A stretch of 64,000 bases of DNA from Onthophagus taurus (taxonomy: Eukaryota > Arthropoda > Insecta > Coleoptera > Scarabaeidae). Below, piece after piece: positions 1 to 64,000 of this stretch. Position 1 is the stretch's first letter; each line of letters opens with the position of its first letter. Under the pieces are notes generated by a model. It was not told the origin of the DNA. It did no database searches and worked only from the letters and a program-made list of their open reading frames with translations. The stretch spans positions 14,138,501-14,202,500 of the forward strand of contig NC_091975.1 of the NCBI RefSeq assembly GCF_036711975.1, given 5' to 3'. The position numbers and the translations under genes are program-made.

Positions 1-865
1 CACGTTGGAGCAAGTTGGAGATAAAAAACAAAATGTGCCCAAAACGTGATATTATGGCGATATACGCCTTTCTGAGCCATGTTTGAACTTTCTATCACTT
101 TTGGTTAAGATAAATCTGCTGACCATATTTGTGATATTCAGGCGCCAAATGACATGTTGAACCATGTTGGAGATAAAAAACAAAATGTGCCCAAAACGTG
201 ATATTATGACGTTATACGCCGTTCTGAGCCATGTTTGAACTTTCTATCACTTTTGGTTAAGATAAATCTGCTGACCATATTTGTGATATTCAGGCGCCAA
301 ATGACATGTTGAACCATGTTGGAGATAAAAAACAAAATGTGCCCAAAACGTGATATTATGACGTTATACGCCGTTCTGAGCCATGTTTGAACTTTCTATC
401 ACTTTTGGTTCCGATAATTCTGCTGACCATATTTGTGATATTCAGGCGCCAAATAACATGTTGGAGCAAGTTGGAGATAAAAAACAAAATGTGCCCAAAA
501 CGTGATATTATGACGATATACGCCGTGCAGAGCCATGTTTGAACTTTCTATCACTTTTGGTTCCGATAATTCTGCTGTCCATATTTGTGATATTCAGGCG
601 CCAAATAACACGTTGGAGCAAGTTGGAGATAAAAAACAAAATGTGCCCAAAACGTGATATTATGGCGATATACGCCGTTCTGAGCCATGTTTGAACTTTC
701 TATCACTTTTGGTTAAGATAAATCTGCTGACCATATTTGTGATATTCAGGCGCCCAATGACGTGTTGAACCATGTTGGAGATAAAAAACAAAATGTGCCC
801 AAAACGTGATATTATGACGTTATACGCCTTTCTGATCCATGTTTGAACTTTCTATCACTTTTGGT
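1..865. repeat. 152-bp satellite array, segment 1
   Basis: Tandem head-to-tail monomers of about 152 bp; for example the word gagccatgtttgaac recurs at 74, 226 and 378. Each monomer carries ttctatcacttttggttccg, gtgatattcag and aaaacaaaatgtgcccaaaa. The array is cut at 865/866, where the monomer word cttttggt runs straight into the middle of a Maverick integrase gene, so the left end of element A has been lost here. Confidence 0.95.
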
Positions 866-1355
866 ACTTATTTACAATGTCATCTAAAATATCAATCCAT
901 TTATAATTTCCTCTGTAACTGAATTCTTTCCACATCATATTCTTTAATGTTCTATTTACACGTTCAAGGATGGAAGCTTTCTTTTCGCTATAACTGCTAT
1001 AGTGATTTATTCCATATTTTTTCATCAATTGATTAAAGTTCTTATTAAAGAATTCCTTACCTTGATCAGTTTGTAAATTCGTTGGTCTAATATTTTTAAA
1101 TATTTTTTCGACAGCATTAGAAATTTCATGTCCCGACTTGTTCTTTACAGGAATGGCCCATACGAACTTTGAGAAACAGTTTATCATTATTAAAATGTAT
1201 TTAAAGTTATCGTTTTCGTTTGCATACGGAATCATTTCAACCAAATCAGCTTGAAATAAATCGTTTAAAGATTTTAATATAACTTTTCTTCTAGGGAAAT
1301 TGATGCGTGATCCTTTATGAATTTCCTCTACTACTTGTCGCTTCTCATTAGACAT
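866..1355 (-). pseudogene. Truncated Maverick integrase (A)
   Basis: The N-terminal half of a retroviral-type (rve, DDE) integrase, starting with an ATG at 1355. The acidic residues lie in FQADLVEM, LQTDQGKEFF and ASILERVNRT, as in the 307-residue copy in element C. The frame runs into satellite at 866 and stops at 855, so the C-terminal SH3-like and chromodomain parts are missing. A separate C-terminal piece occurs 14 kb away on the other strand (14858-15140). Integration of linear element DNA is the family role; this copy cannot be functional. Confidence 0.9.
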
Positions 1356-1358
1356 AAT

Positions 1359-2216
1359 TTATTTGATAATATTTGCTTCTCGTAATTCTTCAATTATAGA
1401 ATTAATTTCGTTTATAACACCAGTATTGCCTGCTTCGTGTGATGCAAGTAAAAGTCTAAGTCTATCTACAAGTTCATTAGGGTCATCCCAGTATGTATAT
1501 TCTACATTTTTATCAACATATGACATTAACATCCCAGCACCTTCCTTATTTGCTAGAGGAGCTAAAATTTTTACGTATTTCTTTAATTTACTAGCATTAA
1601 GTTGCGCATCAGGTAGATAATAACGTTTGTGTGCGTTGGTTTTTAGTACAATATCTGTGTATTTTTTTCTATCTTGTTCTGTATATTTTCGAGGATTTTT
1701 CATAAATAAAAGTTCATATAAACCACGTGTTCCCTTATACGTTTGACTTTTAACAATAATATTACCTGTCGTTGATATTGATAATGGTGAATTTCCAATA
1801 AATAGTTTTCCTTTTTGAGGATCATGTCTTACACCATACTTATGATCAAATTTATTCTGTTTCTGTTCATCTTGTATGTTTTTAAGGTATTTTTTAGCAA
1901 CAGTTGATCCATCATCATCATCATCATCATCATCTGTACCACAAGTATCATCATCATTATTACTATAATCAGTGTCTATTGATTGATTTTCATTTAAATT
2001 TAATGTAGGAGTGGTTTTTTCTTCATCATCATCATCATCTTTGTTGTTAGTTTTTCCACTATTTTTATCTAATTTTGTTTGAATAATCTTTAGTTGTTTA
2101 GTAATAGGTGAGAACATTCGTTCTTTTATTATTTCACCATGTTTTAGGATATCAAGTTTATTCTTAATATCACGTCTTTTTGCAAATAGTTTTCTTGTAA
2201 TTTGTTTCTCTTTCAT
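1359..2216 (-). CDS. Conserved Maverick protein, unknown function (A)
   Basis: 285 residues. Homologues lie in the same position in element B (30154-31107) and element C (57272-58438). The shared features are a basic N-terminus (QITRKLFAKRRDIKNKL), an acidic linker of Asp runs (residues about 60-105), a central KGTRGLYELLF segment, and a strongly conserved C-terminus (YWDDPNELVDRLRLLLAS, then AGN...EINSIIEELREA.II). It lies between integrase and ATPase on the same strand, only a few bases from the integrase start. I do not recognise a catalytic motif; a virion or packaging-associated role is a guess from position. The Asp runs are longer than in B. Confidence 0.8.
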   Translation of the reverse strand: MKEKQITRKLFAKRRDIKNKLDILKHGEIIKERMFSPITKQLKIIQTKLDKNSGKTNNKDDDDDEEKTTPTLNLNENQSIDTDYSNNDDDTCGTDDDDDDDDGSTVAKKYLKNIQDEQKQNKFDHKYGVRHDPQKGKLFIGNSPLSISTTGNIIVKSQTYKGTRGLYELLFMKNPRKYTEQDRKKYTDIVLKTNAHKRYYLPDAQLNASKLKKYVKILAPLANKEGAGMLMSYVDKNVEYTYWDDPNELVDRLRLLLASHEAGNTGVINEINSIIEELREANIIK

Positions 2217-2271
2217 AATAGTTCGTTTCTAAATACAATGGCGTTTGGAGTAATAATGAAATTATTTTTGA

Positions 2272-2964
2272 TCAACCTGGTAATATAAAGTTATCGAATC
2301 CCTTTCGATACCTCCCACCGTTTAAGGGACAATCCTTAAAAATCGATAAAAATTGAAATGCATCTTGCCAACATAAATTGCACATATCTTTAAATTTGTC
2401 AAACACCATATCGGCACCTACATGATCGCTGTAAACGTGTCTTAAATTTAGATCATCCTGTTTAAATAAGACAATAAAATTTGTGTTATCTCTTATTAAA
2501 TGCTTCGGTACTTTAGCGTACGTTTGCGATAAGTAAAAACAATCGATATGGTTATGACGACCCATACTAAAGTATTCTCGCATAATATTTTGATTATCGC
2601 AAGAAACATCATCAAAAATCATTATCGAATTAGGTAATGCCTCGTTGGGATGTAAAATGTTTTCATTAGTAGTAAATGAATTGAATGTTATTCCTTTTAT
2701 TGGTTTTAATAGTCGTTCTAAATAGACATATTTTGGTTGATAAGCCGATCTCGAGTATAAATAAATGTTTTCAAATTTTAAACCATTCTTATGTTCAATT
2801 AGTGTAATTAACGTGTTTGTTTTTCCACAATTTGATGGACCAATGATCATTGATCGTATAGTTGATGGTAAAAGGATTCCATGTTTGTTCTTGTTTTTAA
2901 TTTCACCCGCGTCACGATCATGATTTTCAACATTCAAAGAAACTTTTTGTGGTACTACTTTCAT
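2272..2964 (-). CDS. FtsK/HerA-type packaging ATPase (A)
   Basis: 230 residues, homologous to the A32-like DNA-packaging ATPases of Polintons, adintoviruses and large DNA viruses. Walker A is GPSNCGKT (about residues 42-49); Walker B is IMIFDDVSCD. The segments YFSMGRHNHIDCFYLSQTY and HLIRDNTNFIVLFKQDDLNLRH are shared with the copies in B and C. It would pump element DNA into the capsid. The start at 2964 (MKVV...) matches the start of the other copies, and 75 bp separate it from the rightward phospholipase gene, implying a divergent promoter. The frame is intact although neighbours are broken. Confidence 0.92.
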   Translation of the reverse strand: MKVVPQKVSLNVENHDRDAGEIKNKNKHGILLPSTIRSMIIGPSNCGKTNTLITLIEHKNGLKFENIYLYSRSAYQPKYVYLERLLKPIKGITFNSFTTNENILHPNEALPNSIMIFDDVSCDNQNIMREYFSMGRHNHIDCFYLSQTYAKVPKHLIRDNTNFIVLFKQDDLNLRHVYSDHVGADMVFDKFKDMCNLCWQDAFQFLSIFKDCPLNGGRYRKGFDNFILPG

Positions 2965-3039
2965 TGTGCACGAATATAAAATAACGAAATAAACGTTTAA
3001 CCTTTTATTTATTAATCTACAATTGACCTGTGAAGTGTA

Positions 3040-3258
3040 ATGAAGGTATATTTAGGAAGCGGATTGGTAAATAGTGTTATTAATGCTTTGCCGTTTGAAC
3101 TACATATACCTGGTTATAATTATTGTGGACCTGGAACAAAACTTGAAAAGCGATTAGGAAGAGGTGATTCCGGTGTAAATAAATTAGATGAAGCTTGTAA
3201 AGAACACGATATAGCCTATACATTGGATAAAGACTTGAAAAGACGTCACGAGAAATAA
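3040..3258 (+). pseudogene. Phospholipase A2 domain, truncated (A)
   Basis: Parvovirus VP1-type phospholipase A2: calcium loop YNYCGPGT, then a KRLGRGDSG segment and the catalytic EHDIAY. In other viruses this domain is carried by a minor capsid protein and opens endosomal membranes during entry. Compared with element B (31931-32785) the frame stops right after the RRHEK segment. A one-base shift would connect it to the charged reading frame at 3309-3716 instead of the normal C-terminal core region, so the gene is broken or rearranged. Confidence 0.85.
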
Positions 3259-3308
3259 GCAAAGTTGTAGAAGAAGTTCAGAATAGTATAGAAAATAGTT
3301 TGCGTAAT

Positions 3309-3716
3309 GTTATGAAACCTCATCCTCCTCATCCAAAACCAAAAGTTAGAAAACGAAAAATTGGTAGCAATAAGAAAGAGAAAACACTTATGACAAACGA
3401 AATTTTAACTCCAGCAATGTTACAAATATTAAATAAACAAAAACAAAGGGAGATAGAAGATATGGATGTAGATACTACATTAAGTAACTTTAAACGAAAA
3501 AGAAGTGATAATGAAAGTGAAGATATTGATGAGAAGAAAAAAATTAAACTATCAAATAATAATGAAACAGTTAAATCTAATGTAAAGCGTTTACGAGATG
3601 AATCGGATGATAGTATACATTATACAAAAAGAACTAAAACAAACTTTAAACGTAAATTTAAAGAGGATGATGATGATGATGATGATGATGATAATATAAA
3701 AAGAATAAAGCAATAG
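3309..3716 (+). CDS. Lys/Asp-rich frame replacing the phospholipase tail (A)
   Basis: About 136 residues without homology in B or C. It contains several bipartite basic stretches (KVRKRK, FKRKRS, KRTKTNFKRKFK) and ends in an Asp9 run (GAT repeats). The open frame extends upstream of its first ATG into the phospholipase region in another frame, so it may be a frameshifted tail rather than a separate gene. Nuclear or DNA-binding character is suggested by composition only. Confidence 0.35.
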   Translation, partial: VMKPHPPHPKPKVRKRKIGSNKKEKTLMTNEILTPAMLQILNKQKQREIEDMDVDTTLSNFKRKRSDNESEDIDEKKKIKLSNNNETVKSNVKRLRDESDDSIHYTKRTKTNFKRKFKEDDDDDDDDDNIKRIKQ

Positions 3717-3826
3717 TTATATTTTTAAATTACAATAGTCTTATTTCATCCTTATTAGTGAGTGGATGGTTTCTAAGATGAAAAAAAAAACAATGTTGTA
3801 AATCTAAAAAGAAAACCCTTAATCAA

Positions 3827-4079
3827 TTGGGTAAGGTGATTAATACAATAAAGAAACGTATTATTCGAGAGCAACCAAAAGATGTTAATACTGCTGTACG
3901 GATTGCTAGTAAAGCGAGTAGGAAATTTAAATCAAAAATGAAAACAGATTGGAAAAAAAAAAGGATAATACCGATTCCCAAGAGGAAAGGGTGCCTACTT
4001 AAAACCATATAAAAGAGGATTAGGACTTTATTTGCATCCACGAGAAGCACAACAACGGTATACAAGAAAAACACAATGA
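3827..4079 (+). pseudogene. Remnant of pVI/core-like C-terminal region (A)
   Basis: Two frames together resemble the C-terminal half of the element B phospholipase/core protein and the separate element C gene 59900-60343. A basic segment (VNTAVRIASKASRKFK) is followed, after a frameshift near 3990, by YLKPYKRGLGLYL, which matches YLKPYKKGLGVFL in C. The hydrophobic Ala/Gly/Leu segment found between them in B and C is absent. The last codon overlaps the protease ATG at 4076. Confidence 0.65.
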
Positions 4080-4460
4080 AAAGAGCACCTCTTACAGATA
4101 TAGATATAAAAAATTATGTAAAAAAATTTCAAATTTCAAAAACCACATTTTCGTGGTGTTTTTATGAAAGATCAACTCCCTCGTAAAATAAGAAAAAAAT
4201 ATGAAAATGGTGTGATTAATTTGGATAATGCTATTGGTCCTGGAACTCATTGGGTTGCATATAAAAAAAGAGGAAATCAAATTGTCTACTTTGATTCGTA
4301 TGGTAATCTTCGACCACCGAGAGAAGTCAAAAACTACTTTAAATCAAATGGAAATGTACAAATCTTCTACAATTATATAAATTATCAAACATTACAGAAA
4401 CCATCTTATAATTGTGGTCACCTATGTATAAAGTTTTTATTAAATAAATTGTATAAATAG
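4076..4460 (+). pseudogene. Adenain-like cysteine protease, frameshifted (A)
   Basis: The start at 4076 gives MKRAPLTDIDI, matching the conserved leader (PLTNLDI, ALTNVDL) of the other copies. A frameshift near 4140 moves the rest to the frame of 4164-4460, which holds GPGTHWVAYKKRG (active-site His), YFDSYGNLRPP (acidic residue) and SYNCGHLCIKFLL (catalytic Cys): the His-Asp-Cys order of adenovirus protease. The family role is maturation of capsid and core proteins. The start overlaps the preceding stop by four bases. Confidence 0.85.
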
Positions 4461-4506
4461 AATAAGCAATTGTCATTCTTTAGCATTTAACATTTATTGT
4501 TAAAAA

Positions 4507-5232
4507 ATGTCATACACGTTCACATTTCATCAAAGATCCTCAATTCTAAGCAATAAATTATACCCACTGATTATTTTAAATGATCAAGATACCTACGTTA
4601 TGGGTCTAGTAAATTTCGTTAGTTATAATTCGATTCCAAACGTTGACATTTTGAATAAAAATTTTTATTATGATGGTAATAAGATGGTTACATTACCTGA
4701 GGGATTATATGAAGTGGAAGATATTAGTGATTATTTACAAAAACATATTGAAGAAATGGAAAAAAAGACCAAACAAACAACAGAAAATACAATTCTACGC
4801 ATATGGACCAATCGAAATACGTTAAAAAGTGAAATTAAATGTAATAAAGAGATAGATTTCACTAAACCAAACAATATTGGAAGTTTATTAGGATTTCATA
4901 ACAAAATATTATCCAAGAATATTAGACACCAATCAGATACACCTGTAAATATTTTTCAAATTAATTCTATTAATGTGGAATGTAATTTGATTACAAATTC
5001 TTACAACAATGATCACCCAATGCATATTTTACATGTGTTCTACCCAACCGTAATGCCTGGTACAAAAATTGTTGAGAATCCTAATAATGTTATCTATTTA
5101 CCAATCAATACTACGTATATTAGTGAAATTATACTTAAAATAACTGACCAAGATGGAAACCTGATTAATTTCAACAGTGAAGTGATAACAGTAAGACTTC
5201 ATCTAAAGTGTGTATCTAGAAATGGTGTTTAG
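4507..5232 (+). CDS. Penton-like minor capsid protein (A)
   Basis: 241 residues, co-linear with B 33165-33941 and C 60710-61417. The shared signature is a start rich in aromatic and Ser residues, Y.P.I.L......GL..F..YNSIPN, LPEGLYEVEDI, NNIGSLLGF, NSI.VECN, HILHVFYPTV.PG, and a final ITVRLHLK. Mavericks carry such a single jelly-roll protein between protease and major capsid as the vertex (penton) protein; I infer that assignment from length and gene order. The frame is complete. Confidence 0.8.
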   Translation: MSYTFTFHQRSSILSNKLYPLIILNDQDTYVMGLVNFVSYNSIPNVDILNKNFYYDGNKMVTLPEGLYEVEDISDYLQKHIEEMEKKTKQTTENTILRIWTNRNTLKSEIKCNKEIDFTKPNNIGSLLGFHNKILSKNIRHQSDTPVNIFQINSINVECNLITNSYNNDHPMHILHVFYPTVMPGTKIVENPNNVIYLPINTTYISEIILKITDQDGNLINFNSEVITVRLHLKCVSRNGV

Positions 5233-5398
5233 GTATCAAAATAACAACTCTAGTATTTTAAAAAGTAATAACACTATAAAGCGATATCACAACAACAATA
5301 AAACAACCAGTGTGAAAAGAAAGCGCAAAGTGTTAACAGCATCTAATAAAAAATTCTTACGTTCCTTGGGATTTAAAATTCAAAATGAGTTTCAGTAA
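5222..5398 (+). CDS. Small conserved peptide before the capsid gene (A)
   Basis: 58 residues from ATG 5222, overlapping the end of the penton gene and the start of the capsid gene (5385). Asn/Lys-rich and basic, ending RKVLTASNKKFLRSLGFKI. Elements B (33941-34141) and C (61407-61541) carry peptides in exactly this slot with the same tail pattern N-x-x-F-L-x-x-L-G. A small basic virion or core peptide comparable to adenovirus pX is possible but unproven. Confidence 0.7.
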   Translation: MVFRYQNNNSSILKSNNTIKRYHNNNKTTSVKRKRKVLTASNKKFLRSLGFKIQNEFQ

Positions 5399-6617
5399 TT
5401 TAAGGGTTGGAGAAGGTGTTTTTTCAGATAATTCAATTGTAAATTGTGAATACCACTCTCATCAACCTTACGCGGCTACAACCTTCAATAATAACGATGA
5501 AATACGTATTCCAATTCAAACACAAGACGTGTACACATTACCTTCACAAAGCTATTTATATGTAGAAGGTAAGTTATTAAAGGATGATGGTAAAACGATT
5601 AGTAAGGATTTACACTTTGTAAATAATGGGATTACATTTTTATTTGATGAAATTCGTTATGAACTAGCTGGAACTGCAATTGATCGTACACGTAATCCCG
5701 GTATAACAACAACCTTAAAAACATTTGCTTCTTACACGGTGAACCAATGTACTAGATTGGAAAATGCCGGTTGGAATCATACACAACATCCACAAATAAA
5801 TAATAAAAATGGTTATTTCAGTGTATGTATTCCATTATCAATGTTATTAGGATTTGCTGAGGATTTTCCTAAGATTATTATGAACGTGCGACAAGAACTT
5901 GTATTAATACGAAGTAATACAGATCTGAATTGTGTTATTAATGTACCCGTTACGGGTACTGATAAACCTAAAATTGACATTACTAAGATTATGTGGAAAA
6001 TGCCGCACGTTGCTGTAGCAGATATTGAAAAATTACGACTTATGAAATATATTGATAAGGATTTAGAGGTGGCGTTTAGAAGTTGGGAATTACAAGAACT
6101 CCCCCTATTACAAACGAGCACAAGGCATACATGGACTGTAAAGACGACCAGCCAATTAGAAAAACCGCGATTTATAATTTTCGCACTCCAAACAGATAGA
6201 AAAAATTCTACCGGTAAATCAATGAGTGAATTCGATGATTGCAATTTAACAAATGTAAAGTTATATTTAAACTCTGACGTCTATCCTTACGATAACATGA
6301 ATTTAAATTTTGAAAAAAATCAATGGTCTATCTTATATGAAATGTATGCGCAATTTCAAAAGTCCTACTACTTTAAAAATGGAAGTGATGGTGGGGTAGA
6401 ACCGTGTCTTTCGCCTATAAATTTTAAACACTTTGGACCGTTTGTAGTAATAGATTGTAGTCATCAATCTGAAGCTGTGAAGACTGGTGCAGTTGATATT
6501 CGGTTAGAGTTCGAAACCTCTCAAAACGTCCCAGATAAAACAACTGCCTATTGTCTTATTCTACACGATAGACTTATAAAGTACAATCCGTTAACTAGTG
6601 TAATAAAAATCTTTTAA
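5385..6617 (+). CDS. Hexon-like major capsid protein (A)
   Basis: 410 residues, equal in length to the B copy (34095-35327) and close to C (61550-62752, 400 residues), with A and C most alike (SHQPYAATTFNNNDEIRIP, QQDVYTLPSQS type segments, ADIEKLRLM, QLEKPRFIIFALQTDRK, YCLILHDR). This is the double jelly-roll capsid protein of the Polinton/adintovirus group. It starts inside the preceding small gene and is followed 11 bp later by the next gene. The frame is intact, unusual for an otherwise decayed element. Confidence 0.88.
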   Translation: MSFSNLRVGEGVFSDNSIVNCEYHSHQPYAATTFNNNDEIRIPIQTQDVYTLPSQSYLYVEGKLLKDDGKTISKDLHFVNNGITFLFDEIRYELAGTAIDRTRNPGITTTLKTFASYTVNQCTRLENAGWNHTQHPQINNKNGYFSVCIPLSMLLGFAEDFPKIIMNVRQELVLIRSNTDLNCVINVPVTGTDKPKIDITKIMWKMPHVAVADIEKLRLMKYIDKDLEVAFRSWELQELPLLQTSTRHTWTVKTTSQLEKPRFIIFALQTDRKNSTGKSMSEFDDCNLTNVKLYLNSDVYPYDNMNLNFEKNQWSILYEMYAQFQKSYYFKNGSDGGVEPCLSPINFKHFGPFVVIDCSHQSEAVKTGAVDIRLEFETSQNVPDKTTAYCLILHDRLIKYNPLTSVIKIF

Positions 6618-6628
6618 AAAAAATAAAA

Positions 6629-7123
6629 ATGTTTGTCATTGACTTTCAAGGATTTCAATACGGACAAAGTGAAGTATATATTAGAGAATTTTCAATTTAT
6701 GATGTTAAAAAAAATGTTGATTATCATACCTTTGTACGGTTACCGTATCAAGTGTCATGGTTTAATAATAAAATTCAAAGACATTTCGAATGGTTAAGAT
6801 GTAATTGTCATGGATTGAATTGGAATCGTGATCTGGACAACGAACACAACTTTTGGCTTATCGAAGCTGATGAAATAAATAATTATATTAGAAATATTGT
6901 TGGAGATGGTATTATCTTAGTTAAAGGACTCAACAAGAAAAATCGATTAAAGAAAATTGTTTCAGAAAATATTATAATAGATGTAGAGAAATTTAATTGT
7001 TCAAATTTTGAAGAGTTACGTAAAAAAAGTTCAGTTAATTATCACTGTAATGGTCATTCAATTAATTCATTAAATTGCTCTTTAATGAATGTACATTTGT
7101 TATATAATTGGTTTACACAATAA
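6629..7123 (+). CDS. Conserved Maverick protein downstream of capsid (A)
   Basis: 164 residues, homologous to B 35401-35889. Conserved features: an opening (V)-D-x-Q-G-F, R/K-E-F, a HGL(N)W-like segment, (F/L)VKG-x-x-K-K, an acidic D/E patch, and the ending CSL-x-NV-x-L-L. Several spaced acidic residues and the conserved lysine make a nuclease-like fold possible, but I see no diagnostic motif. It lies directly after the capsid in A and B and is missing from C. Confidence 0.65.
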   Translation: MFVIDFQGFQYGQSEVYIREFSIYDVKKNVDYHTFVRLPYQVSWFNNKIQRHFEWLRCNCHGLNWNRDLDNEHNFWLIEADEINNYIRNIVGDGIILVKGLNKKNRLKKIVSENIIIDVEKFNCSNFEELRKKSSVNYHCNGHSINSLNCSLMNVHLLYNWFTQ

Positions 7124-7237
7124 AAAAAAAATTTTTTTTTATTTAATTCTGTTTTTATTTTTTTTTTTTTTTTTCACGTTACATTGATCATCCTTATCTA
7201 ACACTACTTTACTATAAAAAGCCTGCTTCTGTTCTTT

Positions 7238-7981
7238 TTATTTACTTCTACTTTTTAAAAAATTTTTCACGTTACATTGATCATCCTCATCTAATACTAC
7301 TACTTTATTACAAAAATCCTGCAAGTCATCATGGAAACCGGCATCGTCGTCGTCGTTGTTGTTAGCAAATGTGACTTTCCTCTTTTTAGTAATACTGTTT
7401 TGTTCTTCTTGTTTACCATCATCATCATCATCATCATCATCATCACTCAAATTAACTAGAGCCATTCCTTTTTGTGATGATGATGATGATGATGGTTGTG
7501 GTGGTTGTCTCTTAAAATTTTTTCGAAGAGTATCAAAATCCAACTGCAGTTTTTTCTTTTTCTCCCCTTCTACATCTTCGTGGTGGCTTTGTTGTTGTTG
7601 TTGTTGACTCTCAATTTGGGGAAATTGCTCATCCCTCTCAACACTCAAATCAAAGAAATACTTATGCATCGCTGTCGCCAACATTTGTACCTCCACTTCA
7701 TTTTCAACTCCCAACCTTGTATATTGCACTGGGAGGTTTCCAAATTTCCTTTTCAGTGTCTCGTTTTTGGGAGTATACAATAGTGTAACGATTACACACT
7801 GCCCCTTTGTTGTGATACTTTTTAAACCATACCTAATTCAGAATTATTAATAATAAAGGAACAAAAAGAGAAAAGAAACTTACCGGGAGAATAGGTGTTT
7901 ACACACCACGAATAATATTTTTACTGGTATATTTATCATATCAGTACTGGTAATCAGTAAAGTACATGCTGGTGTAGTCAT
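7238..7981 (-). CDS. Two-exon acidic low-complexity protein (A)
   Basis: Exon 1 is 7884-7981 (ATG at 7981), donor gtaagt; exon 2 is 7238-7832, acceptor after aattag. Phase 2 joins cleanly and gives about 230 residues. The exon-2 frame alone has no ATG near its start, so the intron is needed. The protein has Gln6, Ser6, Asp9 and Asp4 runs and basic clusters (KKRKV), as in nuclear regulatory proteins. Function unknown. Its place, leftward between the structural block and the polymerase, equals that of the micro-exon gene of element B (38833-39494). Confidence 0.65.
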
Positions 7982-7989
7982 TTTGTTGT

Positions 7990-8520
7990 TGTAAGTCGAA
8001 TTGTCGAAGCTGTGTCGTAGATATGCTAAATTGGACCGATTGAGAGACATTTATAGGTTGAATAATTTGCTTATTAAGCATAAATGTAGATTATTTTAAT
8101 AAAAGAAATCATAGTTTTGTTAACACATTCGCTATTAATTTAAATTAATCTTAATAAAAAATCATAAATGCAGATTATTTTAACAAAAATCATTTAGTTA
8201 TCTTTTGCTGAGTTATCAATATTTTGTTATTGACACATTCGCTATCAATGTTTCTGTTATTTAAATTAATTGTTATTGTTATTTAATCTTAATCATAAAT
8301 GCAGATTATTTTAACAAAAATCATTTAGTTATCGATGTTTTGTTGATGTGTTCGCTTTCAATTTTTTCTTTTGCAAAACTTATAAAAATCATTTAACGTC
8401 AATACCATTAATAACGATTTGTTATTTCTTGGAAAAATAATTTAACATTATGTAAATTAACCTTTCAACTTATAAACTAAAAAAAAAAAAGTGATTCTAA
8501 TATATATGTGAGTTAGTATT
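7990..8520. repeat. AT-rich intergenic repeats upstream of polymerase A
   Basis: No gene seen. A unit containing cataaatgcagattatttt, aacaaaaatcatttagttatc and a cacattcgctatcaat-like word is repeated about three times between 8080 and 8360. A TATA-like tatatatg near 8503 precedes a short leader exon (8524-8553, ATG plus donor gtaagt) spliced to 8612, ten bases before the polymerase ATG. That leader is out of frame with the polymerase and would act as a short upstream frame. Confidence 0.55.
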
Positions 8521-8621
8521 ATTATGAGCAAACGTAACCCAACAACAACACAGGTAAGTTTTTTTTTACACTTAAACATAATTCAACTTAAACACATTTG
8601 GTTTTAATTAGTTTCCTCATC

Positions 8622-11600
8622 ATGGATCAACTTTCTAACGAGTTAGTATCTAAAATTAAACGTGTTAGTACAATAATTAAAACCAAGAGACAGTTTGTAC
8701 ATTGGATAAAATTATTAAACAGTATAATTTGTACAATACGAAAAATTATTAAAAATAAAGTACCGGGAGTTAATTATTTGAAAATAGAATCTAATTTAGC
8801 ACATTTAAAATTCTATAGTGATAAATTTCGAAATTTAAAGGATAGAAAAACTATTAGACGTAATAGAAATACAAAATGTGAACATTTAGAATCATGTTTT
8901 GAGGGTAGAGTTTGTAGTGGGCTCATTGTAAATTACAATAGTGTAGACCCTGAACTTTTCCTTAAAAAAGCATTCAGATGTTTTTCCAACCAAATAAAAA
9001 AAGCGCTTCAAAGATCTTTATTGAAAGTAAATGTTATATTGTATTGTAACTTCATTAAACCTCAAACTGCTGAGACTGACATTAAGTATTTTAATACTAA
9101 AAATGAAATAATTGATAACAACACAAAATTGAAAATTTGGTATGATGAACATGTAATTGATAAAATATTGCAAAAATTAGAAGAGTTTCAAGAACGAGAT
9201 TCAGGGTGGGCTTTATTTGAAATTCTACATTTAAAAGTGAACATTAATAACTATTCTCCTATTAGTTATGGTACTTCAACCTATCGGGAACTTCCTCAAT
9301 TTATTAAAAAAACTAAAGCTGTGATTAACATCAAAAACGATGATGTTTATTGTTTTTTATGGTCAATTGTAGCTGCAAAATTTCCATGTAGAACAAATCA
9401 AAATGTATCAAGAACATCATCATATCCGCATTTTAGTGAAATCTTAAAGTACGATGGTATTCGATTCCCTATAAGATTAAAAGACATACCCAAATTTGAA
9501 TTTATGAATAACATTTCAATTAATACATATACTATAAGCAGTGATTGTAAGAGGAAAGAAGTTGTACCATCCTACTTAAGCAAATATGATTTTAAAGAAA
9601 AAATTAATCTGTTTACAATTTGTAATGAAGATGATGATGATGATGATGATGATGATTACCGCAATATCGTTTCGTATAATAAAAAAATTTTTCATTTTGC
9701 TCTTATTAAAAATTTACACCGATTATTGTACAATCAAATTAGCAAATCCAAAAACAAGAAATATTTATGTGAACGTTGTTTAAACCATTTTATGAGCGAA
9801 ACTGTTTTAAATGAACATTTGATAAATTGTATTAATTTTAATGAAACAAAAATTACATTGCCTAAAATATCAGATTCTATACTAAAATTTAGTAGCTTTA
9901 AACATACTTTAGATGCTCCTTTTGTAATATATGCTGACATTGAAAGTATACTGTTTAAATGTGATTATGATAGAAAAACAACAACTTTAAATAGACTTCA
10001 GAAACATCAAGCCTTTAGCATAGCATTTTATTTAAAATGTTCTTTTGATGACTCACTATCAACATTTGAACTTTACACAGGTAGAGATTGTGATATTTGG
10101 TTTGCTAAAAAATTGGAACAAATTGCATTAAAAATAAATCAACGGATTTTAAATGTAGTTCCAATGAATTTAACTATAGTATAGTTAATAGAAGTTAATA
10201 GAACTAGTGTATAAAAACTCTAAAATTTGTCATATTTGTTCGAAGTACATTGAAAATGAAGATCTAAAAGTTAGAGATCATTGTCATTTAACTGGAACTT
10301 TTAGAGGTGCTGCACATAAACGATGTAATTTAAATTTTAAAAATACAAATTCAATCCCTGTAGTATTTCATAACTTGTCTGGATACGACTCCCATTTTAT
10401 AATTAAATCTATTAGTACTCAGTTAGAAGGTAGAATCTCTTTGTTACCTGTTAACAAAGAAACTTACATATCATTTAAAAAATATATTAATAATACAAAT
10501 GTAGTCTTTAAATTTATTGATTCCTTCAGATTCATGGCTTCAAGTTTAGATAAACTATCATCATACTTAACGGAAGAACAAAAAATTACTACAAGAAAAT
10601 TTTGTAACAATCATGATGAATTTCAATTGTTACAAAGAAAAGGAGTTTTTCCATATGAGTATTTAGATAGTTGGGAAAAACTGGAGGAAACAAAATTACC
10701 GTCAATAGAACTGTTTATTACTGTAAAAATTACAGTAATATTAATAAAAAGGAAATTTCTAAATCCGATTATCAGCATGCTATAAATATTTGGAATAGGT
10801 TTCATATTAGAAATTTACAAGAGTATGCTGAATTGTACCTAAAAACAGATGTACTAATATTAACAGATATTTTTGAAAATTTTCGAAAATTATGTAAATC
10901 TACGTATGGTTTAGATCCCTTACATTATTGTACAGCACCCGGTTTAGCATTTGATGCCATGTTAAAAATTACAGATGTTAAACTGGAACTTTTAACTGAC
11001 GTAGATATGTTATTATTTGTTGAACGAGGAATAAGAGGTGGTATATCACAATGTTCAAATCGGTATGGAAAAGCAAATAATAAGTATATGAATAATTTTA
11101 ATTCAGAACAAGATATTTCATATTTAATGTATTTCGATATTAACAATTTGTATGGATTGGCAATGTTAATGTACTTACCGTATGGTAACTTTCAATGGGT
11201 GAATGATATATATGCAATACCAAGCATTGAAAATATATCAACAGAAAGTTCTATTGGCTACATTTACGAAGTTGATTTATTTTATCCGACAGAGCTATAT
11301 GAATCACATAAAGATTTACCATTATGTGCAGAACATTTAGTTCCACCCGGCTCAAAATCAAAACTTTCCAAATTAATGACTACATTTCTTCCAAAAAATA
11401 AATACATAATCCACTATCGTACTTTACAGCAAGCTATTAAGTTAGGTATTAAAATTAAAAAAATCCATAAAGTATTACAATTTTCACAATCTAATTGGCT
11501 ATCAAAATATATAAATTTAAACACTGAAATGAGAAAAGAAAGTATATATGAATTTACAAAAAATTTCTTTAAATTAATGAACAATGCAGTTTTCGGTAAA

Positions 11601-12436
11601 ACTATGGAAAATGTTCGAAAATATAGAGACGTTAAATTGGTGAACAAATGGTCTGGACGTTATGGAGCAAAATATTATATATCTCAACCAAATTTTAGTA
11701 GTTGTACAATTATTGATTCCGATTTAATTCTTATTGAAATGAAAAAATTTAAAATTCACTACAACAAACCAATATACTCTGGGATGGCAATTTTGGATAT
11801 TTCTAAAACATTTCTTTATGATTTTCATTACAATTATATCTTACAAAAATTTGGAAGCAATGCAAAAGTACTCTATACCGATACCGATAGTTTAATATAT
11901 CATTTTTTTGTATTAGATATTTATGAGGAAATTAAAAATGATTTAGATCGTTTCGATACATCAGACTATCAGCAAACAATGTTTATAATATTCCCCAGAA
12001 AAACAAAAAAAAAATTGGTTTGATGAAGGATGAGAACAACGGTCGTATTATGACCGAATTTATTGGTTTAAAATCTAAAATGTATGCAATTAAAGTTCAA
12101 ATTTCTGAAAGTGAAATCAGTGAAATTGAAAAGAAACTTATTGATACAGGTGAAAATCAGAAAGAAATTGATACAATTATATCAAATGTTGGTGTTAGCA
12201 AAAAGGCTAAAGGTGTAAAATCATCATCATTAAAAACGCTTACATTTGAAAACTATTATCAATGCTTATTTAATAATGAAACATTTATTACTGAACAAAA
12301 TTCCATTCGGTCTCAAAAACATAATGTATACACCATTCAACAAAGGAAGGTAGCGTTGAATAGCCATGATGATAAGAGAATAGTATCTTATTCTTACACA
12401 GATACAAAACCTTGGGGTTATAAAAAATTGTACTAA
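8622..12436 (+). pseudogene. Protein-primed DNA polymerase B, frameshifted (A)
   Basis: Homologous over its length to the intact 1313-residue polymerase of element B, but split into four frames: breaks at about 10184-10207, 10670-10785 and 12020. Recognisable parts: ExoI FVIYADIESI, the endonuclease VII-like CHICSKYI...VRDHCHLTGTFRG block, ExoII NLSGYDSHF, Pol[23 protein letters not shown], and PolC YTDTDSL. An Asp8-9 run sits in the N-terminal domain. The N-terminal C2H2 fingers of B are not seen. The true start is ATG 8622. It can no longer make a polymerase in one piece. Confidence 0.93.
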
Positions 12437-12486
12437 CACACATAAACAAGATACCACGTAATAAATCAAGTTTGGACGAGTTTAAA

Positions 12487-13167
12487 CATGTTTAAACAGG
12501 TAAGAAACAAACATATATAAATTGAAGCACCACTTAATGTCATTTAATTGTGTTCTAGCGATATTAATAACAAGATTGAAAAAAAAAAAAAAAGATTGTT
12601 TTCCCACTTCTACTACTATTAGCAAATGGGTTAAATGGTCAACAAGAAGATAATTACTATAAGGACCAATATGAAATTGTATATTCAAACTATGAGACTC
12701 TATATAATTCTAGTAGTATCTTATATCAAACCTGTAAAAACAATATGGAAAGGTGTTGTGAACAATGTGAACCAATGTTAAATGATATTTGCAACAATGA
12801 AATTAAATCTTTGAGTGGAAAATTTGCAAATTCAACAACAAGAACGACTACGGAAATATTAATAAATAATACGGTAATTTTAACAGCACGCAACAAAGAA
12901 TTAAATGAAATATTAACAAAAACTCAAGAAAGATTAATAACTGCATACGAAATAATTAATTCGGAAGAAAAAATAATTGATCGATTAAACAAAGAAATAG
13001 AACAAATGAGATTTAATGTTATTATAATTAAAAATGATAATGAAAATTATAAAGAAAAATTAAAAGCATGTCGTACTGAAATTTTGCAACGAAATGGTGA
13101 TCGTTTGAAAATGATGCATAATGTAAATAATTTTATCACATCATTAGTATTACGAGAAGAAAAATAA
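12487..13167 (+). CDS. Putative secreted coiled-coil protein (A)
   Basis: The secure part is 12745-13167 (140 residues): Cys-rich start (RCCEQCEPM), then a long heptad-like charged helix (about residues 40-125). The same frame is open upstream to a stop at 12577 and includes a Lys run then IVFPLLLLLLANG, a typical signal-peptide core. No ATG precedes it in frame. A short exon at 12487-12498 (ATG, donor gtaaga) and acceptors near 12558 may supply one, but a 15-base A run (12579-12593) decides the frame and may be wrong by a base. Function unknown. Confidence 0.5.
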
Positions 13168-13263
13168 TCAATAAAAAAATGGGATCTTATACCACCACCA
13201 CGCTTCTAACAATAGTATAAATAAGAACATATCTTTTCAATTTAATATTATTTCAATACAAAC

Positions 13264-13458
13264 ATGCCTACTATTTGGTGTAACTTATGTGAAAAACATT
13301 TCTGCTATTGTAAAACATCAATAGAAAACCATAAAAAACAAGATGAACGTGAAAGAAAAATTGAAGAACGTGAAAGAAAAATTGAAGAAACAAGGAAGAA
13401 AAGAACTAGTTCAACTGATATTATGTGTTATGAAACTTTAAATGATAGTCCTTTGTAA
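13264..13458 (+). CDS. Small Cys-rich, charged protein (A)
   Basis: 64 residues: CNLCEKHFCYC near the N-terminus (possible metal site), then the heptad ERERKIE repeated three times, then a polar tail. A TATA-like gtataaataag lies about 45 bp upstream of the ATG and a poly-A signal-like ataaaaaa follows. Not recognised. Confidence 0.45.
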   Translation: MPTIWCNLCEKHFCYCKTSIENHKKQDERERKIEERERKIEETRKKRTSSTDIMCYETLNDSPL

Positions 13459-13639
13459 AATAAAAAAAAAAAACCTTTTCAAAGATAACTGTTTTTTTAT
13501 TGATTTTAACATTCGTATGTACCTAAATACAAATCACAATAAGGACAGTGATGATCAATATTTTTACATGAATCCATACAATATGGTACCCAAACACAGA
13601 ACCAACATCTATAATAAAAAAATAAATAAATAACAATCA

Positions 13640-14230
13640 ATTATTAACGTTACTGCTTACGTTACCCTAATAAGCATAAAAATAAACTGTTCACATGTGT
13701 TCTATTAGTTGTTGTCTTTTCAATTTTTGTTACAATTCGATGTTTGCACTCAGGACATGTAAATTTTTGACTTTTTACTCCAAAATGATGCATGGTTATG
13801 AATATGTGATAAGCATAATTCTATAATTTATACAATTTTTTGCTTTTAATCCAACTATACCATCTATCAATAAAAATTTGAATTTAAGTAAAATTAATAT
13901 ACGTTTGTTGTATTTTCATAACCTTTTACACTCTCTTTCTGATTATCAACATCAATTAATTTTATAAACATCAATTAACAGCATGTGACCTTTGACCTGT
14001 AAGTTATCGATAACCCACCATTGACCTTCAAATTAAAGAAATATTGTTAGTTTCCGTTGCATTTGTGCTTATTAGACAAAAATACTTTTTTGATTGAAAT
14101 CTGATGTGTAAATTTATTGACCTTCAAATTAACCACTACCAAATGATATTGTTAATTTCCGTTGCATTTGTGCTTATTAGACAAAAATACTTTTTTGATT
14201 GAAATCTGATTTGTAAATTTCCCTAAGTCA
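13640..14230. repeat. Non-coding stretch with duplicated regulatory block (A)
   Basis: No convincing gene. A block of about 120 bp at about 13897-14020 (acgtttgt.gtattttcataacc ... tgacctttgacct ... ttatcgataac) recurs at about 15167-15262, so the pair brackets the micro-exon gene cluster. A second, 100-bp tandem repeat (cgttgcatttgtgcttattag ...) lies at about 14049-14230. Confidence 0.7.
13985..14012 (+). promoter_or_regulatory. DR1 nuclear-receptor site plus DRE (copy 1)
   Basis: tgacctttgacct (13985-13997) is a perfect direct repeat of AGGTCA with one-base spacing read on the minus strand, the DR1 element bound by RXR/USP- and HNF4-type receptors. tatcgata (14005-14012) is the DREF site of insects. 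The same pair with the same order occurs at 15231-15257. Binding is inferred from motif match only. Confidence 0.5.
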
Positions 14231-14237
14231 ACGGTTG

Positions 14238-14280
14238 TATATATATTCCATTTGAGATAAGTTCTGAATCCAAAATCAGT
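14238..14280 (+). promoter_or_regulatory. TATA/initiator promoter of the zinc-knuckle gene
   Basis: tatatata near 14238 is followed about 35 bp later by tcagt (14276-14280), the arthropod initiator; the leader ATG is at 14301. Spacing and order fit an insect core promoter. Confidence 0.5.
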
Positions 14281-14300
14281 TAAAATCTTCAAACAAGACA

Positions 14301-14708
14301 ATGAGCAGTAAGTTTTTTTTCATTGAAGTAATTAATTCTCTACATAATCTCTTCTTTTAGAACAAGTTATGAAAGCAGAGATGAGTAGTAAGTATTTTTT
14401 TTTGTTTTGTTTTTCATTAAAGAAATTGATTCTCTACATAACCTCTTCTTTTTCTTCTTCCTCTTTTAGAACAAGAGGATGATGCAACTTGGGATACTGG
14501 GAATGGTATACCATTCCAAGTACCCCAAGTGTGTTGGTGGTGTCTGGAAGGTGGTCATTTTCAGAAGCATTGTCCAGTACCGAAAATAAAATGTTGTTGC
14601 AAGTGTTGGACACTTGGAACAACAACAAAGGACTGTATGAATTGTAAAAGCTGGCGGCCAGCTATTAATTATACGAATTTAAGAAGCTGGCGGCCGACAA
14701 AGCATTAA
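14301..14708 (+). CDS. Three-exon CCHC zinc-knuckle protein (A)
   Basis: Exons 14301-14307, 14361-14387 and 14470-14708, all with GT-AG borders and consistent phase 1, give 90 residues. Exon 2 (27 nt) looks like a duplicate of the leader plus acceptor region. Residues 33-46 form a perfect Gag-type knuckle (CWWCLEGGHFQKHC, CX2CX4HX4C); a second knuckle at 54-67 has Thr in place of His. Such knuckles bind single-stranded nucleic acid in retroelement Gag proteins and CNBP. The tail repeats R-S-W-R-P. Origin from a retroelement or host gene is inferred. The annotation depends on splicing of a 7-nt first coding exon. Confidence 0.6.
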
Positions 14709-14727
14709 AAAATATGATGTCAAGACA

Positions 14728-14861
14728 ATGAGCAGTAAGTTTTTTTTTTTTATTGAAGTAATTAATTCTCTACATAATCCCTTCTTTTAGAACAAGTTAT
14801 GAAAGAAATTAAGAAGCTGGCGGCCGGCAAAGCATTAAAGAATATGATGTCAAGACAATGA
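14728..14861 (+). CDS. Second copy of micro-exon leader, short peptide (A)
   Basis: Leader exon 14728-14734 (ATGAGCA, donor gtaagt) and exon 14791-14861 give only about 25 residues, basic and amphipathic (KEIKKLAAGKALKNMM). Its stop overlaps the ATG of the next copy (ATGA). The upstream intron is nearly identical to those of the neighbouring copies. It may be a decayed duplicate. Confidence 0.4.
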
Positions 14862-15140
14862 GCAGTAAGTTCTTTTTTTCATTGAAGTAATTAATTCTCT
14901 ACATAATCCCTTCTTTTAGAACAAGTTATGAAAGAAATTTTCGATAAACAATATACTCCTAATTGGTCTACTGAAGTTTTCACTATTAAACGGATAAAAC
15001 TTACAAATCCAACGACCTATATAATAGAAGACTTTAATAATAAAGAAATTCAAGGTGGATTTTACGAAATGCAACTTCAAAAAGTTATGTACCCAAATGT
15101 TTACTTGGTTGAAAAAAAGATAAAATATGGCATTGTTTAA
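14858..15140 (+). CDS. Micro-exon leader fused to integrase C-terminal domain (A)
   Basis: Leader exon 14858-14864, intron, exon 14920-15140, about 75 residues. After the common leader the protein matches the C-terminal domain of the Maverick integrases: DKQYTPNWSTEVF, a TNPTTYIIEDF segment, and YPNVYLVEK, ending before the chromodomain core. This is the very region missing from the broken integrase at 866-1355, but it is here on the opposite strand, 14 kb away, with a new first exon. It may be only a rearranged fragment; an expressed new small protein is possible. Confidence 0.55.
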
Positions 15141-15230
15141 AAGTATAATACAGTAATTAATATTTATATACGTTTGTTTTATTTTCATAACCTTTACACT
15201 CATTTCTCTAATTATCAACATCACAGCGTG

Positions 15231-15257
15231 TGACCTTTGACCTGTGTGTTATCGATA
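15231..15257 (+). promoter_or_regulatory. DR1 nuclear-receptor site plus DRE (copy 2)
   Basis: tgacctttgacct (15231-15243) and tatcgata (15250-15257), the second copy of the pair at 13985-14012. Confidence 0.5.
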
Positions 15258-15262
15258 ACCCC

Positions 15263-15583
15263 ACCGTTGACCTAAATAACCTTGTTGACCTCTGCTAGAT
15301 AAAACGTTGTGACGTCAGAGTCACAGGTAAGGTTAGAGTTACAGGTAAAGTCTCAGGTAAGGTTAGAGTTACAGGTAAGTTCTTCTTCTTCGGGGCTAAT
15401 CAAGGGTTGCGTGTACAAGAACTACCCCCCCACCACCAGGTAACTTCTTCTTCGGGGTAGTTCTTCAGCAGCTTAAGGGTACCAACTACAAGAACTACCC
15501 TTCTGAAGAGTTGTAACCCCCCCATGGCCATCCGGCATGCCATCGAGAGTTTTCGGTCCCAGAACCCCCTTAGCTGTACTACT
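15263..15583. repeat. Right terminal region of element A
   Basis: No gene. Contains a CRE palindrome tgacgtca (15310-15317), short tandem words (ggttagagttacaggtaa), two copies of acaagaactaccc with an inverted partner ggggtagttctt, and the terminal tgtactact at 15574-15583. The tip matches the AGTAGT ends of the other elements; no partner TIR survives on the left. Confidence 0.7.
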
Positions 15584-18500
15584 AACAAAATGTGCCCAAA
15601 ACGTGATATTATGACGTTATACGCCGTTCTGAGCCATGTTTGAACTTTCTATCACTTTTGGTTCCGATAAGTCTGCTGACCATATTTGTAATATTCAGGC
15701 GCCAAATAACATGTTGGAGCAAGTTGGAGATAAAAAACAAAATGTGCCCAAAACGTGATATTATGACGATATACGCCGTTCTGAGCCATGTTTCAACTTT
15801 CCATCATTTTTGGTTCCGGTAATTCTGGCGACCATATATGTGATATTCAGCTGGTAAATATTATTTTGGAGCATGTTGGAGATAAAAAACAAAATGTGCC
15901 CAAAAGTGATATTATGACGTTATACGCCGTTTTGAGCCATGTTTGAACTTTCTATCACTTTTGGTTCCGGTAATTCTGGCGACCATATATGTGACATTCA
16001 GATGGTAAATATTATTTTGGAGCATGTTGGAGATAAAAAACAAAATGTGCCCAAAATGTAATATTATGACGTTATACGCCGTTTTGAGCCATGTTTGAAC
16101 TTTCTATAACTTTTGGTTCCGGTAATTCTGTCGACCATATATGTGATATACAGATGGAAAATGTCACATTGGAGCATGTTGAAGTTAAAAAACAAAATGT
16201 GCCCAAAAAGTGATATTGTGACGTTATACGCCGTTTTGGGCCATGTTTGAACTTTCTATCACTTTTGGTTCCGGAAATTCTGTCGACCATATATGTGATA
16301 TTCAGGGGCCAAATGTCATATTGGAGCATGATGGAGATAAAAAACAAAATGTGTCCAAAACGTAATATTATGACATACGCCGTTCTGAGCCATGTTTGAA
16401 CTTTCGATCTCTTTTGGTTCCGGTAATTCTGTCGATAATATATGTGATATTCGGGTGGCAAATGTCACATTTGAGTATGTTGGAGTTAAAATCAAAATGT
16501 GCCCAAAACGTGATATTATGACGTTATACGCCGTTTTGGGCCATGTTTGAACTTTCTATCACTTTTGGTTCCGGTAATTCTGGCGACCATATATGTGATA
16601 TTCAGATGGTAAATATTATTTTGGAGTATGTTGGAGATAAAAAACAAAATGTGCCCAAATGTGATATTATGACGTTATACGCCGTTTTGAGCCATGTTTG
16701 AACTTTCTATCATTTTTGGTTCCGGTAATTCTGGCGACCATATATGTGATATTCAGATGGTAAATATTATTTTGGAGTATGTTGGAGATAAAAAACAAAA
16801 TGTGCCCAAATGTGATATTATGACGTTATACGCCGTTTTGAGCCATGTTTGAACTTTCTATCACTTTTGGTTCCGGTAATTCTGTCGAGCATATATGTGA
16901 TATTCAGATGCCAAATGTCACATTGGAGCATGTTGGAGATAAAAAACAAAATGTGCCCAAAACGTGATATTATGACGTAATACGCCGGTTTGAGCCATGT
17001 TTGAACTTTCTATCACTTTTGGTTCCGGTAATTCCTTCGACCATATACGTGATATTCAGATGCCAAATGTTATATTGGAGCATGTTGGAGATAAAAAATA
17101 AAATGTGCCCAAAACGTGATATTATGACGTTATACGCCGTTCTGAGCCATGTTTGAACTTTCTATCACTTTTGGTTACGATAATTCTGTGGACCATATTT
17201 GTGATATTCAGGCGCCGAATGTCATCTTGGAGCATGTTTGAGATAAAAAACAAAATGTGTCCAAAACCTGATATTATGACGTTATACGCCGTTCTGACCC
17301 ATGTTTGAACTTTCTATCACTTTTGGTTCCGGTAATTCTGTCGACCATATATGGATATTCAGGTGGCAAATGTCACATTGGAGCATGTTGGAGTTAAAAA
17401 ACAAAATGTGCCCAAAATGTGATATTATGACGTTATACGCCGTTTTGAGCCATGTTTGAACTTTCTATCACTTTTGGTTCCGGTAATTCTGTCGACCATA
17501 TAGGTGATATTCAGATGCCAAATGTTATATTGGAGCATGTTGGAGATAAAAAACAAAATGTGCCCAAAACGTGATATTATGACGTGATATTATACGCCGT
17601 TTTGAGCCATGTTTGAACTTTCTATCACTTTTGGTTCCGGTAATTCCGTCGACCATATATGTGATATTCAGGTGGCAAATGTCACATTGGAGCATGTTGG
17701 AGATAAAAAACAAAATGTGCCCAAAACGTGATTTTATGACGTTATACGCCGTTCTGAGCCATGTTTGAACTTTCTATCACTTTTGGTTCCGGTAATTCCG
17801 TCGACCATATACGTGATATTCAGATGCCAAATGTTATATTGGAGCATGTTGGATATAAAAAACAAAATGTGCCCAAAACGTGATATTATGACGTTATACG
17901 CCGTTTTGAGCTATGTTAGAATTTTCTATCACTTTTGGTTCCGGGAATTCTGTCGACCATATAGGTGATATTCAGATGCCAAATGTTATATCGGAGCATG
18001 TTGGAGATAAAAAACAAAATGTGCCCAAAACGTGATATTATGACATTATACGACGTTTTGAGCCATGTTTGAACTTTCTATCACTTTTGGTTCCGGTAAT
18101 TCTGGCGACCATATATGTGATATTCAGATGGTAAATATTATTTTGAAGTATGTTGGAGATAATAAACAAAATGTGCATTAAACGTGATATTATGACGTTA
18201 TACGCCGTTTTGAGCCATGTTTGAACTTTCTATCACTTTTGGTTACGGTAATTCTGTCGACCATATATGTGATATTCAGGTGGCAAATGTCACATTGGAG
18301 CATGTTGGTGTTAAAAACCAAAATGTGCCCAAAACGTGATATTATGACGTTATACGCCGTTTTGGGCCATGCTTGAACATTCTATCACTTTTGGTTCCGG
18401 AAATTCTGTCGACCATATATGTGATATTCAGATGGTAAATATTATTTTGGGGTATGTTGGAGATAAAAAACAAAATGTGCCCAAAACGTGATATTATGAC

Positions 18501-21500
18501 GTCATACGCCGTTTTGAGCCATGTTTGAACTTTGTATCACTTTTGGTTCCGGTAATTCTGGCGATCATATATGTGATATTCAGATGGTAAATATTATTTT
18601 AGAGCATGTTGGAGATAAAAAACAAAATGTGCCCAAAACGTGATATTGTGACGTTATACGCCGTTTTGAGCCATGTTTGAACTTTCTATCACTTTTGGTT
18701 CCGGTAATTCTGTCGACCATATATGTGATATTCAGGTGGCAAATGTCACATTGGAGCATGTTGGAGTTAAAAAACAAAATGTGCCCAAAGCATGATATTA
18801 TGACGTTATACGCCGTTTTGAGTCATGTTTCAACTTTCCATCATTTTTGGTTCCGGTAATTCTGGCGACCATATATGTGATATTCAGCTGGTAAATATTA
18901 TTTTGGAGCATGTTGGAGATAAAAAACAAAATGTGCCCAAAATGTAATATTATGACGTTATACGCCGTTTTGAGCCATGTTTTAACTTTCTATAACTTTT
19001 GGTTCCGGTAATTCTGTCGACCATATATGTGATATTCAGGTGGCAAATGTCACATTGGAGCATGTTGGAGTTAAAAAACAAAATGTGCCCAAAACGTGAT
19101 ATTATGACGTTATACGCCGTTTTGAGCCATGTTTGAACTTTCTATCATTTTTGGTTCCGGTAATTCTGGCGACCATATATGTGATATTCAGATGGTAAAT
19201 ATTATTTTGGAGTATGTTGGAGATAAAAAACAAAATGTGCCCAAAAGTGATATTATGACGTTATACGCCGTTTTGAGCCATGTTTGAACTTTCTATCACT
19301 TTTGGTTCCGGTAATTCTGGCGACCATATATGTGACATTCAGATGGTAAATATTATTTTGGAGCATGTTGGAGATAAAAAACAAAATGTGCCCAAAATGT
19401 AATATTATGACGTTATACGCCGTTTTGAGCCATGTTTGAACTTTCTATAACTTTTGGTTCCGGTAATTCTGTCGACCATATATGTGATATACAGATGGAA
19501 AATGTCACATTGGAGCATGTTGAAGTTAAAAAACAAAATGTGCCCAAAAAGTGATATTATGACGTTATACGCCGTTTTGGGCCATGTTTGAACTTTCTAT
19601 CACTTTTGGTTCCGGAAATTCTGTCGACCATATAAGTGATATTCAGGGGCCAAATGTCATATTGGAGCATGATGGAGATAAAAAACAAAATGTGTCCAAA
19701 ACGTAATATTATGACATACGCCGTTCTGAGCCATGTTTGAACTTTCGATCTCTTTTGGTTCCGGTAATTCTGTCGATAATATATGTGATATTCGGGTGGC
19801 AAATGTCACATTTGAGTATGTTGGAGTTAAAATCAAAATGTGCCCAAAACGTGATATTATGACGTTATACGCCGTTTTGGGCCATGTTTGAACTTTCTAT
19901 CACTTTTGGTTCCCGTAGTTCTGTCGACCATATATGTGATATTCAGATGGTAAATATTATTTTGGAGTATGTTGGAGATAAAAAACAAAATGTGCCTTAA
20001 ACGTGATATTATGACGTTATACGCCGTTTTGAGCCATGTTTGAACTTTCTATCATTTTTGGTTTCGGTAATTCTGGCGACCATATATGTGATATTCAGAT
20101 GGTAAATATTATTTTGGAGTATGTTGGAGATAAAAAACAAAATGTGCCCAAATGTGATATTATGACGTTATACGCCGTTTTGAGCCATGTTTGAACTTTC
20201 TATCACTTTTGGTTCCGGTAATTCCGTCGACCATATACGTGATATTCAGATGCCAAATGTTATATTGGAGCATGTAGGAGATAAAAAACAAAATGTGCCC
20301 AAAACGTGATATTATGACGTAATACGCCGTTTTGAGCCATGTTTGAACTTTCTATCACTTTTGGTTCCGGTAATTCCTTCGACCATATACGTGATATTCA
20401 GATGCCAAATGTTATATTGGAGCATGTTGGAGATAAAAAATAAAATGTGCCCAAAACGTGATATTATGACGTTATACGCCGTTCTGAGCCATGTTTGAAC
20501 TTTCTATCACTTTTGGTTACGATAATTCTGTGGACCATATTTGTGATATTCAGGCGCCGAATGTCATCTTGGAGCATGTTTGAGATAAAAAACAAAATGT
20601 GTCCAAAACGTGATATTATGACGTTATACGCCGTTCTGAGCCATGTTTGAACTTTCTATCACTTTTGGTTCCGGTAATTCTGTCGACCATATATGGATAT
20701 TCAGGTGGCAAATGTCACATTGGAGCATGTTGGAGTTAAAAAACAAAATGTGCCCAAAATGTGATTTTATGACGTTATACGCCGTTCTGAGCCATGTTTG
20801 AACTTTCTATCACTTTTGGTTCCGGTAATTCCGTCGACCATATACGTGATATTCAGATGCCAAATGTTATATTGGAGCATGTTGGATATAAAAACCAAAT
20901 TGTGCCCAAAACGTGATATTATGACGTTATACGCCGTTTTGAGCTATGTTAGAATTTTCTATCACTTTTGGTTCCGGTAATTCTGTCGACCATATAGGTG
21001 ATATTCATATGCCAAATGTTATATCGGAGCATGTTGGAGATAAAAAACAAAATGTGCCCAAAACGTGATATTATGACGTTATACGCCGTTTTGAGCCATG
21101 TTTGAACTTTCTATCACTTTTGGTTCCGGTAATTCTGTCGACCATATATGTGATATTCAGATGGTAAATATTATTTTGAAGTATGTTGGAGATAAAAAAC
21201 AAAATGTGCCTTAAACGTGATATTATGACGTTATACGCCGTTTTGAGCCATGTGTGAACTTTCTATCACTTTTGGTTCCGGTAATTCTGTCGACCATATA
21301 TGGATATTCAGGTGGCAAATGTCACATTGGAGCATGTTGGAGTTAAAAAACAAAATGTGCCCAAAACGTGATATTATGACGTTATACGCCGTTTTGAGCC
21401 ATGTTTGAACTTTCTATCACTTTTGGTTCCGGTAATTCTGTAGACCATATATGGATATTCAGGTGGCAAATGTCACATTGGAGCATGTTGGAGTTAAAAA

Positions 21501-24012
21501 ACAAAATGTGCCCAAAATGTGATATTATGACGTTATACGCCGTTTTGAGCCATGTTTGAACTTTCTATCACTTTTGGTTCCGGTAATTCTGTCGACCATA
21601 TAGGTGATATTCAGATGCCAAATGTTATATTGGAGCATGTTGGAGATAAAAAACAAAATGTGCCCAAAACGTGATATTATGACGTTATACGCCGTTTTGA
21701 GCCATGTTTGAACTTTCTATCACTTTTGGTTCCGGTAATTCCGTCGACCATATATGTGATATTCAGGTGGCAAATGTCACATTGGAGCATGTTGGAGATA
21801 AAAAACAAAATGTGCCCAAAACGTGATTTTATGACGTTATACGCCGTTCTGAGCCATGTTTGAACTTTCTATCACTTTTGGTTCCGGTAATTCCGTCGAC
21901 CATATACGTGATATTCAGATGCCAAATGTTATATTGGAGCATGTTGGATATAAAAAACAAAATGTGCCCAAAACGTGATATTATGACGTTATACGCCGTT
22001 TTGAGCTATGTTAGAATTTTCTATCACTTTTGGTTCCGGTAATTCTGTCGACCATATAGGTGATATTCATATGCCAAATGTTATATCGGAGCATGTTGGA
22101 GATAAAAAACAAAATGTGCCCAAAACGTGATATTATGACGTTATACGCCGTTTTGAGCCATGTTTGAACTTTCTATCACTTTTGGTTCCGGTAATTCTGT
22201 CGACCATATATGTGATATTCAGATGGTAAATATTATTTTGAAGTATGTTGGAGATAAAAAACAAAATGTGCCTTAAACGTGATATTATGACGTTATACGC
22301 CGTTTTGAGCCATGTTTCAACATTCTATCACTTTTGGTTCCTGTAATTCTGTCGACCATATATGTGATATTCAGATGGTAAATATTATTTTGGAGTATGT
22401 TGGAGATAAAAAACAAAATGTGCCCAAGACGTGATATAATGACGTTATACGCCGTTTTGAGCCATGTTTGAACTATCACTTTTGATTCCGGTAATTCTGG
22501 CGACCATATATGTGATATTCAGATGGTAAATATTATTTTGGAGTATGTTGGAGATAAAAAACAAAATATGCCCAAGACGTGATATTATGACGTTATACGC
22601 CGTTTTGAGCCATGTTTGAACTTTCTATCACTTTTGATTCCGGTAATTCTGGCGACCATATATGTGATATTCAGATGGTAAATATTATTTTGGAGTATGT
22701 TGGAGATAAAAAACAAAATGTGCCCAAGACGTGATATAATGACGATATACGCCGTTTTGAACCATGTTGGAACTTTCTATCACTTTTGGTTCAGGTAATT
22801 CTGTCGACCATATATGGATATTCAGGTGGCAAATGTCACATAGGAGCATGTTGGAGATAAAAAACAAAATGTGCCCAAAACGTGATATTATGACGTTATA
22901 CGCCGTTTTGAGCCATGTTTGAACTTTCTATCACTTTTGGTTCCGGTAATTCTATCGACAATATATGTGATATTCAGATGCCAAATGTTATATTGGAGCA
23001 TGTTGGAGATAAAAAACAAGATGTGCCCAAAACGTTATATTACGACGTTATATGCCGTTTTGAGCCATGTTTGAACTTTCTATCACTTTAGGTTCCGGTA
23101 ATTCTGGCGACCATATATGTGATATTCAGATGGTAAATATTATTTTGGAGCATGTTGTAGATAAAAAACAAAATGTGCCCAAAACGTGATATTATGACGT
23201 TATACGCCGTTTTGAGCCATGTTTGAACTTTCTATAACTTTTGGTTCCGGTAATTCTGTCGGCCATATAGGTGATATTCAGATGCCAAATGTTATATTGG
23301 AGCATGTTGGAGATAAAAAACAAAATGTGCCCAAAACGTGATATTATGACGTTATACGCCGTTTTGAGCCATGTTTGAACTTTCTATCACTTTTGGTTCC
23401 GGTAATTCCATCGACCATATAGGTGATATTCAGATGCCAAATGTCACATTGGAGCAGGTTGGAGATAAAAAACAAAATGTGCCCAAAACGTGATACTATG
23501 ACGTTATACGCCGTTTTGAGCCATGTTTGAACTTTCTATCACTTTTGGTTCCGGTAATTCTGGCGACCATATATGTAATATTCAGATGGTAAATATTATT
23601 TTGGAGCATGTTGGAGATAAAAAACAAAATGTGCCCAAAACGTGATATTATGACGTTATACGACGTTTTGAGCCATGTTTGAACTTTCTATCACTTTTGG
23701 TTCCGGTAATTCTGGCGACCATATATGTGATATTCAGATGGTAAATATTATTTTGAAGTATGTTGGAGATAAAAAACAAAATGTGCATTAAACGTGATAT
23801 TATGACGTTATACGCCGTTTTGAGCCATGTTTGAACTTTCTATCACTTTTGGTTCCGGTAATTCTGTCGACCATATATGTGATATTCAGGTGGCAAATGT
23901 CACATTGGGGTATGTTGGTGTTAAAAAACAAAATGTGCCCAAAACGTGATATTATGACGTTATACGCCGTTTTGAGCCATGTTTGAACTTTCTATCACAT
24001 TTGGTTCCCGTA
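15584..24012. repeat. 152-bp satellite array, segment 2
   Basis: About 55 monomers, nearly all in the same orientation. There is higher-order structure: diagnostic variants such as gtgatatacagatgg (16143 and 19484) and ctgtggaccatatttg (17188 and 20530) recur about 3342 bp apart (22 monomers), and another block recurs about 1062 bp apart (7 monomers; 20798 and 21860). Frames of up to 129 codons here are by-products of the repeat. Confidence 0.95.
24007..24012. other. Target-site duplication of element B (left)
   Basis: cccgta directly before the left TIR; the right partner after the TIR (44748-44753) is ccggta. One mismatch. A 6-bp duplication is the Maverick norm. Confidence 0.75.
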
Positions 24013-24609
24013 AGTAGTATAAAAACGAGAGTTCCCGACCGGAAGTTAATCCCCCTAATCCCCCTGTGACGTCTGCGCATGCGCGCGCAGGAAGTGACGT
24101 CACAGCGTGGGAAATTTGAAATGCTTGTAGCGCCATCTGGTGGTGTGTAGTGAAACTAAAAAACATGTCATGTTGGTTGCCTACGTCGTGAGACGCCACC
24201 TAGCGGTGGGTGGTGGAACTAACGCTATGTTGACCATCTGGTGGTGTGTAGTGAAACTAAAACATGTCATGTTGGTTGTCTACGTCGTGAGGTGTCACCT
24301 AGCGGTGGGTGGTGGATGTTGGTTACCTACTTCACGGGACGTCACCTAGCGGAAGTAACGCCAAACGGCGGTGGATAGACGATGCGCGCCCACCTAGCGG
24401 TGGATAGTTAAGCGAGGGTCTGATGGGCGATAGATGGCGCGCATAAATTTAAAAAAATTTATGTGACGTTATAGAATTCAGATACAATTAATATAAAAAG
24501 GTTTCGGTGGTGTAACTTAACGAAATATACATAATACTTACTTGTTATAGGAATTGAACTGATAGCTGCAAGGAGAAATCTAGAAACTTTAAAGCCAATA
24601 AACCACCGA
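24013..24609. repeat. Left TIR of element B
   Basis: Matches the inverse of 44148-44747 with few differences. From the tip: TATA-like tataaaaa, ETS-type accggaagt (24038-24046), tgacgtct, NRF1-type tgcgcatgcgcg (24074-24085), CRE tgacgtca (24095-24102), then several copies of cacctagcggtggrtggtgg, and at the inner edge a tRNA-like palindromic segment. Confidence 0.93.
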
Positions 24610-25143
24610 TGAGCGATAGATGGCGAGCGTAAATTTTTAAAAATTCATGCGACGTTATAGAATTAAGATACAATTATTTTGGTAACATTAAAATACATGT
24701 AGCTTTAAAATTTTTATTGAGCGATAAATGGCGCGCGTATAGCTATAGGCGTTCTGGACCAAACTCCCATAAGATTTAACATAGGGGGGTTCAAAAGTAC
24801 TTTTTATCCCCACCACTACCTCCTTCTGACCACACCCATATTTTAAATTCAACCAATCAGAGCGCAGCATTCTCCCGTTGATACATGTGAACGCAAAGCG
24901 TTAATTACATACAATTTAGACACGTCTAATTCGGATATGTTTTTTTCTTAAAAAATTAATTTAGATATGTTCTTCAATAAATTTTATTAAGGTTTTTTTT
25001 ACAAAATCAATAAAAAAATTTTATTAACATTTTTACTTTATAAGATTTTTTTACATTTATTTACTTTCTGTTCTTTTACATTTATTTACATTTACTTACT
25101 TTCTAAAGTTTTTACATTTATTTACCTTCTAACGTTTTTACAT
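24610..25143. repeat. Left-arm non-coding stretch of B
   Basis: No gene. 24611-24677 repeats the TIR words gagcgatagatggcg and gacgttatagaatt. 24897-24980 is a degraded copy of the N-terminal coding part of the 25144-25449 gene. 25020-25140 is a tandem repeat of acatttatttac..ttctaacgttttt, derived from that gene's 3' end. Confidence 0.6.
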
Positions 25144-25449
25144 TCATTTATTTTCTAACGTTTTTACAAAGTCGATGAGATGCGCTGGATTTCCTTTTCC
25201 AACATCTTTTACTCCTTTGAATATTAAGCTCATGCCAACTAGCTCAGTAATTTCACCATCCGTAATCACCTCCGCGATGCGTTTAGGTAGAAATACGGAG
25301 AATCCATCCTCCAAGTCTACAACTGATGGCCATGCGCATGATGTAATCCGCTTCACAGACTTAATCACATACATTTTATTTACCTCTAATTCGGATATGT
25401 TCTTCTTCGGGAAAAATTGATACTGACCTAATTGACTTAACCGCGACAT
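25144..25449 (-). CDS. FLPKR-family small protein (B)
   Basis: 101 residues starting MSRLSQLGQYQFFPKK. The family pattern is a short N-terminus, Y.I...KRI.S.AWP.VV.LEDGFSVFLPKRIAEVI.D.EI..L..M.L.F.G, ending KDVGK..PAHLIDFVK. Related copies are at 52890-53237, 53918-54268 and the pseudogene 51470-51720. Predicted as a short beta-rich protein; an OB-fold or single-strand DNA-binding role is my inference, without a diagnostic motif. I recall similar unnamed small proteins in insect genomes. It sits just inside the left TIR on the minus strand. Confidence 0.7.
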   Translation of the reverse strand: MSRLSQLGQYQFFPKKNISELEVNKMYVIKSVKRITSCAWPSVVDLEDGFSVFLPKRIAEVITDGEITELVGMSLIFKGVKDVGKGNPAHLIDFVKTLENK

Positions 25450-25631
25450 ACTAAATAGATTTTATAACGTGAGCGACTGATGTGAGTAGTAAGAGAAGGT
25501 AGTAACTGAGTTCCATATGAAAATTTTAACCGTTGATATACCATCGAGAAAAACCTTGAAAACTTTTAGAATGTGAGTTGCGCAGAGTTCAACAACTTAA
25601 ACGTTTATACATAATTAAACAAGTATAAAAT

Positions 25632-26045
25632 TTAATAATCGGTAAAATTAACAACTATAGTATTTGTATTACGATACACATGCCAGTAGTTATAATTGTA
25701 ATAACAATCGTTAATATATTCAAAATCGGTTAAATTAATATCACCATCAATAATTAATTTAGCTGATTCGCTATCGGGAAAGTATCCATTATCTTTTAAG
25801 AAATCTTTAAATTTTTTATGATTTTCAAAGTCATCATCACTACCAACATACAGAATATCACCCTTTCGATAAACTCTCCATATATTATTGTCAAATTCAC
25901 AAAACTGTATAAATTGCGAATCGTTCATTTTATCACCATCCAAGTCTTCTATTCCTAGAAGTACGAAATCGAGCTGGACAATTTCCTCTGGGAAATTTGT
26001 GTTTAAGCACTGCTTCAAATGAAGACGGAAGTCGGACCAAGACAT
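25632..26045 (-). CDS. Acidic protein with two W-x-VYR repeats (B)
   Basis: 137 residues, very acidic (many Asp/Glu). Two similar segments, IWRVYRKGDILYV and YWHVYRNTNTIVV, suggest an internal duplication of a beta hairpin. No family recognised. ATG at 26045; its own promoter region to the right is AT-rich. Confidence 0.55.
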   Translation of the reverse strand: MSWSDFRLHLKQCLNTNFPEEIVQLDFVLLGIEDLDGDKMNDSQFIQFCEFDNNIWRVYRKGDILYVGSDDDFENHKKFKDFLKDNGYFPDSESAKLIIDGDINLTDFEYINDCYYNYNYWHVYRNTNTIVVNFTDY

Positions 26046-26680
26046 TATGATGTGAACACTTCAATTTTTAATAGTCAACTGAAGTAAATATGATTTATAT
26101 TTACAATTAAATAATAAACTGAGCCACAAAAGATTTAAAACACATTTTAGTAGCAGGTTATTCACATATTTTAAAATTAGCTTTAACGTAATATAAAATA
26201 AAGTTATTATTTAATATAAATAATATATTATGTATTTTATTTTCTTGAATTTACATCACACTTCAATTTATGTAGTCGTTTATGTACGTTAACGCTATAT
26301 TATTAACCATAAACCATTATAATTTGATTTTCATGACTCTTTAACGCTATATTATTATTAACATAACCCATTATAATTTGCGTTTTAATTTGATTTTCGT
26401 GACTCTTTAACGCTATATTATTAACCATAAACCATTATAATTTGCGTTTTAATTTGATTTTCATGACTCTACGTCACACATTGATTTATGTATATACATT
26501 AAATAGAAATTTAAAATGTATTTTTATTACAAAGTTATTAGCATATTTTAAAGTTGTTTATGTAAGTTTGCGTTTTAATTTGGTCCTCCTGAATCTTCGT
26601 CACACATTGATTTTTTACGTTTTAACATAAGTATATATATAACTGAGTAAATATGTATTTCAACGTTTAGTTGCATTACA
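26046..26680. repeat. AT-rich tandem repeats (B left arm)
   Basis: A unit of about 60-75 bp with gactctttaacgctatattatta and aaccattataatttg is repeated three to four times between 26280 and 26480. No gene. A TATA-like tatatatata at about 26632 precedes the next gene. Confidence 0.6.
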
Positions 26681-27359
26681 ATGGCTTTATTCAATCCATC
26701 TTCCTTAGCGGATTTAGCTATTGATAAAATTAATTTAAATATAAAAACCTCTGTAGATATACTAAAATTATATCGAGTAATACCATGGGATTTAGTTTTG
26801 AAGTTATGGGACACGTGGTTTGATATTAATTGGCGGGAATTGGGTGAACATGAAGAGTGTGTTGATAACGAAAATCTATTGTGTATTGAATTGGAAACAT
26901 TTAAGTTTAGATTACCTCACAGAATTCACTGTGTCCTATTCAGGAATCCAGTATTGTACAGGTAAATTAAAAAACATTAAATAAAGTGTGATGTAATTTT
27001 TATAAAACCTTAGGGATGATTTATTCTTCCAATCGTTTGGTTATACAGGAGGGGTATTGTGTGTATGGGTTACGTACATCGAAACAGAACGTGGTCGTGT
27101 ATGCGAAAAGTGTTTTGAGGATTATAATGATCTTGTTATACGGGAACGACACTTTTTTGAAAATACGGAATTTAAGGAAATGGAAAAAGATGTAAGACTA
27201 CATCATACACGAATTGTTAAATCCGAATTTATAGATTTAATAGAACGGGTTGATATGTGGTGCTCGTTTTGTATGAATCATCCACATTTTAAATTTTTTT
27301 TAAAAAGATATTGTTCAGAAGAACTGCATGAGATATTAATTGAATCACCTATATTTTAA
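26681..27359 (+). CDS. Two-exon protein of unknown function (B)
   Basis: Exon 1 26681-26961, intron 26962-27013 (gtaaat...ccttag, 52 bp), exon 2 27014-27359; phase 2 joins in frame to about 208 residues. Exon 1 starts MALFNPSSLADLAIDKI, reminiscent of short helical box motifs, but I do not recognise it. Exon 2 has paired cysteines (CEKCF, WCSFC) that could bind metal. A TATA box at 26632 and the ATG context fit a real gene. The C-terminal exon is duplicated just downstream. Confidence 0.6.
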
Positions 27360-27696
27360 ATTTAATCGTTTGGTTATACAGGAGGGGTATTGTGTGTATG
27401 GGTTACGTACATCGAAACAGAACGTGGTCGTGTATGTGAAAAGTGTTTTGAGGATTATAATGATCTTGTTATACGGGAACGACACTTTTTTGAAAATACG
27501 GAATTTAAGGAAATGGAAGAAGATGTAAGACTACATCATACACGAATTGTTAAATCTGAATTTATAGATTTAATAGAACGGGTTGATATGTGGTGCTCGT
27601 TTTGTATGAATCATCCACATTTTAAATTTTTTTTAAAAAGATATTGTTCAGAAGAACTGCATGAGATATTAATTGAATCACCTATATTTTAAATTT
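27031..27696. repeat. 333-bp tandem duplication of a coding exon
   Basis: 27031-27363 and 27364-27696 differ at only a few positions (for example aaaaagatg versus aagaagatg). The copy includes most of exon 2 of the gene above, with its own stop at 27692, but lacks the start of the exon and an obvious acceptor in the same context. The duplication is recent. Confidence 0.9.
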
Positions 27697-28047
27697 AAGT
27701 CAGCTTATAGGAAAAAAACATGTATATTAAACAATAAAATAATAATAATATAAAATATATTTATAATTAATATTTAATTTATAAAATATTTACTTATTAC
27801 TACTTAACTAAAAAATAATACTTATATCATACAAGAATTGTTAAATCTGAAAATATTTGTTTATTACTACTTAACTAAAAAATAATACTTATAACTTATA
27901 AACAATAAAATAATAATATAAAATATATTTATAGTTAATATTTAATTTATAAAATATTTACTTATTACTACTTAACTAAAAAATAATACTTATAACTTAA
28001 TACTAATATATCTATTGAGGTGTAACTAAAAAATAATTTAATTATGA
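27697..28047. repeat. AT-rich minisatellite
   Basis: A unit with aaatatttacttattactac and ttaactaaaaaataatactt is repeated three times (about 27780-28000). No gene seen. Confidence 0.7.
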
Positions 28048-28367
28048 TTAATATTCGGAGCTATATATAAATAACTTACAGACGGCAGTGAAATGGCTCG
28101 CAAAGCCGATCTCCCGGATAATTTTTAAGTGACCGCCGAGGATCGGTCCACAATAGAGGACATCACCCCCCTCATGAATGGTGATGTCCTCTAAATCCGC
28201 AGCCGACGTTATGAATACGCGGGGCTGTAATTTGAAAGGATACTGTATTATTACAATTAGGAAAGAATAATAATAAATAAAATATTACTTACATTATTAG
28301 CTGCCCATGAACAAATTGTTGTTATTATTTCAATAACGTCGAGCGGTATTGGCGATACCGATGTCAT
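28048..28367 (-). CDS. Two-exon 89-residue protein, GC-richer than neighbours (B)
   Basis: Exon 1 28293-28367 (25 codons), donor gtaagt, exon 2 28048-28242 after an acceptor atacag; phase 0. The start is MTSVSPIPLDVIEII and exon 2 contains ITIHEGGDVLYCGPILGG. Codons are clearly richer in G and C than the surrounding AT-rich DNA, suggesting a different origin. A second donor-like site (gtaagt) near 28083 could shorten the protein. Not recognised. The coding exon contains a 14-bp perfect hairpin (28154-28193). Confidence 0.6.
28154..28193. other. 14-bp perfect hairpin inside a coding exon
   Basis: tagaggacatcacc (28154-28167) and its exact complement ggtgatgtcctcta (28180-28193) with a 12-base loop. 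It could be an RNA stem or a protein-binding palindrome. Confidence 0.75.
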
Positions 28368-28604
28368 TTTTAAAATAAAAGTGTATTTTTATCCTCTTTA
28401 TTTAATATATTATGAGATACTGTTTATGTAAGCATGCTTTTAATTTTTATTTATTGCAAGACGTGTAGAAGTTTTCCTTATGGTAATATATGGGATACGA
28501 TTTATTTACAACAGCATAAACACAACAATTTTATTTACAAAATGAACCTTTATTTACAACAACATAAACACAACAATTTTATTTACAAAATAACAATGTA
28601 AAAT
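28368..28604. repeat. Intergenic direct repeat
   Basis: A 49-bp tandem repeat (ataaacacaacaattttatt... with tttatttacaac) at about 28508-28600, just downstream of the integrase. No gene. Confidence 0.6.
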
Positions 28605-29537
28605 TTAAACAATATTATCTTTAAAAATCCAGCTTTTATGCGATGAATCGAATCCTAACCATTTGACGTACACTTTATTCTTTCTCCTCTTCAACACTTT
28701 TTCAACAAGATATACATCAGGTTGTTTGGATTTTCGGAGTTCAAATTCATAAAAAGCTCCTTTAATAGGTTAACCATTCATATCCTCTAATAAATAAGAA
28801 ATTGGATTCGTAATTTGTCTTTTAACTATTTTAAATAGCTCGGTGGTCCAGTTGGGTAAATATCCTTTATCGAAAACGTGTTTATGCTTGCTAATGCGAA
28901 CTACATCTCCAACTTTAAAGTTTCCCTTACCAGCAATTTTAATATGATTGTACACCGTATTGAGAAGTTTATTTTCTACAGATTTTGAATTTATTTGAGA
29001 TGGTTTCATTTTTGTGGTCGAATGCTTTGAATTGTTATATTGAGTTGTGATAGTATTTAATAAGTGTAACCATTTATGATTTCCGTAAAGACTAAACATT
29101 TTATACAACTTTTGTTTTACGGTTCTAATTACGCGTTCAGCCATTGAAGCCTTCATTACACTATAGGTTGAATAATGATTAATTTTAAATTCCATCATCA
29201 ACTTTTTGAAGTGAGTATTGTAAAATTCTTTTCCTTGATCTGTTTGTAGATTTTTAGGTAGACGACCTTCAGAGAGAACTGAACGTAACGCGTGTGTTAC
29301 ATCCGTTGAAGATTTATTTTTTAACGGACGCATCCAGAGATACTTCGAAAAACAATCGATAACCACTAATATGTACTTATGTCCGACATTGAATTTACTA
29401 AATTCAATCATTTCAATAAGATCAGCTTGCCATAAATCATCAATCCCCTTCAATATAGTTCTTCGTCTGGAAAATAAACGTCTAGCAGGCCGATGAAGTT
29501 CTTCAACTATAGTTTGTTTCGCTTTCGATACCTGCAT
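28605..29537 (-). pseudogene. Maverick integrase with chromodomain, one in-frame stop (B)
   Basis: 310 codons from ATG 29537 to 28605, interrupted once by TAA at 28770-28772. Catalytic residues: D39 (WQADLIEM), D100 (LQTDQGKEF) and E134 (MAERVIRT), retroviral-type spacing. After an SH3-like segment (GYLPNWTTELF) and past the stop, the frame continues with DVYLVEKV and YVKWLGFDSS..SW, a chromodomain. Element C has CAA (Gln) at the stop position. Integrates element DNA and makes 6-bp duplications. The catalytic core is intact; only the chromodomain is cut off unless the stop is read through. Confidence 0.9.
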
Positions 29538-29545
29538 TCTTACGC

Positions 29546-30127
29546 TTATGGATTAGGTATAACTTTTTTCTCTAATGCGTCTAGTCGGGAATTTATACTG
29601 TTTTCTATATCAAGCATACGATTTGCAACATCCTGTATTCCATTCTGTAGATTGGTTGTGAGTATATCAATTGTATTTAAATTAGAAATGAATGAACTTT
29701 TTAGAGCTGAAGTTTGCTGTTAGTTTAATAGGATTTCCGCGTTAATTTTTTTAATGTCGCGTAAGAGTGTAGAGTTTTTAATATCAATTTTTGTTGACAC
29801 CTGATGTATACGTTTACTATGATCTCCAATAATTCTTTGAACTTCCGCTATTATGACGTTAATTTCGTTTAAGATTGTAGCTTTCAATTTTTCACAAATT
29901 TCGTCTACGTAAATTTTTATCGCACAATCGTTTTCCTCCGTCGGTTGTTGAACGTTAGATAGTTTACGTCCCTGGATATCATAATCACCATCTATGGTTA
30001 AAGGTATTCCAATACTTCGTTGAAATGTAGTTATATTCTCATCACTCAATGGTCTATTCCGTGAAGAACGAAATGTGCGACCAAACTTATCAATGCTCGC
30101 ACCACTAACGCTTGACCCACTGTTCAT
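29546..30127 (-). pseudogene. Fibre-like protein, one in-frame stop (B)
   Basis: 193 sense codons; a TAA at 29720-29722 is followed by a clean in-frame coiled-coil continuation ending at 29546. The N-terminal part has IDKFGRTFRSS and GIPLTIDGDYDIQGRKLSNV..P..ENDCAIKIYVDE, the layout of trimeric fibre shafts in phages and adenoviruses (a ground-state-and-link repeat followed by a coil). It lies 8 bp from the integrase, in the slot filled in element C by an unrelated beta-rich protein that shares KFG. A receptor-binding spike role is inferred. Confidence 0.65.
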
Positions 30128-30153
30128 TAGTACACATAAATTGCTATTTTTTA

Positions 30154-31107
30154 TTATGATATAACACCGCTCTCTTTCAGTTCTTCTATAATTGATGTAA
30201 TTTCATTGATATGGGAATTATTTCCTGCCGCATGTGATGCGTACAATAATCTCAATCGATCTACTAACTCATTAACATCATCCCAGTATTTATACTCAAC
30301 GATTTTAGAGTTCACTTCAAGATGTCTTCCGGATATTAATCCACCTCCTGATTTATGAGATGTAAATAAAGGTTTAATAATTTTAGTATACTTGTTAGAT
30401 TTATTCCCAACTATTTGACCCGTAAAATTCCACTTATGTGCACCCGTATACTCTAGAATAGATTTGTAGCGTTGTAGATCTTCTTCAGTATAATTTGTAG
30501 GTCGTTTTAACTGTATAAGTTCATATAAACCCGGAGTGTTTTGAATACGTTTTTCACCTCCAAGAATAATATGGGAAGGTTTAAATTGAACAGTCTTCGA
30601 TCCAATCATCCAATCGTTTTCATCAGGATCATAACGTATACCCATTCTCTCATCAATTTCCCCTCTTTTACCAAACGTATAATATAAATCCCGAATTTGT
30701 AACGGTAGATTTTCTATAGGTAAATCCTCCACCTTCAATTTTTGTTTTACATCCGGCGTTTTACGTTCATCATCGCTTTCAGGAAATGTTAATTTTTTCC
30801 TAAATCCTGGACTTTTAAAATCAGTTTCATCAAATTTTTTTTTTACACCCACAGCAGTATCATCAGAATGCGGATAATGGTGGTGATAATGTACAGAAGA
30901 AGAGGAAGATTTCACGTCACTTAATTTATTAGTTATATCTTTCAATGAATCGCTTAAAGGCTGATGGAGTTTAGCGATAAGACGATCATCGTTTTCTCGA
31001 CCGAGTTTAAGCGCCAAATATTTTTTCTTAATAGTATTTGTTATGTTAATTATAGCTTTATCTCTTTCACGAATGGAACGCTTAGCCATTTCATCACCAT
31101 GTGACAT
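30154..31107 (-). CDS. Conserved Maverick protein, unknown function (B)
   Basis: 317 residues, counterpart of 1359-2216 and 57272-58438. Basic helical N-terminus, His/Ser-rich middle (SSSSVHYHHHYPHS), GLYELIQLKRPT, and the conserved tail YKYWDDVNELVDRLRLLYAS followed by EITSIIEELKESG. A conserved KYTKIIKPL segment precedes the tail. No known catalytic motif. Its strict position next to the ATPase suggests a virion role. Confidence 0.8.
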   Translation of the reverse strand: MSHGDEMAKRSIRERDKAIINITNTIKKKYLALKLGRENDDRLIAKLHQPLSDSLKDITNKLSDVKSSSSSVHYHHHYPHSDDTAVGVKKKFDETDFKSPGFRKKLTFPESDDERKTPDVKQKLKVEDLPIENLPLQIRDLYYTFGKRGEIDERMGIRYDPDENDWMIGSKTVQFKPSHIILGGEKRIQNTPGLYELIQLKRPTNYTEEDLQRYKSILEYTGAHKWNFTGQIVGNKSNKYTKIIKPLFTSHKSGGGLISGRHLEVNSKIVEYKYWDDVNELVDRLRLLYASHAAGNNSHINEITSIIEELKESGVIS

Positions 31108-31144
31108 GTTTACTTTCGCAAATACTAGGTAACAATGTAATGAT

Positions 31145-31849
31145 TTAGTCTGGGTAAATAAATTTATCCATTCCTATACGATACCTTCCATCTTTTAATT
31201 CAAAATCTTTCATAATAATCAGAGGGTTATATTTATCATGATTCCAACACCGCTTACAAGCTTCCTTGAAAACATCAAACTTCATATCAGTGTTAACGTG
31301 TTCATCATACACATGTTTTAAATTAACCTCATCCTGTTTGAATAGAATTAGGACGTTTGCATTATCGCGAATTAGGTGTTTAGGTATTCGTGTATAGGTT
31401 TGCGTGAGGTAGAACGAATCAATATTTTTATGTCGCTCCATACAGAAAAATGATCGAATCTTATCCTGTTTATCACATGCTACATCATCAAATATGAAAA
31501 TTGAGTTTTGTTTAGCTTTAGATGGATCTATAACCGCATCATTATCCGTAAATCGATAAAATCCTAGTTCAGGTAATTGTTTCATAATCATCTCTAAAAA
31601 TTTATATTTCGGTTGATGTAAGGATTTTGAATATAGATAAATATTTTCAAAAGTTAAACCATTTTTATCGAAAATGAGATTTAACATCAAATTAGTTTTC
31701 CCACATCCACTCGGGCCGCACACTATTGCTCGTATACTGTTCGGTATGAGGTCACCATGTCTACGTGTTGTTATCATCTTCGTCATCATCATCAACCGAT
31801 CGAGATCGGTTAATGACATTGTGAGAGATGGATGTTGCACTACACGCAT
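31145..31849 (-). CDS. FtsK/HerA-type packaging ATPase (B)
   Basis: 234 residues. Walker A GPSGCGKT, Walker B IFIFDDVACD, sensor-like region FYLTQTYTRIPKHLIRDNA and FKQDEVNLKHVYDEH. Intact. It shares a region of about 80 bp containing ctatataatag with the rightward phospholipase gene, a likely divergent promoter. DNA packaging is the established role of this family. Confidence 0.93.
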   Translation of the reverse strand: MRVVQHPSLTMSLTDLDRLMMMTKMITTRRHGDLIPNSIRAIVCGPSGCGKTNLMLNLIFDKNGLTFENIYLYSKSLHQPKYKFLEMIMKQLPELGFYRFTDNDAVIDPSKAKQNSIFIFDDVACDKQDKIRSFFCMERHKNIDSFYLTQTYTRIPKHLIRDNANVLILFKQDEVNLKHVYDEHVNTDMKFDVFKEACKRCWNHDKYNPLIIMKDFELKDGRYRIGMDKFIYPD

Positions 31850-31930
31850 TATGATAGTAAAATGAGTTTTAATCTTTATGTACAGATGCTATATAATAGA
31901 TGTGAAAACGTGAACTATACTTAGTTGAGT

Positions 31931-32785
31931 ATGCTGTTCATTCGAGATAGTACATCTACGACAGTGGGAGGAAGCGGAATACTTAATACACTTATCAATA
32001 AACTACCTGTTGAGTTACACGTTCCAGGCTATCAATTTTGCGGACCCGGAACAAAATTAAAGAAGCGTTTGGCTAGAGGTGATAAAGGAATAAATCCATT
32101 AAATCGGGCTTGGAGAGAACACGATATAGCGTACTCAGAAAATACATCTTTAAAACAACGTCACGAGGCTGATAGACGTTTGGAGGATAACGCTTGGGAA
32201 AGAGTGAAAGCGAAAGATTCGACAATTGGGGAAAAAACTTCGGCTTGGTTAGTTACAAACGCTATGAAAGTTAAACGGAAATTAGGGATGGGTCATGAGG
32301 GACAAAAAAGAATTAAAAAAGGTGGTAAATTAAAAGATAAAAAAAAAAATAGATCGATATCATTTAAAAGTGTGTTGGTAAAGCAAATCGCTAAAGATTC
32401 ACCTAAAACAACAGATAATTTACGAGAAGCGGCTCGACTAGCTTTGAAAGACGCACGTATAGCCGTTAAATCTGTGGGTGGAAAGAGAAAAGTTAAAATT
32501 CCACGTACAATCTCATTACCTATTATAAGAGGAGGTATACTACTGATACTACCAGCTATATTCGCCGGTCTTTCAGCTCTCGGAGCGTTATCGGGCAGCG
32601 CGGCCGGCGTGTATCGCGCAGTAAAGAGCGGTCAAGAAGCTAAAGAAAAATTACAAGAAGCCGAACGTCATAATAAGGTGATGGAATCTATCGCGGTTGG
32701 TAAAACCGGGAACGGACTTTATATTAAAAAGTATAAAAAAGCATTGGGTTTATATTTAAGTAAAAAGCAACAAAAAAACTTTTAA
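31931..32785 (+). CDS. Phospholipase A2 fused to pVI/core-like protein (B)
   Basis: 284 residues from ATG 31931. Residues about 28-75: parvovirus-type phospholipase A2 with calcium loop QFCGPGT and catalytic EHDIAY. Middle: Lys-rich, KKGGKLKDKKKNR. C-terminal part: a hydrophobic Ala/Gly/Leu segment (ILPAIFAGLSALGALSG) resembling membrane-active segments of adenovirus pVI-type proteins, then a conserved YIKKYKKALGLYL tail. It probably sits inside the virion and acts in membrane penetration. In element C the two halves are separate genes; in A the gene is broken. Confidence 0.85.
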   Translation: MLFIRDSTSTTVGGSGILNTLINKLPVELHVPGYQFCGPGTKLKKRLARGDKGINPLNRAWREHDIAYSENTSLKQRHEADRRLEDNAWERVKAKDSTIGEKTSAWLVTNAMKVKRKLGMGHEGQKRIKKGGKLKDKKKNRSISFKSVLVKQIAKDSPKTTDNLREAARLALKDARIAVKSVGGKRKVKIPRTISLPIIRGGILLILPAIFAGLSALGALSGSAAGVYRAVKSGQEAKEKLQEAERHNKVMESIAVGKTGNGLYIKKYKKALGLYLSKKQQKNF

Positions 32786-33162
32786 CTAGGCTACCTAATA
32801 GACCTCTTACAAATCTCGATATAATAAAATACGCTAAAACACTCAAAATTCCAAATTTCCGTGGAGTGTATATGCGAAACGGACTTCCCAAAGAAGGTCC
32901 TAAACATTATGAATCAGCTGTTGTAAACTTAGATAATCAACGAGGTAGCGGAACCCATTGGGTAGCCTATAAAAAATTTGGTAATAGAGTATTATATTTC
33001 GATAGTTACGGAGACCTAAAACCACCTAAGGAACTTTTAAAATACTTTAAAAATTGTCAAATTGAGTATAACCATGATGATTTTCAAAAGGATAACTCGT
33101 ATAACTGCGGTCACTTATGTATAAATTTCCTACTAAAGACAAGAAATAGCTCATTTGAGTGA
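32786..33162 (+). CDS. Adenain-like cysteine protease (B)
   Basis: First ATG at 32872 gives about 96 residues with GTHWVAYKKFG (His), YFDSYGDLKPP (Asp) and NSYNCGHLCINFLL (Cys). The frame is open further upstream and encodes the leader PLTNLDIIKYAKTLKIPNFRG, conserved in A and C, but without any ATG, in a different frame from the preceding gene's end. So the real protein may start by frameshift, by a non-AUG codon or by splicing. Capsid maturation protease. Confidence 0.85.
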
Positions 33163-33164
33163 AA

Positions 33165-33941
33165 ATGTCTCAGACGTTCACACTGGTTAGTACAAAGAGC
33201 GAAATTTCTGAAGACTATTATCCGCCTATAGAATTAGATCCTAACTCAAGTTACTCACTGGGTCTTATTGGATTCTATACGTATAACAGTATACCAAACA
33301 TTGAACGAGGAGTTAATGATAAATTTTACTTTACCGAAAAATTTGCTATAAACAAAGGGCGACAATCGGTTATATCGACGGGATCGGTAATGCAGGAAGA
33401 AATCAAAATTCCTACTGGCGCATATGAAATAACGGACATTGAACTTTTTTTACAAAAACAGATTTTACACCGCATCGGATTGAATACGGTTGATGAACCT
33501 GAAAAATTTTTTTCACTCAAGGTTAACAATAACACCTTACAGTGTGAAATAAAAAGCGATTATTTTGAGATAGATTTCACCCAACCAAATACGATAGCTT
33601 CTATATTGGGTTTTTCCAATCGTAAACTAGATGCGTTGAAAAAACATAAATCAGATCTTCCGGTAAATATAATACGTGTAACATCCGTTCGAGTAGAATG
33701 TAATATAATTTCTGGCTCGTATTACAATAATAAATTATCGCACACCTTATATGAATTCGCTCCAACCGTAGATCCAGGTTTCAGTATAAATATAGAACCA
33801 AGGAACCCCATTTATTTACCAGTCGACACCGATCGTCCGATAACAAACATTACACTCAAATTACTCGATCAGCGTGGTAAATTGGTTAACTTTCGTGGAG
33901 AAGAAATAGTTATTAGATTAGAACTAAAACGAACTTCATAA
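33165..33941 (+). CDS. Penton-like minor capsid protein (B)
   Basis: 258 residues from ATG 33165. Matches the A and C copies: SYSLGLIGFYTYNSIPN, IPTGAYEITDIE, QPNTIASILGF, LPVNIIRVTSVRVECN, and a final VNFRGEEIVIRLELK. Slightly longer than the others by an insert at residues 50-75. Vertex protein by family and position. Confidence 0.82.
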   Translation: MSQTFTLVSTKSEISEDYYPPIELDPNSSYSLGLIGFYTYNSIPNIERGVNDKFYFTEKFAINKGRQSVISTGSVMQEEIKIPTGAYEITDIELFLQKQILHRIGLNTVDEPEKFFSLKVNNNTLQCEIKSDYFEIDFTQPNTIASILGFSNRKLDALKKHKSDLPVNIIRVTSVRVECNIISGSYYNNKLSHTLYEFAPTVDPGFSINIEPRNPIYLPVDTDRPITNITLKLLDQRGKLVNFRGEEIVIRLELKRTS

Positions 33942-34141
33942 TGGGACTGTTGTTCCGATTAAAAGGCGATCCTCAATCATCATCTATAACAAGAAAACAT
34001 TATAACTCAGCTGGAAAGAGAACGTATAGATCAGTTAACAGAAAGACTTCATTGCGAGCGGACAACAGACGTTTCCTCAAGCAATTAGGTTATCATGTCC
34101 ACACAAAAGTTAAATATATACCGCGAACCCATCGTGGATAA
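33941..34141 (+). CDS. Small conserved peptide before the capsid gene (B)
   Basis: 66 residues, very basic, with the tail pattern RADNRRFLKQLGYHV. Its ATG overlaps the penton stop and its end overlaps the capsid start at 34095, implying tight coupling. Same slot and motif as 5222-5398 and 61407-61541. Confidence 0.72.
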   Translation: MGLLFRLKGDPQSSSITRKHYNSAGKRTYRSVNRKTSLRADNRRFLKQLGYHVHTKVKYIPRTHRG

Positions 34142-35327
34142 TTCTATCGCTCGAGAAGAAGTGCATAGTTATCATCCATCCACAAATTCTTTTCAAAACA
34201 ACGATATATTCACCATTGAACTAAACCAAGAAGATGTTCTATTTTCATTCTTCGAAAGTTATATACGTATTGAGGGGGATTATAAAGAAAAATTAAACGA
34301 TCCAACTGATACCATCCAACTAACACACAACTTACCGAGATTTCTATTTGAGTATATCGCATTTGAACATAATGGTACTGAAATCGAGCGAGTACGTGAA
34401 CCGGGTTTAACATCCCTCATTCGAACTCTACTTCAGCAAAACGAAGTGGAATGTAAATCTTTAGAAATAGCTGGTTTAAAATGGCCACCCGAAGGAAATT
34501 TGCCTACAGTGAGTGTAAACAAAGATTTCATGTTTCAAATCCCTTTAAGTCATATTTTCGGATTATTTAGAGACTATAATCACGTTATGAGAGGTCGCTT
34601 TAAATTTAGATTTGTTAGAAGTCGTACTGACTCCAATTGTTATAAATCAATATCTAAAGCTGATCCTAGCATCGCAAAGTTTACCGTAAAAACGGTTACA
34701 TTGTTAGCGAAACATGTGTACCCCAGCCCATCAATAAAGATGAAGCTATTAGATGGTTTAAATAAAAATTCAAACATTTCCGTACCGTTTCGAAAATGGT
34801 CTTTTTATGAACTACCTTCAATGAGAAAGGGAAATAAGGAGATTTGGTCGGTCACGTCAACAACTAACAGAGGTAGACCTCAATATGTTATAGTCGCATT
34901 CCAAACCAATCGAAAGGATCAACCGACTTCTGATTGTACACTTTTCGATCACTTGAACATTATAGATCTTAAAGTATATCTAAACTCATACTGCTATCCA
35001 TTTGAGTCGATGAATTTGGAGTTTGCAAAAGAAAATTATGTTGAACTATATAAAATGTTTACTGAATTTCAACCGTATATTTGGGAAACATCTCGAAAAC
35101 AACCGATTATGGATTTCGCAAGCTTTAAAAAGAGACCTTTATTCGTGGTGGATACCACTAAGAATAACGATGAAGAAGCCGCTCCATCCGCATCGTGTGA
35201 GGTGCGTATCGAAATACAAAGCAGTAAAGATTTTCCACCTGATACAAAAGCATACTGTATACTACTTCAAGAATCCATGTACACATACAAACCTTTGAGT
35301 GGTGAGGTATCTATAATTATAAATTAA
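34095..35327 (+). CDS. Hexon-like major capsid protein (B)
   Basis: 410 residues, double jelly-roll capsid family. More diverged than the A/C pair but co-linear: YHPSTNSFQNNDIFTIEL, a LPRFLFEYIAFEHNGTEIER segment, the PQYVIVAFQTNRKDQ segment, LKVYLNSYCYPFESMN, YCILLQES..Y.PL. Intact. The ATG at 34095 lies inside the preceding small gene. Confidence 0.88.
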   Translation: MSTQKLNIYREPIVDNSIAREEVHSYHPSTNSFQNNDIFTIELNQEDVLFSFFESYIRIEGDYKEKLNDPTDTIQLTHNLPRFLFEYIAFEHNGTEIERVREPGLTSLIRTLLQQNEVECKSLEIAGLKWPPEGNLPTVSVNKDFMFQIPLSHIFGLFRDYNHVMRGRFKFRFVRSRTDSNCYKSISKADPSIAKFTVKTVTLLAKHVYPSPSIKMKLLDGLNKNSNISVPFRKWSFYELPSMRKGNKEIWSVTSTTNRGRPQYVIVAFQTNRKDQPTSDCTLFDHLNIIDLKVYLNSYCYPFESMNLEFAKENYVELYKMFTEFQPYIWETSRKQPIMDFASFKKRPLFVVDTTKNNDEEAAPSASCEVRIEIQSSKDFPPDTKAYCILLQESMYTYKPLSGEVSIIIN

Positions 35328-35400
35328 ATTCCAACACGAGTTTGAGTGGGGAGGTATTTATAAATTCCAACATGAGTTCATATACATATTAGTTTTCAAT

Positions 35401-35889
35401 ATGAAGTTCAGAAGTGCAGTTGTAGACGTTCAAGGGTTTTACGTCAACTCTAAATTCGAAGTTAAGGAATTTACTCTTCTGGATATCACCACCACCGACT
35501 ACACTATACATTTACACCTTAAGCCTAGTATACCATTCCAACGATTAAGTGTTCAAGATCGGAAGACAGTAAGATATTTGGAACGCAGCCATCACAGGTT
35601 GTTATATAACGATGGGTGTATAAATCAATCTGAAGGCTTAAATGTAATTGATCACTTAATTTCTTCCTACGATCAAATTTTTGTTAAGGGGAATCAAAAG
35701 AAGCAGTTTTTGGAAACACATAACCATAATAAATCAATAATAACGGATATTGCATTAGAATTTAAGGAAGAAGATGAGACTAAATTAAATTCAACCTTCA
35801 ATCAGTGTTGGTTTCATATCGGCTCGCCAGCAGTATGTTCGCAGAACAATGTTTTAATTTTAAAAAAATTTTTATGTAAACAAAATTAA
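35401..35889 (+). CDS. Conserved Maverick protein downstream of capsid (B)
   Basis: 162 residues, homologue of 6629-7123: VVDVQGFYV, EVKEFTLLD, IFVKGNQKKQFLE, acidic patch EFKEEDE, then CWFH..SPAVCSQNNVLILKKFL. Preceded by a duplicated word (tataaattccaacatgagtt). Unknown function; a nuclease-like fold is possible but unsupported by a clear motif. Confidence 0.65.
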   Translation: MKFRSAVVDVQGFYVNSKFEVKEFTLLDITTTDYTIHLHLKPSIPFQRLSVQDRKTVRYLERSHHRLLYNDGCINQSEGLNVIDHLISSYDQIFVKGNQKKQFLETHNHNKSIITDIALEFKEEDETKLNSTFNQCWFHIGSPAVCSQNNVLILKKFLCKQN

Positions 35890-36016
35890 GTTATTTAAGT
35901 TGTAAATAAATAAATTTTTATAAAGTTGGTTGTCGTTTTATAATAATCAACACCTAATTCACATTTAATCATTTAGTTGTAAACTATCATACAGTGTAGA
36001 CGTAAATTCATGAATC

Positions 36017-37651
36017 ATGAAAGCAATAACTATCTTTCTCTGGACTTGTATGTGGACAGATACATTGGGAACGATAAGTGAACGTGATGAAGGAATTTAT
36101 ATGCTTCTCGATAAATATGGGTATATCGAACGAGAAACTAATGCGAGTCAAAGTGATTTAAATGCGGACCAACAAAGCTTATTGAATGAAGGTATATCTC
36201 GGTTTCAAAAATCATTTAATCTTCCAGTGACCGGTAAAATAGACTTTAGAACCGTAGATTTACTTGGTAAGCCTAGATGTGGTAATGAGGATTCTTTCGA
36301 CTTTCTGAAATCAGATACTCAAAACCGAAAATGGAGTTCATTAAATATTAAATGGGGTATATACGGTGACCATCATCCAAACGGTCTTACCGCGATTGTG
36401 CAAAAAGCGTTTAATGTTTGGTCTAAACACGTAAATTTACATTTTAGGAGAGTAATATCAGACGCTAACATTTTGATCGCTTTTAAATCGGGGAAACATG
36501 AACTTATTAGAAATGATAAAGCATCATGTTTAGGTTGCTTCGATGGTATGGGAGGAATTCTTGGGCATGCCGATTATCCTGACATTAACAAAAACACAGT
36601 TGAAATTCATTTAGATAAAGACGAAGATTGGGATTTAACTACTACCACATTGTCAGGCAAAACTAATCTATTCCTAGTTCTGGTACATGAAATAGGGCAC
36701 GCATTAGGATTAGATCATAATAATGAGTTTGATTCTATCATGTTTCCCAGTTATGGATTCCTTCATATTGAAAATTTTACATTAAGTCAGAATGACATTC
36801 ATGCGATACAGAAAATTTATGGGAATTCAACTTACACACATAAAGTATCTACTACTACTACTACTACGTCAAAACCTACACCCAAAATTGAAACCACAAC
36901 GTTAAAATCTACGTCTAAAATTGAAACTACATCCCATGAATCTATAGCTCCCTTCACCTTATCTCACATCTGTGATATTGATGACAAGTTTTCAGGATTC
37001 TTAATATATAAAAAAATAATTTATATACTTTATAAACAATGGGTTTGGTCAATTGATTTAAAATCTAAAATGCCAGTTCGTTCTACACCTATAAACATAA
37101 TTGATTGGTTAAAACCTTTGAGAGGTGTTTTAGAAGCTACGAATTATAATTATAAGGTTTCTTTTGGTTCTAATGATAACCTTATAGTTATTATAAATCA
37201 TTCGATTTATATAATTGAACTTAGGAGTATGTCGATACGTTACAAATGGTATTTTGAAGCAACTGGTTTGGGATTTAACAATCATACTAATATTACAGGA
37301 GTTGTGACAAGTAATTACGGATCACCTTTTATATTCTTCGATGGTGTCTATGCTGTTCAAGTGGATTATCAATATGTTAAAACACGACAACTTATAACGT
37401 CAGTTGCTGATGAGTTTCCAGGGATACCGAGTCATTTTGATGGTGTTTATAAATCTTCAGATGGTTTATTGAATTTTTTTGTTGGTAATAAAATAGTTCG
37501 ATATAATGAATATTTAAGAGAGACTGTGGATACCGTAGATAAAAGTCTATCAATATTAGGTATATCTTGTCCCTATACATCTATAATAGATCAACTAAAA
37601 TTTCTATTATCAAAAATAAGTTCATCATCTAAAATATCTGTACCTTGGTAA
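36017..37651 (+). CDS. Matrix metalloproteinase with hemopexin domain (B)
   Basis: 544 residues in one exon. Signal peptide (about 1-18), peptidoglycan-binding-like prodomain ending in a cysteine switch KPRCGN (Cys about 88), catalytic domain with zinc site HEIGHALGLDH (about 224-234) and Met-turn SIMFP, a Thr/Ser-rich linker (about 272-315), and a hemopexin-like propeller to the C-terminus. It would be secreted and cleave extracellular matrix. Animal MMP genes normally have introns; this copy has none and lies between capsid-side and polymerase genes, so it is a captured host gene. Baculoviruses and ascoviruses have captured MMPs independently. Confidence 0.93.
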   Translation: MKAITIFLWTCMWTDTLGTISERDEGIYMLLDKYGYIERETNASQSDLNADQQSLLNEGISRFQKSFNLPVTGKIDFRTVDLLGKPRCGNEDSFDFLKSDTQNRKWSSLNIKWGIYGDHHPNGLTAIVQKAFNVWSKHVNLHFRRVISDANILIAFKSGKHELIRNDKASCLGCFDGMGGILGHADYPDINKNTVEIHLDKDEDWDLTTTTLSGKTNLFLVLVHEIGHALGLDHNNEFDSIMFPSYGFLHIENFTLSQNDIHAIQKIYGNSTYTHKVSTTTTTTSKPTPKIETTTLKSTSKIETTSHESIAPFTLSHICDIDDKFSGFLIYKKIIYILYKQWVWSIDLKSKMPVRSTPINIIDWLKPLRGVLEATNYNYKVSFGSNDNLIVIINHSIYIIELRSMSIRYKWYFEATGLGFNNHTNITGVVTSNYGSPFIFFDGVYAVQVDYQYVKTRQLITSVADEFPGIPSHFDGVYKSSDGLLNFFVGNKIVRYNEYLRETVDTVDKSLSILGISCPYTSIIDQLKFLLSKISSSSKISVPW

Positions 37652-37746
37652 AGTTGTAAAATCCCCCATTCTTATTTAATATTAGATATAGGGTACATGT
37701 TTATGTGTAAATTTCATTTTAACTAGTATATAACATCCTCTGAAAC

Positions 37747-38262
37747 ATGAGTGTCGACGGTGTAAGTTTAGATTTTTGGGAATTAATTGACAAACTGTGG
37801 ATACAATTCAAAGAGGATCTAAAGAAAGAAATTAAACTTATTGATGAAAGTGTATTTTCTGTAGGTGAATTTAACATTAAAGTTGGTATTAGTGTTGTTA
37901 GAGGTTTTATACCATGTGTAGAGTTAATTTTTAAATCGTGTAATGACGAGTTAAACAAAATTTGTCTTCACCATGAAGATTGGGAACGTTTAATTTATAT
38001 ATTCAAACAATTTTACTTCGACAAGAAGGTGATTTCAAGTTACACAATACCTTTAGCGGAAGGAATTTTAAATATTACCCGCGTGAGTGAGAACGTACTA
38101 TGTATTAGATGTGAAGACTTCGATGTTGATGGAAATTTGAGAACCTCTTTGATACCTATTGTAATTGTTATGTCGGAAGTTCATTATATTTTATATTTAT
38201 ATTGTTTAATTTCATATAGATTAAGTATATTAAATAAATATTATGTTAAAAATCTTATTTAA
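37747..38262 (+). CDS. Unknown protein with hydrophobic C-terminus (B)
   Basis: 171 residues: MSVDGVSLDFWELIDKLW, an LHHEDWERLIYIFKQF segment in the middle, NITRVSENVLCIRCE, and a hydrophobic, Tyr-rich C-terminal part (VHYILYLYCLISYRL) that could be one membrane helix. The strand-helix order with HEDWERL recalls PC4-type single-strand DNA-binding domains, but this is weak. Starts 95 bp after the metalloproteinase. Confidence 0.55.
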   Translation: MSVDGVSLDFWELIDKLWIQFKEDLKKEIKLIDESVFSVGEFNIKVGISVVRGFIPCVELIFKSCNDELNKICLHHEDWERLIYIFKQFYFDKKVISSYTIPLAEGILNITRVSENVLCIRCEDFDVDGNLRTSLIPIVIVMSEVHYILYLYCLISYRLSILNKYYVKNLI

Positions 38263-38832
38263 ATAAATTTATTTTAATTTCAAATACTTTACATTTTTTT
38301 TTAACAAAAATAACGCAACTTACGTAAGCAACTTTAGATTATTAATATATACTTTAAATTTAAGAAAATAAAAAAAAATTATTTCCGCTATATATTTTAT
38401 TATTAATTTAGCTATAAAAACCAAGTTCATTCGCCTCTAAAAATTATCTTTTTCACCCAGAACTCATAGATAAGCTCATAGTAGTAGTGGCGTCCTTCAC
38501 TTTAAACCCTCTGTGGAGATGACGAATCCCTGAACATCCAATACTTTTTATCACGTTGTGGCTCAACATTATACTGTTAAGAAGGTGGTGTGATTGCGAA
38601 AATATAGATGATAATAAGAGGAGGCATGCAGTAATATACTTCCCTCATCCTCCTTTTTTTCACTAACACCGAAATTTCTATAACAATAAAAAATAAGATA
38701 TAATAATACTAGGATGAGAAAAAAAATATTGCTTACCATTGATAGCATCTAAAAATCGATATCAAATACTATGACGGGTGTAATTGGGTGAGGAGGTTGT
38801 TCCGAGGGAGATGCAGGACTATCTCTCCAATC
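38263..38832 (-). other. Exon-like segments downstream of the micro-exon gene
   Basis: No independent gene. On the minus strand a 12-nt segment (38737-38748, acceptor tttttag, donor gtaagc) and a longer one (38577-38677, acceptor tatag, open to a TAA) repeat the phase and flanking sequence of the upstream micro-exons, so alternative 3' ends are possible. I found no donor in exon 5 with matching phase. The rest (38263-38570) is AT-rich with poly-A signals for the gene at 37747. Confidence 0.4.
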
Positions 38833-39494
38833 TTATCCTTGAGGGTAGTATACCGTGCTTTCGCTTCCATTCCCCTCATCCTCATCCTCCTCATCAACCT
38901 CCTCCATCTCCTCCTCCTCCTCCTCATCAACCTCCTCCATCTCCTCCTCCTCCTCCTCCTCCTCCTCCTCTTCACTATCACTAATCATGTACACGATTTC
39001 TATATCAATAAAAAATAAAAAAATAAGAGATAATTATAGTAAGATGAAAATATATTGTTTACCGTTCGATGCCTCCTCCTCTTCACTATCACTAATCATG
39101 TACACGATTTCTATGTCAATAAAAAATAAGAGATAATTATAGTAAGATGAAAATACATTGTTTACCGTTCGATGCTATCGGCGGCGGCGAATCTACTATA
39201 TAAATTATTTCTATAACATCAAAAAATGAAAAAAAATAGGGTATAATAATCGTAGAACGAGAAAAAAATATTGCTCACCGTTTGGTGTCACCGCCACCTC
39301 TGCTGCTACCGGCAGCGCTGGTAATAAATTATAATAAAAACATTTTTTAAACAATAAAATAATAAAAACATTTTTAAAACAATAAAAGTATACTCACCAA
39401 ATGCGGGTGTGAGAGGTACTATTGCCTCATCATTCACAAACGTTACTCGGATCGAGTTTCCGTATGCCCGTACTAATCTGCTCCGAGTAAACAT
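38833..39494 (-). CDS. Five-exon micro-exon gene, acidic protein (B)
   Basis: Exons (minus strand): 39398-39494, 39279-39317 (39 nt), 39166-39210 (45 nt), 39063-39110 (48 nt) and 38833-38999; all introns are GT-AG and all junctions phase 1, giving about 131 residues with no stop. Exons 3, 4 and 5 begin alike (EIIYIV, EIVYMI, EIVYMISDSEEEE), and exons 3 and 4 end in A-S-N, so the gene grew by duplication of whole exons with their introns. Exon 1 is MFTRSRLVRAYGNS...; exon 5 is mostly Glu/Asp (EEMEEVDEE repeats). Function unknown; acidic and probably nuclear. Confidence 0.7.
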
Positions 39495-39982
39495 TTCGAG
39501 ACGATTTTCTATTCGAAACTTTAATTATTTGCGTCTATATATATTATATGAACTTTATTTTATTGCATTATAAATTTCTATTTTCATTTGCATACACTGT
39601 CAATAAATCAAGGTGCGGCGAAGATAAATTTATTTAAAAGTTACTTACGTAAGCAACTTTGTGGTGACTTTGCTTTGATAATAAATATTTAAAACGTAAA
39701 TTCATGACTTTCAATTCACTTTAATAATAAATCTAAACGAATTCATTAAATCATAGTGTTCGTTTGCGAGTTATGTGACGCAAATAACCGTGGTAAATTT
39801 CAACCGTATTGACGACAAGATGTAAATTCATGACCTTCAATTCACGTTGGTAATAACTTCAAACAAATCACAACGCTCGTTTGCGAGTTACTATGTAACG
39901 CAAATCCACACCTTTTAAGATGGATGATGTATCGTTGTTATCTTATAGTTTGCAGTAGTTCTTCAACGCATCAACACACAAA
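39495..39982. other. Polymerase upstream region (B)
   Basis: No gene. Two related blocks (aaattcatgacttcaattcac, cgtttgcgagttatgtgacgcaaat) at about 39690-39790 and 39820-39905 form an imperfect direct repeat. A further word gttacttacgtaagcaactttg occurs here and near 38320. This is probably the polymerase promoter. Confidence 0.45.
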
Positions 39983-42900
39983 ATGTTTGTTTGCAAACGC
40001 TGTCAGTCATCTTTTTCATTAAAACATAATCTCGACCGTCATACAAGAACAATACATAATAAAACCCAATTTGATTGTTCAATATGTGGGAAATATTTTT
40101 CAAGACGTGATAAATTAAACATACATCAACGATCGGTTCATGGATTTCCAATTCAGTCTAAACGTCAAGCACCACCGTCATCAACTAGTGAGATGCAAGT
40201 TCCTGCATCATCATCATCATTATCCACTACTACCAAACGCTATCGAAATTCAACATCACCACCACTTTCAATTAACAAGAAGAAGAAGAATAACAAAGGT
40301 ACGATATGTAAGGTTTGTGATGAATTTTTACCATCGCTCACCTCGCTTGAAACCCATCTTCGAGCGAAGCATGTTGAAGTTATTGACAATAATATTGAAA
40401 AAATAATGTCTTGCTATAAAAATAGGGTAGTTTGCTATAAAATTAGTGGAGCTCAATCTGATGATGATATACCATCATTTTTATTGAAATGTTGTGAAAC
40501 AGTCAACAGACTGATTGAACAGCATCTCGGTGAATATGGTTCGATTAAAGCTCAGATTGAGTTATTAGCTATTTTTATTAAGTCAGGGTTTGATGAAGAT
40601 GGTAATGAAGAAATTATTGCGTCAGAAAAAAATTTTAACACCAAATTTAAAATAATTACTCCATCTACTGCGTTGAATGAGGTATATGATGAGATGACTC
40701 ATGACATTTTAACCCAAAGCGAGGAGTTTCAGGAGCGTGGGTCGGGGTGGGCTTTCTACTCAATATCTCACCTACTCCTTAACATTAACAAATTTCAACC
40801 TATACCAGGGTCATCATATATCCGTTTACCTCAAGAAATCGCTAATAAAAAGGCATGCATCAATATTAAAAACTATGAAGATGATGCATGTCTTGCATGG
40901 TGTTTGACGGCGGCTCTTCATCCCGCGAACCTTCATCAAGACCGGACTTCGAGCTACCCTCATTATAGTCAAGCACTTCATTTACAAGGGATAACATTTC
41001 CCATTATTTTAAAGGATATTATTAAAATAGAAAAATTAAATAATTTAAGTATTAATGTGTATGAATTAGTTCAAAATTTAGATAAGTATGCGGTGGAAGG
41101 ACCAATTTATTTTACGAAACAAAGACGCGAGATTCATATAAATTTGCTTCATCTATACGAAAACGGTAAGGGTCATTTTGTATTAATTAAGAACCTATCC
41201 AGGCTTATATCAAGTCAGTGCACGAACCGTAACGGCTCTATACACCTTTGCGATGGATGTTTCACGCGATTTTCATCAAACGAAAAATTGATTGCGCATC
41301 AAAATCATGATTGCAATCATATCAAAACAATTATTCCCACAAAAAATTTAAAATCAAATCCTAATTTTTTCGGTTTATATACCCCCGAAAATATTTTAGA
41401 ATTTAATAATTATAAATTCACACAGATGGCTCCGTTCGTGATTTATGCTGACTTTGAATCGATTCTACAACCCATCAACTTTTGCGAGCCCAATTCATCC
41501 AAATCTTTTACCGAAAAAGTTGAGATGCATCAGCCCTACAGTTTCGCTTATTACATCGTTTCCACCGTTGATAGCAGTTTCAATAAATTCGAAACGTATA
41601 CGGGACTCGATGCATCTAAAGTTTTTATTTCAAAATTACTCGATGATGTCAAATTTATTTACGACAAATACTTCAAAACCGTAAAACCAATGCTACCTCT
41701 AACGATCGATGAGCAACAGAATTTCGATTCGGCTGAAAATTGTTTTATTTGTCAAAATCCTTTCACATCCGATCAGGTTAAGGTTCGCGATCATTGTCAC
41801 ATAAGCGGTAAATACCGCGGCCCCACCCATTCAAACTGTAATCTAAATTTCAAACTTCAAAACATTATTCCAATATTTTTACACAATTTTAGTGGTTACG
41901 ATTGTCATTTATTTATTAAAGAAATGGCTGATGTGGATGAAGATGGACTTGATGTATTACCGAACAATAAAGAAAACTACATTAGTTTTAGTAAAAGAGT
42001 GTTGGTCGATAAAGTAATTGATGAAGACAGATATGTTGAAAATATTTTTTTAAAATTAAGATTTGTGGATTCATTTAGATTTATGGCATCTTCATTAGAT
42101 TCTTTAGCTGGTAACCTAGAAAAATGTGACTTTATCAATATACGTAAATTCTTTCCACACATTGAACATTTTAAATTGCTAACAAAAAAGGGAATATTTC
42201 CATACAATTATATAACCTCTTTTGATAAACTTAATGATACCTCACTACCACCTAAAAGTATGTTTTACAACAAATTAACTTTAGAAGATATAAGTGATGA
42301 GCAATATTTACACGCTCAACGTGTATGGAAAGAATTTAATTGTCAAAACTTAAAAGAATATTCCGACTTGTACTTAAAGACTGATGTTCTTTTATTAGCT
42401 GATGTTTTCGAGAAATTTAGACGTGTATGTTCTAAAACGTATGGTTTGGATCCGGCTCATTATTATACGGCACCGGGACTTTCTTGGGATGCTATGTTAA
42501 AATTCACGAAAATTAAATTGGAATTGTTAACGGATATAGATCAAGTTCATTTCGTTAAAAAAGGCATCCGTGGGGGTATTTCACAATGCTCCCTACGACA
42601 TGCTAAAGCAAACAATAAGTATATGGAAACTTATGATGCTAATTCACCCTCAAAATTTTTAATGTATTGGGACGCTAACAATTTGTATGGGTGGGCGATG
42701 TCTCAATTTATACCCGTTTCCGATTTTAAATGGATGTCTGAACACGAAATAGAAAATTTAGATTTTAATAATATACCTGATATTGCCGATTTTGGGTATA
42801 TTTTAGACGTTGATATTGAATACCCCGAAATTTTGCACGATCTACATAATGATCTCCCGTTCCTAGCTGAAAACCTACTACCACCTAACGGTAAATGTGA

Positions 42901-43924
42901 AAGTGATAAAAGATTAATTCCAAATTTATTTAATAAGAAAAATTATGTCGTACACTATAGAAATTTAAAACAAGCCGTTGCTCACGGTCTTAAAGTTTAC
43001 AAAATTAATAGAGTTTTATCGTTTAAACAGTCTGCGTGGTTGAAGTCTTACATCGATAAAAATACTGAACTACGTCAATCAGCTAAAAATGCGTTTGAAA
43101 AAGACTTTTTTAAATTAATGAATAACGCGGTTTTCGGTAAAACTATGGAAAATGTTGATAAGAGAGTCGATGTAAGATTAGTGACCAGTTGGGAAGATAT
43201 ATGTATGAAAACGGGTAGACCAAAATTAGGAGCGCGTAGCTTAATCGCTAAATTAAATTTTAAGAATATTAAAACTTTCACGGAAACATTTTCGGCTATT
43301 CAAATGGAACGTCTTCATATCGTTTACGATAAACCTTTATATGTTGGTTTTACGGTTTTAGAGTTGTCGAAATTATTAATGTACAACTTTTTTTATGGTT
43401 TTTTAAAACCAAAGTATGGTGAAGGTATTCGGTTATGTTACATGGATACGGATAGCTTCACCGTTCTAATTAATTCCAATGATGTTTATACAGATGTAAA
43501 ATTAAATTTAAATAAATTTGACACGTCTAACTACAGTCCTGATAATCAGTTTGACGTCCAGTTACAAAATAAAGCGGTTTTAGGTCTCATGAAGGATGAG
43601 AATTGTGGTGAAATTATGGAAGAATTTGTGGGTTTAAGATCGAAGGTGTATGCTAACAGAGTCGCTGATGGACGGGTTACTAAAAAATCCAAAGGTGTAA
43701 AAAAGGCTATCGTGAAACGTAAAATTACTTTTGAAAATTATATTGAATGTTTAAATTCTAAAGCCGTTTTGTTTAGAAAGCAATTATCTTTTAGGAGTTT
43801 TCATCACATAATTTTTACTATGTTACAAAATAAATTGGTTCTTTCACCAAATGATACCAAGCGATGTATTTGTAATGACGGGATTGACACATTAGCTTGG
43901 GGTCATCATAGTATTAATTATTAA
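39983..43924 (+). CDS. Protein-primed family B DNA polymerase (B)
   Basis: 1313 residues, intact. In order: C2H2 fingers at about 1-25, 31-54 and 107-130; a region with DDACLAW (Cys about 301) and GHFVLIKNLSRL (His about 397), matching the OTU-like cysteine domain reported in some Polinton and bidnavirus polymerases; a C2HC finger (LCDGCF...H...C); ExoI FVIYADFESIL (about 483); an endonuclease VII-like Cys/His block (CFICQNPF..VRDHCHISGKYRG, 586-625); ExoII HNFSGYDCH; ExoIII YSDLYLKTDV; PolA DANNLYG (about 896); MNNAVFGK (1046); PolC YMDTDSF (1153). It replicates linear element DNA from a terminal protein. Confidence 0.95.
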   Translation: MFVCKRCQSSFSLKHNLDRHTRTIHNKTQFDCSICGKYFSRRDKLNIHQRSVHGFPIQSKRQAPPSSTSEMQVPASSSSLSTTTKRYRNSTSPPLSINKKKKNNKGTICKVCDEFLPSLTSLETHLRAKHVEVIDNNIEKIMSCYKNRVVCYKISGAQSDDDIPSFLLKCCETVNRLIEQHLGEYGSIKAQIELLAIFIKSGFDEDGNEEIIASEKNFNTKFKIITPSTALNEVYDEMTHDILTQSEEFQERGSGWAFYSISHLLLNINKFQPIPGSSYIRLPQEIANKKACINIKNYEDDACLAWCLTAALHPANLHQDRTSSYPHYSQALHLQGITFPIILKDIIKIEKLNNLSINVYELVQNLDKYAVEGPIYFTKQRREIHINLLHLYENGKGHFVLIKNLSRLISSQCTNRNGSIHLCDGCFTRFSSNEKLIAHQNHDCNHIKTIIPTKNLKSNPNFFGLYTPENILEFNNYKFTQMAPFVIYADFESILQPINFCEPNSSKSFTEKVEMHQPYSFAYYIVSTVDSSFNKFETYTGLDASKVFISKLLDDVKFIYDKYFKTVKPMLPLTIDEQQNFDSAENCFICQNPFTSDQVKVRDHCHISGKYRGPTHSNCNLNFKLQNIIPIFLHNFSGYDCHLFIKEMADVDEDGLDVLPNNKENYISFSKRVLVDKVIDEDRYVENIFLKLRFVDSFRFMASSLDSLAGNLEKCDFINIRKFFPHIEHFKLLTKKGIFPYNYITSFDKLNDTSLPPKSMFYNKLTLEDISDEQYLHAQRVWKEFNCQNLKEYSDLYLKTDVLLLADVFEKFRRVCSKTYGLDPAHYYTAPGLSWDAMLKFTKIKLELLTDIDQVHFVKKGIRGGISQCSLRHAKANNKYMETYDANSPSKFLMYWDANNLYGWAMSQFIPVSDFKWMSEHEIENLDFNNIPDIADFGYILDVDIEYPEILHDLHNDLPFLAENLLPPNGKCESDKRLIPNLFNKKNYVVHYRNLKQAVAHGLKVYKINRVLSFKQSAWLKSYIDKNTELRQSAKNAFEKDFFKLMNNAVFGKTMENVDKRVDVRLVTSWEDICMKTGRPKLGARSLIAKLNFKNIKTFTETFSAIQMERLHIVYDKPLYVGFTVLELSKLLMYNFFYGFLKPKYGEGIRLCYMDTDSFTVLINSNDVYTDVKLNLNKFDTSNYSPDNQFDVQLQNKAVLGLMKDENCGEIMEEFVGLRSKVYANRVADGRVTKKSKGVKKAIVKRKITFENYIECLNSKAVLFRKQLSFRSFHHIIFTMLQNKLVLSPNDTKRCICNDGIDTLAWGHHSINY

Positions 43925-44147
43925 AATTATAATATTAATAAAATTTTTTTCTTTTTTGTTTTTTATTTCTTTTTTGTTCTGTTCAACTGCTAATAAAATT
44001 TTTTATAATAATTGTATCTGAATTCTATAACGTTACATGAATTTTTTTAGTAATTAAATCTGTAAAACAAATATTAATAAAATTTTTAAGTTTTTATTTA
44101 TTTTTTGTTCTGTTCAACTGCTAAGCATTAAACTGGAAAGGTTTCGG
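43925..44147. other. Polymerase 3' flank (B)
   Basis: Several aataaa signals, and a 90-bp partial repeat of TIR sequence (attgtatctgaattctataa) at about 44010-44055. No gene. Confidence 0.5.
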
Positions 44148-44747
44148 TGGTTCGGTGGTTTATTATCTTTAAAGTTTCTAGATTTCTCCTTGCAGCTATC
44201 AGTTCAATTCCTATAACAAGTAAGTATTATGTATATTTCGTTAAGTTACACCACCGAAACTTTTTATATTAATTGTATCTGAATTCTATAACGTCACATA
44301 AATTTTTTTAAATTTATGTGCGCCATCTATCGCCCAACAGACCCCCGCTTAACTATCCACCGCTAGGTGGGCGCGCATCGTCTATCCACCGCCGTTTGGC
44401 GTTACTTCCGCTAGGTGACGTCCCGTGAAGTAGGTAACCAACATCCACCACCCACCGCTAGGTGACACCTCACGACGTAGACAACCAACATGACATGTTT
44501 TAGTTTCACTACACACCACCAGATGGTCAACATAGCGTTAGTTCCACCACCCACCGCTAGGTGGCGTCTCACGACGCAGGCAACCAACATGACATGTTTT
44601 TTAGTTTCACTACACACCACCAGATGGCGCTACAAGCATTTCAAATTTCCCACGCTGTGACGTCACTTCCTGCGCGCGCATGCGCAGACGTCACAGGGGG
44701 ATTAAGGGGATTAACTTCCGGTCGGGAACTCTCGTTTTTATACTACT
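44148..44747. repeat. Right TIR of element B
   Basis: Inverse of 24013-24609: ends ctctcgtttttatactact at 44747. Contains acttccggt (44714-44722), CRE and NRF1-type sites in mirror order and the cctagcggtgg subterminal repeats. Confidence 0.93.
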
Positions 44748-47700
44748 CCGGTAAATCTGGCGACCATATATGTGATATTCAGATGGTAAATATTATTTTG
44801 GAGTATGTTGGAGATAAAAAACGAAATGTGCCCAAAACGTGATATAATGACGATATACGCCGTTTTGAGCCATGTTTCAACTTTCTATCACTTTTGGTTC
44901 CGGTAATTCTGTCGACCATATATGTGATATTCAGATGCCAAATGTTAGATTGGAGCGTGTTGGAGATAAAAAACAAAATGTGCCCAAAACGTGATATAAT
45001 GACGATATACGCCGTTTTGAGCCATGTTTGAACTTTCTATCACTTTTGGTTCCGGTAATTCTGTCGACAATATATTTGATATTCAGGTGGCAAATGTCAC
45101 ATTGGAGCATGTTGGAGATAAAAAACAAAATGTGCACAAAACGTGATATTATGAAGTTATACGCCGTTTTGAGCCATGTTTGAACTTTGTATCACTTTTG
45201 GTTCCGGTAATTCTGGCGATCATATATGTGATATTCAGATGGTAAATATTATTTTAGAGCATGTTGGAGATAAAAAACAAAATGTGCCCAAAACGTGATA
45301 TTGTGACGTATACGCCGTTTTGAGCCATGTTTGAACTTTCTATCACTTTTGGTTCCGGTAATTCTGTCGACCATATATGTGATATTCAGGTGGCAAATGT
45401 CACATTGGAGCATGTTGGAGTTAAGAAACAAAATGTGCCCAAAGCATGATATTATGACGTTATACGCCGTTTTGAGTCATGTTTGAACTTTCTATCACTT
45501 TTGGTTCCGGTAATTCTGGCTGCCATATGTGGGATATTCAGATGGTAAATATTATTTTGGAGCATGTTGGAGATAAAAAACAAAATGTGCCCAAAATGTG
45601 ATATTATGAAGTTATACGCCGTTTTGAGCCATGTTTGAACTTTCTATCACTTTTGGTTCCGGTAATTGTGGCGACCATATATGTGATATTCAGATGGTAA
45701 ATATTAGTTTAGAGCATGTTGGAGATAAAAAACAAAATGTGCCCAAGACGTGATATAATGACGATATACGCCGTTTTGAACCATGTTGGAACTTTCTATC
45801 ACTTTTGGTTCAGGTAATTCTGTCGACCATATATGGATATTCAGGTGGCAAATGTCACATAGGAGCATGTTGGAGTTAAAAAACAAAATGTGCTCAAAGC
45901 GTGATATTATGACGTTATACGCCGTTTTGAAAAATGTTGGAACTTTCTATCACTTTTGGTTCCGATAATTCTGCTGACCATATTTGTGATATTCAGGCGC
46001 CAAATGGCATGTTGGAGCATGTTGGAGATAAAAAACAAAATGTGCCCAAAACGTGATATTATGAAGTTATACGCCGTTTTGAACCATGTTGGAACTTTCT
46101 ATCACTTTTGGTTCAGGTAATTCTGTCGACCATATATGGATATTCAGGTGGCAAATGTCACATAGGAGCATGTTGGAGTTAAAAAACAAAATGTGCTCAA
46201 AGCGTGATATTATGACGTTATACGCCGTTTTGAACCATGTTGGAACTTTCTATCACTTTTGGTTCCGATAATTCTGCTGACCATATTTGTGATATTCAGG
46301 CGCCAAATGGCATGTTGGAGCATGTTGGAGATAAAAAACAAAATGTGCCCAAAACGTGATATTATGAAGTTATACGCCGTTTTGAGCCATGTTTGAACTT
46401 TCTATCACTTTTGGTTCCGGTAATTCTGTCGACCATATAGGTGATTATCAGATGCCAAATGTTGTATTGGAGCATGTTGGTGATAAAAAACAAAATGTGC
46501 CCAAAACGTGATATTATAACGTTATACGACGTTTTGAGCCATGTTTGAACTTTCTATCACTTTTGGTTCCGGTAATTCTGGCGACCATATATGTGATATT
46601 CAGATGGTAAATATTATTTTGAAGTATGTTGGAGATAAAAAACAAAATGTGCATTAAATGTGATATTATGACGTTATACGCCGTTTTGAGCCATGTTTGA
46701 ACTTTCTATCACTTTTGGTTCCGGTAATTCTGTCGACCATATATGTGATATTCAGGTGGCAAATGTCACATTGGAGCATGTTGGTGTTAAAAAACAAAAT
46801 GTGCCCAAAATGTGATATTATGACGTTATACGCCGTTTTGGGCCATGTTTGAACTTTCTATCACTTTTGGTTCCGGAAATTCTGTCGACCATATATGTGA
46901 TATTCAGATGGTAAATATTATTTTGGGGTATGTTGGAGATAAAAAACAAAATGTGCCCAAAACGTGATATTATAACGTTATACGACGTTTTGAGCCATGT
47001 TTGAACTTTCTATCACTTTTGGTTCCGGTAATTCTGGCGACCATATATGTGATATTCAGATGGTAAATATTATTTTGAAGTATGTTGGAGATAAAAAACA
47101 AAATGTGCATTAAATGTGATATTATGACGTTATACGCCGTTTTGAACCATGTTTGAACTTTCTATCACATTTGGTTCCGGTAAATCTGGCGACCATATAT
47201 GTGATATTCAGATGGTAAATATTATTTTGGAGTATGTTGGAGATAAAAAACGAAATGTGCCCAAAACGTGATATAATGACGATATACGCCGTTTTGAGCC
47301 ATGTTTCAACTTTCTATCACTTTTGGTTCCGGTAATTCTGTCGACCATATATGTGATATTCAGATGCCAAATGTTAGATTGGAGCATGTTGGAGATAAAA
47401 AACAAAATGTGCCCAAAACGTGATATAATGACGATATACGCCGTTTTGAGCCATGTTTGAACTTTCTATCACTTTTGGTTCCGGTAATTCTGTCGACAAT
47501 ATATTTGATATTCAGGTGGCAAATGTCACATTGGAGCATGTTGGAGATAAAAAACAAAATGTGCACAAAACGTGATATTATGAAGTTATACGCCGTTTTG
47601 AGCCATGTTTAAACTTTGTATCACTTTTGGTTCCGGTAATTCTGGCGATCATATATGTGATATTCAGATGGTAAATATTATTTTAGGGCATGTTGGAGAT

Positions 47701-50700
47701 AAAAAACAAAATGTGCCCAAAACGTGATATTGTGACGTTATACGCCGTTTTGAGCCATGCTTGAACTTTCTATCATTTTTGGTTCCGGTAATTCTGGCGA
47801 CCATATATTGGATATTCAGATGGTAAATATTATTTTGGAGCATGTTGGAGATAAAAAACAAAATGTGCCCAAAATGTGATATTTTGAAGTTATACGCCGT
47901 TTTGAGCCATGTTTGAACTTTCTATCACTTTTGGTTCCGGTAATTCTGGCGACCATATATGTGATATTCAGATGGTAAATATTATTTTAGAGCATGTTGG
48001 AGATAAAAAACAAAATGTGCCCAAAACGTGATATTGTGACGTTATACGCCGTTTTGAGCCATGTTTGAACTTTCTATCACTTTTGGTTCCGGTAATTCTG
48101 TCGACCATATATGTGATATTCAGGTGGCAAATGTCACATTGGAGCATGTTGGAGTTAAAAAACAAAATGTGCCCAAAACGTGATATTATGACGTTATACG
48201 CCGTTTTGAGCCATGTTTGAACTTTCTATCACTTTTGGTTCCGGTAATTCTGTCGACCATATATGTGATATTCAGGTGGCAAATGTCACATTGGAGCATG
48301 TTGGAGTTAAAAAACAAAATGTGCCCAAAACGTGATATTATGACGTTATACGCCGTTTTGAGCAATGTTTGAACTTTCTATCACTTTTGGTTCTGGTAAT
48401 TCTGTCGACCATATATGTGATATTCAGGTGGCAAATGTCACATTGGAGCATGTTGGAGTTAAAAAACAAAATGTGCCCAAAACGTGATATTATGACGTTA
48501 TACGCCGTTTTGAGCCATGTTTGAACTTTCTATCATTTTTGGTTCCGGTAATTCTGGCGACCATATATGTGATATTCAGATGGTAAATATTATTTTGGAG
48601 CATGTTGGAGATAAAAAACAAAATGTGCCCAAAATGTAATATTATGACGTTTTACGCCGTTTTGAGCCATGTTTGAACTTTCTATAACTTTTGGTTCCAG
48701 TAATTCTGTCGACCATATATGTGATATTCAGGTGGCAAATGTCACATTGGAGCATGTTGGAGTTAAAAAACAAAATGTGCCCAAAACGTGATATTATGAC
48801 GTTATACGCCGTTTTGAGCCATGTTTGAACTTTCTATCATTTTTGGTTCCGGTAATTCTGGCGACCATATATGTGATATTCAGATGGTAAATATTATTTT
48901 GGAGTATGTTGGAGATAAAAAACAAAATGTGCCCAAAAGTGATGTTATGACGTTATACGCCGTTTTGAGCCATGTTTGAACTTTCTATCACTTTTGGTTC
49001 CGGTAATTCTGGCGACCATATAGGTGATTATCAGATGCCAAATGTTGTATTGGAGCATGTTGGAGATAAAAAACAAAATGTGCCCAAAACGTGATATTAT
49101 GACGTTATACGCCGTTTTGAGCCATATTTGAACTTTCTATCACTTTTGGTTCCGGTAATTCTGTCGACAATATATGTGATATTCAGATGCCAAATGTTAT
49201 ATTGGAGCATGTTGGAGATAAAAAACAAGATGTGCCCAAAACGTTATATTATGACGTTATATGCCGTTTTGAGCCATGTTTGAACTTTCTATCACTTTTG
49301 GTTCCGGTAATTCTGGCGACCATATATGTGATATTCAGATGGTAAATATTATTTTGGAGTATGTTGGAGATAAAAAACAAAATGTGCCCAAAAGTGATAT
49401 TATGACGTTATACGCCGTTTTGAGCCATGTTTGAACTTTCTATCACTTTTGATTCCGGTAATTCTGTCGACAATATATGTGATATTCAGATGCCAAATGT
49501 TATATTGGAGCATGTTGGAGATAAAAAACAAGATGTGCCCAAAACGTTATATTATGACCTTATATGCCGTTTTGAGCCATGTTTGAACTTTCTATCACTT
49601 TTGGTTCCGGTAATTCTGGCGACCATATATGTGATATTCAGATGGTAAATATTATTTTGGAGTATGTTGGAGATAAAAAACAAAATGTGCCCAAAAGTGA
49701 TATTATGACGTTATACGCCGTTTTGAGCCATGTTTGAACTTTCTATCACTTTTGATTCCGGTAATTCTGTCGACCATATATTTGATATTCAGATGCCAAA
49801 TGTCACATTGGAGCATGTTGGAGATAAAAAACAAAATGTGCCCAAAACGTGATATTATGACGTTATATGCCGTTTTGAGCCATGTTTGAACTTTCTATAA
49901 CTTTTGGTTCCGGTAATTCTGTCGACCATATAGGTGATATTCAGATGCCAAATGTTATATTGGAACATGTTGGAGATAAAAAACAAAATGTGCCCAAAAC
50001 GTGATATTATGACGTTATATGCCGTTTTGAGCCATGTTTGAACTTTCTATCACTTTTGGTTCCGGTAATTCTGGCGACCATATATGTGATATTCAGATGG
50101 TAAATATTATTTTGGAGTATGTTGGAGATAAAAAACAAAATGTGCCCAAAAGTGATATTATGACGTTATACGCCGTTTTGAGCCATGTTTGAACTTTCTA
50201 TCACTTTTGATTCCGGTAATTCTGTCGACCATATATTTGATATTCAGATGCCAAATGTCACATTGGAGCATGTTGGAGATAAAAAACAAAATGTGCCCAA
50301 AACGTGATATTATGACGTTATATGCCGTTTTGAGCCATGTTTGAACTTTCTATAACTTTTAGTTCCGGTAATTCTGTCGACCATATAGGTGATATTCAGA
50401 TGCCAAATGTTATATTGGAGCATGTTGGTGATAAAAAACAAAATGTGCCCAAAACGTGATATTATGACGTTATACGCCGTTTTGAGCCATGTTTGAACTT
50501 TCTATCACTTTTGGTTCCGGTAATTCCGTCGACGATACAGGTGATATTCAGATGCCAAATGTCACATTGGAGCATGTTGGAGATAAAAAACAAAATGTGC
50601 CCAAAACGTGATATTATGACGTTATACGCCGTTTTGGGCCATGTTTGAACTTTCTATCACTTTTGGATCCGGAAATTCTGTCGACCATATATGTGATATT

Positions 50701-50850
50701 CAGTTGGTAAATATTATTTTGGGGTATGTTGGAGATAAAAAACAAAATGTGCCCAAAACGTGATATTATGACGTTATACACCGTTTTGAGCCATGTTTGA
50801 ACTTTCTATCACATTTGGTTCCGGTAAATCTGGCGACCATATATGTGATA
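44748..50850. repeat. 152-bp satellite array, segment 3
   Basis: About 40 monomers continuing segment 2 across element B; begins with the duplicated ccggta (44748-44753). Variant blocks recur about 2429 bp apart (16 monomers; for example 44779 and 47208, 44931 and 47360) and a 303-bp dimer is repeated at 45783/46086. Ends at gtgata (50845-50850) against the next AGTAGT tip. Confidence 0.95.
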
Positions 50851-51300
50851 AGTAGTATAGAAACGCCGATTCTAGACCGGAAATTGCACCTCCGCACCTC
50901 CGTGACGTCATCAATCCAATGTAAAAGGATAGGGAAGGGTACCAACCTAAGGCGGAGGTGAAAAAAAAAATAGGTTGGTATTGGAAAAGTAACTAGATCT
51001 GGTGAATTTTTTAAAAAGTAACGCGCCACCTAGTGGCTGGTAGTGGAACTAAACCATTACCAACCAGGTAGACGGTTACCTTTTTTAAAAAAGTAACGCG
51101 CCACCTAGTGGTTGGTAGTGGAACTAAACCACTACCAACCAGGTAGACTGTTACTTTTTTAAAAATCACCAGGTCTGGTTACCAACCTATTTTTTCCCCC
51201 AAGCCTTTGGTTGACACCCCTCCCTATCCTTTTACATCGGGCGGATGACGTCACGGAGGTGCGGAGGTGCGACAACTTCCTGTCTAGAATCGGCGTTTCT
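50851..51300. mobile_element. Foldback remnant with Maverick TIR tip
   Basis: Starts agtagtatagaaacgcc. The first about 225 bp are nearly repeated in inverse up to 51300 (ends gaatcggcgtttct): both arms hold the cctccgcacctccg-tgacgtca block (CRE at 50903-50910 and 51246-51253), the aggttggta words and cgccacctagtgg. It therefore looks like two joined TIRs of a Maverick whose interior is gone. The right tip lacks the final atactact and no right-hand target duplication is seen. Confidence 0.7.
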
Positions 51301-51469
51301 GAAAGATGGCGCGCCTCACAACTCTTGAATGCGCGTGCGCAGGAGCTTGGGAATATTCCGGAAAATAATAATAACACAATTTAATTTTTCCCCCCAATCA
51401 ACCCAATAAAAGTATTAATAAACATTTTAATTACATAATAAATAGTAAAAAAATAATAAAAACCTTAAT
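51301..51469. other. CpG-richer flank with NRF1-type site
   Basis: Contains tgcgcgtgcgca (51330-51341), a palindromic NRF1/EWG-type site like those in the TIRs. No gene. Confidence 0.45.
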
Positions 51470-51720
51470 GTTATGGTACTTTTTTTACAAATTCAATTAT
51501 ATGAGCGGGCTTCGGTTTACCAACATCCTTTATTATTATTATTATTATTATTATTATGCACTATACATTGATCTTGTAACCTTCTTGATCGATAATACCC
51601 TTAGCGAGTCGGGTAAGTAAAAACGTTGAGAAGCAAGCCGCCCCCGCTTCTAACTCCATCACAACGGAAGGTGACGACCATGCGCAGCTCGACGAAGACG
51701 TTTTCCATGAACAATAAATA
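51470..51720 (-). pseudogene. Decayed FLPKR-family gene
   Basis: Minus-strand translation in two frames recovers RAW-SPSVVMELEAG and, at the end, KDVGKPKPAHIIEFVKK, matching the family tail of 25144-25449 (KDVGKGNPAHLIDFVK). The centre is frameshifted and a TTA/ATT microsatellite (51531-51556) has expanded inside it. Probably the left arm of the element whose tip is at 50851. Confidence 0.7.
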
Positions 51721-52296
51721 GGGTAAATCCAACTCAACTTCGAATAAATTTTTTCTTTGGTTTAAACTCACAAAGACTGAAAAAAAGAAGAAAAAAAAAC
51801 ACAGAGACGACTATGAGACATTGCGCGCGGTTTACGTTTGACGGGTAAATCCAACTCAACTTCGAATAAATTTTTTCTTTGGTTTAAACTCACAAAGACC
51901 GAAAAACAGAAAAACACAGAGACGACTACGAGACATTCCGCGCGGTTTACGTTTGACACGTTCGATTTCTAAAGTAAAACTGATTATGAGTTACGCGATA
52001 CAATGCTTTCCTCGCCGGGGGGGGGAAGTGTCAACTTACGACAATCGGCGCGGCGCATCACCAAGTAAAGTGTAATGCACCTCGCCGGCGGAAGTGTCAA
52101 ATTACAATCGGCGCGGCGCGGCTGCAATAATGCTGAGCAATGGAATAATTGACCTAAATGAAATGCTATACATATATATATAATTAATATTAAGAAAGTA
52201 AAAAAATAATACAAATTATAAAATTGTTTTAATGCATTTTCATTAACAAAAATGATGTACGTGAAAAAAAAATACATTTAAATAAAAGAAGGAAAA
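51721..52296. repeat. Short tandem duplications, no gene
   Basis: A 121-bp direct repeat (gggtaaatccaactcaactt...) at 51721 and 51842, and a GC-rich pair (gaagtgtcaa.ttac..caatcggcgcggcg) at about 52012-52124. The rest is AT-rich. Confidence 0.65.
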
Positions 52297-52433
52297 GGTT
52301 TCGGCGGCTCAGTGGTGATGTAAATTAACGAACTATATAATACAGACTTATTTAATTTAATTTTACGCGAATTGAACCGATAGCTGCAAGGTGAAATATA
52401 AATACTTTAAAGACAATAAACCACTGAACCACC
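52297..52433. repeat. Palindromic tRNA-like short repeat
   Basis: Ends are inverted (aaggtttcggcggctcagtgg and ccactgaaccaccgaaacctt). Read on the minus strand it has a tRNA A-box-like ggttcagtggtttat and a B-box-like ggttcaattcg about 45 bases later. Related copies lie at the inner edges of both TIRs of element B (24496-24609 and 44136-44266). It may be a tRNA-derived repeat; no convincing cloverleaf was built. Confidence 0.5.
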
Positions 52434-52500
52434 GAAACCTTTTCAATTTAATATTAAAAGCCTAGCAGTTGAACGGAAATACAAACAAAAAAGATGCGTG

Positions 52501-53545
52501 AGTAGTGTAAGAATGCCGGTTCTAGACCGGAAGTTGCTCCTGCTGCTCCTGCGGTGACGTCACGCCTCAATGTATTAGGTATAGGGGGGGATACCAACTA
52601 AAGTTTGGGGGAAAAAAAATTAGGTTGGTATTAAAAGTAACTAGAGATCTAGGGATTTTCATAAAATTAAACAGAAAAATTTAAATATAATGACGCTAGC
52701 TATGATTGAGAATTGAATTGTAAATTAGCGTAACTTGAGCTGAAAAATTAAATGGTGGTGGTGGTGGGAATATAGGATTAAAAATAAAAAAAAATCATTA
52801 CATTTCAAATTAACAATAAATTACATTAGCATAATATATAAAAAAACCAATATATAATATAATCTGTGATTAACTTGAAATGACTACATTTAAGAAATAG
52901 ATGCCGATGGAATTTCATCATTTGAACCAATATTCTTCTTCTTCTTCTTTATAAATTCAATCTTTTGCACAGTACATGTCTTGTTAAGTTCAAGTTCTCC
53001 AAGATATACCAAACACATTTCACGTAGTTCAACAATTTCAGCATCGGAAATCACTTCAGCAATACGTTTAGGTAGAAACACAATAAATCCAGCTTCCAGT
53101 TCAACAATTACCATAGGCCAAGCTCGGCTTGGAATACGTTTAGCTGCTACAATTGGATACGGTGTATGTAAATGTAAATCACTCACTTTTTTCTTAGGTA
53201 AAAATTCACACTGTCCTAAACGATTTAGATGTTCCATCTTTTCAATAAGCGGTGTATAAACTTCAAGTGAACAGCTTGGAGTGTAAGTTCGGAATGAATA
53301 AATTTCGCACCAGGCGGTATAATGTAACCGCAAAAAAAAATAATGTGGTTAGACGCAATAACATCTCTCTAGATAAACAAATTTCAAATAACAACTGTTG
53401 ATAAAATTAAAAAAAATAAAATTATCAAAAGGAAAATTCGAGAAACAATAGAAATTACTCACAGTATAAAAAATAAATCGATCCTAAGTGTTCCCAACAC
53501 ATCGCAATGGTTGGTAAACCATGTTCTCCACAATCTCAATATGAT
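52501..53545. repeat. Left TIR of element C
   Basis: Tip with ETS-type accggaagt near 52528, CRE tgacgtca (52555-52562), and the words taccaactaaagtttgg and taactagagatct. The inner 165 bp match 63836-64000 in inverse with about one mismatch. The TIR contains the gene 52890-53237, which should exist again on the right outside the window. Confidence 0.8.
52890..53237 (-). CDS. FLPKR-family small protein (C, in TIR)
   Basis: 115 residues from ATG 53237 (MEHLNRLGQCEFLPKKK), family pattern RIPSRAWPMVIVELEAGFIVFLPKRIAEVI then a Lys6 run and polar tail. Closest to 25144-25449. Upstream, 53390-53466 reads on the minus strand as an intron (gtgagt...caacag), suggesting a non-coding first exon starting near 53500. 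An OB-like or DNA-binding role is inferred only. Confidence 0.7.
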   Translation of the reverse strand: MEHLNRLGQCEFLPKKKVSDLHLHTPYPIVAAKRIPSRAWPMVIVELEAGFIVFLPKRIAEVISDAEIVELREMCLVYLGELELNKTCTVQKIEFIKKKKKNIGSNDEIPSASIS

Positions 53546-53627
53546 TTTGATGGGCTACATCGAATTTATAACTCATCTTTTTATAATTTGATGTTTATGT
53601 TCTGGTTTAGATTGAACTAATTCTATA

Positions 53628-53861
53628 ATGTCTTTTTCACCACATTTTATATTAATTTTCTATCTGTCCTATTTCCCGATGTTGTCATCCGAAGAAATTT
53701 ATCTGTTTTTTTGTAGTAATTTGTTTTTCGTGGTATTTCGTTTGTTCGTCACTGTATTTTTTGCAGATGTATTTCTCAGTTGTGATAATTGCGGTTTTTG
53801 TGGTTTTACTTTATTATGCACGTGTTATTTTTTTATTTTATTATCTATTTACTTAGAATAA
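53628..53861 (+). CDS. Possible small hydrophobic protein (C)
   Basis: 77 residues with two or three hydrophobic stretches (FILIFYLSYF, LFFVVFRLFVTVFF, FFILLSIYL) and four Cys. It has an ATG and a stop, but AT-rich DNA easily gives such frames and no homologue is present in A or B. Confidence 0.25.
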   Translation: MSFSPHFILIFYLSYFPMLSSEEIYLFFCSNLFFVVFRLFVTVFFADVFLSCDNCGFCGFTLLCTCYFFILLSIYLE

Positions 53862-53917
53862 CATTTTAATCAGTTGTGTCCCACAGATTGATTTCATCGG
53901 TTCTATATCGGTTAAAA

Positions 53918-54268
53918 ATGGAAAATTTTAATCAAATTGGTGCTTCATTGAATAGTAAACTTGATTTACTTAACAATATATATGCAAGATCCAGTAAAAC
54001 CTTGGTTAGAGTCTCTCGTTTGGAGTGTAATAGAGTATATCGTATAATAGGAATTGAGAGATATGTTAATTCGAGTAGTACATATCCCAAAGTTTTAATT
54101 GAATTGGAGGATTTTAAAGTCTATATACCTAAATGTTATGAAGATGAGATATTAAAGGATGATACGTTTACAATTTTAACATTTTCAATCAATTCTATCG
54201 GATTGATCTTTAAAGGTTCTACCTATCTAATGGATATTTTAAATTTTGTAAATTTAAATGAAGTTTAA
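53918..54268 (+). CDS. Diverged FLPKR-family protein (C)
   Basis: 116 residues from ATG 53918 (MENFNQIGASL). Shows the family layout in altered form: VSRLECNRVYRIIGIERY, YPKVLIELEDFKVYIPK, LIFKGSTYLMDILNF. Divergent to 52890-53237, with about 680 bp between the start codons. The sequence after its stop (gtgagtatttctattg...caacag) repeats the intron of that neighbour, so the two genes arose by an inverted duplication. Confidence 0.6.
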   Translation: MENFNQIGASLNSKLDLLNNIYARSSKTLVRVSRLECNRVYRIIGIERYVNSSSTYPKVLIELEDFKVYIPKCYEDEILKDDTFTILTFSINSIGLIFKGSTYLMDILNFVNLNEV

Positions 54269-54478
54269 TTTTTTTATAATGTGAGTATTTCTATTGTTTC
54301 TCGAACATTCCTTTCAATGATCTTTATTTTTTATCTTTTTATCTTTTACCAACAGTTGCTATGGAAAGTTTGTTAACCACAAGCGGATATGCGCGTGAAA
54401 AAACAACTATATTTTAAATAAAAAACAATGTATTAAATGAAAAAATTTATTTAAACCAATAAAATGTATATTTAATCA

Positions 54479-54990
54479 TTACAATACATTTTCTTTAGAA
54501 ATCCAACTGTTCTGAGACGAATCAAAACCTAACCATTTCACGTACAATCTATCCCCTTTCCTCCTTCTTATCACTTTTTCAACGAGATAAACGTCAGGTT
54601 GTTTAGATAAACTGAGCTCAAATTCATAAAATGCTCCTGAAATGGGTTGACCATTCATGTCCTCCAACAAATATGTTACAGGGTTTGTTATCTGAACTTT
54701 AGCAATTTTAAACAATTCAGTAGTCCAATTTGGTAGGTATCCTTTATCGAAAACATGTTTATGTCTACTGATTCGTACCGTATCACCAACTTTAGACTTT
54801 CATTTACCAGTAATTTTTACGAAATTGTAGACTGTATTGAGAAGCTGATTTTCAATAGATTTAGAATTTATTAAATTAGGAGCTAGGAGCTAGCTTTGTA
54901 GTCCTATGCTTTAAAGCGTTATAAATTTTAGCTACGTCATTCAAAAGATGTAACCATTTATGATTCCCGTAAAGACTAAAGTATTTATAG
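54479..54990 (-). pseudogene. Second, broken integrase C-terminal half (C)
   Basis: Frame 54479-54715 encodes the linker and chromodomain (ITNPVTYLLEDMNGQPISG, DVYLVEKVIRRRKGDR, WLGFDSSQNSW). Upstream to about 54990, frameshifted pieces (YGNHKWLHLLND, VGDTVRISRHKHVFDKGYLPNW) extend it toward the catalytic core, which is absent. It is closer to the element B integrase than to C's own, so C is a mosaic. It shows Gln where B has a stop codon. Confidence 0.85.
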
Positions 54991-54994
54991 AGCC

Positions 54995-55420
54995 TTCTGT
55001 TTTATCTGACCAACCGCTTTTATCGGCACCTATACTTTTTCGAACTGAAAAGCGGTTGGATGGGTAAAACAGATTGGTACAGATAAATTTTAACAGGCCG
55101 GTTTTAACCGATCTGTTTTATCTGACCAACCGCTTTTATCGGTTGTAACACCGATAGTTTTTCAAACTGAAAAGCGGTTGGATGGGTAAAACAGATTGGT
55201 TTCTGATCAAATTATACCGTTGACGGATGGAATTCTTATAATTACTGGGGGACGTTAAGGATTGTCACAGGTTGTTATATAAACTGTTTTAGCAGATAAA
55301 TTTTAACAGGCCGGTTTTAACCGATCTGTTTTATCTGACCAACCGCTTTTATCGGTTGTAACACCGATACTTTTTCAAACTGAAAAGCGGTTGGATGAGT
55401 AAAACAGATCGGTTAAATGC
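54995..55420. repeat. Hairpin repeats
   Basis: Two full copies (about 55110-55200 and 55313-55415) and one partial copy (about 54990-55075) of a palindrome of about 100 bp: ccgatctgttttatctgacc, aaccgctttt then its complement aaaagcggttgg and taaaacagatcgg. Related words tile 58500-58672. Confidence 0.85.
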
Positions 55421-55456
55421 AAATAATATATATGACGTGTTTAAACTGGAATAAAT

Positions 55457-55651
55457 ATGAAATCGGTTCGATTTAAGGAGGAGATTGAGATTTATGAAGT
55501 AAAGTGTGATGATGTACATAAAAGAGCAAGAAGCGGGCGGGAATGGTTAGAGGCGGCAATTGATAGACAACGATTTCAAAGACGTATTAAAGAAATTGAA
55601 CGAATTCTTGACAAAATATTGCGTGAAAAATTGTTAAAAATGAATGAATAA
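55457..55651 (+). CDS. PPP1R15/GADD34-like PP1-eIF2alpha targeting protein (C)
   Basis: 64 residues. K2-S-V-R-F6 is a PP1-docking RVxF motif; residues 30-44 (WLEAAIDRQRFQRRI) match, with identical spacing, the W-x3-A-x-D-R-x-R-F-x-R-R-I core by which PPP1R15 proteins hold eIF2alpha. Known members are GADD34, CReP, insect PPP1R15 and short viral versions in African swine fever virus and herpes simplex virus; they direct PP1 to dephosphorylate eIF2alpha and keep translation going during stress or antiviral shut-off. Here the protein is reduced to that core plus a helical tail. Own ATG; no homologue in A or B. Confidence 0.8.
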   Translation: MKSVRFKEEIEIYEVKCDDVHKRARSGREWLEAAIDRQRFQRRIKEIERILDKILREKLLKMNE

Positions 55652-55982
55652 ATTAAACATAATAAAATACATTGTATTAATTATTTTAGTTTTAATATAT
55701 AGTTGTATAAAACGTGCATATAAGTTAAATGTTATGTATGGTTGAATAAAATTCTATCCCCACCACCACCACCACTACTACCACAACAACCAGTCTCATA
55801 ACCCCACGGAACATACTTACTTATTTACTGAGAACGCTTATCGCAAAATACTTGGGAAACGTTGATGCACAAAAGAAATGTTTAAACAAAATATATGATT
55901 TGAAGGAGATAAGTATACTACTAAAATAAGGGTCAGATAACATATTACAAAAATTGTTTTATTTAAAAAAATCTACATACTA
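55652..55982. other. Intergenic, no gene
   Basis: AT-rich with poly-A signals (aataaaataca) and a (CCA)n microsatellite at about 55760-55785. No gene seen. Confidence 0.5.
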
Positions 55983-56906
55983 CTACACAATATCTGATTT
56001 CTTAATCCAACTTCTTTCATCTATTCCAAACCACTTGACGTACATTCTGTTTCCTTTCCGTTTTAGAATCTTTTCAATCAACTGTATGTCAGGATAATGA
56101 GTCCGTTGTAATTCTTCAGTGTAGAAAGCTCCTTTAATGTTATCACCTTTCAAATCTTGTAATAAATACGTCACTGGATTACTATATTGAATCTTAACAA
56201 TTTTAAAAACTTCATTGCTCCAGTTAGGAGTATACCCTTTGGTGAACACACCACGATGTTTCGATATTCTTACAAAGTCATTCAAATGAAATTTTATGGG
56301 TAATGTTTGATTTTGATAATGTATTTTCCTATTATAAACAGTACGCAATAGCTTTTCCTCATCCGCCTCTATTGGTTTCATGCCTGTAGTGGAATGCTTG
56401 CGGGTATTATATGTTAATAAAATTTGCGGTAATAAATTTAACCACTTAAAAGATCCCTGCACACTAAATTCTTTCCACATTAAACCTTTTAAAGTTCTAT
56501 TTAAACGTTCAACGATAGATGCTTTTAATGAGCTAAACGTAGAGTAATGATTAATTTTTAATTTACTCATAAGTGAGATAAAATCTTTATTATAAAACTC
56601 TTTTCCTTGATCGGTTTGAAGGTTTTTTGGTACGTTTGCATCCTTTAAAATACTTTTCATTGCTTTAGTAATATCTTTACCCGATTTAGTTTTTACCGGA
56701 CCAGCCCATGCATATTTGCTAAAGACATCAATTACAACGAGTATATAACGATAACCACTATTTTGTCGTGCATAAGGTATCATCTCTACTAAATCAGCCT
56801 GGTATAAATCATTTATCCCTTTAGTAAGTACATGTCTCCTTTTAAAATGTATTCGAGCAGGTTTATGAAGTTCTTCAGCTAATTTTCTTTTAATATCAGA
56901 GGACAT
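55983..56906 (-). CDS. Maverick integrase with chromodomain (C)
   Basis: 307 residues, intact. Catalytic D38 (YQADLVEM), D99 (LQTDQGKEF), E133 (IVERLNRT); an HSTTGMKP motif after the core; SH3-like GYTPNWSNEVF; C-terminal chromodomain DIQLIEKILKRKGNRMYVKW...SW. More like the truncated integrase of A than that of B. Its start overlaps the next gene by 28 bp. Inserts element DNA; the chromodomain may steer it to methylated-histone chromatin. Confidence 0.93.
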   Translation of the reverse strand: MSSDIKRKLAEELHKPARIHFKRRHVLTKGINDLYQADLVEMIPYARQNSGYRYILVVIDVFSKYAWAGPVKTKSGKDITKAMKSILKDANVPKNLQTDQGKEFYNKDFISLMSKLKINHYSTFSSLKASIVERLNRTLKGLMWKEFSVQGSFKWLNLLPQILLTYNTRKHSTTGMKPIEADEEKLLRTVYNRKIHYQNQTLPIKFHLNDFVRISKHRGVFTKGYTPNWSNEVFKIVKIQYSNPVTYLLQDLKGDNIKGAFYTEELQRTHYPDIQLIEKILKRKGNRMYVKWFGIDERSWIKKSDIV

Positions 56907-57244
56907 GTTACTACGATTTCAACAAACAGTGTATTAATCGTCGCAGTAGGAGATGGAATAAATCTTAATCTATCACCTTTCTTCAATTTGATACCCTTCC
57001 CATTTGAGCTATCATAAATCCTATTGTTTACTATAAAAGTGGTGTCCGATGGCTCAATAGTGATAGAGTAAATTTCTCCTGATTCAATAGGAAAAATATA
57101 ATATTTTTTTAAATTACTCAGCGCATAACTATGTCCAGCTTTCCCACCAGTCAAAGAAATATTCAAATAAGAATAATGGTTATGTTCTACTGAGGAGGCG
57201 GAGGAGGAGGAAGAAATATGATGTCCGAACTTGTGGATAGTCAT
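56879..57244 (-). CDS. Beta-rich protein in the fibre slot (C)
   Basis: 121 residues: MTIHKFGHHISSSSS, then a strand-rich body (HNHYSYLNISLTGG, YYIFPIESGEIYSITIEP, TINTLFVEIVV). It occupies the position of the fibre-like gene of B and shares only KFG plus a Ser-rich linker with it. That is the pattern expected when receptor-binding heads are exchanged on a conserved N-terminal anchor. Function inferred. Confidence 0.55.
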   Translation of the reverse strand: MTIHKFGHHISSSSSASSVEHNHYSYLNISLTGGKAGHSYALSNLKKYYIFPIESGEIYSITIEPSDTTFIVNNRIYDSSNGKGIKLKKGDRLRFIPSPTATINTLFVEIVVTCPLILKEN

Positions 57245-57271
57245 AACTAAAATGATGAATGTATTGTAGGT

Positions 57272-58438
57272 TTATACAATTATATGAGCTTCTCGTAACT
57301 CTTCTGTAATACTATTAATTTCATTACCATGTGACGTATTACCGGCAAGCTGAGAGGCTATTAAAAGTTTTAATCTATTTACTAATTCATTAGGATCATC
57401 CCAATAAATAAAATTTGACCGTTGATTATTGTACTGCTGCTGCTGCATGAGACCTTCACCAGTTCTCATACGAACAGGAACGCTTTTTACTCTGCTACGT
57501 CGTACAACTCCTTCCGTCGCATTTAAAACAGGTGCAATTATTTGACGATACTTGTCCGACTTGTCACCCATAATTTGTTTGCTTTTATCTTGGTTTTTGT
57601 TTAATGCTGCTGTTGTTTTTAGTATTTCAACGTAATTCTTTTGATCGTCACTAGTATATTGTTCTGGTTCCCTCTTGAAAATTAGCTCATACAGACCTTT
57701 CGTACCCTTATAAGTTTTATTTGCAATGGTTATATCATTCGTTTTACTACTAAAGGATATTTCACTATCTCCAATGTAATATTTATCAGTTAAAATATTA
57801 ACACGAACTCCCTTGTTGCTAGAATCGAATTCATTGTTATCATCTCTTACATAACCCTCAATGTAGGATCTTGTTAGAGGAGCAAATTGTTCCAAGTATA
57901 AGAAAAATGATTCTTCAGGAATATTCATAGTTTCTGGTAATGGAGATTCATCTGCTGCTGTCGCTGCTGCTGCTGCTGCAGGTGGTGATGTTTGCGTTGG
58001 TTGTGGTGGTGGTGATGGAGATGTTGCAAAAACATCGTCATCGTCATCGCTTAATATTGATATTGTTGGTGATTGAGGCGCTTGTTGTTGTTGTTGTTGT
58101 TGTTGATGAAGTTCTGGTAGACGTGATGCTTGTACTGCTTTTGATACTCTTCTTTTCTTTGTAGGTATTACTGTTTTAAATTCTTCTTCTTTAACTTCCT
58201 CCGATTTAAGCTTTTCCTCCTCCTCTTCCTCCTCCTCTTCCTCCTCCTCCTCTCCCTTCTTAACTTTAATAGGATGTTTAATTGTGGAAATTATTTTTTC
58301 TAAAGGGGTTGTTACTGCTTTATATTGCTGTTGAAGCAAATGTTCAGATTTATGTTTCCTTGCTTTTAATTTATCCAATTTCTTTTTCACATTTTCTCTT
58401 GTTTTAATAAGCTTTCGTGTTAATTGTTTTGAATCCAT
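57272..58438 (-). CDS. Conserved Maverick protein, unknown function (C)
   Basis: 388 residues from ATG 58438 (MDSKQLTRKLIKTRE), longer than in A and B because of low-complexity inserts: Glu-rich, Gln9, Asp5, Pro/Ala-rich. Conserved core YKGTKGLYELIFKREPEQY, SDKYRQIIAP, and tail YWDDPNELVNRLKLLIAS...EINSITEELREAHI. A poly-Gln stretch also occurs near the C-terminus. No motif of known activity. Confidence 0.8.
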   Translation of the reverse strand: MDSKQLTRKLIKTRENVKKKLDKLKARKHKSEHLLQQQYKAVTTPLEKIISTIKHPIKVKKGEEEEEEEEEEEEEKLKSEEVKEEEFKTVIPTKKRRVSKAVQASRLPELHQQQQQQQQAPQSPTISILSDDDDDVFATSPSPPPQPTQTSPPAAAAAATAADESPLPETMNIPEESFFLYLEQFAPLTRSYIEGYVRDDNNEFDSSNKGVRVNILTDKYYIGDSEISFSSKTNDITIANKTYKGTKGLYELIFKREPEQYTSDDQKNYVEILKTTAALNKNQDKSKQIMGDKSDKYRQIIAPVLNATEGVVRRSRVKSVPVRMRTGEGLMQQQQYNNQRSNFIYWDDPNELVNRLKLLIASQLAGNTSHGNEINSITEELREAHIIV

Positions 58439-58499
58439 GTTTTCTGTACAATGAATGAACACTTACTGACTAATGCATGTGCTTACTGTAGAGTTTTAT

Positions 58500-58672
58500 T
58501 AGAACTGTTCAAGTCGGCTTTAACTGATCTGTTTTATCCGACCGGTTTTAACCGATCCGTTTTATTCGACCGGTTTTAACCGATCCGTTTTATCTGACCG
58601 GTTTTAACCGATCCGTTTTATCCGACCGGTTTTAACCGACCGGTTTTAACCAATCCGTTTTATCCGACCAAC
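58500..58672. repeat. 28-bp tandem repeat
   Basis: About six copies of ccggttttaaccgatccgttttatccga with small changes. Same words as the hairpins at 54995-55420. It abuts the cut end of the phospholipase gene and supplies its stop codon. Confidence 0.9.
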
Positions 58673-58965
58673 TTTTGTTTTACTTTCATCGCGTTAGTAA
58701 CAAACCATGCGTTAGCTTTTTCACCAATCGAAGAATCTTTCGCTAATACTCTTTTCCATGCTTCTGCAGCTAATACTTTATCTGCTATATGTCGATTGTG
58801 TAAATCTGTGTATTGTGTATAGGCTAAATCATGACGTTTACATGCTCTATCAAGGTCATTAATGCCAGGATCTCCACGTGCTAAGCGTTTCATGAGATTT
58901 GTCCCAGGTCCACAGAACTGATAGCCGGGTAAATGCAGCTCTCCACCTGTTCGTATCACTAACAT
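58660..58965 (-). CDS. Phospholipase A2 domain as separate, inverted gene (C)
   Basis: 101 residues from ATG 58965 (MLVIRTGGELHLPGYQF). Calcium loop QFCGPGT, catalytic RHDLAY, and the downstream helix AWFVTNAMKVKQKL as in B, where the frame then continues into the core protein; here it ends in the 28-bp repeat. It lies just downstream of the ATPase stop and on the same (minus) strand, whereas in A and B it lies on the other side of the ATPase, on the plus strand. The active-site residues are intact. Confidence 0.85.
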   Translation of the reverse strand: MLVIRTGGELHLPGYQFCGPGTNLMKRLARGDPGINDLDRACKRHDLAYTQYTDLHNRHIADKVLAAEAWKRVLAKDSSIGEKANAWFVTNAMKVKQKLVG

Positions 58966-59003
58966 GACTGATATAGAAACATACACAATCACAGTTTTAT
59001 ATA

Positions 59004-59687
59004 CTAATGAAACCCATTACGATATCTACCATTGTTCATATCGTCCTCCTTACTGATTACAAAAAATCCGAATCTATCTCTCCAACACATTGAACACATT
59101 TTCTTAAAGACGTTGAATTTCATATCGGGTATTACATGATCGTTATAAATATGTCTTAAATTTAGATCATCTTGTTTGAAAAGTATTAAAAAGTTTGCAT
59201 TATCACGTATTAAATGCTTTGGAATATGCGTGTAACTCTGACATAAATAAAAACTGTCTATTGCCTTATGTCGTCCCATACAAAAATAATCACGAATAAT
59301 TGATTGTTTATCGCATGCTACATCATCAAATATAAAAACCGAATCTTCATTCGCTTTGGAAGGATGCATTATGTCATCACTACTGCTATACTCATAATAT
59401 CCTAAACCTTTTATAGGCTGTAGTAATTTTCTCAAATATTCATATTTGCTTTGATGCAATGACTTTGAATACACATACACATTTTTAAAGGATAGTCCAT
59501 TAGGATCCTGTAATAAGCTAATTATCAGATTTGTTTTACCAGAGTTAGAAGGTCCGGATATTATGCAACGTAGATTATTTGGAAATAAATAACTATGCTT
59601 TTTGTTTTGAGGTGATTGATTATTATTATTAAATTGTATTGTTACATCATCAACATTTAATGTGTAAGGTTGTTTTATCACTTTCAT
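59004..59687 (-). CDS. FtsK/HerA-type packaging ATPase (C)
   Basis: 227 residues from ATG 59687 (MKVIKQPYTLNV), which aligns with the starts in A and B. Walker A GPSNSGKT, Walker B VFIFDDVACD. It ends NGRYRNGFH, about five residues short of the others, at the junction with the relocated phospholipase gene. Confidence 0.92.
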   Translation of the reverse strand: MKVIKQPYTLNVDDVTIQFNNNNQSPQNKKHSYLFPNNLRCIISGPSNSGKTNLIISLLQDPNGLSFKNVYVYSKSLHQSKYEYLRKLLQPIKGLGYYEYSSSDDIMHPSKANEDSVFIFDDVACDKQSIIRDYFCMGRHKAIDSFYLCQSYTHIPKHLIRDNANFLILFKQDDLNLRHIYNDHVIPDMKFNVFKKMCSMCWRDRFGFFVISKEDDMNNGRYRNGFH

Positions 59688-59890
59688 GTTTATTGTATAA
59701 CTAACTCTTATATCAGTTTGATTTTGAATATATAATGTTCTAATTTGTCTGTTGACCATTGAAGTGATTATCAATATCATCAATATTTAATGTGTAAGAT
59801 TGTTTTATCACTTTCATGTTTATGGTATAACTGACTCCTATATAAGTCTGAATCTGAACATATAATATTCATTTGTCTGTTGACCATTGA
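59645..59890. repeat. 115-bp tandem duplication at the ATPase start
   Basis: 59645-59765 (start of the ATPase gene plus its promoter side) is repeated at 59770-59890 with about 90 per cent identity (gtgtaag.ttgttttatcac, cattgaagtgatt). The second copy is a dead piece of ATPase coding start and lies where the phospholipase start is expected. Confidence 0.85.
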
Positions 59891-59899
59891 AGTGATTGA

Positions 59900-60343
59900 A
59901 TGATCATGAAGAAAAGAGTCAGTGGAAAAGCCATTTCTTTTAATAGAGCCGTTAAAAATGCTAAAATAAAATTAAAAGAGTCAAGCACTAATGATTTGAA
60001 ATCTGCTGCAAAGTTAGCTTTACGTGCCGTAAAAGGTATTGTCAAAAAGAAACCTCGTTCTAGAATTATTACAATTCCGAAAAGCGGTGGTATCCTTCCG
60101 CTCATTCCAATTTTTGCTGGTTTAAGTGCATTAGGAGCTTTAGCAGGTGGCACTGCTTCCGTTATAAGTGCTGTCAATAAAGCGAAGCAAGCACAAACGG
60201 CCCTCAAGGAAAGTCAAAGACATAATCAAACGATGGAATCAATAGCTTTAGGTAAAGGTCTATATTTAAAACCATATAAAAAAGGATTAGGTGTTTTTTT
60301 AAAGACACGCCAAGAAAAACCATACAACAGCAGAAAGCGCTAA
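59900..60343 (+). CDS. pVI/core-like protein without phospholipase (C)
   Basis: 147 residues, equal to the C-terminal half of the B fusion: basic N-terminus, AAKLALRAVKGI, hydrophobic ILPLIPIFAGLSALGALAGG, then coiled KAKQAQTALKESQRHNQTMESIA and YLKPYKKGLGVFL. The hydrophobic segment suggests membrane interaction; adenovirus pVI is the closest idea. Its N-terminus falls exactly where the fusion was cut. Confidence 0.7.
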   Translation: MIMKKRVSGKAISFNRAVKNAKIKLKESSTNDLKSAAKLALRAVKGIVKKKPRSRIITIPKSGGILPLIPIFAGLSALGALAGGTASVISAVNKAKQAQTALKESQRHNQTMESIALGKGLYLKPYKKGLGVFLKTRQEKPYNSRKR

Positions 60344-60357
60344 CAAACGTTGACTTG

Positions 60358-60690
60358 ATGCGTTATGTAAAAATATTGGGAATACCAGAGTTTAGAGGGA
60401 TATTCATGCGAGATAAATTGCCTATACGTATTAGTAATAATGAAAGAGGTATTATTAACTTGGATAGTGTGAAAGGGCCTGGCACTCATTGGACAGCCTA
60501 TATTAAGAAGGGAAATATAATTACTTATTTTGATAGTTTTGGTAATTTAAAACCAAGTAAAGAAATTGTGAACTATTTCAAGAGTGCTGGAAATAATGTA
60601 ATTATTAAATATAATCACCATCAATATCAAACCTATAACACAAGTAATTGTGGTTATTTATGTTTAAATTTCTTACTATCGGACGCATAA
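60358..60690 (+). CDS. Adenain-like cysteine protease (C)
   Basis: 110 residues from ATG 60358 (MRYVKILGIPEFRG). Catalytic His in GTHWTAYIKKG, Asp in YFDSFGNLKPS, Cys in TSNCGYLCLNFLL. The conserved leader ALTNVDL lies upstream of this ATG in the same frame, overlapping the end of the preceding gene by a -1 shift. Confidence 0.87.
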   Translation: MRYVKILGIPEFRGIFMRDKLPIRISNNERGIINLDSVKGPGTHWTAYIKKGNIITYFDSFGNLKPSKEIVNYFKSAGNNVIIKYNHHQYQTYNTSNCGYLCLNFLLSDA

Positions 60691-60709
60691 TAGCTTCAAC
60701 AATCAAAGG

Positions 60710-61417
60710 ATGTGGACGTTTGATTTAGTAGGAAAAACATCTGTTCTAACAGCAAATTACCACCCTGCAATAGAACTGAATCCTAATTATCAATATGAAC
60801 TGGCACTTGTAAGCTTTGATGGTTACAACTCAATTCCAAATATTGATGAAACAAACAATTGCTTAAAAATAGATCATGTATTGATAACACTACCAACAGG
60901 ATCTTATGAATTAATACACATTTCGAATGCTATTAATAAACAACTTAAAGAAAAGAATATTAATGGTGTGACCTTTAGCCTACAAGCAAATGAGGATACG
61001 CTACAAGCAGTGATCACATGTAACAAAACTATTGATTTTAATATAAACAACTCCATCTCAACAATATTAGGATTTAATAAATCAGATGTACTGGATCCAA
61101 TAAGATCCCCGCATAGAGCTCGCAATATTGTAGATATATTTAAAGTAAATTCTATACAAGTACTATGTAGCATAACACATGGAGCTTATCACAACGACAT
61201 ACCTGCGCACACTATCTACTCATTTTTCCCTACAGTACCTAAAGGTTATAAAATATCAGAAACTCCCCACAATTTAATATATATGCCTTTGAATACACAA
61301 ATAATTAATAATATTACCCTTAAAATAGTTGATCAAAACGGAGTGTTGGTTAATTTCAGAGGAGAAGTCATCAAGATAAGACTACATTTAAAGCTCTCTA
61401 GTAATAATGGTTCTTAA
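60710..61417 (+). CDS. Penton-like minor capsid protein (C)
   Basis: 235 residues: SFDGYNSIPNIDE, LPTGSYELIHI, INNSISTILGF, NSIQVLCSIT, HTIYSFFPTVPKGY, VNFRGEVIKIRLHLK. Intact and co-linear with A and B. Confidence 0.82.
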   Translation: MWTFDLVGKTSVLTANYHPAIELNPNYQYELALVSFDGYNSIPNIDETNNCLKIDHVLITLPTGSYELIHISNAINKQLKEKNINGVTFSLQANEDTLQAVITCNKTIDFNINNSISTILGFNKSDVLDPIRSPHRARNIVDIFKVNSIQVLCSITHGAYHNDIPAHTIYSFFPTVPKGYKISETPHNLIYMPLNTQIINNITLKIVDQNGVLVNFRGEVIKIRLHLKLSSNNGS

Positions 61418-61541
61418 GGTGAAAGGTTATATAAACCCACGAAATCAAACCAATACTTTTAGTTCTCCTCACACTGTGAAACAGTTAACACCTCAAAACA
61501 AACAATTTCTTGAATCATTAGGTTTACAATTAATAAAATAA
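61407..61541 (+). CDS. Small conserved peptide before the capsid gene (C)
   Basis: 44 residues, basic, tail LTPQNKQFLESLGLQL, matching the N-x-x-F-L-x-x-L-G motif of A and B. Overlaps the penton stop; the capsid ATG follows after 8 bp. Confidence 0.72.
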   Translation: MVLKVKGYINPRNQTNTFSSPHTVKQLTPQNKQFLESLGLQLIK

Positions 61542-61549
61542 TATTCAAT

Positions 61550-62752
61550 ATGAGTATCTTAAACGTCTCGGATAAAGTAGAATTTGATAATTCACTCGTA
61601 CGGATTCAGTATCATAATCATTTACCATACTCATCAAATTCGTTTAACAATAGCGATGAAATTCGTATTGCAATTCAACAACAGGACGTTTACACGTTAC
61701 CAAGTCAATCTTTTATTTACGTACAAGGGAAACTATTGAAAGATGACGGAACCGTTGATAAAGATTCAAAATTATCAGTAAATCCGATCGCTCATATGTT
61801 TAGTGAAGTACGATTTGAATGTGGAGGGAACGTAATTGACAGAGTAAGAAATCCAGGAATAGCTAGCACATTAAAAAATCTTTGCTCATTAACAAGATCG
61901 GAATACTATCATGCCTCTAACGCAGGTTTCGAATATCCAAATGTTAAAGTAAATGAAAATACAGGACATTTTGATTTTTGTGTTCCCTTGAAATATTTTC
62001 TTGGTTTCGCAGAAGATTATAATAAAATTTTGATAAATCTCCGTCAAGAATTAGTTTTAGTACGCAGTAATTCAGACAAGAATGTTATCGAAAGTCTTTT
62101 ACCTAATGTGATAATTACTATTAATAAAATAGTATGGAAAGTCCCTCATGTTTCTGTAGCCGATGTTGAACGTTTAAAACTTTTAGAGTACATTGAACAA
62201 GGAATTGAATTAGACATGGGATTTAGATCATTTGATTTACATGAATACCCATCATTACCAAAAAGTAGACAACACACATGGACAATTAAAACATCTACTC
62301 AATTAGAAAAACCCAGATACTTTATATTAGGGTTTCAAATCAATAGAAAAGATAATCCGTTACGTTCTGCATCACAATTTGACCACTGTAATTTAACAGA
62401 TATGAAAGTGTTTTTAAATAGTGAGAAATATCCCTATGAAGCTTTAAATTTAAATTTTAAGACAGGTCAAATTGCAGTTTTATATGAAATGTATTGTAAT
62501 TTCGCAAAAACCTATTACGATCGAGAACTTGCAGAACCAATGTTTAACAGAGATACATTTTTAGCACATACACCGATTATTGTAGTTGATTGTTCACGGC
62601 AAAATGATATTTTAAATGTTGGAACCGTTGATATTCGCATTGAATTTGAAACGAGTGAAGAGATACCTAATGCTACTTCGCTCTACTGTTTAATCTTACA
62701 TGATAGAGTTTTCAAATATGTTCCTTTAACTGGTATGATTAATCAAATATAG
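61550..62752 (+). CDS. Hexon-like major capsid protein (C)
   Basis: 400 residues, intact, closest to the A copy (HNHLPYSSNSFNNSDEIRI, QQDVYTLPSQSFIYVQG, SVADVERLKLLEYI, QLEKPRYFILGFQINRKD, YCLILHDRVFKYVPL). Double jelly-roll capsid family. Confidence 0.9.
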   Translation: MSILNVSDKVEFDNSLVRIQYHNHLPYSSNSFNNSDEIRIAIQQQDVYTLPSQSFIYVQGKLLKDDGTVDKDSKLSVNPIAHMFSEVRFECGGNVIDRVRNPGIASTLKNLCSLTRSEYYHASNAGFEYPNVKVNENTGHFDFCVPLKYFLGFAEDYNKILINLRQELVLVRSNSDKNVIESLLPNVIITINKIVWKVPHVSVADVERLKLLEYIEQGIELDMGFRSFDLHEYPSLPKSRQHTWTIKTSTQLEKPRYFILGFQINRKDNPLRSASQFDHCNLTDMKVFLNSEKYPYEALNLNFKTGQIAVLYEMYCNFAKTYYDRELAEPMFNRDTFLAHTPIIVVDCSRQNDILNVGTVDIRIEFETSEEIPNATSLYCLILHDRVFKYVPLTGMINQI

Positions 62753-63203
62753 ATCAGTTTGTAAACAACTCTATGTCAATAACATTATGTTTTAATAAAG
62801 TAGATGAACTGGATTTTTATGTAAACAAAATAAAGTTAGTCGTATTTAAGTTGGCTGAAATTTTATTAGAAATATTCCTAATTTCCTGCGCATGCGCATT
62901 CAAGCGACGCCGACGGGAGGCACGCCTTTAAACGCTCAGCAAATTTAAATTTTAAAAATGTAACAATCCGTCAGGTAAATATATTTTATTCATTAAATAT
63001 ATTATTTTTTTTTTTATTAAATGTATTATTCTTATTCATCGTCTGCGAGCGAGTTTCCTCTTATCTAATCTTCGCACATATCCTACCGCATATTTCCTGC
63101 GATTCGTTAACGCGTCAACAACCGCCGCACTCGAAAGACCCGATTCAGTTCGTTTTTAACCGCTGCTGATTCCTCTAGTTCGTAAATCACGATATAAAAG
63201 AAA
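62753..63203. promoter_or_regulatory. Non-coding region with NRF1-type palindrome
   Basis: No gene. tgcgcatgcgca (62887-62898) is a perfect NRF1/EWG-type palindrome in a short CpG-rich patch like those in the TIRs. A TATA-like gatataaaag (63191-63200) lies just before the next ATG, probably too close to be its core promoter. Confidence 0.45.
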
Positions 63204-63383
63204 ATGTTTAGTACAATTTCAAGTACAACGGTCTTCCTCTTCTTTCTTTTTATTACGACAACATTGTGCGATAGCGGAGAAGAAGAAGAAGGAGAAACAA
63301 CCGTAGCAGTTACTGCATCACCTTCAGCTGAAACCTTAGAGATTACTACTACTACATACTACATTAGCATCATCTCCAGCTGA
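63204..63383 (+). CDS. Short secreted acidic peptide or broken membrane protein (C)
   Basis: 59 residues: signal peptide with core VFLFFFLFI and likely cleavage near TLC, then a Glu run and Thr/Ser-rich tail. After a frame change the next frame (63424-63630, 68 residues) is Lys/Gly/Thr-rich with a hydrophobic stretch (SVSLICLNILGLMV) followed by KKNLKK, like a membrane anchor. Together they look like one Thr-rich type I membrane protein broken by frameshift, or two exons; unproven. Confidence 0.45.
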   Translation: MFSTISSTTVFLFFLFITTTLCDSGEEEEGETTVAVTASPSAETLEITTTTYYISIISS

Positions 63384-63423
63384 TATTCGAAAAATAAATA
63401 ATTTTCATTATCAACTACTCCGG

Positions 63424-63630
63424 TTGAAGACAGATCCTAAAGTAAGTTTTAAAGTTAAAAATCCTAAGAAAGGAGGAGGAACCTCCGCAAAACAAGATCA
63501 ACCTACAACAACCACAGCGATGAAAGATGCATCTTCGATCATCAGAGGTTCAGTGTCTTTAATATGTTTAAATATATTAGGGTTGATGGTAAAAAAAAAT
63601 TTGAAGAAAAGAAATTGTGTTTTAAAATAA
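63424..63630 (+). CDS. Thr/Lys-rich frame with membrane-anchor-like end (C)
   Basis: Downstream partner of 63204-63383. Basic, Thr-rich, hydrophobic helix near residues 45-58 and a basic stop-transfer tail. No homologue in A or B. Confidence 0.4.
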   Translation: MKTDPKVSFKVKNPKKGGGTSAKQDQPTTTTAMKDASSIIRGSVSLICLNILGLMVKKNLKKRNCVLK

Positions 63631-63753
63631 ATATAATATTAATTTTTATTTATTAATTTTGTGTTTTATTTATCCACCACACACCAGAGTGCGCATAACT
63701 CAGTCCTACTTACACCACTCAAATCTAGGTGGCGCCATTGTATTTAAATTTTT

Positions 63754-63835
63754 CTATTTAATTTTCTAAAAATCCCTAGATCTCTAGTTACTTTTAATAC
63801 CAACCTAATTTTTTTCCCCCAAACTTTAGTTGGTA
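63754..63835. repeat. Inverted copy of outer TIR piece
   Basis: Inverse of 52592-52673 (aaatccctagatctctagt, accaacctaattttttt). It ends abruptly at 63835, where the inverse of the inner TIR (53545 downward) starts. Confidence 0.85.
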
Positions 63836-64000
63836 ATCATATTGAGATTGTGGAGAACATGGTTTACCAACCATTGGGATGTGTTGGGAACACTTAGGAT
63901 CGATTTATTTTTTATACTGTGAGTAATTTCTATTGTTTCTCGAATTTTCCTTTTGATAATTTTATTTTTTTTAATTTTATCAACAGTTGTTATTTGAAAT
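63836..64000. repeat. Start of right TIR of element C
   Basis: Inverse of 53381-53545, co-linear without gaps, about one mismatch. Continues past the window edge. Confidence 0.88.

Follow-up and report, generated by a model that had tools for sequence, protein, structure and literature searches.

A minimal PPP1R15-type core protein as probable accessory cargo of Maverick-like elements in the genome of Onthophagus taurus

PPP1R15 proteins contain a core of ~70 residues, described as both required for the trimeric phosphatase and sufficient for it (PMC10998612). In human PPP1R15B (R15B) this natively unstructured core includes V641/F643 of the RVxF site, Y650/I652 of the phi-phi site and R658 of the Arg site, together with W662, F672 and I676 (PMC4394352). 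In human PPP1R15A (R15A), actin is contacted by F592, R595 and R612, and eIF2alpha by R591, R594, R587 and D588, with Trp582 setting the pose (PMC8500838), while a substrate-capturing helix, H1, is conserved also in the viral proteins DP71L and ICP34.5 (PMC7615683). Viral PPP1R15 proteins are already known, i.e., ICP34.5 of herpes simplex virus 1 (HSV-1), DP71L and the insect-virus protein coGV-gp036 (PMC4394352). As the initial annotation of the present locus had supposed, no report of a PPP1R15 protein in Polintons/Mavericks was found in a literature search that reached neither most subscription papers nor any preprints.

The gene described here (55457-55651, forward strand) is located in a 64,000-nucleotide stretch of Onthophagus taurus DNA, hereafter referred to as the window, and translates into 64 residues followed by a stop codon. 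Its product, P0001, was characterized by translation, Pfam, PDB and profile searches. The initial annotation had described an RVxF-type PP1 docking site at residues 2-6 and a W-x3-A-x-D-R-x-R-F-x-R-R-I core further downstream; both are present exactly as described, the former as K2-S-V-R-F6 (55460-55474, +), which aligns with R15B KKVTF, and the latter as W30-I44 with the spacing given (55544-55588, +). Between them lie a predicted phi-phi site formed by Y13 and V15 (55493-55501, +), corresponding to R15B Y650 and I652, and a candidate Arg site, R25, with the Trp W30 (55529-55546, +), corresponding to R658 and W662; these roles are assigned by alignment to the residues described in PMC4394352. 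The R25-to-W30 spacing is five in P0001 and four in R15B, and thus one residue longer in the former. W582, R591, F592, R594 and R595 of human R15A are equivalent to W30, R39, F40, R42 and R43 in P0001, and by homology the W30-I44 segment is predicted to contact eIF2alpha through R39 and R42 and actin through F40 and R43. PDB alignment and spacing together indicate that P0001 carries V4, F6, Y13, V15, R25, W30, D36, R39, F40, R42, R43 and I44. The equivalent of the eIF2alpha contact R587 is I35, so that this contact residue is absent, and the equivalent of the actin contact R612 is L60 at the same spacing, the Arg at +20 from the Phe being absent. Furthermore, P0001 has no room for H1 ahead of the RVxF site, because the protein starts at that site. 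The Ala of the motif (A34) is atypical, since every stop-free group I copy (see below) but that of the window has Val at this position (33 of 34).

An AF2 model of P0001 (mean pLDDT 70.5, pTM 0.42), based on eight sequences, exhibits a helix at residues 27-63, with block means of 81-89 over residues 31-60. The low-confidence N-terminus is in keeping with the natively unstructured core reported in PMC4394352. The model fits a protein that would wrap PP1 and form an actin-bound helix, although a lone helix by itself proves nothing.

The same gene, which the initial annotation proposed to look for in other Mavericks, is present in related elements of the same genome in six sequence groups (I-VI), P0001 being a member of group I. 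When searched alone against the PDB, P0001 returned DP71L of African swine fever virus as its best match (9nb9, E 2.4e-7), with weak matches to PPP1R15B (E 0.094 and 0.1) and PPP1R15A (E 0.8). A profile of P0001 and its genomic relatives returned DP71L at 4.6e-12, PPP1R15B at 2.6e-9 and PPP1R15A at 4.1e-7 (best chain each), and the six-group profile gave 1.1e-10, 1.3e-10 and 8e-10, respectively (best chains). A match to a PPP1R15 profile had been set beforehand as a test, and with the group profile it was found to be significant against solved PPP1R15A, PPP1R15B and DP71L. At the level of sequence, the assignment of P0001 as a PPP1R15 (GADD34) core is supported by these results. Against Pfam PF10488 (PP1c_bdg; curated cut-off 26.1 bits), P0001 scored 17.7 bits (E 0.0031), another group I copy 15.3, group II 24.3-24.4, group IV 23.3, group V 18.0 and group VI 21.3, all under the cut-off, and the two scanned copies of a group III fusion scored 28.1 and 26.9, over it. 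P0001 had no match in NCBIfam or PHROGs. No relatives were returned from IMG/VR, whether the query was P0001, either of two DNA patterns, the group profile, the capsid protein or the ATPase; this collection is no fair test, because one of the scanned DNA patterns fits the letters of DP71L and nevertheless gave 0 matches.

Chance controls were performed on both motif and profile. The strict W30-I44 motif has a single occurrence across the six frames of the window, where composition predicts 5e-8. A looser C-half motif, the wording of which is reportedly that of Rojas 2015, has an expectation of 9e-6 in the window and matched 0 of 1,000,000 shuffles of the 64-mer. Among the 624 frames of the window, P0001 took the top rank with a profile built from groups II and III only (E 1.4e-16, the runner-up having 0.61), with a score of ~56 bits versus at most 14.1 in 10,000 shuffles. 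A near-reversed P0001 control, which was longer than intended by one residue, returned 0 PDB matches at E<=10.

The window comprises three Maverick-type elements, A, B and C, and the P0001 gene resides in the third of these. Unit C (52501-64000, plus 880 bases beyond the window in locus L064) is 12.4 kb long and is bounded by terminal inverted repeats (TIRs) of 1,046 bp, of which 1,045 are identical (880/880 bases in the L064 part and 165/166 in the rest). The left TIR, which begins AGTAGTGTAAG, occupies 52501-53546, and the inner part of the right TIR 63835-64000, its remainder being L064:1-880. A perfect 6-bp target duplication, TGCGTG, is found on both sides, 6 bp being the norm for Mavericks. 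Because the TIRs are nearly identical, unit C is likely to have moved recently with its gene intact. The description of the gene as carried by a Maverick is borne out by the TIRs and target duplication. PolB was not found in unit C: with the element B PolB as query, no match was obtained anywhere from 52501 to L064:880. The large PolB at 39983-43924 belongs to element B (24013-44747, with TIRs). Assignment of the P0001 gene to this PolB-bearing element was considered and dropped, as element B ends at 44747.

Unit C is composite, in that it contains a remnant of a second, B-type integrase (54440-55004, -) and recurring palindromic repeats. The remnant has a chromodomain match in Pfam (54479-54658), which the intact integrase lacks. 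Palindromic repeats in three copies lie upstream of the P0001 gene (54996-55417), with a repeat unit common to 58515-58668; they were once taken for element ends, a reading dropped when the true ends (TIRs and duplication) were located. These intergenic 28-bp repeats (CGGTTTTAACCGATCYGTTTTATCYGAC) account for 7 window matches where 0 are expected, and are somewhat like viral homologous regions. The intact genes of unit C include an integrase with an rve domain (55983-56906, -; PF00665, 1.2e-13), a PLA2-like protein (58660-58965, -; PF08398, 1.6e-14), a Pox_A32 packaging ATPase (59004-59780, -; PF04665, 9e-9) and a double jelly-roll major capsid protein (61550-62752, +; PF21738, 8.7e-108), to which a weak match to a Ulp1-like protease may be added (60358-60690, +; PF02902, 0.0094). 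PF00665, PF04665 and PF21738 are over their cut-offs and PF02902 is under. Unit C also encodes a homologue, presumably penton-like, of the proteins preceding the capsid gene in A and B.

Several further features of the window were recorded. A 115-aa ORF lies within the TIR of unit C (52890-53237, -), with its second copy at L064:144-491; relatives of this ORF, of which unit C has two, occur at 25162-25449 near the end of element B and at L064:1089-1394 beyond unit C. A 152-bp satellite array occupies 15584-24013 and 44747-50850 (~56 and ~40 copies), element B being inserted into it, and at the satellite edge a foldback (50851-51300) opens with Maverick-terminus sequence and is 74% identical over 467 columns to its own reverse complement. 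Element B carries at 36017-37651 an ORF for a 544-aa matrixin-type metalloproteinase (PF00413, 3.6e-37), a virus-like accessory gene which we take to be reminiscent of baculovirus MMPs.

To describe the relatives of P0001, the genome (290.8 Mb, 33 contigs) was searched by tblastn with P0001 at E<=0.1, which gave 63 rows, partial rows included, to which five Pfam rows were added. Sixty-one distinct loci were read, i.e., 41 of group I, 15 of group II and 5 of group III; two duplicates and three short C15 fragments were left out. Over all six groups, the PPP1R15 core occupies four positions in elements: beside the integrase or inside both TIRs, beside PolB, fused before an exonuclease-like protein, and beside the PLA2/minor-capsid gene. 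Stop-free, full-length group I copies are 88-100% identical to P0001. Thirty-four of the 40 ungapped group I copies are stop-free, L034 being excluded merely for ending two residues early, and one more copy, L050, carries an indel as well as stops and has lost W30 and R39. V4, F6, Y13, V15, R25, W30, R39, F40, R42, R43 and I44 are each present in 34/34 stop-free group I copies. Group II is 52% identical to P0001, with 12 of 15 copies stop-free; W30, R39, F40, R43 and I44 are present in 12/12 of these, one copy each has I4, E36 and K42, and R25 is fixed in the stop-free copies of both groups. Loss of the W/RF/RRI positions in related elements, which the initial annotation had regarded as speaking against its proposal, was found in none of these stop-free copies (34/34 in group I, 12/12 in group II).

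Group I genes were examined for their neighbours at 30 loci, 19 of which have the same integrase within a 3.2-kb stretch, nine an exonuclease-like ORF instead (two of these nine loci overlap) and two neither. Nine inverted pairs of group I gene copies, 8.59-8.64 kb apart, were identified. In the C22 pair, the one compared, the gene is located at the inner end of both TIRs, with 98.4% identity over 1,403 bp upstream and 65 identical bp downstream of the gene. Integrase, ATPase, PLA2 and capsid genes and an exonuclease-like ORF lie between the two copies, and no PolB match was obtained in the C22 unit. Of note, loci L012, L013, L036 and L037 (C22:731534-740343) belong to ~8.6-kb Maverick derivatives between gene copies, which occur as the nine inverted pairs; it is possible that these derivatives are satellites which need a helper element.

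PolB is found near the gene in 12 of the 15 group II loci. Thirteen of the 15 have a common outer edge beginning AGTAGTATAAG, 336-342 bp upstream of the gene (838 in one); their flanks number 12 distinct sequences, because two loci share one. In group III the core starts a 222-aa frame, the remainder of which matches the ORF at 35401-35889 at 26-27%. At L001 the capsid gene is followed by one ORF and then by the fusion; L002-L004 have the same two matches and L005 is rearranged. The element B relative of this partner was modelled (pLDDT 79.6), and the model resembles 3'-5' exonucleases, with DexA first (E 1.0e-3, TM 0.52), a result that is no more than suggestive. Two products are possible from the fusion, since an internal Met precedes the partner.

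Groups IV-VI were identified in a genome search with PF10488 at E<=10, whose 88 rows were sorted by frame length, score and reading into 12 of group II, 8 of group III or III-like, 63 of group IV, 4 of group V and 1 of group VI. Two of the 8 group III or III-like rows, L072 and L089, are without an intact core. Six group IV loci were read (L066, L080-L083 and L088), all of which carry the core sequence, with D36 changed to H in L083; the other 57 were sorted by score and frame only. A PLA2/minor-capsid gene adjoins the gene in 10 of the 11 loci of groups IV-VI examined, the exception being L087. W30, D36, R39, F40, R43 and I44 are conserved in 8/8 representatives of the six groups, in an alignment in which the L086 row was truncated by two residues and shows M for its V. 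Other positions differ: R42 is K in group III and N or T in groups IV-VI, the Arg preceding the Trp lies four residues before it in groups IV-VI and is absent in group III, the Arg at +20 from the Phe is present in representatives of groups III-VI and missing in I and II, and group IV has I in place of F6. Either one old acquisition followed by moves of the gene or several captures may underlie the six groups: that their positions differ speaks for more than one event or for moves, whereas groups IV-VI, which have their position in common, would rather reflect descent within that lineage. ORFs without Pfam match flank group II and V genes, at L038:1233-1961 (-, 242 aa) and L084:341-1144 (+, 267 aa), respectively. 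A search for a host PPP1R15 gene with PF10488 (E<=10, 88 rows) and the human R15B core (19 rows) recognized none, every row being assigned to the element groups by frame length, score or sequence; a host gene with an intron inside the core or with strong divergence would be hidden from it.

Coding constraint is evident between groups. Comparison of groups I and II gave dN 0.41-0.42 and dS 2.1-2.8, near or past saturation, and hence a dN/dS of ~0.15-0.2 that is to be read with this in mind; for groups I and III, dN was 0.71 and dS was beyond estimate. The 34 stop-free group I copies comprise 19 distinct sequences, among which 13 variants are synonymous and 23 are nonsynonymous, giving a ratio of 0.45. 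The window copy differs from a pair copy by 5 synonymous and 3 nonsynonymous changes (Fisher p 0.0096), and from L026 by 0 synonymous and 3 nonsynonymous changes. Constraint between groups that is weaker among copies is as expected if many copies decay after insertion.

Considered together, these data make it probable that the product of the P0001 gene is a minimal regulatory subunit of the PPP1R15 type, which Maverick-like elements carry as accessory cargo and which would reverse the eIF2 block. The low score of P0001 alone, under the Pfam cut-off, and the absence of the R587 and R612 contacts count against this reading. So do the weak matches of P0001 alone to PPP1R15B and PPP1R15A chains, the departures from the core in groups III-VI (no Arg ahead of the Trp in III, N or T for R42 in IV-VI, I for F6 in IV), the saturation of dS between groups, the 0.45 ratio within group I, the 0 synonymous and 3 nonsynonymous changes between the window copy and L026, and the start of P0001 at the RVxF site in view of H1. 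The missing R587 and R612 contacts also bear on an alternative, namely that a PP1 recruiter derived from PPP1R15 has been retargeted from eIF2alpha to another substrate, e.g., a protein of the element or a regulator of immunity. Groups I and II lack R587 and R612, groups III-VI have another residue in place of R42, and fusion to an exonuclease-like protein in group III implies that location and targets may differ. However, a retargeted protein would be expected to lose its eIF2 face selectively, whereas R39 and D36, which correspond to eIF2alpha contacts, are kept along with the actin-contact residues F40 and R43 in 8/8 representatives, and we therefore consider retargeting unlikely. Somewhat less likely still is a decaying passenger, i.e., a gene once useful whose present copies are roleless relics spread with the elements. 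Stops in 6/40 ungapped group I and 3/15 group II copies, another group I copy with an indel and stops, the mild constraint within group I (0.45) and the lack of a detectable PolB in the window unit would suit such decay, but 34/40 and 12/15 copies have no stop and almost every contact site in them is fixed, the comparison of groups I and II gives a dN/dS of ~0.15-0.2 (on a near-saturated dS), and TIRs identical at 1,045 of 1,046 positions point to a recent move with an intact gene.

The two remaining explanations are far less plausible. A host PPP1R15 exon or pseudogene could by chance lie beside a Maverick, and the conserved core is indeed a separate exon in two mammalian isoforms (PMC4394352). 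Nevertheless, this origin is very improbable: the gene is located inside TIRs and a target duplication, dozens of copies exist elsewhere, including nine inverted pairs, of which the compared pair has the gene in both terminal repeats, and the frame together with its RVxF cannot have arisen as an exon by splicing, because the stretch from the last in-frame stop, at 55442, to the codons of the RVxF site has no AG acceptor. Finally, P0001 is short and charged and has a low single-sequence Pfam score, as might be expected of a charged helical peptide that resembles PPP1R15 by chance. Such a coincidence has a negligible likelihood in view of a motif expectation of at most 9e-6 in the window, 0 matches in 1,000,000 shuffles, a profile score of ~56 bits versus at most 14.1 in 10,000 shuffles, and conservation across six groups.

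If P0001 is indeed a minimal PPP1R15 regulatory subunit, residues 2-25 would wrap host PP1 via the RVxF, phi-phi and Arg sites, while the helix at ~27-63 would present one face (F40, R43) to G-actin and the other (R39, R42) to the eIF2alpha domain. The resulting PP1-actin complex with P0001 would strip the Ser51 phosphate from eIF2alpha. Expression during element activity could in this manner undo the translation block imposed by eIF2 kinases and allow capsid proteins to be made, to the benefit of the element; the group III core would be carried along with the exonuclease-like element protein.

It is a long-standing question whether Mavericks make virions and infect cells. Lifting a translation shut-off is an evident need for a virus but not for a transposon that only resides in chromosomes, and intact, constrained PPP1R15 genes in many units represent indirect, testable evidence for a phase that faces an antiviral or stress-induced eIF2 kinase. 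The findings suggest that elements carrying the core may fight host translation shut-off. A broader proposal, which we put forward tentatively and regard as possible rather than probable, is that animal Mavericks permanently engage in suppressing the eIF2 stress response, with means that have been rebuilt repeatedly: a single genome has at least six core groups at four element places, one of these being doubled inside the TIRs and one a fusion to an exonuclease-like protein. Mavericks might then act as a reservoir of PPP1R15 genes to and from hosts and DNA viruses (granuloviruses, asfarviruses), and might pass through a cryptic infectious phase that meets eIF2 kinases. In addition, these genes provide natural PPP1R15 cores of very small size (64 aa) and a fusion made by nature, and the divergence among their six groups reveals which contacts are kept.

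With respect to known systems, the protein is of a familiar kind, whereas its class of carrier looks new, as do two of its arrangements, doubled in TIRs and fused. The best PDB match, DP71L of African swine fever virus (9nb9, chain B, 71 aa), is alignable from the RVxF site to the C-terminal helix, and belongs to the same size class, consisting of the core only. It differs in that its Arg site and Trp are closer together by one residue, and its carrier is an NCLDV rather than a Maverick. DP71L is reported to act on eIF2alpha, as P0001 is predicted to do, and at the R587 position it has Val, not Arg, so that R587 is not required in every member. The insect-virus core protein coGV-gp036, likened here by description only, is likewise from a virus, a Choristoneura granulovirus, and not from a Maverick. 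It is depicted in Fig. 1B of PMC4394352. ICP34.5 of HSV-1, also likened by description only, is a viral PPP1R15 with the same core from a vertebrate virus (PMC8500838, PMC4394352). PPP1R15A/GADD34 and PPP1R15B/CReP contain the RVxF, phi-phi, Trp, actin and eIF2alpha residues in the same order as P0001; these mammalian proteins exceed 600 aa and have extensions such as eIF2gamma-binding repeats (PMC10998612), whereas P0001 represents the bare core, without R587 and R612.
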